Positions 1 to 33,974 of a stretch of 33,974 bases of DNA are shown here, piece by piece. Position 1 is the first letter of the stretch; every line of letters begins with the position of its first letter. The DNA comes from Anaerolineae bacterium (GTDB lineage Bacteria > Chloroflexota > Anaerolineae > Aggregatilineales > J027), in NCBI GenBank assembly GCA_019913005.1, contig JAIOHL010000218.1:1-33974 (forward strand), read 5' to 3'. A model generated the notes under the pieces. That model saw only the letters and a program-made list of their open reading frames with translations, was not told the DNA's origin and did not search any database. The position numbers were made by a program, and so were the translations under genes.

Positions 1-202
1 ATGGTCGAAAGCCTCAAAGCGCATCCGGTGCTAGGTCGGCTGCTGTGTGGGGTGATTCCCGCCAATGAAGCAGTCGCCTATGCCCATCATGCTCACAAGA
101 GCGTCTACGAATACAACCCCGACAGCCCGGCCAGCCAAGCCCTATGCCATGCTTGCCGCCCAACTCATCAAAAAAACACTGGTGATTGGAGGGGGTGTGT
201 AA
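1..202 (+). pseudogene. ParA-family ATPase, C-terminal end, frameshifted
   Basis: This is the 3' end of a ParA/MinD-like partition ATPase; the ATPase core lies outside the window. ParA proteins segregate plasmids and chromosomes with a ParB partner. The visible part carries the family's C-terminal pattern: an IPANEAVAYA segment, then SVYEYNPDSPASQA. Frame 1 then stops making sense. Skipping one C in the GCCC run near 139-142 gives YAMLAAQLIKKTLV and a TAA at 200-202, which is a normal ParA ending. The gene therefore looks shifted by one extra base. The TAA overlaps the ATG of the next frame by one base, as expected for a parA-parB style operon. The frameshift is read directly; the ParA identity rests on the C-terminal pattern only. 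A sequencing error is possible. Confidence 0.6.
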
Positions 203-336
203 TGGCAAAAAAAGCCGATACCCCCAATCGTATCAATAGCCTGCTGCAAGATGTCGGGCAGATGATGATTCTGAATGCTGATCCTGCTGAAAAATTGGAC
301 AACACGCATTTATCTTTCTTTGAAGCCACTATCTGA
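202..336 (+). CDS. Truncated ORF after parA, possible ParB N-terminus
   Basis: A 44-residue frame starts with an ATG that overlaps the TAA of the ParA-like frame, the coupling usual for partner genes. The peptide starts MAKKADTPNRINSLLQ and is polar with no recognisable fold. A start of this kind, directly after parA, would suit the N-terminal tail of a ParB protein, but no ParB core motif is present. The frame runs into a stop inside the 3' end of the opposite-strand regulator gene, overlapping it by 27 bases. It is probably a remnant cut off by a rearrangement around 300-355. The function is not recognised from sequence; the ParB suggestion rests only on position. Confidence 0.4.
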   Translation: MAKKADTPNRINSLLQDVGQMMILNADPAEKLDNTHLSFFEATI

Positions 337-996
337 AGCTGTTGAGGAAGAACCACCAAGGCCCGCTTCGCGCGCTCGAATAGCGGCCTGCGCTCGATCG
401 ACAACCTGTAACTTGCTGAAGATATTGGAAACGTGATTGCGTACCGTTTTCATACTGATGACCAGTTTTTCAGCGATTTCAGCGTTCGTCTGCGCATCGG
501 CAATGAAGGACAGGATTTCGCGTTCACGCTCTGTCAGTTCTGGGAAAAGCTCTGGTCGGGAAACTGGCTCTAAACTGGCAAAGAACTGCATGAGCCGGGC
601 AGCGATTTCGGGACTGAACAACGATTCCCCATTAGCTACCGCACGCACAGCCCGCAGCAGTACACCCTGATCAGCACCCTTCAACACATAACCCCGTGCC
701 CCGGCACGCATCACCGCAAAAACCGAGTCATCGTCCTGAAACATCGTCAGGACGACGATACCAATATGCGGGCTGGCGCGCAGAATCTGGCGTGTTGCTT
801 CAATACCGTTTAGGTCTGGCATTTGAATATCCATCAGAATCACATCAGGCTGATGTTCAACAGCCAGCCTCAGTGCCTCTTTGCCGCTGGATGCCTCGCC
901 TACCACCTCAATATCCGAGATGGAAGCCAGCAGCGCCTGCAGGCCGTCTCGAAAAAGAGTATGATCATCGGCAATCAAGACGCGGATAGATTCCAT
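310..996 (-). CDS. NarL/FixJ-family response regulator
   Basis: This is a 228-residue DNA-binding response regulator. An N-terminal receiver domain (about residues 5-120) has the acidic pair D10/D11, phospho-acceptor D56 in ILMDIQMP, T84 and K106. A C-terminal LuxR-type helix-turn-helix (about 155-200) contains LTEREREILSFIA and the recognition helix region MKTVRNHVSNIF. The start has a good ribosome site (AGAGGA six bases upstream) and overlaps the end of the histidine kinase gene by 22 bases, so the two are translationally coupled and very likely a cognate pair. The last residues, after REAGLG, are a serine-rich tail unusual for NarL regulators. They may be read-through into foreign DNA at the junction with the ParA/ParB fragment. 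Its target is unknown; the upstream operon is an obvious candidate. Confidence 0.93.
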   Translation of the reverse strand: MESIRVLIADDHTLFRDGLQALLASISDIEVVGEASSGKEALRLAVEHQPDVILMDIQMPDLNGIEATRQILRASPHIGIVVLTMFQDDDSVFAVMRAGARGYVLKGADQGVLLRAVRAVANGESLFSPEIAARLMQFFASLEPVSRPELFPELTEREREILSFIADAQTNAEIAEKLVISMKTVRNHVSNIFSKLQVVDRAQAAIRAREAGLGGSSSTASDSGFKER

Positions 997-3098
997 GTAG
1001 ATCCTCTGGCAACTGCGGTGTATTCGGGTGATAGAGGCAAGCGTGCCATCACTCCCGTCCCGCCCTGTGGCAGCACTTCAGTGACGCACATCCCACCCAA
1101 TTCCTCAGCCCTCTCACGCATCGAGGTCAGTCCCACGCCTGCCTGAACCATGTTGGGCAACCCACGTCCATCGTCCGTGACCTCCAAACATAGGTCGTCA
1201 GGAATCGAAAGCCGCACACAACAGTGCCGCGCCCCGGCGTGACGACTCACGTTGGTCATTGCTTCGAGCGCAATACGGTAGGCAGCCACTTCAACGGCGG
1301 CGGGCAATGGTGGTGGGTTTTCAGGAGCTTCCAGCGTGATTTGCAACCCTTGCACCTGATTGTGAGAAACGATATGCGCTTTCAATGCCCCGACTAAGCC
1401 GAGTTCATCAAGGGCGGGGGGACGCAGATCGTAGGCGATGCGTCGGATGTCCGCCAGCGCCTCCTGCATTTGTGCCTTTAGCTCCGTTGACATCTTCTTG
1501 ACCGCACCTGCATCCCAATCCGCGAGATTGTGAACGGCATCCAGCTTAAATGACATCGCGGCTAATACTGGTCCAAGACCATCGTGCAAGTCGCGCCGAA
1601 GACGGCGGCGCTCTTCTTCGCGGGTTGTCACCAGCCGTTCACGCGAACGCTGCAAATCCTGCGTCAGGCGCACATTATAGGCGGCGATACCCGCTTGTCG
1701 GGCGATGGTTTCCAATAGTCTCCTATCGGTCTGCGAGAACCGCTCGCCATGCCCGCGCGGCGCAAGGATCATCTGACCGATTGTTTCCAACTGGTATACC
1801 AAGGGTAGGATTTCCAACTCACTATCGGTTGGACGCTCAAAGATCGAGGAACGCATATACTCAGCCGCGATAGTGAGTTGTTCCCCTTCCTTCAGGGTTA
1901 TAGCCGCATAAGGTAGTTTGAAGGCATCAGCGACAGTCTCCACAAGCGTCGGGAGTACAGACTGCGAGGCTACCACGACTTCGAGTCGTTCCGACAGGCG
2001 ACCTAACACTGCATACGGGTCGTCGCACTCACCATACATCAGTCGATTCACGCTGCGCTGTAGACGCTCTCGCATCGGTTGAAAAGAGATGGCGACAAAA
2101 CCTGTCCCCAGAAGTGAGATTGGAAGGCTACCGCCGGTTTGAAGTAATGTCCCCAGTGCGCCGACGATGACAATATACAAAGTAACAATAAGAGCAGTCA
2201 GCAACCCATAGACCAGTGTGTGATTAACGAAGATGTGAATGTCCCACAGCCGATACTGCAAAATGGCGATCCCGGTGGCGATGATAATATTAACAATCGT
2301 GATATCGGTGGCAACAATGCTCAGCTCCCGGGTGATTGGATTGTCTCTCCAAATCCACCAAGGAATTCCGCCCAGAATATTGCCCACAATAACGATAATG
2401 CCTGCAAATGCCAGCCACTTTAACTGCGCGCGTTCTATGCCAACCGCTTTGTGAAATCGAACGATGAGAGATGCAATTGAGCCAAATATGCCTAACAACA
2501 TAAATGGGGCAGCAAGTGTCATAAGCGCGTTCACTAAATTTTCTCTACCAGCAATTCCATAGGGATTGTGCATTGAAAATCCCATTTCCGGTAGAGGTCC
2601 CGGATGGAAAGCCATGCTGAAACTGTACGCCGCAATTCCGATCCCAGCCGCCCAAGCGACGGGATGCCAGCGCGTGGAGAGCAATTTCCCATCTGGGAAC
2701 AGTAGAAGGTTAAACGTGATCGGAAGCAGCACATTCGGAATCCATATCCAGTGATTAAACCAGCCCGCAAACGCCACACCCGGCAGCGAATTGGTCACTA
2801 GCTCACCGTACAAAGCGTAGCCTGCCGACAGCATATTCAGCGCACTCAGAAACCCTATAGTGCAGAATATCCATCCTATTGGGTTACGTGGGTGACGCGA
2901 TGCGACCAGAGCGCCAACCACGCAGTAGGTGATGGTCAGGAGAGGTGTGAAGAACTGGTGGCTAAAGATCACCCCCTGTCCACTGGCAATCAGAGCGAGA
3001 ACACTGATGACCAGCCCGGCTATGACCAATAGAACAGAGAACACTGCAATTGACCATGCTATCCGATTGGCGCTTTGCTCACTCATAATAACTTTCAT
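975..3098 (-). CDS. Membrane sensor histidine kinase (HisKA_3 type)
   Basis: This is a sensor kinase of about 707 residues. The N-terminal half (about residues 10-330) holds many hydrophobic segments, consistent with a multi-pass membrane sensor. A GAF-like segment follows at about 370-480. Next come a coiled linker and a HisKA_3 dimerisation domain with the phospho-accepting histidine in RRDLHDGLGP (about H505), then an HATPase_c domain with EAMTNVSRHA and a glycine-rich lid (DDGRGLPN, GVGLTSMRER). It would phosphorylate the regulator encoded by the overlapping next gene. The preceding SRPBCC gene ends 36 bases upstream of the chosen ATG. The longest frame begins with a GTG at 3119; I prefer the ATG at 3098, though the ATG at 3086 is also possible and none has a strong ribosome site. 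The signal sensed is unknown. Confidence 0.9.
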   Translation of the reverse strand: MKVIMSEQSANRIAWSIAVFSVLLVIAGLVISVLALIASGQGVIFSHQFFTPLLTITYCVVGALVASRHPRNPIGWIFCTIGFLSALNMLSAGYALYGELVTNSLPGVAFAGWFNHWIWIPNVLLPITFNLLLFPDGKLLSTRWHPVAWAAGIGIAAYSFSMAFHPGPLPEMGFSMHNPYGIAGRENLVNALMTLAAPFMLLGIFGSIASLIVRFHKAVGIERAQLKWLAFAGIIVIVGNILGGIPWWIWRDNPITRELSIVATDITIVNIIIATGIAILQYRLWDIHIFVNHTLVYGLLTALIVTLYIVIVGALGTLLQTGGSLPISLLGTGFVAISFQPMRERLQRSVNRLMYGECDDPYAVLGRLSERLEVVVASQSVLPTLVETVADAFKLPYAAITLKEGEQLTIAAEYMRSSIFERPTDSELEILPLVYQLETIGQMILAPRGHGERFSQTDRRLLETIARQAGIAAYNVRLTQDLQRSRERLVTTREEERRRLRRDLHDGLGPVLAAMSFKLDAVHNLADWDAGAVKKMSTELKAQMQEALADIRRIAYDLRPPALDELGLVGALKAHIVSHNQVQGLQITLEAPENPPPLPAAVEVAAYRIALEAMTNVSRHAGARHCCVRLSIPDDLCLEVTDDGRGLPNMVQAGVGLTSMRERAEELGGMCVTEVLPQGGTGVMARLPLSPEYTAVARGSTWNLSAS

Positions 3099-3134
3099 TC
3101 TGAACTTTTGCGTTCGCACTTATGGGCTATGGTA

Positions 3135-3596
3135 TCACGAACCGCTGGTTGATTGCGCGCTAGGGTTGCCTACGCTTGCCTTCTCAAGGATATTCTTTAT
3201 GTGCGTCATATTCTGTTTCTCGGCTCGCTTCAGCTCTCGAAGAAGGATTGGAAAGAACAACCTCAACAGCCCATGTGGGCGGACATCGAAACGCGATGAT
3301 AACAATGATCTGTTTCCTTGAGGTGTGAGCGTAACCTCAAAAACAACGGAGAGTGGTCCACCGTTCGAGTAGGCCCACCGAAGGGGGCGCTCAAACCGTA
3401 TACATTCAACCTCGATGAGTTGGCTCTGTTTCCATTTGGCAAGAAATTTGGTCCCCAAGCCAATTGGCCCATTGGTAAGCTTCTCCATCGACTCGACATC
3501 TGGATTCCATTCCAGTTCATTTCGCAGATCAACCAGATAATCAAATACGTCCTCAGGTGACCGATTAATCTGAACGCTATTTTCGATGACTGCCAT
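3135..3596 (-). CDS. SRPBCC-family protein (first of two)
   Basis: A 153-residue soluble protein with the START/Bet v1-like helix-grip fold pattern. A first strand, ENSVQINRSPEDVFDYLVD, leads into the typical helix, followed by a WNPDVESME segment, a G-rich turn, alternating strands and a long C-terminal helix (LLRELKRAEKQNMTHIKNIL). Such proteins bind hydrophobic small molecules or lipids; the ligand cannot be told from sequence. The ATG at 3596 sits seven to eight bases after AAGGAG, whereas the ATG at 3602 almost touches it, so 3596 is preferred. It lies 21 bases after the gene for the 213-residue membrane protein and just before the kinase gene, inside the long minus-strand operon. It is paralogous in type to the SRPBCC gene at 8378-8833. 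Confidence 0.82.
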   Translation of the reverse strand: MAVIENSVQINRSPEDVFDYLVDLRNELEWNPDVESMEKLTNGPIGLGTKFLAKWKQSQLIEVECIRFERPLRWAYSNGGPLSVVFEVTLTPQGNRSLLSSRFDVRPHGLLRLFFPILLRELKRAEKQNMTHIKNILEKASVGNPSAQSTSGS

Positions 3597-3617
3597 TTTC
3601 ATTCTCCTTAGAATCTC

Positions 3618-4259
3618 TCACCCCACCAGTAGCGCGATACCAATAATGAGCGGTGCAACATGGTGGAGTACGGGAAAGTAGATGTCAGGCGGGCGAACCA
3701 GTAGCATGATAAGCAACCAACCTAGGTTCCATATGATCGTCGTCCATCCCACCCAGCCAGCTATGAGTCCAGTTTGTAGCAGGGACGCTCCAAAAGCCGC
3801 CTGAGCCAAAAACGCAAGGACGACATAAAGCACGATCTGCGGATAAATCCAGTCACGCTTGCCGAGATAAGCGGTTTCGGCAACTACTACAACCACCGCG
3901 CCGAACAGGTAAGTCACCATGCCCAACCGCGACAACACAGGCTCGCCCGCAGCACGCAACATATCCGCAAGCAGCGCCAACCCTAGACCCGTTGCCAGAA
4001 CTCCTCCGATGACGAAGCCCCGTTCCCAGATCAAATGCGAAGAAGTCTCGTCGATTTGCCACTTCAAAAAGGCTCTTCCGGCGTAGAGAACACCGCCAAA
4101 AGTAAACACTACAAAACACAGGACAAGCAGGCTGGCGGCAATGGTGCGTATAGATAAACCCTGAGTGGCAATCGCACTCACGAGCGCCAGACCGCTGCCG
4201 ATGGCGATGAGGGCGCAGAGCGTGGTCATCCCATTCCGGGATGTGAGCCATGCTCTCAT
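3618..4259 (-). CDS. Multi-pass membrane protein, unknown function
   Basis: A 213-residue hydrophobic protein with about six to seven predicted membrane segments and short loops. There is no signal peptide beyond the first segment and no catalytic motif. Loop features include a conserved-looking W-E-R-G turn and a C-terminal stretch with PPDIYFPVLHHVAPL, where paired histidines lie near a membrane segment. Its ATG overlaps the TGA of the upstream membrane gene by four bases (ATGA), which supports both the start and translational coupling. It is one of four consecutive small membrane genes between the secreted redox/propeller genes and the two-component pair. I do not recognise the family. A role as subunit of a membrane complex is only a guess from the gene order. 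Confidence 0.8.
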   Translation of the reverse strand: MRAWLTSRNGMTTLCALIAIGSGLALVSAIATQGLSIRTIAASLLVLCFVVFTFGGVLYAGRAFLKWQIDETSSHLIWERGFVIGGVLATGLGLALLADMLRAAGEPVLSRLGMVTYLFGAVVVVVAETAYLGKRDWIYPQIVLYVVLAFLAQAAFGASLLQTGLIAGWVGWTTIIWNLGWLLIMLLVRPPDIYFPVLHHVAPLIIGIALLVG

Positions 4260-4807
4260 GCCGTTTCTCCTCTTATAGAAGGGCTTCGCCCTGCCTGGGT
4301 TAAGAGCAGTCGCCCCAGCCAGATAGCCCAGATCGGATAACCGACGTAGAATGCAGCCAACAAACTCACCCGAAGACTATGTGGCATGTTTTCGGTTAGA
4401 CGCCCCAGATAACCGGTGATCCCCAGCCATATTCCAACGACAAACAAAGCGAGAGTGACTGGTCCGACCTGCTCCTCGAATGTCAGCACGCCGGATACGA
4501 GCAACCACTGGAGAACAACAATCACGATCATCCCGGCGATTCCAATCAGCATCGCTGCCCTGCAGAGTAAGAGAGCATATGTCTTTTGGAATTGATAGAG
4601 TGCCAGTGTGATTGGTAGCGCTAGGAGATATTGGATGATGATACAAATGTCGTTGAGCGTCCCATACCTCTGAAGCCCTATGTTGTTCGTAGAAAAGCCG
4701 ATGAACATCGCTATCAGAAACACGATGCCAATAAACGACACGATACCGCTGGCAATAGAACACCAACCAGCAAAATAGACGAGCGCATCGGAATGTTTTC
4801 TGCTCAT
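4256..4807 (-). CDS. Multi-pass membrane protein, DUF4386-like
   Basis: A 183-residue membrane protein with about six hydrophobic segments. It starts MSRKHSDALVYFAGW and ends with a short basic tail. The open frame extends upstream to 5200, but that part overlaps the next gene completely and is not protein-like. The ATG at 4807 has an AGAGGA ribosome site about six bases upstream, so the shorter form is chosen. The organisation (a polar break after segment two containing YGTLNDICIIIQYLLALP, then pairs of helices) resembles DUF4386-type bacterial membrane proteins, but this is a weak family guess. Its stop overlaps the following start by four bases, and it begins 11 bases after the previous gene ends. 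Confidence 0.75.
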   Translation of the reverse strand: MSRKHSDALVYFAGWCSIASGIVSFIGIVFLIAMFIGFSTNNIGLQRYGTLNDICIIIQYLLALPITLALYQFQKTYALLLCRAAMLIGIAGMIVIVVLQWLLVSGVLTFEEQVGPVTLALFVVGIWLGITGYLGRLTENMPHSLRVSLLAAFYVGYPIWAIWLGRLLLTQAGRSPSIRGETA

Positions 4808-4818
4808 AGCTGTCCTCT

Positions 4819-5247
4819 CTAATCTCCCATTGCCGTTGGGTGCGAAAGGGCAGATGGAACTGCTGAATCGCGCACCAAGCGCCACGCACGTATCGCCAAG
4901 AATCCGGCAACCCCGAATAGCAGCATGGCCAGTACCGGATGCAGGGCAGCGATGATTGGTGCTGACCCGCGCATGAAAATGACCACATCCGCCAGCAGTA
5001 CATAGATGGCAAACACAAGCAATGTAAAAGGTTTCATTGGACGCGGCAAACGACCCGCGTAAACCAGAACCACCATGAGCAGGGGCGCGATACCTAACCA
5101 ATGACCCAGCCCGATGTGGATCTGCCAGCTTGGTCGCCCCCCAAGCAAGCTCAAACCAATCATAAACACTTGCGTCAGAATACCCACCACAAAGATCCAT
5201 GCGGCTGCGGTATACAGATAACGCGAGATATTGATTTTGGAGTTCAT
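4819..5247 (-). CDS. Small membrane protein, DUF6220-like
   Basis: A 142-residue protein with four predicted membrane segments. The second loop region carries IHIGLGHWLGIAPLL, with two histidines and glycines close to the membrane. The fourth segment region has ALHPVLAMLLFGVAGFLA, again with a histidine. This four-helix layout with histidines near helices two and four fits my memory of the DUF6220 family. It could support haem or metal binding, but that is inference. The start has a textbook ribosome site (AAGGAGG six bases upstream), and the gene abuts the 163-residue membrane gene with no spacer. It belongs to the four-gene membrane cassette of the operon. Confidence 0.75.
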   Translation of the reverse strand: MNSKINISRYLYTAAAWIFVVGILTQVFMIGLSLLGGRPSWQIHIGLGHWLGIAPLLMVVLVYAGRLPRPMKPFTLLVFAIYVLLADVVIFMRGSAPIIAALHPVLAMLLFGVAGFLAIRAWRLVRDSAVPSALSHPTAMGD

Positions 5248-5739
5248 TTAGTCCTCCTTAGAAGTTAAAGGGAAAAATTTCCGATATGAAAGTAGGAGCA
5301 CAAGCACACAAATAACGAAAAAAACGGGCGCTGAAAGCAGAGGTGGAGGAGGCGGAAAATCTGCTTGTCTGTCCGCTGTCAAGAATGTGATAAAAACGAG
5401 CACCATGAACAGCGGATATGCCCAGAATGCATACCATGCCCACTGCTCCCCTCGTCGGTATCCTGTTAAGCAGATGATGATGCTCAAGATAGACAAAGTG
5501 AGGAGTTGTGCGCCGGCACTCCGAACCTGCAAGTCAATGAGGTTTGCCATCTTTGGACTCGACCTCTGTAGCTCCTCCCACGGGACGCCGGTAATGCTAT
5601 TGGCGATGGCGGGGTCAGCGCTCATGCCTTGAATAATGTCCCCTATGCCAAAAAGACCAAGGGTGATGCTAATGATGAGGAGCACCTTCCAACTATGGCT
5701 CTGGAAGAAACTTTCCGATTTCGCGTCAATTCGTGCCAT
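5248..5739 (-). CDS. Small membrane protein, unknown function
   Basis: A 163-residue protein with about four hydrophobic segments (roughly residues 18-38, 72-92, 100-120, 135-155). There is a proline run (PPPPP) before the last segment and a charged C-terminus. A GAGG ribosome site lies eight bases before the ATG. Its stop codon is immediately followed by the start of the next gene, so the pair is probably co-translated. No known family was recognised. The first periplasmic or cytoplasmic loop contains MSADPAIANSITGVPW, typical of a structured extramembrane loop. It is the first of the four membrane genes in transcription order, following the Asp-box propeller gene by 49 bases. Confidence 0.72.
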   Translation of the reverse strand: MARIDAKSESFFQSHSWKVLLIISITLGLFGIGDIIQGMSADPAIANSITGVPWEELQRSSPKMANLIDLQVRSAGAQLLTLSILSIIICLTGYRRGEQWAWYAFWAYPLFMVLVFITFLTADRQADFPPPPPLLSAPVFFVICVLVLLLSYRKFFPLTSKED

Positions 5740-5788
5740 TTCTCAACCTCACTTAGCTTGAATTACCAATAGGGAGTGGTCTTTGCAA

Positions 5789-6784
5789 TCAAAGCATAAT
5801 CATTGCTGTAAAGATGCTTCCCAAATTAAACCGAAGCTGCTGCCAGTGATCGCCGTAATCCGCCGTGTGCCAAACATCGCCGTTGCTCAATCCGGCATAC
5901 AGGTGTCCGGGCGCAGAGGGTTCGGTGAGGAGCGTGTAGGGCATATTGGGTAGTGGTTGAGGCAAACCGCCGTTCAGCTTTTCCCACGTGCTGCCGCCCA
6001 TCGAACGGAAGATATACGCTTGGGCATTGTCTGCACTGTGTGCTTTCATAGGGCTAGGCGACACCGAGGCATACATGACGTCTGGGCGTGCGGGGTCTGC
6101 TGCTGCTGCCCAACCGTAGTGACGATCCAGACCCTGCTTGGCCTGCGTCCACGTGTTTCCGGCGTCGCGGCTGAACGCAACGCCAGCACCCGTTCCACCC
6201 CCCTCGTAGACCCAATGGCCGTTTGTGGCGTGGAACCTGATTGAATGGCAATCGCGTAAAGCACCCTTGCGGTGACTCTGCCAAGTGTTACCTTTGTCGG
6301 TGCTTCGAACCACCGCGCCGAACTCGATCCCGACCAGAATCATATTGAGATCAGTTGGCGAAAGCGCGATACCCTGTACATAGCCCATGAATGGCGGCTC
6401 GGCGGGTGAGAACCAGAAACGCCGCGAAAAGATGCGCCGGAACGTGCTGAGTTCTTCCCAATTCGCGCCGTTATCGTGCGAAACGAAGATCAACGCAGGC
6501 CGCGTTCCGGCATAGATTGTGCCCGGTTCGCTGGGACTGACGGCAATAGACTTGATGATATGACTGGCAAGACCAGCAGGTTGCCATGTCCTACCACTAT
6601 CCGATGAACGTAGAATACCACTGCCCTGTGTCCCAGCATAAACAATGTTCGGGTTGTGTGGATCAGCGGCTAGGCAACGTACATTCGTGCCTTCGAGCAA
6701 GAACTCAACTGAGCAGTGATCGTTCTCATCGCATTCCGCTCGCGCCAGCCTGCTGCCATTTGTTGAGATAAAAATCTTGTTCAT
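5789..6784 (-). CDS. Asp-box (BNR/Ycf48-like) beta-propeller protein
   Basis: A 331-residue protein built of repeated Asp-box motifs of the S-x-D-x-G-x-T-W type: SSDSGRTWQP, SHDNGANWEE, STDKGNTWQS, SRDAGNTWTQ, a degenerate SMGGSTWEKL, and TADYGDHWQQ. About six blades are visible. This is the fold of sialidase-like and Ycf48-like propellers, which often act as binding or assembly factors rather than enzymes. No sialidase catalytic set is evident. There is no clear signal peptide: the protein opens MNKIFISTNGSRLA, so it may be cytosolic, or exported in another way. A GAGGT ribosome site lies eight bases upstream. It lies 30 bases after the cytochrome c gene, which suggests a shared role in an envelope or electron-transfer module, though that is inference. 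Confidence 0.82.
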   Translation of the reverse strand: MNKIFISTNGSRLARAECDENDHCSVEFLLEGTNVRCLAADPHNPNIVYAGTQGSGILRSSDSGRTWQPAGLASHIIKSIAVSPSEPGTIYAGTRPALIFVSHDNGANWEELSTFRRIFSRRFWFSPAEPPFMGYVQGIALSPTDLNMILVGIEFGAVVRSTDKGNTWQSHRKGALRDCHSIRFHATNGHWVYEGGGTGAGVAFSRDAGNTWTQAKQGLDRHYGWAAAADPARPDVMYASVSPSPMKAHSADNAQAYIFRSMGGSTWEKLNGGLPQPLPNMPYTLLTEPSAPGHLYAGLSNGDVWHTADYGDHWQQLRFNLGSIFTAMIML

Positions 6785-6814
6785 GTTTACTACCTCTTAA
6801 GAGACGGGCAAAAC

Positions 6815-7210
6815 TTACAGGGTGAGCAGATAGGCGATCAAGTCCTGAATGTCCTGTTCCGTAAGGAGTGTGCGGTAGTCGGGATACATGATGTTCCGAT
6901 AGCCAGACACAACGTAGAGCTGCGGTTCAAGGATACTCTGGCGAAGGTATTCCGCTGCGGTCATCCCCGCAACCCGCACCCCTGCGCGTTCAGCGATCCC
7001 GTCGAGATTCGGTCCCACGCCAAATCCCACCTGCCCGTTGACAACTTGATGGCAGGTCAAACATGGTGGTGTATCGTCCTGACCCTGTGTAAAGATTTGT
7101 GCGCCGCGCTCTGCATTCCCTGTTGGGGTGGCGGACATGGGTGGCGCTGGGGCGCATCCGGCAAGCAGCAGCACTAAGATCAGGACGATAACGAAGTTCG
7201 ACATAGGCAT
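6815..7210 (-). CDS. Lipoprotein c-type cytochrome
   Basis: A 131-residue monohaem cytochrome c. The N-terminus is a lipoprotein signal with lipobox LLAGC (Cys19 as the predicted lipidated residue), followed by a proline-rich linker. The haem-attachment motif CLTCH lies at residues 50-54, and a downstream methionine in NIMYPDY is the likely sixth ligand. The ending, LLTEQDIQDLIAYLLTL, is the standard terminal helix of class I cytochromes. The protein should be membrane-anchored on the outer face and carry one electron between partners. The oxidase or dehydrogenase partner is not in the window. It sits between ScyD-like and Asp-box propeller genes. An alternative start two codons in (MSNF) has slightly better spacing from AGAAGA. 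Confidence 0.9.
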   Translation of the reverse strand: MPMSNFVIVLILVLLLAGCAPAPPMSATPTGNAERGAQIFTQGQDDTPPCLTCHQVVNGQVGFGVGPNLDGIAERAGVRVAGMTAAEYLRQSILEPQLYVVSGYRNIMYPDYRTLLTEQDIQDLIAYLLTL

Positions 7211-7278
7211 TCTTCTTATAAGGTGGACGCAAGTGCCAAAGCATATGCGTCCATGTCGACATAAAGCGTAGCTGCGAT

Positions 7279-8319
7279 TTATGGCAGTGTCAGCCTGATG
7301 ACACCGCCGGTCATGCCGGGCGCGAAAGCAATCGTGCCGAAGGTGACATACAGCGCGTCATCAGGTCCTTTGGCGATGCCGAACGGCGCAGGCAGACCTT
7401 CCGCAATGGGTGTTGCGCCGTCCGCTGTAACTGTTATGACGCTTCCGGGTCCCGGCCCCTGATCAGTGAATACCGTCAGTTGTACGGCGTAGAGGGTCTC
7501 CCCATCCAGCAGAATATCGGTGACCGTGTTTAAGCCGCTGAAAGTCTCAACCAACTCACCATTTGACCAATGTTCAATCTTGCCCGCTCCCGGTGCCATA
7601 CCCGCGCCAAGGAAGCCAATATACATATCGCCGTTCTCAGCAATCTCAATCGAGGTTGGGACAGGGTTATCCGACCATGCATGGACGAGCTGCAATCCGC
7701 CTTCTGATGTCCAAGAGAGCAGGTCGTTGCCGCCCGCATCCACGATATAAAGCGTGCCATCTGCGCCCCAAGCGATATCAGCAACGTTCGTGTCGTAGCC
7801 GTTGCCATCTGGGTCGTGCGTCGCCTCAAAGTTGTTCAGGTTGATGACCGTTTCGACAACTAACGTATCAACATCGTATTCAACAATCGAGTCAGACCAG
7901 TATGCTCCGGTATTGCCCGATCCAGTGCCGCTATACAGCAACCAGAGCGACTCGCTATGCGGGATGATGCGGTACACCCCGCCCGTTTCCATTGGAAAGG
8001 CGTAGCTGGGGAGACCTACAATGAGGTCAGACACCGTACCATCTGGCGCAATCGACACAATCCGCCCACTCAAGCCAGCACTAACGGGTTGTTCCCCGTC
8101 TGGTCCTGACAGTGTGAACGATGTTTCCCCGCCCGTGCCAGCCACTGCTACCAGTAAATTGCCGCCATTATCAAACGCCAGTCCGCGCGGTGAGCCAAGA
8201 TCGCCCAACACCAGTTCGCCCGGCAGAGGCGGCATTCCTTCCTGTGCCATCGCAGGCAGCAGGCCGAACAAAACGACCATCAATCCAATGACGAGCCTTA
8301 GAGACCATTTGGTGACCAT
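7279..8319 (-). CDS. ScyD/ScyE-family secreted propeller protein
   Basis: A 346-residue exported protein. A signal peptide covers about residues 1-25, with an AMA-type cleavage site before QEG. The mature part consists of repeated NHL/SGL-like blades: LGSPRGLAFDNGGNLLVA, RIVSIAPDGTVSD, VADIAWGADGTLYIVDAGG, GIAKGPDDALYVTFG. This matches the ScyD/ScyE family, named after genes of the cyanobacterial scytonemin cluster but widespread in bacteria without that pathway. No scytonemin genes are seen here, so the function is open. The start is strongly supported by AGGAGG five to six bases upstream of the ATG at 8319. It is followed by the cytochrome c gene after 68 bases, and both products should be outside the cytoplasmic membrane. 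Confidence 0.85.
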   Translation of the reverse strand: MVTKWSLRLVIGLMVVLFGLLPAMAQEGMPPLPGELVLGDLGSPRGLAFDNGGNLLVAVAGTGGETSFTLSGPDGEQPVSAGLSGRIVSIAPDGTVSDLIVGLPSYAFPMETGGVYRIIPHSESLWLLYSGTGSGNTGAYWSDSIVEYDVDTLVVETVINLNNFEATHDPDGNGYDTNVADIAWGADGTLYIVDAGGNDLLSWTSEGGLQLVHAWSDNPVPTSIEIAENGDMYIGFLGAGMAPGAGKIEHWSNGELVETFSGLNTVTDILLDGETLYAVQLTVFTDQGPGPGSVITVTADGATPIAEGLPAPFGIAKGPDDALYVTFGTIAFAPGMTGGVIRLTLP

Positions 8320-8377
8320 ATATCCTCCTAATCAACGCTTGCACTTTGTATAAATGAATGCTGCCGAGCGAGATGGA

Positions 8378-8833
8378 TTATTTCGCCAAAGACTCCGCAG
8401 CCCAACTTTCGAGCAAGTCCTTTAGATAGGCAAACTCGGCGCTCATCTCACGCCGGACACTGGCAGCAATCAATGGTTCCGCCAGTTTGGAAAAGCCTTC
8501 CGGTTTCATTTCAATCTTGCAGGTGACTCTGGTACCTTGAAGCTCAGTTCCAAAGAGATATGATGCTTCGACCGCTATAGGACCAGAGGTGGTTTTAAAC
8601 GTAACGATCTCATTAGGTTTGTATACGGTGAACTCGTTACTGGCTTCCAGTTTCCGCCCTAGAAATTTGCGGACGAAGGTAAATTGAGTCCCAATACCTA
8701 GGGGTTCCGCTGTTGTTTTTCGCACTTCGATCAGTCCAGTTTGCCATTCAGGGGCATTGGTAAGGTCGCTCACATAGGCAAAGACTTCCTCAATAGGTCG
8801 ATTGATGACAATGCTGTCCTCGACGTTAATCAT
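8378..8833 (-). CDS. SRPBCC-family protein (second of two)
   Basis: A 151-residue START/Bet v1-like protein that opens MINVEDSIVINRPIEEVFAY, followed by PEWQTGLIEV, a strand-rich centre and a C-terminal helix ending SWAAESLAK. It parallels the SRPBCC protein at 3135-3596, so the operon begins and nearly ends with the same fold. The frame is open to 8920 with 29 more codons, but the conserved family start and a GGAGAAG ribosome site six bases upstream favour 8833. It is probably the first gene of the minus-strand run, 58 bases ahead of the ScyD-like gene. Such proteins bind lipids or hydrophobic ligands; the ligand here is unknown. Confidence 0.82.
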   Translation of the reverse strand: MINVEDSIVINRPIEEVFAYVSDLTNAPEWQTGLIEVRKTTAEPLGIGTQFTFVRKFLGRKLEASNEFTVYKPNEIVTFKTTSGPIAVEASYLFGTELQGTRVTCKIEMKPEGFSKLAEPLIAASVRREMSAEFAYLKDLLESWAAESLAK

Positions 8834-9051
8834 TTGGACTTCTCCATTTAACAATGGTGGAGGCTGTTTGGAACGTAATGACTCTGATGTCATGCAAAGT
8901 CCACGTCCATCAAACAACATATCTTTTGTTTTCCTTTATCTAGCCTATAGGAGAAGGTGCCCTAGTGTCATGAGCAGAGGTCACGTTCTGGGCAGGAATT
9001 ATGCCTAGACAGGTCGGGAACATATCCTGACTGAGGTGGGTACTGAATAAC

Positions 9052-9076
9052 CGGTAGTGGTGACAAATTAACTGAT
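9052..9076 (+). repeat. IS1 left terminal inverted repeat
   Basis: The 25-bp end begins CGGTAGTGGTGAC and matches the reverse complement of 9844-9868 except for one base (A here, G there) at the fourteenth position. Confidence 0.88.
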
Positions 9077-9129
9077 GAGGGATAAAAAGTTGCCTATAGC
9101 AAAGCGTGCAAGCAGCTAGAGGCAACTCA

Positions 9130-9852
9130 ATGATCCAAGAAAGTATAACGCATCACTGTGCCAGATGTGGCAGCGAAGACTTGGTACGAAATGGGCATGA
9201 CTACAAAGCGGCACAAAAATACCATTGTAAGGCATGTGGACGCTATGGAACCCTCAAGGCTCAAACGGGCTATCCGATCTCGCTCCAGCAACAAGTCCAA
9301 CGCGCGGTACTGGAGCGCATGAGTTTGCGAGGGATTGAACGAGTCTTTGGCCTTTCGCGGCGCACGGTGGCGCGGTGGATTGTCCGGTGGGGGCAAGCCT
9401 TAGCCCCTTTGGCAACAACCCTCGTGCCTGCCCAAAGTGCGGAGGTCTTGGAATTGGATGAGGTCTGGTCATTTGTGGGCAAGAAAGACGAGGATTGGTG
9501 GTTATGGGTCGCTCTGTGTCGCCGCACCCGGCAGATTGTCGCTTATTATTGGGGTAAACGCACGTGGGCCAGTTGGGTGCATCTGTGGCAACGCCTTCCC
9601 ACCGATTATGCGTGGCAGGCGTCGGTGAGCGATTTTTGGGATGCCTATGCCCTTGTTTTTGATGCCCAGCGCCATCGCTGTGTCGGCAAGGCAACCGGCG
9701 AAACGGCCCATGTCGAACGTTGGTTTAATACCTTACGCCAACGCCTGTCCCGTCTCACCCGCAAGACGCTCGCCTTCTCCAAATCCAAAACCTATCTCGA
9801 ATGGGTTACGGCCCTTTTCATTCATGACTATAATCGAACATGTATCAGTTAA
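9130..9852 (+). CDS. IS1-family transposase (single ORF)
   Basis: A 240-residue DDE transposase of the single-frame IS1 type, equivalent to InsA plus InsB. The N-terminal zinc finger has C10, C13, C33 and C36. A helix-turn-helix follows (RGIERVFGLSRRTVARWI). The catalytic region begins at LDEVWSFVG (D110) and has a second acidic site in SDFWDAY. The glutamate lies in ETAHVERWFNTLRQR (about E196), the typical IS1 ending. The ATG at 9130 has AGAGG about nine bases upstream; the frame is open to an ATG at 9106, which adds eight residues without a ribosome site. The stop lies just inside the right inverted repeat. All key residues appear intact, so the enzyme could be active. Confidence 0.92.
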   Translation: MIQESITHHCARCGSEDLVRNGHDYKAAQKYHCKACGRYGTLKAQTGYPISLQQQVQRAVLERMSLRGIERVFGLSRRTVARWIVRWGQALAPLATTLVPAQSAEVLELDEVWSFVGKKDEDWWLWVALCRRTRQIVAYYWGKRTWASWVHLWQRLPTDYAWQASVSDFWDAYALVFDAQRHRCVGKATGETAHVERWFNTLRQRLSRLTRKTLAFSKSKTYLEWVTALFIHDYNRTCIS

Positions 9853-9868
9853 TCTGTCACCACTACCG
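9844..9868 (-). repeat. IS1 right terminal inverted repeat
   Basis: Mirror image of the 25-bp left end with one mismatch. The transposase stop codon lies within it. Confidence 0.88.
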
Positions 9869-10042
9869 TTTTTATAGGGGGTTTTTCAGCCCGTAAGGCT
9901 AACAAGTTTCCGAAACTCTTGTCTATGGCTTTCTTTAATTGTCGGCCCGTTTTTATTCTCGTTATTGGCTTTCCCGTGTAATCCAATTATGCCACGCTAT
10001 TTGGGCGTCTCTCACAAAGAGAATGAGCACCTTCTAAAACTA

Positions 10043-11521
10043 TCAAGTCAAGGGCCGCATATGGTCGACTAATTCGCTTACTCCAACGGTAGCAATGCCA
10101 GACATGGTATCTGACATGGCATAGGGAATAACTAACTCGTTGTTGTGAATTAGCGACCCACAGGAATAAACGACATTAGGAACATATCCCTCGCGCTCTT
10201 CCTCATGCGGTGCTAGCAAGGGTTCTTCTAGTCGGGCGATGATTTTTGTCGGATCTTTAAGGTCAAGCAGCATCGCCCCAATGCAATATTGGCGCATAGG
10301 GCCGACCCCATGAGTGAGTACAAGCCAGCCGTCATTAGTTTCCAAAGGCGAACCGCAATTGCCAATTTGGATAAATTCCCAAGTTTGTTGCGGCTCTTGG
10401 ATGATTTCGGACTCCTGCCAGAAATGAATATTATCTGAGAACATAATGCGATTGTTTTCACCATCTTGCCGTGAAAGCATGACATAGCGATCATCAATTT
10501 TACGCGGGAATAGAGCCATCCCCTTGTTTTGTACCGCTTTGCCATTGAGAGTCAAAATATTAAATTGAATAAAGTCTTTTGTTTCGATCAACTGCGGCAG
10601 AATAGACACACCGTTATATGCCGTATAACTTGCATAATAGGTAAACTGACCATCATCATTGAAAAATTGTACAAAGCGGGCATCTTCAATCCCGCGGCTT
10701 TCGTTTTTCGAAACCGGAAAGATCACCCGTTCAGAGACCAAGCCAGTGTGCTCGAAATTCAACTGGTAATTGGAATTCGCCAGCCAGAATATCATCTCAA
10801 AAGTTTCGTTTTGACATGCTACAGGAAAAACAGGGTTGATGTGAAGGGCTTCGATTTCCTTCTTTAAGCGATAATACGAAAAGTTTTCCGGCAACCGGGT
10901 AATTAAGTAAGCCGTTACCTCATTGCTGGCGGCCATTTCGTTGAGTTTGAGTCGGAAGAGGTGACGATCATAAACTGGGGCTAAATGTGTATCTGGGGCT
11001 ACGACATAATCGCTAATCGGGTCGAAAATAAACATGTTTTGCGCATCAATCACGCCGCTGCGAAATACAATTGAGGAAATATGGCCTTCACCAGTTGCAC
11101 GGAGACTCATGATAAAGCGTACGCTCCCTTTGTCCAGTTGGCTTTGATCAGGATGGGGAACAATAGAAGGATTAAAAAGTGCGGCTGATTCAATGGAGTA
11201 TTCCATTGTGAAATAAGCGCCAATGAGGGTTCTTTGGGTCTCGTTGAGCGTAATATCGTTAGGAATATAATCTTTTGCTTCATTCAGGTGACGCTCAAAA
11301 ACACGCCCAATGTCTTTGTGGCGATTAGAAAAATCAAGGAGAATTCGCGCCAGTAGCTCTTTGGCTTCCGTGTCTGGCAAGTCCACGATACGCTGAATGA
11401 TTTTGGTAATGCGTTGTGGATTGTTGGGCATATGAAGCCGTGTAATAACACGCGATGGGTCGCGCAGAAGTTGTTCACTTTTGCGTTGGATATTCGGAAA
11501 GGATCGAGTCTGGGAGGGCAT
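10043..11521 (-). CDS. GH130-family glycoside phosphorylase/hydrolase
   Basis: A 492-residue protein whose C-terminal two thirds match the five-bladed propeller of family GH130. The GIEDAR motif near residue 280 carries the presumed general-acid Asp. Further family features are FTYYASYTAY, an NGWLVLTHGVG-like loop and the terminal YVPNVVYSCGSL with IPYAMSDTMSGIATV. The N-terminal 150 residues form a helical extension. GH130 enzymes phosphorolyse or hydrolyse mannosides (beta-1,4 or beta-1,2 linked); the exact substrate cannot be assigned here. It is the second gene after a GT4 glycosyltransferase (33-base gap) and almost surely co-transcribed, so it probably acts on the glycan that enzyme makes. 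An AAGGA site lies about 11 bases before the ATG. Confidence 0.85.
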   Translation of the reverse strand: MPSQTRSFPNIQRKSEQLLRDPSRVITRLHMPNNPQRITKIIQRIVDLPDTEAKELLARILLDFSNRHKDIGRVFERHLNEAKDYIPNDITLNETQRTLIGAYFTMEYSIESAALFNPSIVPHPDQSQLDKGSVRFIMSLRATGEGHISSIVFRSGVIDAQNMFIFDPISDYVVAPDTHLAPVYDRHLFRLKLNEMAASNEVTAYLITRLPENFSYYRLKKEIEALHINPVFPVACQNETFEMIFWLANSNYQLNFEHTGLVSERVIFPVSKNESRGIEDARFVQFFNDDGQFTYYASYTAYNGVSILPQLIETKDFIQFNILTLNGKAVQNKGMALFPRKIDDRYVMLSRQDGENNRIMFSDNIHFWQESEIIQEPQQTWEFIQIGNCGSPLETNDGWLVLTHGVGPMRQYCIGAMLLDLKDPTKIIARLEEPLLAPHEEEREGYVPNVVYSCGSLIHNNELVIPYAMSDTMSGIATVGVSELVDHMRPLT

Positions 11522-11554
11522 AAGCTAGAATTCCTTTTCTGTGGTTCCACTTGG

Positions 11555-13837
11555 CTAATTGCTTGATTGAAGCGTATTCTCCGCAAGGCGCAGTTCTAAC
11601 CAAGCTTGCAAAAAGGCTAGTGTAGACTCGGCTCCTTGATTCTCGTTCACACGGTCAGGATGGAGTCCATCACGGCAGCCACCTGTCGAGGCATCATAAA
11701 CAGGGAGTTTCAAGTCGTTACGTCCAAGAAACCACTCGAAAGCCCGCTGCGCTTCTCGGTTCCAGCATGGGTCTCCTGTGATACGGTAGGCTTCTAAACA
11801 GGCTGAGATCATACTTTGTGATTCAATAGGCTGCTGATCGAAACGCGCTTGCTCCGCACCTTGCTTATAGAATCCATTTGATCCGATAGGAATAAAATGC
11901 TCGCCAACTTTTTTTGATTGCTGTAGATCAGCCAGCCAACTGAGTGATTTTAACCCGACTGTAGTCATCATTTCGTTGGGTATTCCCTGACCACAGATAA
12001 GCATGGCCTGTGGCAGAACCGCGTTGCAATAGGTTAGCTTGTCTTCATACCAGCACCATGTATCGGAGGCATTGTGTTCATACAAGGCCAGCAAACGCCC
12101 TGCCAATTCATCGCGCATATGACGAATGAGGCTATCTCCTTGAAACCGCCGTAGATACTCATGAATGCCGATCAGAGTAAAAGCCCATGCACGCGGGCTG
12201 GTGGATGTGAGTACAGTAGGTAATGCCTGTTCAAACAGCCAGCTTGCGATGTTGGTTAGTCCGGGTATGTTAGAGCGCCCGATCACCATTCCCAGCGACC
12301 ACACGGCACGACCATGACTATCTTCCGAGCCACTTTTTTCTAACCAATTGCGCTGATAATCCATAAAGTTACGAAAGCTTTTGGTCTCACTATTGAAGGC
12401 ATAGGCGATGAAGGCGAGGTAACGGGTCGCAAAAGCGAAGGATTGTTCGTTGTCTAGCTCCAACTCTGTTAAATAGGTACTCACGATTAAGGCTCGGGCA
12501 TTGTCATCGATGCTGTAACCCTCGCGATAGTTCGGTATCGTGAAGCGGGCGTGCTGTAATATACCCGTATCGTCTGTCATGTGATGCAGATGATCGAGTT
12601 TTAGAGGAGGGAGTTCTCCGGGGCGCTTATCCAGTGGCTTGACCGCAAATGGCGAGGCAATAAAGTTGCGACGCTCTGTACGGGCGCGTTCAAAACTCTC
12701 CATATAGCGACTTGCTACTTGAGACCAGATCATGGCTCGCCCGAACAAATAGGCTTGCTTACGCATCGCATGACGCTTCGATTCGTTATCTAACAAGTGG
12801 ATTACCTGCCCTGCTAATGCCACCGGATCATGGAAGGGAATCAAGACGCCGCGTTCGTCGGCAAGCATTTCCTCCGCATACCAATAAGGAGTTGAAATGA
12901 CGGCTTTACCTGCCCCCAATGTATAGGCCAGCGTTCCTGAGGTGATCTGGGCGGCGTTATGATAGGGTGTGATATAAATGTCCGTTGCACCAATAAACTC
13001 CTTGAGTTCTTCTAAAGTGACAAAACGGTTATAAAAGATCACATGGCTTTCTACACCCTTATCACGTGCCAGACGCTGCAAAGATAGACGATATGTTTCA
13101 CCTTCCTGTCGTATTACATGTGGATGGGTTGCGCCCAGAATCAGATACATGACATTCGGATAGTGTTCGACAATCTGTGGAAGGGCCGTAATAACATCCT
13201 CAAGACCTTTGCTAGAGGACAGCAAGCCAAAACTCAATAGAACCATTTTCCCGTCCACGCCAAACACATCTTTGTGAAAGCTGGGGTCTACAAAAGGGAC
13301 ATCCGGAATACCATGTGGGATCATATCAATCTTCTCCGGCAATACCCCATAGATTTCCTGCAAAAAATCCACGCCGCGCTTGCTCATAACCACGACACGA
13401 TCTGACAGGGCAGCGATTTCTACCAAGACCCGCCGTTGATCTGGGTTTGGATTCTGTAGAATGGTGTGAAAAGTGGTAACAACTGGCATACGGAGTTCAC
13501 GTAAGAGAGTTAGGATGTGGCTACCTGCTGACCCACCGAAAATGCCATACTCGTGTTGAAGACACACCAGATCAACATTGTTGGTATTGAGAAAATCGGC
13601 GGCGCGGCGATAGGAGTCAATATCTTTCTCCGTTAGTTCAAAACGAACACGCGGCGGATAGGTGTAGCCTGCCTCCGTGTCATTGACGGGCAAAGCAATA
13701 CACGTTGTTTTGTCATAACCCGCTGCGATAGCCTCGCACAAATCAGTTGTGAAGGTGGCAATCCCACATTGACGTGGTAAATAGTTACCAATAAATCCAA
13801 TACGGTTAATGGCTGTATTGGTCATGTTATGTTCCAT
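11555..13837 (-). CDS. GT4 glycosyltransferase fused to (alpha/alpha)-type domain
   Basis: A 760-residue two-part protein. Residues 1 to about 390 are a GT-B glycosyltransferase of the GT4 type. The first domain opens IGFIGNYLPRQCGIATFTTD and has QHEYGIFGG. The second contains IPHGIPDV, LLSFGLLSSSKGLEDVITAL and the donor-binding stretch ITPYHNAAQITSGTLAYTLG. Residues from about 410 to 750 form a helical domain with motifs typical of (alpha/alpha)6 toroids (REGYSIDDNARALI, SEDSHGRAVWSLG, WCWYEDKLTYCNAVLPQAM). Whether it is a hydrolase/phosphorylase or a scaffold is unknown. The ATG at 13837 follows AAGGGG by nine bases. Its partner is the downstream GH130 gene; together they suggest synthesis and turnover of a mannose-containing glycan. 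Confidence 0.85.
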   Translation of the reverse strand: MEHNMTNTAINRIGFIGNYLPRQCGIATFTTDLCEAIAAGYDKTTCIALPVNDTEAGYTYPPRVRFELTEKDIDSYRRAADFLNTNNVDLVCLQHEYGIFGGSAGSHILTLLRELRMPVVTTFHTILQNPNPDQRRVLVEIAALSDRVVVMSKRGVDFLQEIYGVLPEKIDMIPHGIPDVPFVDPSFHKDVFGVDGKMVLLSFGLLSSSKGLEDVITALPQIVEHYPNVMYLILGATHPHVIRQEGETYRLSLQRLARDKGVESHVIFYNRFVTLEELKEFIGATDIYITPYHNAAQITSGTLAYTLGAGKAVISTPYWYAEEMLADERGVLIPFHDPVALAGQVIHLLDNESKRHAMRKQAYLFGRAMIWSQVASRYMESFERARTERRNFIASPFAVKPLDKRPGELPPLKLDHLHHMTDDTGILQHARFTIPNYREGYSIDDNARALIVSTYLTELELDNEQSFAFATRYLAFIAYAFNSETKSFRNFMDYQRNWLEKSGSEDSHGRAVWSLGMVIGRSNIPGLTNIASWLFEQALPTVLTSTSPRAWAFTLIGIHEYLRRFQGDSLIRHMRDELAGRLLALYEHNASDTWCWYEDKLTYCNAVLPQAMLICGQGIPNEMMTTVGLKSLSWLADLQQSKKVGEHFIPIGSNGFYKQGAEQARFDQQPIESQSMISACLEAYRITGDPCWNREAQRAFEWFLGRNDLKLPVYDASTGGCRDGLHPDRVNENQGAESTLAFLQAWLELRLAENTLQSSN

Positions 13838-13955
13838 ATAAAATCACCCCTTCCGGAGATTTCGTGTAAGCCTGTTATTTAATACTTTGCTAAAACCAGT
13901 CATCGGATTGGGTTCTGAGATATTTTTCTATCATTAAAACTATCTCGAATTCCAC

Positions 13956-14297
13956 TCAGGCCAGAACACGGTTGCTCGTGTCCAATTCATCGAGCCAAAT
14001 ATGGGGTACTTTGCCGCCCTCATTGTCCCAAGTGCATAATTGGTCGTGGATCGTTTTCCTCTGTTTGACCGCAAAAAGACATTCAAGTAAATCACGCCAT
14101 TTGCTCAAGATACCCTGTGTCGAGGTGACTTCTTCGACAAATTCGTCGTCGAAGGGTGGAACGCGCTGGAACTCTTCTTGCAACGCCAAAATACTATGCA
14201 GCAGTTGTAGTAGTTCGGTTTCAGATAACTGCTGAAGGGTCGAAACAGGGTGCATTTTTTCAGCTAGCCCATTTTCTCGTCTAGATCGCTTTGTCAC
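13956..14297 (-). CDS. Small hypothetical protein
   Basis: A 113-residue soluble, acidic protein of unknown function. It has a leucine-rich helical stretch (LQQLSETELLQLLHSILAL) followed by FDDEFVEEV and a tryptophan-containing C-terminus. I choose a GTG start at 14297, because an AAAGGAA ribosome site lies about seven bases upstream. The alternative ATG at 14336 lies inside a terminator-like hairpin of the preceding gene. Nothing identifies a family. It stands alone between the sugar cassette and the stress-gene set, on the same strand as both. Confidence 0.55.
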   Translation of the reverse strand: MTKRSRRENGLAEKMHPVSTLQQLSETELLQLLHSILALQEEFQRVPPFDDEFVEEVTSTQGILSKWRDLLECLFAVKQRKTIHDQLCTWDNEGGKVPHIWLDELDTSNRVLA

Positions 14298-14318
14298 GGT
14301 GTTCCTTTCGTGAAAACA

Positions 14319-14338
14319 GAGTGGCCTGTTCGCCACTC
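14319..14338 (-). terminator. Candidate hairpin terminator after YtxH-like gene
   Basis: A perfect 7-bp stem (GAGTGGC/GCCACTC) with a six-base loop begins 22 bases past the stop of the YtxH-like gene and is followed on the minus strand by TGTTTTC. The U-tract is short, so termination may be partial. Confidence 0.5.
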
Positions 14339-14360
14339 CTGCACGGCTGCAAAATCAGGC

Positions 14361-14660
14361 TTAGCGCAATTCGTCTACTTTGTCTTCCACTTTTTTGCGC
14401 AATTCCACCAGTTCTTTCTCAATGCGTTTCAGCGTTGGGTCCACCATTTCATGGCCTTTACTGACACTTTGTTCAAGGCCATGTTCAAGGCTGCTCGCCA
14501 ATTCGTCCCGCGTTTTCTGACCGGAGGTTGGGGCGAAGATCAGCCCCGCAACTGCACCGAGACCCGCCCCAATACTAAATGCAAGCACTACGAGAGCCGT
14601 ATTTTTACGTGCTGCCCGTACTTCAGCTTTGTGACTGTAATAGGTTCGATTGTTGTCCAT
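14361..14660 (-). CDS. YtxH-domain membrane protein
   Basis: A 99-residue protein with one membrane segment (about 20-42: ALVVLAFSIGAGLGAVAGL), directly followed by the YtxH signature IFAPTSGQKTRDEL and a long charged helix ending in a heptad-like KKVEDKVDELR. YtxH proteins are small stress-associated membrane proteins of unresolved function. The frame is open further upstream to 14786, but that part overlaps the cupin gene, and the ATG at 14660 gives the usual family length. The ribosome site is weak (GCGAG). It lies 64 bases after the cupin gene, in a run of small stress genes. Confidence 0.8.
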   Translation of the reverse strand: MDNNRTYYSHKAEVRAARKNTALVVLAFSIGAGLGAVAGLIFAPTSGQKTRDELASSLEHGLEQSVSKGHEMVDPTLKRIEKELVELRKKVEDKVDELR

Positions 14661-14724
14661 TGTGTAAATCTCGCTTTCTGATTGGCACAAATAAAAGGGC
14701 AAACTGTTTGAATCTTGCTTTTGA

Positions 14725-15051
14725 TTAGCCGGGAATGGCTGGGACTGGTACGGCTTGTAGGAATCCAAGAAAAACCAACTCCTCATCTAGGGCACGCACG
14801 GTATGCGGTTCATTTGGCTCAAAAGTGAGGAGTGTATTGGGTCCAAATTCTTGCTCCGGCTCATTATGGGAACCGAACATGCCGCGTCCTTTTAATATCA
14901 CCACATAAAGGGGTGAGTGCGGCGCACGATGGCTCTGACCGGGTTTGAGCATCCAGCGCAAGATACGTCCTTCTTTGTCAACCAAAAGTGGTTGAGCTAA
15001 GGGGTCTGACTCATGAAATTCAAGTTGTTCTAGTAGGTGATTAACCTTCAT
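14725..15051 (-). CDS. Small cupin-fold protein
   Basis: A 108-residue single-domain cupin. A first half with PGQSHRAPHSPLYVVILKG gives the metal-binding histidines and the G-rich turn. The second half has FGPNTLLTFEPNEPHTVRAL with the final histidine. Small cupins like this often act as sugar-binding or regulatory proteins, sometimes as isomerases; no substrate can be inferred. The ribosome site is poor, so the start at 15051 is chosen mainly because it gives a standard length. It is followed by the YtxH-like gene. Confidence 0.8.
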   Translation of the reverse strand: MKVNHLLEQLEFHESDPLAQPLLVDKEGRILRWMLKPGQSHRAPHSPLYVVILKGRGMFGSHNEPEQEFGPNTLLTFEPNEPHTVRALDEELVFLGFLQAVPVPAIPG

Positions 15052-15093
15052 ACGAACACACGCTTTCTTTATTCATTCTGTCGCAAACTGTGC

Positions 15094-15474
15094 CTACACC
15101 TTTAGGTTGGCAGCCCACGCATCAATTTGTTTGTCGGCCTCTTTCTTGGCGATGCTGTAGCGCTTTTGAAGTAAACTCGCCAAGGCCTTACGATTGCCAT
15201 CGATTTGGGCAAGTTCATCATCGGTCAATTGACCCCATCGTTTTTTGGCTTCGCCGCTGAATTGTCTCCATTCGCCAGAGATGTGTTCCCATTTGTTTTT
15301 CATAGTCATTTCCCTTGATTCATTAATTGAACTTTGTGTGGCAGATACCGTTAATTGTCGTCTTCGACCCGTCTGATATACGAGTAACCCCGATAAGATC
15401 AACAGGAAGACTGGCAACCCAATGCGTAACATGAAGAGCCCTATTGTGGTTAAGATTGTTCCGCTGTCTGACAT
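15094..15474 (-). CDS. CsbD-family protein with N-terminal membrane segment
   Basis: This 126-residue frame joins two parts. Residues 1-40 are a membrane segment of the kind found in separate short Chloroflexota proteins (TTIGLFMLRIGLPVFLLIL). Residues 58-126 are a complete CsbD domain (MKNKWEHISGEWRQFSGEAK, then GQLTDDELAQIDGNR). CsbD proteins are general-stress proteins and normally stand alone at about 65 residues. The upstream ATG at 15474 has a GGAG site seven bases away. The internal ATG at 15303 has an AAGGG site seven bases away. Either one fused protein or two products from one frame is possible. The linker between the parts (residues 41-57) looks like former intergenic sequence. Confidence 0.75.
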   Translation of the reverse strand: MSDSGTILTTIGLFMLRIGLPVFLLILSGLLVYQTGRRRQLTVSATQSSINESREMTMKNKWEHISGEWRQFSGEAKKRWGQLTDDELAQIDGNRKALASLLQKRYSIAKKEADKQIDAWAANLKV

Positions 15475-15620
15475 TTCACATCTCCATTAAGGGCGTTTAG
15501 CCTTTCACGTACATCCGTGCCATTTTGTAGTGGCACTATTAGAATGACTGCCCCACTCAAAATTGGGTTTTGCAGCATGGTGATTGACCAGTGCGATGCC
15601 ATGTTTTTTCTCAATATCGG

Positions 15621-15869
15621 TTAGGGTTGGCCTGTAGCACCCAAACGTCGGTAGTGGTTGCTGATCTCTTCCATGTCTGCCCAGACAATTTTGCCGATCA
15701 CCATAAGATCGTCAGTTGGGGCATTGAATTTTAGGTCATGTGCTCCATATTCCAGTTCGACCTCAAGCCCTCGCCGAAATTGTTCGACTGTGATTTTTGC
15801 CCAGTCCACCCCGAGTCGCGTTCCTACTGAACCTGCTTCCTCAAGGGAGATTTGTCGTTGCTTGCCCAT
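15621..15869 (-). CDS. DUF5661-family small protein
   Basis: An 82-residue soluble protein that matches the DUF5661 pattern: an SLEEAGSVGTRLGVDW start, then FRRGLEVELEYGAHD, and a final helix MEEISNHYRRL. The function is unknown; the family is common in small stress-gene neighbourhoods. A GAGG ribosome site lies about eight bases upstream of the ATG, and the gene begins 17 bases after the release-factor-like gene, so the two are probably co-transcribed. Confidence 0.75.
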   Translation of the reverse strand: MGKQRQISLEEAGSVGTRLGVDWAKITVEQFRRGLEVELEYGAHDLKFNAPTDDLMVIGKIVWADMEEISNHYRRLGATGQP

Positions 15870-15886
15870 ATGAGCCTCTTGTTTTT

Positions 15887-16309
15887 CTACTTCTGTTGGG
15901 CTGTTCCACCTGAACTGTGTGGCGATTCCCGAAAGTATTGGCGAACTTTCCTTTTGATTTGCCCATCCGTCATTTTGCCTGTTGTTTCGAGACTGACAAT
16001 AGTGCCACCTTGTTCTTGAACCGCTAAATATTTTTGAAGTTCACCCTTTGCCTCGCTGGGGCCAAAGATGAGAACCGCATCCGAGTCGCTTAGACATGCG
16101 GCGACATCCTTATAGTATTTGCTGAGATCATCATCCAAACGACGATCTTCCTTATAGCGTCGGTCTTCATGCGAGTCGTCTTGCAAGGCTGACTCTTGGA
16201 CATGTTCTTCGACACCAGAAGTAATCCGTTTTAGCTGTTCCTTTTTATCGGTAAGAATCACAATGGTGGCCTGTTTGTGGTCAATCCACAAACCCACTTC
16301 TTTTTTCAT
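15887..16309 (-). CDS. Release-factor-like (baeRF/host-attachment type) protein
   Basis: A 140-residue protein that opens VGLWIDHKQATIVIL and has an alpha/beta C-terminal half: a predicted strand AVLIFGPSEAKGEL, then GGTIVSLETTGKMTDGQIKRKV. This resembles the C-terminal, eRF1 domain-3-like module of bacterial release-factor-like proteins, often annotated as translational machinery or host-attachment proteins. The middle (about 35-70) is highly charged and likely disordered. There is no GGQ motif, so peptide release is not expected. The start has AGGAG seven bases upstream. Family assignment is moderate; a hypothetical protein is the cautious reading. Confidence 0.6.
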   Translation of the reverse strand: MKKEVGLWIDHKQATIVILTDKKEQLKRITSGVEEHVQESALQDDSHEDRRYKEDRRLDDDLSKYYKDVAACLSDSDAVLIFGPSEAKGELQKYLAVQEQGGTIVSLETTGKMTDGQIKRKVRQYFRESPHSSGGTAQQK

Positions 16310-16628
16310 CTATTGCTCCTGCGCAAGCCAATTTCAGACTATTGCGCGATATATCCACCGGTCCACCAGATACGCGCTTCCGGTAACGAACGATGCACCT
16401 TCTGAACACAGTCACAGCACTAAATCACCGACTCCTTAAGGCTTGCACACCGGAACTTGCACCAGTTACCATTGCGATCTTTCTACGAATCCATTCATTA
16501 ATCGCCTTGTATTGAATTCATTGCACGTTTTTAGGCTTTCATCAGTTATTCTGAGCAGGCCGATCCGGTTATTTTTCCCGGAATCGACACCGAGGTTATT
16601 TTCTCATTTATCGTTGCTCTAATATCGC
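16310..16628. other. 319-bp gap without a gene
   Basis: No plausible coding frame was seen on either strand. On the minus strand, after the SPFH gene, a GATtCCGG...CCGGATC hairpin with one bulged base lies near 16563-16586 but has no U-tract. The promoter for the release-factor-like gene should lie in the part near 16310-16400; no convincing boxes were found. Confidence 0.5.
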
Positions 16629-17480
16629 TTACCTTGCGTTTTTTACTTCGTGTCCATTGTTGCCATCGGACACACTCACGGGAAAACTGCCTAGCAGCAG
16701 AGTAGGGCTGATCCCATGCTCAGTAATAACAATCTTGGAGTTTTCCCGCAGAGACGTCTCGATCATCTCTAGTTGTTTAAGTGTTTGGGCATTGCCTACG
16801 AAGTATTGTTGAGCGGCTTCGTTGACCAAGCGGATGGCTTCGGCTTTACCTTGGGCGACTTGGATCACCGCTTCACGTTCGCCCTCAGCGCGTTGGATGA
16901 TTGCCAGCTTATGCTGTTCGGCAGCCTCAAACTCGCCAGTTGCCAGCAATCGCATGGAACGACGTTCTTGTTCGGCGGTTTTCTGTTTGTGCATTGCCTT
17001 CTTAATGTCATCCGGTGGGTCAATCAAGCGAATTTCCACCTTACTGACGGTCAGTCCCCATTCGACGGCAAAGGTGTTGAGGATACGTTGTAGATTAGTG
17101 GCGATTTTCTCGCGTGCAACGAGGCTCTCGTCTAAGGATAGCTCCCCAAACTCTTGGCGTAGGTTCGTCATTGCTAACTGGATAATCGCCCGCTTCCAAT
17201 CGTCAATATTGTAGAAGGTTCGTTTAATCCCTTCTTCATCGGCAGTGGGACGTACCCACATAATGCCATCCACCAAGATTTCAACGTTATCCTTGGTGAT
17301 TACTGGTTGCGGCTCAATATCCATCGTATGTTCGCGGATATCACGAACGCGCGTGATATTGATCAGTGGGATTTGAAGCCCCAGCCCGGGCATGATAAAG
17401 TGACTGTACTTCCCCAGCGTTTCCTGAATGCCACGTTCGTAAGGGCGCAGGGTAAAGATTGGTCCATATATTGTTCTCAT
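16629..17480 (-). CDS. SPFH/band-7 (slipin-like) protein
   Basis: A 283-residue prohibitin-homology protein. It has the SPFH start IYGPIFTLRPYERGIQETLGK, a HFIMPGLGLQIPL stretch, then TKDNVEILVDGIMWVR. A long charged coiled-coil follows (about 180-240: MHKQKTAEQERRSMRLLATG, then EGEREAVIQVAQGKAEA) before a C-terminal hydrophobic-tipped segment. Slipins organise membrane microdomains. Unlike most slipins, no membrane-spanning helix precedes the SPFH domain here, so membrane contact would be peripheral or through MPGLGL. No NfeD partner is adjacent. GGAGG lies six bases upstream of the ATG at 17480, so truncation by a wrong start is unlikely. Confidence 0.88.
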   Translation of the reverse strand: MRTIYGPIFTLRPYERGIQETLGKYSHFIMPGLGLQIPLINITRVRDIREHTMDIEPQPVITKDNVEILVDGIMWVRPTADEEGIKRTFYNIDDWKRAIIQLAMTNLRQEFGELSLDESLVAREKIATNLQRILNTFAVEWGLTVSKVEIRLIDPPDDIKKAMHKQKTAEQERRSMRLLATGEFEAAEQHKLAIIQRAEGEREAVIQVAQGKAEAIRLVNEAAQQYFVGNAQTLKQLEMIETSLRENSKIVITEHGISPTLLLGSFPVSVSDGNNGHEVKNAR

Positions 17481-17565
17481 AACATCCTCCGCAGGTGTTT
17501 TCGAATATGCCTAAGAATCGGGTGTGAAGGGTTTATACGGCATTCGCGTAAGCCATGACCTGCAA

Positions 17566-17650
17566 CCTCACTCCCCAACCCCCTCGATACTTGTGAAGAG
17601 GGGGAGTAGAAGAGGCTTTTGAAACACTACGAGGAAGGGTTTGGGATAGG
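17566..17650. repeat. REP-like palindromic unit
   Basis: A C-rich arm (CTCCCCAACCCCCTC) is followed 12 bases later by GAGGGGG, forming a perfect 7-bp stem (17579-17585 with 17598-17604). About 45 bases on, GAGGAAGGGTTTGGGATAGG is an imperfect mirror of the whole left arm. This nested C-rich/G-rich layout resembles the dispersed intergenic palindromes common in Chloroflexota and cyanobacteria. Confidence 0.5.
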
Positions 17651-17684
17651 ATTCGCCGTCTGCCGAATTCCGTATTGTTCCTCT

Positions 17685-18281
17685 TTATGGGTTTGAGGGT
17701 GGTTCAACTGCTGGCTTTCCACGATTGTCGCCATAGGCCCGCATGTCCGTTTCCTCTTCGCCAGTGTAGGGTTTAGAGTGGAGTTTACTTGCAGGTGTTC
17801 TGCCAAGCAGCTTATATAACCACCGGTGACTAGTCACGTAGGATATAAAGAACAGGGCAACGAACACAAACACCGCCAGTATCCCGATTTTTGTGCCAAT
17901 TTTGCTGGCGTGTACCGTTGCCTCAAGACGAGTGTTGGTATCTGCCACAAACTCCACATCATACGTACTCACTACCGTAAACTCACTAACGCCGGGTGGT
18001 AGAGCAAAATCAAACGAATAGGCGGTTGAACTAGTATCCCCTCTGGTCGCAAGCCCAGAAACCCCTTGAATATCGCTTGAGACTGTGAACAAACCTCCTG
18101 CACCAACTAACTGGACAGGCACAGCTTCGCGGGAGGGATTGGTCATCGTGACGGCACCACTGCCAACCTTAAAATTGAGATTGGTTCCGCTATATGATGT
18201 GGAACGAATCGAATTCGCTGTCCACGCCACCGCGCCGATAATGAAGATGCAGGCGACGATGACTTTCCAATTGATTTTCAT
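17685..18281 (-). CDS. Bitopic membrane protein, unknown function
   Basis: A 198-residue protein with an N-terminal signal-anchor (about 6-24: WKVIVACIFIIGAVAWTA) and a second membrane segment (about 130-152: IGILAVFVFVALFFISYV). The region between is polar, with alternating strands that suggest a small beta domain outside the membrane. The C-terminal 45 residues are charged and face the cytoplasm. No family was recognised. The ATG follows GGGGTAAACGAAA, an acceptable ribosome site. The gene lies between the REP-like unit and the first GlsB-like gene. Confidence 0.65.
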   Translation of the reverse strand: MKINWKVIVACIFIIGAVAWTANSIRSTSYSGTNLNFKVGSGAVTMTNPSREAVPVQLVGAGGLFTVSSDIQGVSGLATRGDTSSTAYSFDFALPPGVSEFTVVSTYDVEFVADTNTRLEATVHASKIGTKIGILAVFVFVALFFISYVTSHRWLYKLLGRTPASKLHSKPYTGEEETDMRAYGDNRGKPAVEPPSNP

Positions 18282-18416
18282 TTTCGTTTACCCCGGTTAT
18301 CACCGCTCCAAACATTGAATACTTCGGAAAAACAGATCGCTACTTACAAATGCAGAAGGTCGCAAATCATCATTTGCATTGGTTATCGCCGTGCTTAACA
18401 GGTGAAGTAACCTGAT

Positions 18417-18755
18417 TCATTGGCCATCGATGCCCTCTTTAGTTCGATTTCCTCGAAAAGCGTGTATCTCGGGATTACGCAATTTGCCGGGTGGCAATCC
18501 CGGACGCCCATTTACGGCACGGATCACCAATAGCAACGCTATAGCTCCAACAAAAGCGACAAAGACGCTCCAAATATTGAGGCCCGTTACCCCAGATACG
18601 CCCAAAATGTTGAATAGAAGGCCACCAGCTAAAGCACCCAAGATGCCGATAACTGTATCGCCTGCTATACCCATGCGACGGGGAATCACTTTGCTAGCCA
18701 ACCAGCCCGCGATTAGCCCAATAATTAACCAAGCAAGCAAATGCATCGGTTCCAT
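18417..18755 (-). CDS. GlsB/YeaQ/YmgE-family membrane protein, copy A
   Basis: A 112-residue transglycosylase-associated (GlsB/YeaQ/YmgE) stress membrane protein. The family core is clear: three membrane segments starting MEPMHLLAWLIIGLIAGWLA, then SKVIP, GDTVIGILGALAGG and SVFVAFVGAIALLLVI. It carries about 30 extra charged residues at the C-terminus compared with copy B. The function is unknown; the name comes from stress-induced paralogues. The ATG at 18755 follows AAAAGG by five bases; nine upstream codons are rejected. Copy B at 21723-21995 is about three quarters identical over the first 80 residues by eye, and the upstream DNA is shared as well. Confidence 0.9.
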   Translation of the reverse strand: MEPMHLLAWLIIGLIAGWLASKVIPRRMGIAGDTVIGILGALAGGLLFNILGVSGVTGLNIWSVFVAFVGAIALLLVIRAVNGRPGLPPGKLRNPEIHAFRGNRTKEGIDGQ

Positions 18756-18811
18756 AACGCCTTTTGCCTTTCGTATTGCCAATTCAAACGGTAGTGGACG
18801 ATTGAGAATAG

Positions 18812-19019
18812 GTGTCTTGGGAAGTTTTGGCTTGATGCGCCAGAGGTTTGAAGCTTACTTAAGACTAGGAAGGTTCAACTGGCATCACCTACCCTGACTG
18901 GCCGGAAGTGACTGTAATTAGCCGATTTAGGAGAAGATTCCTCCTGATATTTACAGTATAAGCCTTAATCTTCAGGCCGACGCCCTTCTCTGGGGTGATT
19001 AGTTTCTCATCCTGTAGAA
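18812..19019 (-). promoter_or_regulatory. Duplicated upstream leader/promoter, copy A
   Basis: About 208 bases upstream of copy A align along their full length with 22054-22258 upstream of copy B. Identity is about three quarters by eye, rising to 40 of 41 bases at 18979-19019. On the minus strand it contains GCTTATACTGT, with a TATACT -10-like box (18955-18960). Ten bases further on is a near-palindrome (18929-18945), in which the two arms pair through one G-U. No good -35 box was found. The inferred transcript would have a leader of about 190 bases. Bases 19020-19207, the rest of this gene-free stretch, show nothing further. Confidence 0.6.
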
Positions 19020-19207
19020 TGATTTTCTGATGATTCAGAGCTTTGCAGAGGATCGGTCACCAAGTTCGCCACCACTGTCCGGGTATTGGACGATTCATCG
19101 GGAGCGCGTTGCACTTGCATATCTCTATTGCCCTTGCCCCACATCGAGACCCGAATGCTCTCCGTCACTTTAGCTATCTCAACGGCGATGTAGAGACATA
19201 CCGAGTT

Positions 19208-19975
19208 TCAGACAGGCTGTGCGTATTTTGCGACTAACCTAAGTAAGTGCTTGATATTGAACGGCTTAGAAAGCACATCAACAACAAAAGTGGGTAGGGT
19301 ATCCGGCGTAATATCTGTTTCGGCACTCAGAATAATGACCGGGGAATGCGGCCTTAGTTGCCGATCATAGGCACTTAAAAATTCAAATCCATTCATGATC
19401 GGCATAGCAAGATCTAATAAAATCAAGCAATATTCAGTACGAAATACACTATCGAGTGCAGCCAAACCATTATAGGCAGTTGCAAATGGATAGCCTTCCA
19501 TACTTAGAACGGTTGTGATGGCATCCCGGAGATGTTCTGTATCTTCGACCACTAAAATGGGGAGTGCCTGATCGCTAGAAAAGATAGCGCCTGCCTGATT
19601 TGCCAGTGTTAAGGTTTTTTGAACTAGCCCCAAGAGATTATTGACATCGAATGGCTTGAGGACGACATTGATGTAGCGGGTTGATAGATAGCCCCGGATT
19701 TCTACCGACAAATCTGTTATGGTAGTGGTGATTAGGATAGGGATGTTGGCAGTCGTATCTTCCATTTTGAGAATCTGTAGAAGTTCCCACCCCCTTCCCC
19801 CGTCTTGGTGATTGAAATCAAGGATGATAATGTCGGGATTGTGTTGTTTTAACGCCGCTAGATTGATATGGTCATACGAGTAGCTAAAGACTTGCCAATC
19901 TCGTCTTTTTAGACACAAGGTAAACAAATCTCGCATGGTATCATCGTTATCAATAACCACAATATTCGCGTCCAT
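19208..19975 (-). CDS. Double-receiver response regulator without output domain
   Basis: A 255-residue protein made of two CheY-like receiver domains. The first (about 5-125) has phospho-acceptor D53 in IIILDFNHQD and the KPF motif VLKPF. The second (about 138-254) has the acidic pair in VVEDTEHL, D188 in LILLDLAMP, and SKPF. There is no DNA-binding or enzymatic domain, so it probably relays phosphate or signals by protein contact. The ATG at 19975 is preceded by AGAGGAACT; twenty upstream codons of the open frame are rejected. The adjacent single-receiver protein closely matches its first receiver in the WELLQILKMED region, so the two probably arose by duplication. The partner kinase is unknown; the GAF kinase at 22348 is the nearest. 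Confidence 0.85.
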   Translation of the reverse strand: MDANIVVIDNDDTMRDLFTLCLKRRDWQVFSYSYDHINLAALKQHNPDIIILDFNHQDGGRGWELLQILKMEDTTANIPILITTTITDLSVEIRGYLSTRYINVVLKPFDVNNLLGLVQKTLTLANQAGAIFSSDQALPILVVEDTEHLRDAITTVLSMEGYPFATAYNGLAALDSVFRTEYCLILLDLAMPIMNGFEFLSAYDRQLRPHSPVIILSAETDITPDTLPTFVVDVLSKPFNIKHLLRLVAKYAQPV

Positions 19976-20065
19976 AGTTCCTCTTTTCCCAAGACGAACG
20001 AACCCCATGCCGAGATCGGATTCCGGTCCGTACAAAAAGACGCTATCCAGTTGGATGCTTGTACT

Positions 20066-20500
20066 TTACTTCTTGTTAGACCCGTCAGATTTAGGTAGCT
20101 TTGGCGCTTGATAACTACCAATCTCGTTACCTTGCAAGGCAGAATGGACTGCATTGACTAAATCACGACTTTCAAAGGGTTTACGTAAAATTGTTACCTG
20201 CTTTGTTGCGAGATAGCCAGCTATTTCGTGGGCCAGTTGCACCGCAGTGGTACAGATAAGGACAGGAACCGCAGCCGTCGAATCTTCCATCTTGAGCATT
20301 TGCAGAAATTCCCAACCCACCCCTTCGCGCCCGACATAATAGTCAAGAATGATGAGGTTTGGTTGTATTCTCCGCACTTCGCGCAAGTCTGAGTTTAAGA
20401 ACAGTTGCAGAAACACCTCATAGTCCTCTGCCGCTAGGATTTTCTGAAATAAGGCTAAAATGTCATCTGAATTGTTGATGACCATAATCCGTGTTGTCAT
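20066..20500 (-). CDS. Single-domain response regulator, altered acidic pocket
   Basis: A 144-residue receiver-only protein. Phospho-acceptor D53 lies in LIILDYYVG and the conserved lysine in RKPF. The usual paired acids near residue 9-10 read N9-N10 (VINNSDD), so magnesium binding may be weakened, although D12-D13 follow shortly. The C-terminal 25 residues are polar and lysine-rich (LPKSDGSNKK). The start at 20500 is an ATG with GAGGA about ten bases upstream; an in-frame GTG at 20524 is less likely. It is 90 bases ahead of the double-receiver gene, transcribed in the same direction, and its WEFLQMLKMED segment is nearly the same as in that protein. Confidence 0.83.
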   Translation of the reverse strand: MTTRIMVINNSDDILALFQKILAAEDYEVFLQLFLNSDLREVRRIQPNLIILDYYVGREGVGWEFLQMLKMEDSTAAVPVLICTTAVQLAHEIAGYLATKQVTILRKPFESRDLVNAVHSALQGNEIGSYQAPKLPKSDGSNKK

Positions 20501-20612
20501 ATTGCATCGTCCTCTGCTTAACACCCATCAAATCAATTTTGGCCGGGGTGTTGCGGCACACGACGGCAAAAGAGATAGGGAAGGCCGCAAAACCTGTTCC
20601 TTTGCATTACTT

Positions 20613-21635
20613 TCAAACCCATTTGCGCCAGCGAAAAACCATGAGGGTCCCGACAATCGAAGCGCCCATCGTTAATACAACGAGCATAAACATCGCAAAT
20701 CCGTTGATCGGTAGTCGCAGGGATTGATCTATCGCAAGAAAATTCGAATCGAACAAACCCAAGAAAAACGTAAAGGGCAGAAACACCATCGAGATGATGG
20801 TCAGGCGATTGATCGAATCGCCCATCTTGCGGGCCTGTTGATTGGCGATGATATCTAGCACATTGCCCGTGAGGTCGCGCTGGGTATCAATCACATCATA
20901 GATACCCAATAGACGTTTGTAGAGATGCCGGAACAAATCTCGAATATCATCATTGTTGGAGAGACGCTGTTCGCCCGTGAGATTTGAAAGGACTTCGCGC
21001 TGGGGGGCGATCATCTGCCGTAGCCCGATCAGGTGTTGTTTAATACGGTACACCGTCGTTTGGGCTTGTTTGTTGCCCGTGTCAGCCAAGAGCTTCTCTT
21101 CCAATTGGTTAAGCTGATTGCTGATGCGATCCAACAGTGGGTAATAGGTATCAATCACGTGTTGGGCGGTAAGGTAGAGGAAATATCCAATGCCACGCTG
21201 CCAAGAATCGAGATTTTGGGCCACTCGATTGTAGGCTACCTCCACCGCTGTAGCATCGTCTTGCCGCACGGTCACAAAAAAATATTCACCCAACAGACAG
21301 TGAATTTCTTTCCCGACAATCGTGTCGCTTTGTAGGGAGGGTTGGAAAAGGGAAAGGAACAGATAACTAGGATAAACCAGCAGCGTAGGGCGATGATCTT
21401 CGCGTAACAAGTCTTCCACCACGTTGGGTGACAGATGCAGCAATCTGGCTAACCACTGAATTTCCTGAATATTGGGCGTCACGATGTCGATCCACAAGGT
21501 GCAACCATCGGTAAAACACTTTTCAAGGTTTTCCGGCGTCAGATTGCGCCGCAAGACAGGCTCGATAGCACTGCTTTCAGGTTGTACTTCTGCCGAAGTA
21601 TCAGGCTTTGCTGCAACCACCAATGACCGTATCAT
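20613..21635 (-). CDS. CorA-like transporter lacking the GMN motif
   Basis: A 340-residue member of the CorA/ZntB divalent-cation transporter family. It has a large cytoplasmic N-terminal domain (about 1-270, with DGCTLWIDIVTPN and VVEDLLREDHRPTLLVYP), a long stalk helix with QARKMGDSINRLTIISMVF, and two C-terminal membrane helices ending in a basic tail. The GMN loop that normally follows the first helix reads L-G-L-F-D-S-N-F here (DSN at 20742-20750), so G and M are both replaced. The helix before it (LPFTFFLGLF) and the second helix are otherwise normal. Selectivity for magnesium is therefore doubtful. The start is uncertain between 21635 and 21650; neither has a good ribosome site. Confidence 0.85.
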   Translation of the reverse strand: MIRSLVVAAKPDTSAEVQPESSAIEPVLRRNLTPENLEKCFTDGCTLWIDIVTPNIQEIQWLARLLHLSPNVVEDLLREDHRPTLLVYPSYLFLSLFQPSLQSDTIVGKEIHCLLGEYFFVTVRQDDATAVEVAYNRVAQNLDSWQRGIGYFLYLTAQHVIDTYYPLLDRISNQLNQLEEKLLADTGNKQAQTTVYRIKQHLIGLRQMIAPQREVLSNLTGEQRLSNNDDIRDLFRHLYKRLLGIYDVIDTQRDLTGNVLDIIANQQARKMGDSINRLTIISMVFLPFTFFLGLFDSNFLAIDQSLRLPINGFAMFMLVVLTMGASIVGTLMVFRWRKWV

Positions 21636-21722
21636 AAGTTTACATACCATTCATAAAAGCTGTTTTTTAGGGAGACGGACAAATAGGTTTGCCCGCCTCG
21701 TGACAACTGGTATGCCCCGAAT

Positions 21723-21995
21723 TTACCGGGTCGAAAGCCCTTTGCTGTTGCTGAAGGCACGGATCAAGAACAGCAGCACGACTGCCCCAACGAAGGCAAC
21801 AAAGATGCTCCAAATATTGAGTCCGGTGGTACCGGATTCGCCAAATTCCTCAAATAGGAAGCCACCGGCCAAGGCGCCTAGCATCCCGATAACAGTGTCA
21901 CCCACGATGCCGAAGCGACTTGGAATGACTTTGCTAGCCAACCAGCCTGCGATGAGTCCAACAACGATCCATGCGAGTAATCCCATAGGTTCCAT
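21723..21995 (-). CDS. GlsB/YeaQ/YmgE-family membrane protein, copy B
   Basis: A 90-residue paralogue of the protein at 18417-18755. It has the same three-segment core (MEPMGLLAWIVVGLIAGWLA, SKVIP, GDTVIGMLGALAGG, SIFVAFVGAVVLLFLI) and the usual short family tail. An AGAG site lies a few bases before the ATG. Its upstream 260 bases are homologous to those of copy A, so the gene was duplicated with its control region. It sits between the CorA-like gene, transcribed the same way, and the divergent GAF kinase gene. Confidence 0.9.
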   Translation of the reverse strand: MEPMGLLAWIVVGLIAGWLASKVIPSRFGIVGDTVIGMLGALAGGFLFEEFGESGTTGLNIWSIFVAFVGAVVLLFLIRAFSNSKGLSTR

Positions 21996-22053
21996 AATGC
22001 TCTTTACCTTTCATATTGACATGATCAAAACGGGAATGATTGATCGAAAAAGT

Positions 22054-22258
22054 GTGTCTTGGGGTTTAGCTGGATGAGCCAGAGACTTGAAGCTTACTTA
22101 AGACCAGCAAGATTCAACGGGCATCACCGAGCCTGCATTGGTGGGAATGATGGTGACTAGCCGATGCGGGAGAAGTCTTCTCCTAATAATGACAGTATAA
22201 GCGCTGATTTTCATCCAGACGCCCTTCTTTGGGGTGATTAGTTTCTCATCCTGTAGAA
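22054..22258 (-). promoter_or_regulatory. Duplicated upstream leader/promoter, copy B
   Basis: The counterpart of 18812-19019. On the minus strand it has the same GCTTATACTGT (-10-like TATACT at 22194-22199). Ten bases beyond is a perfect 15-base palindrome, GGAGAAG-A-CTTCTCC (22169-22183), which would lie at or just after the transcription start. The outer 41 bases (22218-22258) differ from copy A at one position only, although they are far from the gene, so they are probably a binding site. The same gap (21996-22347) must also hold the promoter of the divergent kinase gene. Confidence 0.6.
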
Positions 22259-22347
22259 CGAATTTTTTGTGATTTGTTGATTTAGAGGGATGATTAAAAA
22301 CATCAGAATGCTCAGCCCATAAAGACATATGGGAATGAGGTCAGGCA

Positions 22348-23733
22348 ATGAGTGAACATGACGAAATACTGGCAGCGCTGATCGAAGCCAATCGAACGCT
22401 AACCAGTCAAATAGCCGAGTGTGAAACTACCGAGATCAACCTCCGCAAAGCAAATGCTGACTTGGGTGCCCAATTGAAGACCCAACTGGAAGAAGTGGCT
22501 AGGCTGAAGCGACTGTTGCAAGAGCAAATCGAGGAACATAAACGAATACAAGCCCGTGAACTGGAACAACGTATCTTGAAAGAAGCCTTGCAAGAGACAG
22601 TGGCGGCCATGAGCAACACGCTCGATCTAGACAAAGTATTGGATCATATTCTCGATACGGTGAAACGGGTCACACCGTATGATGGTGCCAATGTGCTGTT
22701 TATTGAGTCCGATCTCGTGCATGTGGTACGTCAGCGTGGCTACCATGAAAAAGGAGTGGAGGAAGATTGGTTAAAACAGCCTATCCCACTCGCCCGACTG
22801 GCTGCCTTGCAGCATATGATGGACATAGGCCAACCGCTGGCGACACCCAATACGAGCAATTCATCAATAGGGTTTAGTTTTCCGGGTTCTAACTGGATCA
22901 ATTCAAATGTCATTGCGCCTATCCGCTTAAAAGACAAAACTTTAGGGTTTCTTTCCCTCGATAGTGCTACGCCCGGTTTTTTCACACAAATACACGCAGA
23001 ACAGTTGCAAGTCTTTGCTGATCAAGCCGCCATCGCCATCCAAAATGCGCGACTTTATGACCGGGCAAAACGGGCGGCGGTGTTGGAAGAGCGTAGCCGC
23101 CTAGCCAATGAATTGCATGATACCATTTCCCAGACCCTCTGGTCAGTGAGCCTGATTGCAGAGCGATTGCCGGTGCTTTGGGAGGTTAATCGTGAGGAAG
23201 GGAAGCGCAGCCTTGCCAGTTTGCATGAATTAGCCCAAGGTGCTTTGGCCGAAATGCGTTCGCTGCTGTTAGAGTTGCGGCCTTCGGTACTGATGGATGC
23301 TAAACTGGGGGATTTGATCCATCAACTGGCTCATATCTTTGCGACGCGCACCGGCCTTATTTTTTCAGTCACACTGCACAATCAAGACCCCCTCCCGCCC
23401 CACGTCCAAGTTGTGTTATATCGGGTAGTCCAAGAATGTATCAACAACATTACCCGCCATGCTTCCGCCAGCCATGTAGAGATCAACTTCAACAGCCATG
23501 CCGGGCAGGTTGAACTGACAATTCAGGATAACGGACGCGGTTTCGACCCAACTAATATTACGCCGGGGCATCTAGGCCTCAGTATTATGCGGGATCGCGT
23601 TCAGAGTATTGGCGCAACCCTTGAGACAACCAGTGCGAAGATGGAAGGAACCCACATCCGCGTCGTGTGGACAGCATCGCTCGAAGAGAAAATGTTAGCA
23701 CAGAATGGGTCAGGTGAGATTAATGGTTATTGA
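22348..23733 (+). CDS. Cytosolic GAF-domain sensor histidine kinase
   Basis: A 461-residue soluble kinase. An N-terminal coiled coil (about 1-85, rich in E, Q and L) leads to a GAF domain (about 95-235, with NTLDLDKVLDHILDTV and the closing FADQAAIAIQNARLYD). A HisKA_3 domain follows with the phospho-accepting H257 in LANELHDTISQTLW and the LLLELRPSVL box, and then an HATPase_c domain (VVQECINNITRHA, DNGRGFDP, GHLGLSIMRDR). It has no membrane segment, so it senses an intracellular signal, possibly a bound small molecule or cofactor. The ribosome site GAGG lies about eight bases upstream. It overlaps the regulator gene by 11 bases and diverges from GlsB copy B. Confidence 0.93.
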   Translation: MSEHDEILAALIEANRTLTSQIAECETTEINLRKANADLGAQLKTQLEEVARLKRLLQEQIEEHKRIQARELEQRILKEALQETVAAMSNTLDLDKVLDHILDTVKRVTPYDGANVLFIESDLVHVVRQRGYHEKGVEEDWLKQPIPLARLAALQHMMDIGQPLATPNTSNSSIGFSFPGSNWINSNVIAPIRLKDKTLGFLSLDSATPGFFTQIHAEQLQVFADQAAIAIQNARLYDRAKRAAVLEERSRLANELHDTISQTLWSVSLIAERLPVLWEVNREEGKRSLASLHELAQGALAEMRSLLLELRPSVLMDAKLGDLIHQLAHIFATRTGLIFSVTLHNQDPLPPHVQVVLYRVVQECINNITRHASASHVEINFNSHAGQVELTIQDNGRGFDPTNITPGHLGLSIMRDRVQSIGATLETTSAKMEGTHIRVVWTASLEEKMLAQNGSGEINGY

Positions 23734-24382
23734 AAATCCGATCCGAGTCATGATTGTCGACGATCATGCCATGCTGCGCAAAGGCTTGGCTGTCTTTATC
23801 ATGAGTTATGACGATCTTAAACTTGTTGGGGAAGCGGCCAATGGGGAAGAAGCTTTAGCCTTATGTGCCGAGATACACCCCGATATTGTGTTGATGGATT
23901 TGATGATGCCGATTATGGATGGAATCAATGCAACGCGCCATATCCACCGCGAGTACCCCGACATACAGGTTATTGTGCTGACCAGTTTTGGGGAAGAGAT
24001 GCTGATCAAGGATGTATTAGAGGCCGGGGCGATTAGTTACCTTTTTAAGAAGGTTTCGGCGGACGATTTAGCAAAAGCCATCCGTGCTGCGAAAGATGGT
24101 TTTTCGACTTTTGCACCGGAAGTCACCAAGATTCTCGTGCAGTCCATTAATCAACCACATCCAGCCTTTCAGGATCTGACTGAACGTGAACGAGATGTGC
24201 TGGCTTTGATGGTCAAAGGGATGGGAAATAATGAGATTGCCGAGGCGCTGGTGATTAGTCTTTCTACCGCAAAATCCCATGTCGGGAGTATTCTTGCCAA
24301 GCTAGGGGCGACCAGCCGTATTGAAGTAATTACGATGGTTTTGGAACATAATTTCCATTTAGGGGCTTTCTATGTCAAATAG
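23723..24382 (+). CDS. NarL/FixJ-family response regulator
   Basis: A 219-residue regulator paired with the preceding GAF kinase. The receiver domain has the acidic residues D13/D14, phospho-acceptor D59 in IVLMDLMMP and the lysine of LFKKVS. The LuxR-type helix-turn-helix is at the C-terminus (LTERERDVLALMVKG, then LVISLSTAKSHVGSILAKLG). The ATG at 23723 follows AGGTGAG by five bases and overlaps the end of the kinase frame, which indicates translational coupling; an earlier in-frame start at 23705 is less likely. It belongs to the same subfamily as the regulator at 310-996. Targets are not visible; the divergent GlsB copy B leader is the nearest candidate. Confidence 0.93.
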   Translation: MVIENPIRVMIVDDHAMLRKGLAVFIMSYDDLKLVGEAANGEEALALCAEIHPDIVLMDLMMPIMDGINATRHIHREYPDIQVIVLTSFGEEMLIKDVLEAGAISYLFKKVSADDLAKAIRAAKDGFSTFAPEVTKILVQSINQPHPAFQDLTERERDVLALMVKGMGNNEIAEALVISLSTAKSHVGSILAKLGATSRIEVITMVLEHNFHLGAFYVK

Positions 24383-24541
24383 CGGATTGACGTGTGTTTC
24401 CTCTCGCTATTGAGAGATTCTTGGGAAATCGTGACCGTAAAAGTGCTTACCCTGCTTCACTCTCAACCCTGATAAGTTCACTCTGTAGGTCAAGTACTTG
24501 TTTAGCCATCGGCAGCATCGACAGACCATGATTATCGCGAG

Positions 24542-24691
24542 CTGATACGTGGCAAATATACATTCAAAAACACTTCAAGGCTAGGTTGCCCATTGCTCTC
24601 CCCAGAAGTGGAACAGTGGATTGTGCAATTAGCGCGGGAAGATTCTCGTTTCGGCTTTGACAAACTGAAAGGGGAGTTATGCAAATTTGGT
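24542..24691 (+). pseudogene. Integrase-type transposase remnant
   Basis: A 50-codon fragment reads YTFKNTSRLGCPLLSPEVEQ, then WIVQLAREDSRFGFDKLKGE and LCKFG. This matches the region just before the catalytic core of IS481/IS3-like integrase transposases, where the usual pattern is a G-R-P stretch followed by an ARENPRWG-like motif. The frame continues to 24892, but the sequence after 24691 is unrelated and AT-rich, with no DDE core. Upstream the frame closes at a TAG at 24503. It is a decayed piece of an otherwise lost element. Confidence 0.6.
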
Positions 24692-24867
24692 AGAGAGGAT
24701 CATGGTAATATAATAATATTAAGTAATAAATTACCCTATACGGGTTTTAAGAATCAATTACGCAAAAATCCGCATCTGGCACCTTTGGTGGTGTTGGAAC
24801 CTATACCAAAACGAGATGAAAATGGAGAAAATAGAGATGGGTGGCAAAACCACGAGGAAGGTATTGA

Positions 24868-25590
24868 ATGGCAGAACAAATCCGTCAATTAGAGCTATCA
24901 GCGGAAGCAAAACAAGCTCTGCAAGATCGCTACCAAGCCACGAATAACCGCCGCTGGCAGGAGCGAATTCAGGCGGTCTTGCTCAAGGGACAAGGGCTGA
25001 CATTGGAAGCGATCAGTGAGGTCATTCCCTATAGTGTTAAGTGGCTCAGTTATTGGTTGCGGGAATATGGGGAGAAGGGCTTGGAGGGGATCTGCGTGTG
25101 GGAATACCAAGGTAGCCATGCCCATTTAAGGGATGAACAACAGCAGCACCTGAAAAGCCGGGTCAGCCAAACGGAGTATCGTCGTGTACAAGATGTGGTG
25201 GCATGGGTGAAGGCGGAATGGGGGATTGAGTATATTGAGGACGGGATGCGGGAAATGCTGCATAATCTAGGCTTTAGTTACCAAAAAGGACGCATCATGC
25301 CGGGCAAAGCCGATGGGGAAGCCCAAGTCCTTTTTTTGAAGGAGACTTTTGAACCCATGAAAGCCACTTTAGAGGCGGAAGATCGCTATTATTTTGTGGA
25401 TGCCACCCATACCCCAGTGATCGGCTATCAATGGGCTTTGAAAGGACAACGCCCCCAAGTCTTGAGCAATAGTGGTCGCCAACGCCTGAACATTTTAGGC
25501 GCCTACAACTCCTGTCAGCAGGCCTATGTGGGTTTTGACAGCACGGATAACATCAATGCCGAGAGCATGATCCTCCTGTACCTCAGCTAA
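24868..25590 (+). pseudogene. IS630-family transposase, 3' part missing
   Basis: A 240-residue frame with the IS630 N-terminal half. Two helix-turn-helix parts (ERIQAVLLKGQGLTLEAISE and the winged segment to REMLHNLGFSYQKGR) are followed by the first catalytic aspartate in RYYFVDATHTP. The reading ends soon after INAESMILLYL. The second aspartate (normally in a LDNA-like motif) and the glutamate (in the YSPDLNPIE region) are absent, so the protein cannot be active. GAGGAAGG seven bases before the ATG is a good ribosome site. The break at about 25585 coincides with the start of the DUF3987 reading frame. Terminal repeats were not found. Confidence 0.82.
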
Positions 25591-25610
25591 CTTCTGGTAA
25601 ATCCGCTCCC

Positions 25611-27017
25611 ATGCTCCAGTCACAGCCTGAGCCAACTGCCACCCCGCAACTTATAACTTTACCTGTTGCTGAGGGGGAGGATATGCCACCACATGAGCCG
25701 CTAGAACCACCTTTAGCGGATTTGAAACTGCCGAATTGGTTACAGCAGTATCTGGATTGGGCAGGTCGCACCGGCAACCAAACCCCGATGGACTTCCATT
25801 TGGCGGCAGGGTTGTGGTTGCTGTCGGTGGCAGTTGGTCGTCGGCTGTTTGGTGAAGCGCCTTGGGGCATCAAGATTTATACCAATTTGTATTTGATGCT
25901 CATTGCGGATACGACCTATTATCGCAAGTCCACTGCCTATAAACTCGCCGAACAGATTGCCCGTGAAGCGATTCCACACATGCTCATGCCGACGCCCGGT
26001 TCACCCGAACGCTTTCAAGAGGCATTGGCGGGTCGTATGCCAGCCAATTTCGATAAACTCACCAAACCGCAGCAGGAACGCCTGACCAAAGCCCAGCCTT
26101 TTGCTGCACAACGTGGACTGCTCAAAGATGAAGTGGCGGGTTTGTTTGGGGCGATTAACCGCAAGGAGTACATGGTGGGCATGAAGGATCTACTCATGGA
26201 ACTCTACGATTGTCCGGATTATTCCGACAAAGATACCCAAGCCGGACTGACAGTGGTGGAGAACGCCGCCTTGTCCATTTTGGGTGTGACCACCCCGGCA
26301 GGTTTATCCGTTGCCGTTTCGGATGCGGACTGGGCCAATGGCTTGCTGATTCGTTTTGCCCTACTCACTCCTGAGCTAAATTATGAGGAGCGCCCGGCAC
26401 TAAAAGCTTTTCAGCCACCTCCGGCAGAATTAGCCGAAGGATTGCGCCGCTTGCATGACAGACTGCCGCAGCCACAGATGACGGAGATGGGGTTAGCCGC
26501 ACCCGGTTCACTCAAGTTGAATGTGCAATGCTGGGAGGCATGTCAGGTCTACAGCCAGACACTCCGCGAAATGTGTAATCCTCGTAGAGACATCGAGTTA
26601 GATGAGCGACTCAAAGGTGTTTATGGCCGGATGCACGTGCAAGCTTTCAAACTGGCGGCTCTGCTTGCGGCCTTGGATTGGTTGGATACGAAAGAACCTG
26701 TCCCCACGGTCACCGAACAACACTGGATCAGTGGCAAAACAATCGCCGAGATGTGGCGGGGCAGTGCTGCCCACCTGCTACATCAAATGGATCGTAGTGG
26801 GGAAGCACAACATGAACATCTCTTGCAGCAGCGCATTTTAGAAATGTTTAGACGGGCTGGTCAGCAGGGTGAGAAGCTCTACGTGGTCTACAAAAACCTG
26901 CATGTTCCAGCCCGGCAGGCTCGCCAAGCGACGGAAGAACTAGTTAGGGCAGGTATCCTGATCCCGATGCGCTTAGGCCAAGCCGAAGGCTATCTCCACA
27001 AAGACTTTGTGCAATAG
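25611..27017 (+). CDS. DUF3987-family primase/helicase-like protein
   Basis: A 468-residue protein of the DUF3987 family, found on plasmids, phages and integrative elements as a helicase-like partner of primase domains. The core runs from LPNWLQQYLDWAG to about residue 400. The nucleotide-binding loop after YTNLYLMLI is ADTTYYRKST (99-108); the usual glycines of a Walker A motif are missing but K-S-T is kept. RGLLKDEVAGLFG and a C-terminal winged-helix-like tail follow. No N-terminal primase/polymerase domain is present. The frame is open upstream into the IS630 remnant (VPQLTSGKSAP precedes the ATG), and there is no ribosome site, so the 5' end was probably lost. The 64-base palindrome begins directly after its TAG. 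Confidence 0.8.
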   Translation: MLQSQPEPTATPQLITLPVAEGEDMPPHEPLEPPLADLKLPNWLQQYLDWAGRTGNQTPMDFHLAAGLWLLSVAVGRRLFGEAPWGIKIYTNLYLMLIADTTYYRKSTAYKLAEQIAREAIPHMLMPTPGSPERFQEALAGRMPANFDKLTKPQQERLTKAQPFAAQRGLLKDEVAGLFGAINRKEYMVGMKDLLMELYDCPDYSDKDTQAGLTVVENAALSILGVTTPAGLSVAVSDADWANGLLIRFALLTPELNYEERPALKAFQPPPAELAEGLRRLHDRLPQPQMTEMGLAAPGSLKLNVQCWEACQVYSQTLREMCNPRRDIELDERLKGVYGRMHVQAFKLAALLAALDWLDTKEPVPTVTEQHWISGKTIAEMWRGSAAHLLHQMDRSGEAQHEHLLQQRILEMFRRAGQQGEKLYVVYKNLHVPARQARQATEELVRAGILIPMRLGQAEGYLHKDFVQ

Positions 27018-27081
27018 GTTTCGCAATGAATGCGAAAGGTGCGAAATGCGACTTTCGCACCTTTCGCATTCATTGCGAAAC
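27018..27081. repeat. Perfect 64-base nested palindrome
   Basis: Two 29-base arms are exact reverse complements around a 6-base loop (TGCGAC). Each arm contains its own smaller palindrome (TTTCGCA, five bases, TGCGAAA). The heptamer TGCGAAA occurs at 27031, 27040 and 27074, and its complement TTTCGCA at 27019, 27053 and 27062. It starts one base after the DUF3987 stop and ends 29 bases before the stop of the convergent giant gene. It could end transcription from both sides, but no U-tract follows either side. The repeated heptamers also fit a protein-binding or replication-linked site. Confidence 0.9.
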
Positions 27082-27110
27082 TTAGCTGGAGTATTTGCGC
27101 TTGACCCGAA

Positions 27111-30100
27111 TCAGTGAGACGAGGTCAGATACAGGTGGCGTAGCTTGAATAGCACCTCCCGTAAGGTTTGGAGCGCTTTTTGTCCTTGCTCATCCGACGC
27201 CATAGCATACTCAAACAGAATGTCAGCGAGAGGCGTTAAGATGAGATCGCGATTGAGGTCGATATAGCTAAATAGTTCTTCAACATCGCTGTTCAGCACA
27301 TGCTGGACTGCCATTTTCACTCGGTCAAATTCAACTTTGCTATCTTGTGTTGAGTCAATTGATTGCTTCGCACGCCATAGATTAAACTGTACATTTTGAA
27401 GATTTATCGAACCTAGGCGTGTGTATGCGCCCTGACTTTTTGCCACATCTAGCACAAATTCAAGAAAAACAGCAGCTTCAAAGGGGTGCCCAAGGTGGTC
27501 CAAATAAAGTATCGCCATATTTGATAGGCTCATTAAACGGTTACCGAGATGATCTATCTCTAAATTCAGAAAATAGGATTGCTCATAGAGTTTAAGAGCT
27601 TGTTGGTAGTCTTGCTGATCCCAATAGACACCGGCGAGGTTATTTAACGAGGTGGCTTCTATACCTTTCGCCGATGATGCTTGCGCGAGAATAATCGCTT
27701 GTTGATATTGCGCCGGAGACTTCTCGGGTTGTCCCACCGCTTTATAGAGAAGACCTAATCCATTCAGGGCGTGTGCTTCCATCCGTTGATTTCCTGAGCG
27801 CTTATACCTATCGGCTGCCATTTCAGCTAGTGAAAGTGCCATTGCGTATTCATGTTGCCCCCAGTAAATATCACTAAGATTGGTCAGCAGTGAACCTTCC
27901 AATTCGATAAAATGGTGCTGCCGTGCAAGCCGGATGGCTTTTTCCCAGATTTCGATGGCTAAATTACGTTGATTAAGGTTGTCGTAAAGTAAGCCCTGTT
28001 CATTAAGCATCACAATTTGACGATAGAACATACCAAGCTTTGCGCATAGATTCATCGCCCGATTCAATAAATCCATTGCCTCGTGAGGTTTTTCGCGCAA
28101 GAGATAGATTGCGATGAGTGAAATTGTAGATGTCTCGCCTTGCGAGTCTTCAAAGAACTGGCGTATTTTTAAAGCGGTGCGTAAGTGTCCTGATGCCGGT
28201 TCTAGTTGATTGCTACGTAGGTAGGAATATCCGAGATTATGTTGGATTTCCCCTTCAAGGCGTTTATCACCAACAATTGCCGCAAGGCCGAGTGCGCTTT
28301 CGAAATATAGCCTTGCAGTGGTTTGTGTATCATCCGTATCACTATGTAGTACGGCAATCCAATTCAGGAAGAACGCCTCATACCATTTGTCACCTCTGGC
28401 ACGGGATAGTGCAAGCCCGGTTTGCATCAACTGCATTCCAAATATACGCCAATGATTGAAAATGTTGATGAGTGGAGCAATACTCTGTAAATATCGTAGT
28501 ATTGCTGGGCTGACCGGATCATCTATTAGGGTTTTTGCCTCTAACATGGATGTATCATCCAAGGTAGCTGATTTTTCGAGATCAAGCTGATTGAAGCGTT
28601 CCAATACAAGCATCATGTAATGTCGAAAGTGAGGGAAATAGGGCTGGACTTTCCCCCATAGTTCATGGGCTAGACCTAATTCCTGAATTCCTATGGAAGC
28701 CAGCCGATACCATATACGGATTAATCCTTCCTCAGCCTCGTTATGGCTTAACCGCGCCGCTGCATTTTGCGCAACCCGCCCATGGAGATAAAACAATCCG
28801 TCTCGTGTAATCAGTAATCCTAAACTGGCAAAAACCTTGATTGTGTAATCAACTTCGTCAGCGCCTTCCTGAGTATCCAGATTGATCTCCCATAAACCTG
28901 CAAGCAAGGGTATCGTGAGCACCATCCCAGAAGGTAGTACGCCCAACAGTCGGTAGCGGACTTGCAGGTCCTCGCTCAGGGCGGAATAAACCCATTCGAA
29001 AATATCGGTGGAGGCCTGCTCTAGGATGTATACCTCGTTGCGTTCTCGCAGTAACCGAGCGGCAATATCCACTTTGAGTGCCATATTGCCTACCTTTTCG
29101 GTAAGGTAGCGAATAGCCTTCCGAGTAGCAAACAGTCCAGCACGTTCCTGAATCAGTTTTGTCTCCTCGTCATCGTTGAGCGGAGAAATCTCAATGACAT
29201 GTGCAGATCCATCTACCGGTTCAACACAGGTAATCAATGTTCGAGCTTGGGAGGGGATAACTTTGAGAAGATTCTGCAGGACGTCGCTATTGGATACATC
29301 ATCAAGCACAAATAGCGCATCCAATGCAAATTGAGCTAGACGCACTGAAACAAATGCTTGAGGTTCAAGAACAAATGCCGATGGCGGCTGTTCATTCAGC
29401 ATCTGTCCCGCAAACAAACAGAACTCAGCGACCAAGAAATCCGGATCATTTCCATGTGCATTGAACCAGATGACTTGGTTTGCTTCCCCTGCTATTTTTT
29501 CAGCAATAGAGGATTTTCCAACGCCAGATGCTCCAACTAGCATGACACGCCGCTCCGTTTCCAGCGCTTCCCTCACCATTTGTACAGGGGTTTCTCGACC
29601 GATCAGTGTAGTTGTAGGAACGGGACGAAGGTCATTGAGGGTCACACTGATGGGCGGTAGCTTTATACCATCAAAGAGTAGCCCCTGCTGATTTTGCAGT
29701 AATCGGCGAATTTTTTCTTTTATTCCGGATTCCATTTCAGGTAGTCCAGCTTCGGTTGCCAATAAATCGGCTTGCTCAGTGAACTGAAGGGCTTTATCCA
29801 GTTCACCCATATGGGCGTAAGTAAGCGCAATCTTCATCATGACCATGCTCTCTACCCCTTGATTCTGCTCCGTCTTTACAGCCTCTAAGAGATCACGATA
29901 GATCATTAGTGCGCCGGGATAGTCTTCTGCGTCTAACGCCTCATCGCCTTTTTGGATCTGATTATCCAATCCCACTTCAAGGGCATGGGTATAGGAGAGC
30001 AGATTGTGGATCTCTTTGATTTTGCCTTCGTTGTGAGATTTTTCGGCTAGGGTTAATGCCTCTTGGTATTTCTGTTTGGCTTCAACATATTGTTGGTTTA

Positions 30101-33100
30101 GGCGGTGAGCAGTACCGGCTGTTAGGAGCGCCGTACTCAGTTGATGCACATTATCTAACTGAGATGCAACTTGGATCGCTTCCATGGCGAAGATGAGCGC
30201 TTGTGCGTAATTGTCACACATAATATAGACATTGCTAAGATTATTAAGCCAATTGAATATGTTAATACCGTCGCCAATAACGCGGGCAATCTTGAGAGCC
30301 TCAGTTAGATAAGTTTCAGCTTTTTCGTAGTCCTCTTGGACAAATGCAACCAGCCCTAGATTACCAAGTCGGTTGTTTTCTGCACGAGGGTCTTCGATCT
30401 GGCGGGCAATATCGAGTGCTTCACGCAAATATTTCTCGGCATTGGGATAATCTTTGAGATTTTGGTAAACAAGGCCAAGGCTCCCAAGCCGTACACCAAT
30501 AGCATGGGTATTGCCGGTAGCACGCGCAATTTCCAATGCATGTTCATAGCGTTTCCGGGCTTCCTCGTGGTTGCCCTGTTCCAAGTACGCACGTGCCGTA
30601 TTGCTCAACTGAGTGCCGAACCGCTGGATATCCTCATTTTCTAAAGCAACGATAAGTGCATTCTGATGCATCATCAGCGAAAGCTGATGATTTCCTCGGG
30701 AATACTCGATGGTCCCGATGAGATCAAGGTGATCGTACTCGTTAAGCCAATCTTCCATCACGCGAGCGGTTTCCAAACCGGGCCTCGCCAACGAAAGTGC
30801 TTCTTCCAGTTTGCCATGAATCATCAGCTCACGCGCTTGGTCAAGGGGTGCGCTATTGGCACGTATCTTAATTGTGCCACCCCCTAATATTGAACTGATT
30901 TCAATAGTATTGCGGCCACGAAGAGGAGCAGAGCGATCTGCACGTTCGGCCAATTGCAGCGCGGGTTGGGCCTTATGAAGTGAGCCTGAATCCGTGTATG
31001 CTTGAGCCGCCTGACGATAATATCGGCTTGCAGTAGGAAACTGACGTTGGCGATGCATCAATGCCCCTAGACTATATAGCCAGTCAGCGACATCCGATAT
31101 TGCATTAAGTTCAGAAGCAATTTTTAGTGCGGCTGTGAAGTGTTCGAAGGCTGCATCGTATTGCCGCAGTAACATATAGACATTGCCAATATTGCCGATA
31201 TCTTTACCTTCACCACGCCGATATTTAATGGAACGGTGCAACGTGAGTGCTTCCGTGTGTAATTCGAGTGCACGCTCATATTGTCCCAAAGAGGTCACGA
31301 TGTTGGCTAGATTGCCGAGTTCATTTGCCTCACCTAGGTGATTGTTTAACTCGCGATGAAGCTCGATCGAACGCTGATGATGCCGTTGCGCATCAGCAAA
31401 TTGGCGCTGTTCATAAGCAATTAACCCCAGATTGCCCTCCCAAGCGGCCTCACTGGGATGATGGAGTTCCTTGGCGATGTCAGCAGCTTGGGTAAAGGCT
31501 TCTTTAGCACGGGAGTAATCGCCTATTTCAAAATACGCGAGACCTAGGTGCCCAAGGGTAGTTTGGTATGCCTCTTTATTCTCGGTTGGCTGTGCCTGTT
31601 CCAAAACGCTCATGGCTTCGGTTGGTTCACCAAGTTGGATAAACGCAGCTCCTAACTCGTTGCGAATCCGGGCCTCAAAAGAACTATTCTTGCTTTCTAT
31701 AGCCCGTTCCAGAGCCACTTGCAGTAGCTCAACTGCTTCGCGAAATAAACCTTGGTAAAACAAAAATTCGCTGTTAAGCAAGCCCGTCGTCAACATTTTG
31801 ATGTCATCTGTATATAACGGGTGGGGGTGGTTTGCCGCCCAGCGAAAGAGTTTCATAAAATTATCAAGATGTGGCGCAAGATGTGGGTAGCTATCCTTGG
31901 TCTTGTGATAGCTGACGAAGGTTGCACAGGCATTCAAAGCTCGTTTGCGTTGATCGTCTGTCAACTGTGCACTGGCATAAGCCCCTGTAATGGCGTTCAT
32001 GTGATAGTATTCGGCATGGGTGGAGGTTGCTGATACGTGTCTCAGCAAACCGCGTCGTGCAAGCAGGGTGAGCGAAATTTGGAAGGGCTTAACATCCAGC
32101 GATCTCATGATTGTTTCGGAATACGCCGATCCCATACCGAATATATTGAAAAGACTCCGCTCATCGCTCGCGGCGCGGCGCGAAAAGTCTTTCATCATTT
32201 CCTTGCCCATGTCGCTCATATACCAGCCATGTTTATCCAGATATTCGTCGTCTATCTGGGGGTGGGTATAAAAATAGAGTGCGAGCAATTCAGGTGTGAT
32301 CGTATACCCCGGGAACGCTCCAATTGCCATGAAAGCGCTATAAGCATCTTTATCTTCATCAAGTGTAGAAAGATAGAGTGGACTCAAGCTGGCTTCAATT
32401 AACCCCGTCATTGAGCTGTCGCCTGCTCGTATCTGTTTAATAGATTGCGAAAGCATGTCCGCCGTGCTCAGCCCAGAGCGTACCATCGTGTAACCAGCCA
32501 GCAGCAGGGCATAGGGGTTACATGTCAGGCTCGTACATAAGGCTTCTGCGGTGGCATCATTCGTAAAATCCTGACCTGCTGCAGCCCCTAGAAGTTCTAA
32601 AGCGTAAGGCATCTCAAGCGGCTCGACCTGTATACTACGAAGGTTGGGAAATCGAAGGCGACTGATGACCAGCAATTTGGTTGATTTTGGCACGACTTTG
32701 GAGATCTGATGAACGGTATCGTAGTTTGTGACATCATCTATTGCTACTAAGCCAACATTTGCATTCTTTAATGCCTGACGCAATATTTTCAATATAGTCG
32801 GCTGGTCGACCTCGAGCAAAGAAAGCCCTAGCGCCTTTCCAATCGAATTGATCACGGTCGAAAAATCGGCTGAGCCTGCCCGTACCCATAACACTACCTC
32901 CTTCACTTGTTTCAGATAGAGGGATACCAGCATGGATGCACTGGCTGTTTTCCCGATTCCGGCTTCGCCAAATAATTGAACGAGTTCACCTTGATTGAGA
33001 AAATCTAGACCCTGATCAAGCAGGTTTCTCTGTCCAAAAAATCGACGGGGCAGGTCTAACAGATCGTCCGGGCTTGTGATACGTTGGGTATCCACGTAGG

Positions 33101-33569
33101 ACACCTGACTCAAAACACGGGTCTTTATCCATTGGTTAGTCGCAGAGGTGACTGATTCGCATAATTCTACTACGGTTGAAAACCATTTTGAGGTAATGCC
33201 TGTCTCTACGCCTGTATGTTGATCCAAAAATTCTTGTAGCCTAGCTTCCCGTGATTGAGCGTCTTCGGCAGTATTGCGAACATAAATATGGCGGTCCATC
33301 CCCCAGCGTGTCGCATAATGAAACTCATCAATCGTCCACTCGCCATAGGTCTGGGCGAAAATACCAAGATACAAGGCGCAGTGACGCAAACCATCAAGGT
33401 AGATTTCTCGGATCGTTCGGTTACTGGCATCGGCAGTATCTTCAAAGACCCAAGCCCGCACTTGGTAAAGCGGGGTACTTAAGCGAGGTAGTAGGTCATT
33501 TAACGCTTCGCGTTCAGCTTTAAGTTCCATCATACGTGACGAAATAAAGACGTTCAGTACCTGCGACAT
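27111..33569 (-). CDS. Giant DUF4062 / double NB-ARC / TPR protein
   Basis: A 2152-residue STAND-type protein. Domains in order: DUF4062 (about 3-110; VLNVFISSRMMELKAEREAL, then YLGIFAQTYG); NB-ARC-like NTPase 1 (about 165-480; Walker A GEAGIGKT at 201-208, Walker B VGLVAIDDV); TPR arrays (about 600-1320; repeated GNLGLVYQNL-type units); NTPase 2 (about 1325-1620; Walker A GASGVGKSS near 1346, Walker B ALFVLDDV near 1418); a further TPR array (about 1690-2040); and a helical tail. STAND NTPases with repeat sensors act as signal switches, often in antiviral defence. DUF4062 would be the signalling or effector end, but its activity is not established here. The ATG at 33569 follows AAGGG by about seven bases. 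The flanks carry transposase fragments, as in a defence island. Confidence 0.9.
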   Translation of the reverse strand: MSQVLNVFISSRMMELKAEREALNDLLPRLSTPLYQVRAWVFEDTADASNRTIREIYLDGLRHCALYLGIFAQTYGEWTIDEFHYATRWGMDRHIYVRNTAEDAQSREARLQEFLDQHTGVETGITSKWFSTVVELCESVTSATNQWIKTRVLSQVSYVDTQRITSPDDLLDLPRRFFGQRNLLDQGLDFLNQGELVQLFGEAGIGKTASASMLVSLYLKQVKEVVLWVRAGSADFSTVINSIGKALGLSLLEVDQPTILKILRQALKNANVGLVAIDDVTNYDTVHQISKVVPKSTKLLVISRLRFPNLRSIQVEPLEMPYALELLGAAAGQDFTNDATAEALCTSLTCNPYALLLAGYTMVRSGLSTADMLSQSIKQIRAGDSSMTGLIEASLSPLYLSTLDEDKDAYSAFMAIGAFPGYTITPELLALYFYTHPQIDDEYLDKHGWYMSDMGKEMMKDFSRRAASDERSLFNIFGMGSAYSETIMRSLDVKPFQISLTLLARRGLLRHVSATSTHAEYYHMNAITGAYASAQLTDDQRKRALNACATFVSYHKTKDSYPHLAPHLDNFMKLFRWAANHPHPLYTDDIKMLTTGLLNSEFLFYQGLFREAVELLQVALERAIESKNSSFEARIRNELGAAFIQLGEPTEAMSVLEQAQPTENKEAYQTTLGHLGLAYFEIGDYSRAKEAFTQAADIAKELHHPSEAAWEGNLGLIAYEQRQFADAQRHHQRSIELHRELNNHLGEANELGNLANIVTSLGQYERALELHTEALTLHRSIKYRRGEGKDIGNIGNVYMLLRQYDAAFEHFTAALKIASELNAISDVADWLYSLGALMHRQRQFPTASRYYRQAAQAYTDSGSLHKAQPALQLAERADRSAPLRGRNTIEISSILGGGTIKIRANSAPLDQARELMIHGKLEEALSLARPGLETARVMEDWLNEYDHLDLIGTIEYSRGNHQLSLMMHQNALIVALENEDIQRFGTQLSNTARAYLEQGNHEEARKRYEHALEIARATGNTHAIGVRLGSLGLVYQNLKDYPNAEKYLREALDIARQIEDPRAENNRLGNLGLVAFVQEDYEKAETYLTEALKIARVIGDGINIFNWLNNLSNVYIMCDNYAQALIFAMEAIQVASQLDNVHQLSTALLTAGTAHRLNQQYVEAKQKYQEALTLAEKSHNEGKIKEIHNLLSYTHALEVGLDNQIQKGDEALDAEDYPGALMIYRDLLEAVKTEQNQGVESMVMMKIALTYAHMGELDKALQFTEQADLLATEAGLPEMESGIKEKIRRLLQNQQGLLFDGIKLPPISVTLNDLRPVPTTTLIGRETPVQMVREALETERRVMLVGASGVGKSSIAEKIAGEANQVIWFNAHGNDPDFLVAEFCLFAGQMLNEQPPSAFVLEPQAFVSVRLAQFALDALFVLDDVSNSDVLQNLLKVIPSQARTLITCVEPVDGSAHVIEISPLNDDEETKLIQERAGLFATRKAIRYLTEKVGNMALKVDIAARLLRERNEVYILEQASTDIFEWVYSALSEDLQVRYRLLGVLPSGMVLTIPLLAGLWEINLDTQEGADEVDYTIKVFASLGLLITRDGLFYLHGRVAQNAAARLSHNEAEEGLIRIWYRLASIGIQELGLAHELWGKVQPYFPHFRHYMMLVLERFNQLDLEKSATLDDTSMLEAKTLIDDPVSPAILRYLQSIAPLINIFNHWRIFGMQLMQTGLALSRARGDKWYEAFFLNWIAVLHSDTDDTQTTARLYFESALGLAAIVGDKRLEGEIQHNLGYSYLRSNQLEPASGHLRTALKIRQFFEDSQGETSTISLIAIYLLREKPHEAMDLLNRAMNLCAKLGMFYRQIVMLNEQGLLYDNLNQRNLAIEIWEKAIRLARQHHFIELEGSLLTNLSDIYWGQHEYAMALSLAEMAADRYKRSGNQRMEAHALNGLGLLYKAVGQPEKSPAQYQQAIILAQASSAKGIEATSLNNLAGVYWDQQDYQQALKLYEQSYFLNLEIDHLGNRLMSLSNMAILYLDHLGHPFEAAVFLEFVLDVAKSQGAYTRLGSINLQNVQFNLWRAKQSIDSTQDSKVEFDRVKMAVQHVLNSDVEELFSYIDLNRDLILTPLADILFEYAMASDEQGQKALQTLREVLFKLRHLYLTSSH

Positions 33570-33666
33570 ATTCAATCCCTTCAATGAAATTCATCAGCGT
33601 AAATAGCGCAAAATACATCGTTATGAAAAATAGTCTAGGTGATAGTAAGAAATTTAGGCTGAACTA

Positions 33667-33672
33667 AGTATA
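33667..33672 (-). promoter_or_regulatory. Possible -10 box for the giant gene
   Basis: On the minus strand TATACT lies about 98 bases upstream of the ATG at 33569. The hexamer 17 bases further up (TATTGG) is a poor -35 match, so this is only a candidate. The rest of 33570-33838 is AT-rich with no coding frame. Confidence 0.25.
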
Positions 33673-33838
33673 CCAACAAGAATTTATTACCAATAGGAGG
33701 TTGACAGAGGTTTGGTGCGATCAACTAAATGGATTTGTCGTGATCACTACGCTTTCCTTGGAATAATTGCTATAGCGAAAAAAACAACCTCAGTAATTTG
33801 CAGAAATACATGTAATCTGGGGATATGAGATCTAGAAC

Positions 33839-33974
33839 TCATTTAAACTTATTGGGTTGAGCAAAGGTGTGGCGCAGATTAATCAAGGCAAAAGCGAGAT
33901 GATAAGCACCTAAAAAGGCCGTATCCAAACGATCAAAACGTAGTAACAAAGCCCGAAACTTGTCCATCCAAGCA
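33839..33974 (-). CDS. IS5-type transposase, C-terminal end (runs off window)
   Basis: The last 44 codons of a gene entering from the right edge read AWMDKFRALLLRFDRLDTAF, then LGAYHLAFALINLRH and a short tail ending at a TGA (33839-33841). This is the typical ending of IS5-like transposases, where a W-x-D-x-F-R-x-L-L-x-R-F stretch follows the catalytic glutamate. Start, catalytic residues and the far end of the element are outside the window. No inverted repeat could be assigned between 33800 and 33838. It marks the right edge of the accessory segment holding the giant protein. Confidence 0.75.
   Translation of the reverse strand, partial: AWMDKFRALLLRFDRLDTAFLGAYHLAFALINLRHTFAQPNKFK

Follow-up and report, generated by a model that had tools for sequence, protein, structure and literature searches.

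Comparative analysis supports a candidate NarL-type promoter and a conserved structured RNA in the duplicated leaders of GlsB-like genes

RNA leaders such as the c-di-AMP riboswitch (ydaO-yuaA) and RNA thermometers stand over heterogeneous stress and envelope genes, as does the RNA described here, and their folds are other than the one predicted for it. Lineage-limited cis-regulatory leader RNAs, among them Chlorobi-RRM (RF01697) and Chloroflexi-1 (RF01698), are tabulated in PMC2864571. At the promoter level, PMC7419079 describes 7-2-7 sites for NarL as well as an engineered promoter that is activated from −67.5. Our literature search found no paper on the general stress response with two-component systems in Anaerolineae. 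Here, we analyzed a 33,974-nt stretch of DNA from an Anaerolineae bacterium (the window), which carries two GlsB-like genes with conserved leaders.

The GlsB-like genes lie on the minus strand at 18417–18755 (A; Transgly_assoc, PF04226, by Pfam and NCBIfam) and 21723–21995 (B; by Pfam), and their proteins score 35 and 47.8 bits against PF04226 (gathering score 25.3). The proteins themselves are nothing special; the novelty is in the leaders. Between the two copies, Pfam confirmed the two receiver proteins and the CorA-like gene named in a preliminary description of this DNA: a CorA-family transporter 3′ of gene B (20613–21650), a receiver protein (20066–20524) and a double-receiver protein (19208–20035), all on the minus strand. 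The minus strand also carries, at 17685–18281, a member of an unnamed membrane-protein family that has no Pfam or NCBIfam match.

The GlsB-like gene had been described as duplicated together with a leader of about 200 bases. This is borne out: leaders A and B can be aligned gap-free along ~210 nt, with 79% identity, and an outer block (18979–19019 versus 22218–22258, minus strand) is identical at 40/41 positions. Since 48/85 third codon positions differ between the two genes, conservation of the leaders exceeds that of a neutral copy. A search of the 7.65 Mb assembly for the outer block revealed no genome-wide repeat: its 28-mer, with three mismatches allowed, occurs exactly twice (reversed control, 0), and the inner 17-mer at three mismatches is at control level besides its two exact copies (17 + 9 versus 11 + 12). 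Thus, the leader is not a dispersed repeat. A reading frame within it was rejected as not coding-like, with substitutions by phase of 13, 10 and 16 in the leader versus 19, 9 and 48 in the genes.

Direct DNA search of 101 genomes of relatives matched the bacterium’s own genome alone, so a profile model was needed. A sequence-only model built on the two leaders was run on 154 genomes of the order and matched 16 sites, spread over 11 genomes. The leader comprises two separate modules, module 1 running from the outer block to the −10 box and module 2 being a gene-nearer, predicted structured RNA; it is this gene-nearer part that recurs most widely elsewhere and holds covarying helices. A covariance model of module 2 (R2), built on 14 sequences, detected 37 copies in 20 of the 154 genomes, as against 17 strong module-1 sites (model R3, E ≤ 0.001), and the outer block, first singled out as the most significant conserved element, does not hold that place across species. 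Genomes carry one to four copies of module 2, some in tandem, with four in the 5.2-kb contig G130:C1030. Outside the order almost none was found, a near-absence that is not proof because only 10–11 candidates per genome were scored there. Plasmids gave no match, and two viral contigs returned by a 16-mer scan were discarded, both being without module 2. An Rfam 15 search of window positions 15000–24500 and 11 related loci, at permissive E-values, placed no family near threshold at module 2; the sole match to reach threshold was a SAM riboswitch elsewhere in L054.

In the window, module 2 lies on the minus strand at 18811–18896 in copy A (R2, 63.4 bits) and at 22053–22135 in copy B (71.1 bits), where gene B starts 57 nt 3′ of it. 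The module is ~86 nt long and has two helices: in P1, GUUUGAUGA-U-GC pairs with GC-UCAUCAAAC, and in P2, UGAAUCUUGCU pairs with AGCAAGAUUCA. Compensatory changes support both helices, pointing to a conserved structured RNA. Across 38 aligned matches, both-sided changes occur at 16/22 pairs, not one of 500 shuffles matches the alignment on any of the five measures used, and when the pairing partners are slid, the paired cells fall from 88.8% to 32–44%. The 24 matches outside the seed, aligned without structure, show both-sided changes at 13/20 pairs (0/500 shuffles on four measures, 1/500 on one); in the seed alignment, one of the five covariation measures is unexceptional (115/500). The loop GUCUUA probably pairs with AGAC just 3′ of P1, forming a GUCU/AGAC pseudoknot. 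All four of its pairs form in 28/38 matches, with one compensatory cell, and its near-invariance puts it beyond the reach of covariation. The predicted fold is visible solely by comparison with relatives. Few copies fold as weakly as the two in the window (14/22 and 16/22 model pairs formed in A and B), single-sequence folding of 14 cores gives z from −3.70 to +1.34, and RNAalifold on a ragged alignment recovers P2 alone (7 pairs). The preliminary description had argued for structure from a palindrome; covariation did locate helices, at the two intervals given above, but the palindrome argument is weak, because whole leaders folded alone are no better than shuffles (z −0.35 and −0.23).

Module 1 spans 18947–19022 in copy A (R3, 65.7 bits) and 22185–22261 in copy B (62.8 bits), both on the minus strand. 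Copy A comprises a dyad (19007–19022), the outer block, a spacer and the −10 box TATACT (18955–18960); in copy B, the dyad is at 22246–22261 and TATACT at 22194–22199. The inverted repeat reads TCRTYCT-NN-AGGATGA and lies 61–63 bases upstream of the −10 box; it consists, as expected of a 7-2-7 operator, of two inverted heptamers with a 2-bp gap at an activating distance. At the loci examined, seven of nine distinct dyads have a −10 box at 61–63 bases, and the remaining two lie about 55–100 nt upstream of kinase genes. Genes for a kinase or a regulator flank module 1 both in the window and at G111:C80, G098:C7, G077:C106 and G080:C394; a NarL/FixJ-type regulator or kinase is not near every module-1 locus examined, and 4/8 further matches examined are not upstream of recognized stress genes. 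An ECF-type −35/−10 reading of the outer block was rejected by eye, the spacing being too long. On the plus strand of the window lie a GAF and HisKA_3 histidine kinase of NarX/LiaS type (22348–23733; Pfam, NCBIfam) and a NarL/FixJ-type response regulator (23705–24382; Response_reg and GerE in Pfam, NarL-type models in NCBIfam). Because the fixed-spacing dyad recurs beside NarL-type kinase and regulator genes, this regulator is the best candidate for binding module 1.

The promoter-like sequence GCTTATACTGT is present in both copies, and the palindrome reported after it exists, at a distance of 8 bases and not 10. On the minus strand, it is GGAGGAATCTTCTCC in copy A (18930–18944, just 3′ of the −10 box) and GGAGAAGACTTCTCC in copy B (22169–22183, 3′ of the −10 box), the latter with GGAGAAG and CTTCTCC around a central A. 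The palindrome is the local form of a purine-rich motif found after the −10 box in many related leaders (24/34 leaders; by comparison, it occurs in 22% of 1208 background windows, which overlap and were not picked after −10 boxes; if independence is assumed, the binomial p is 2e-9). Pairing of this motif with the pyrimidine-rich internal strand of the RNA is no better for own than for permuted pairs (P 0.13), and pairing with the RNA 3′ tail gave no signal (P 0.83). The leader had been read as either a regulator-binding site or a structured leader; both readings are supported, as different parts (module 1 and module 2, respectively), and the structure resides in neither the palindrome nor the outer block.

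Gene neighborhoods of module 2 are strongly oriented: a gene of a recurrent family lies ≤700 nt downstream on the same strand in 31/38 matches and on the opposite strand in none, and six matches have no recognized family downstream. These families include GlsB, receivers, CBS and glycosyltransferase, the commonest being the unnamed membrane-protein family present at 17685–18281 in the window; homologs of the receiver protein at 20066–20524 have module 2 directly upstream elsewhere, and one copy (L121) precedes a gene for an RRM RNA-binding protein. GlsB homologs with 77–83% identity in G052 (L014) and a Pirellulales MAG (L008) are without module 2, which weakens its tie to GlsB itself. Upstream, TTTAC[AG]-N17-(−10-like) promoters occur in 13/38 matches and module 1 in three cases (window A, window B and L108), while at L106:4010 and L111:5448 module 2 is intergenic and no box resembling a −10 was found. 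One RNA therefore occurs under several promoters. When the RNA was examined for pairing that would sequester the ribosome-binding region, three segments gave no signal (P 0.70, 0.79 and 0.34), and terminator-like sites in the window were at shuffle level.

Based on the sequence, covariation, distribution, gene neighborhoods and dyad spacing established here, we propose a mechanism that we consider probable, in which the leaders exert two-stage control through a NarL-type promoter and then a cis-regulatory 5′-UTR RNA of a new family, serving an envelope and general-stress regulon. In the first stage, the GAF/HisKA_3 kinase would phosphorylate the NarL-type regulator, which probably then binds module 1 and activates transcription. 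The promoter would lack a good −35 box, with the 7-2-7 repeat centered near −66 of the predicted transcription start and, near −35, an additional GGATG-like half site. In the second stage, the folded module 2 in the 5′ untranslated region would act in cis on the next gene, at the step of translation or mRNA stability. Of the two modules, module 2 reaches further, heading many unrelated envelope and general-stress genes under several promoter kinds in one order of Chloroflexota-type bacteria.

Alternatively, the leaders could resemble each other merely because the genes were duplicated or converted, and have no regulatory role. The two window copies of module 2 are identical at 68/83 positions and copy B matches its closest leader-bearing relative, G019, at 53/80, while protein B groups with that relative, as local conversion would give. 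The divergence at third codon positions (48/85) speaks against this reading, which for module 2 is contradicted by the RNA itself, since in 20 genomes it precedes genes that are not related and shows compensatory changes; we regard this reading as very improbable, and a conversion tract limited to the leader is possible as an added process. A dispersed mobile repeat of REP or MITE type would fit the presence of one to four copies in a genome, sometimes in tandem, but not the low copy number, the confinement to one order or the same-strand position just upstream of recurrent families, and we give it practically no credence.

Other alternatives concern what module 2 responds to. Its internal loop and pseudoknot might form the aptamer of a small-molecule or ion riboswitch, as the compact fold, the conserved loops, the probable loop-to-3′-tail pseudoknot and the tandem use of four copies in G130:C1030 would suggest; yet the target genes share no common pathway, no terminator (window scanned) or ribosome-site partner was found and there is no Rfam similarity, which leaves this distinctly unlikely in our view. 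We come closer to an even chance for a leader that binds a protein or responds to temperature, or for an mRNA stabilizer acting with the 5′ purine-rich motif. The stress-type target set, the frequency of the motif (24/34 versus 22%, against overlapping windows not picked after −10 boxes) and the RRM gene behind one copy are consistent with such a leader, whereas the motif and the RNA do not covary and the RRM case is single. Tentatively, and with somewhat unfavorable prospects, module 2 could also be an RNA sensor of a new class that responds to a global signal, either a riboswitch or a protein-read RNA, acting as the common, promoter-independent post-transcriptional switch for the whole envelope and general-stress regulon of one Chloroflexota-type order.

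A structured RNA common to many unrelated stress genes would constitute a regulon defined at the RNA level, and a folded RNA without an Rfam 15 match before such genes suggests that stress control has a layer as yet unstudied. Experiments can start directly from the conserved fold, the set of targets and the promoter module, and the unnamed membrane-protein family, which neighbors module 2 more often than any other, gains a functional clue from this position.

Compared with the GlsB/YeaQ/YmgE membrane stress proteins, both window proteins have Transgly_assoc but score below the NCBIfam PRK10457 cut-off. With Chlorobi-RRM and Chloroflexi-1, as tabulated in PMC2864571, module 2 has in common that it is a lineage-limited structured RNA upstream of genes, found by covariation; neither family matches module 2 in Rfam 15 (window region and eleven related loci). 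The E. coli NarL-type promoters (yeaR-yoaG, ogt) are reminiscent of module 1 in their inverted heptamers, which are separated by 2 bp and precede a weak promoter, and in the combination of a NarL/FixJ-type regulator with a HisKA_3 kinase. Activation from about −67 is described for an engineered ogt promoter in PMC7419079, close to the −66 proposed for the center of the module-1 dyad. The heptamer TCRTYCT/AGGATGA differs from the E. coli NarL consensus, the window promoters head stress-type genes whereas those of E. coli head nitrate genes, and, unlike the E. coli promoters, those in the window are followed by a predicted structured RNA.

Two GlsB-like genes, A (18417-18755) and B (21723-21995), lie on the minus strand of the window, which belongs to a 7.65 Mb assembly of 365 contigs; both match Pfam Transgly_assoc. 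Their leaders align without gaps at 79% identity over 210 nt; since the genes have diverged at 48 of 85 third codon positions, this conservation is well above neutral drift. As the preliminary description had claimed, an outer block is nearly identical in both leaders (40 of 41 bases). It is not a genome-wide repeat, the outer 28-mer occurring only twice in the whole genome; the palindrome, however, follows GCTTATACTGT after 8 bases, not the 10 claimed. Transposase-like reading frames, read from translation, flank the stress-gene island (9106-9852 and 24868-25590), and a 2157-residue frame at 27111-33584, judged STAND-like by eye, contains P-loop motifs and TPR-like repeats.

A sequence-only model built from the A and B leaders and run against 154 genomes of the order matched 16 places in 11 genomes. 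The outer part alone was matched in three of these places (L050, L052, and L056) and the inner part alone in most others, indicating that the leader consists of two modules with separate histories: module 1, the outer part down to the -10 box, and module 2, an inner structured RNA of ~86 nt. A plain DNA search for the leader in 101 genomes of relatives returned its own genome only.

Module 2 was modeled with two helices, P1 and P2, from an aligned seed of 14 sequences (13 places found by the sequence model and one tandem neighbor spotted by eye in L048). The resulting covariance model detected 37 copies in 20 of the 154 genomes (E ≤ 0.01), including the Anaerolineae MAG JAHDLB01 (G019, where locus L007 lies inside L112); all four congeners lacked module 2 under model search, laxer filters included. 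Among 396 genomes spread over the class, six matched at E ≤ 0.001, five of them from the order and the sixth (G207), which lies outside it, marginally at 27.8 bits, and among 400 spread over the phylum only its own genome matched, with just 10-11 candidates scored per genome in both searches. The model also scores weakly on each strand (16.1 and 10.5 bits) of a long near-perfect inverted repeat at 27000-27096 of the window, probably an unrelated hairpin.

Covariation supports the fold. A model-fitted alignment of 38 hits (the 37 copies and G207) has 88.8% of its cells paired and both-sided changes in 16 of 22 pairs; none of 500 shuffles matched the real value on any of five covariation measures. 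The 24 non-seed hits, aligned without structure though chosen by a structure-containing model, gave 85.3% pairing and both-sided changes in 13 of 20 pairs, with 0/500 shuffles on four measures and 1/500 on the fifth. For the 14 seed sequences, both-sided changes occurred in 10 of 22 pairs, four measures standing at 0-1/500 and one at 115/500. A GUCU loop can pair fully with a downstream AGAC in 28 of 38 hits, but with hardly any variation. Speaking against the fold, single-sequence folding energies of leaders and module 2 sequences were mostly unremarkable, RNAalifold recovered P2 alone from a ragged alignment, and the window copies form no more than 14 (A) and 16 (B) of the 22 model pairs.

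The genes behind module 2 recur. In 32 of 38 hits the RNA is followed by a homolog of a recurrent family in the same orientation; within 700 nt downstream the count is 31 in this orientation and zero in the opposite one, and within 700 nt upstream it is four same-strand and one divergent. The genes following those 32 hits are an unnamed membrane protein (family of window 17685-18281; 15 hits), GlsB (5), a receiver (family of 20066-20524; 3), a glycosyltransferase (family of 11555-13837; 3), a small protein without Pfam match, named KTSC-like by resemblance (3), a CBS protein (2), and a Band7/CsbD cluster (1); the CBS and KTSC-like counts each include one self match, their query families having been drawn from module 2 loci. 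Six hits lack such a gene (L097, L093, L114, L125, L121, where an RRM protein gene follows, and one at a contig end). The membrane-protein family, which matches nothing in Pfam or NCBIfam, occurs in 21 of the 154 genomes, 14 of which also carry module 2. Module 2 lies within 600 nt upstream of 14 of the 17 genes that match the family best (E ≤ 1e-24) and of none of eight weaker ones. In 28 assigned cases, the distance from module 2 to the start codon ranges between 10 and 250 nt and is mostly 55-171. Between module 2 and the next gene or next module 2 copy there are small lysine-rich frames of roughly 40-50 aa (L103:6427, L106:3783-4010, and L111:5233-5448). Near one module 2 copy in a related genome lies a SAM riboswitch (L054:1034-1137, 94.8 bits).

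Promoters upstream of module 2 vary. The best is TTTAC[AG]-N17-(-10-like) in 13 of 38 hits, and in about six, by eye, a CCAACGYAATTACAAC-like box replaces TTTAC[AG] before the -10, possibly the site of another regulator; this second box, whose sequence is approximate, is shared by L103, L105, L111, L115, and L120. Module 1 precedes module 2 in copies A and B of the window and in L108. A -10-like box was not found in range in four of 38 (L106:4010, L109, L119, and L111:5448); L106:4010 and L111:5448 sit directly behind a small lysine-rich frame that itself follows another module 2 copy. Just after the -10, 24 of 34 leaders carry a purine-rich GGAG-like motif, versus 22% of 1208 background windows, and the window palindrome is its local version. 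That module 2 persists while promoters vary argues for a shared function at the RNA level.

In the GlsB tree, homologs of other families form a group with B (support 0.85) from which A is excluded, so the gene pair is either old or has spread between lineages. Module 2 is identical at 68/83 positions between A and B and at 53/80 between B and G019; the greater likeness of A and B would be explained either by constraint that both share through having the same promoter and RNA together, or by local leader conversion. A contig catalogued under a Pirellulales MAG (L008) carries a GlsB 77% identical to B, through either transfer or misbinning.

Rfam 15 has no family over module 2 in the window region or related loci, and no such RNA was listed in searches of the open-licence literature on structured RNAs, riboswitches, and stress in Chloroflexota/Anaerolineae, nor found under the Chloroflexi names of a 104-candidate RNA survey. 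On this literature search and Rfam 15, we consider module 2 undescribed so far.

We propose that a signal probably acts on the kinase, whose phosphorylated regulator would then occupy the module 1 dyad and drive transcription of two neighboring operons, GlsB B-CorA-receivers and GlsB A-membrane protein, perhaps onward, with module 2 in each leader probably serving as a second control step after transcription. How far each operon reaches is judged from gene order; terminator-like sites in the window are no more frequent than in shuffles.

The module 1 sequence model matched 31 places in 22 of the 154 genomes at E ≤ 0.05 and 17 at E ≤ 0.001, eight being its own sources. Behind eight further hits with a locus, GlsB follows in three, a YflT-like stress gene in one, and no recognized stress gene in four. 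On one contig (G111:C80), two module 1 sites flank a kinase-regulator pair followed by YflT-like, GlsB, GlsB, YtxH-like, and CorA genes; another (G098:C7) has the same gene set. The window pair comprises a HisKA_3 kinase and a NarL-type regulator, scoring NarX/LiaS-like and NarL/MadR-like, respectively, below every equivalog cut-off shown. The loci searched for TCRTYCT-NN-RGRAYGA (≤1 mismatch) contained nine distinct dyads. Two precede kinase genes of G098 and G077 by about 55-70 and 95-110 nt; in the other seven, a -10 (≤1 mismatch) lies 61-63 bases from the dyad start; if the hexamer occupies its customary position of -12 to -7, the dyad is centered near -66. Operators of the 7-2-7 type are standard for NarL, and an engineered ogt promoter was activated from -67.5 (PMC7419079).
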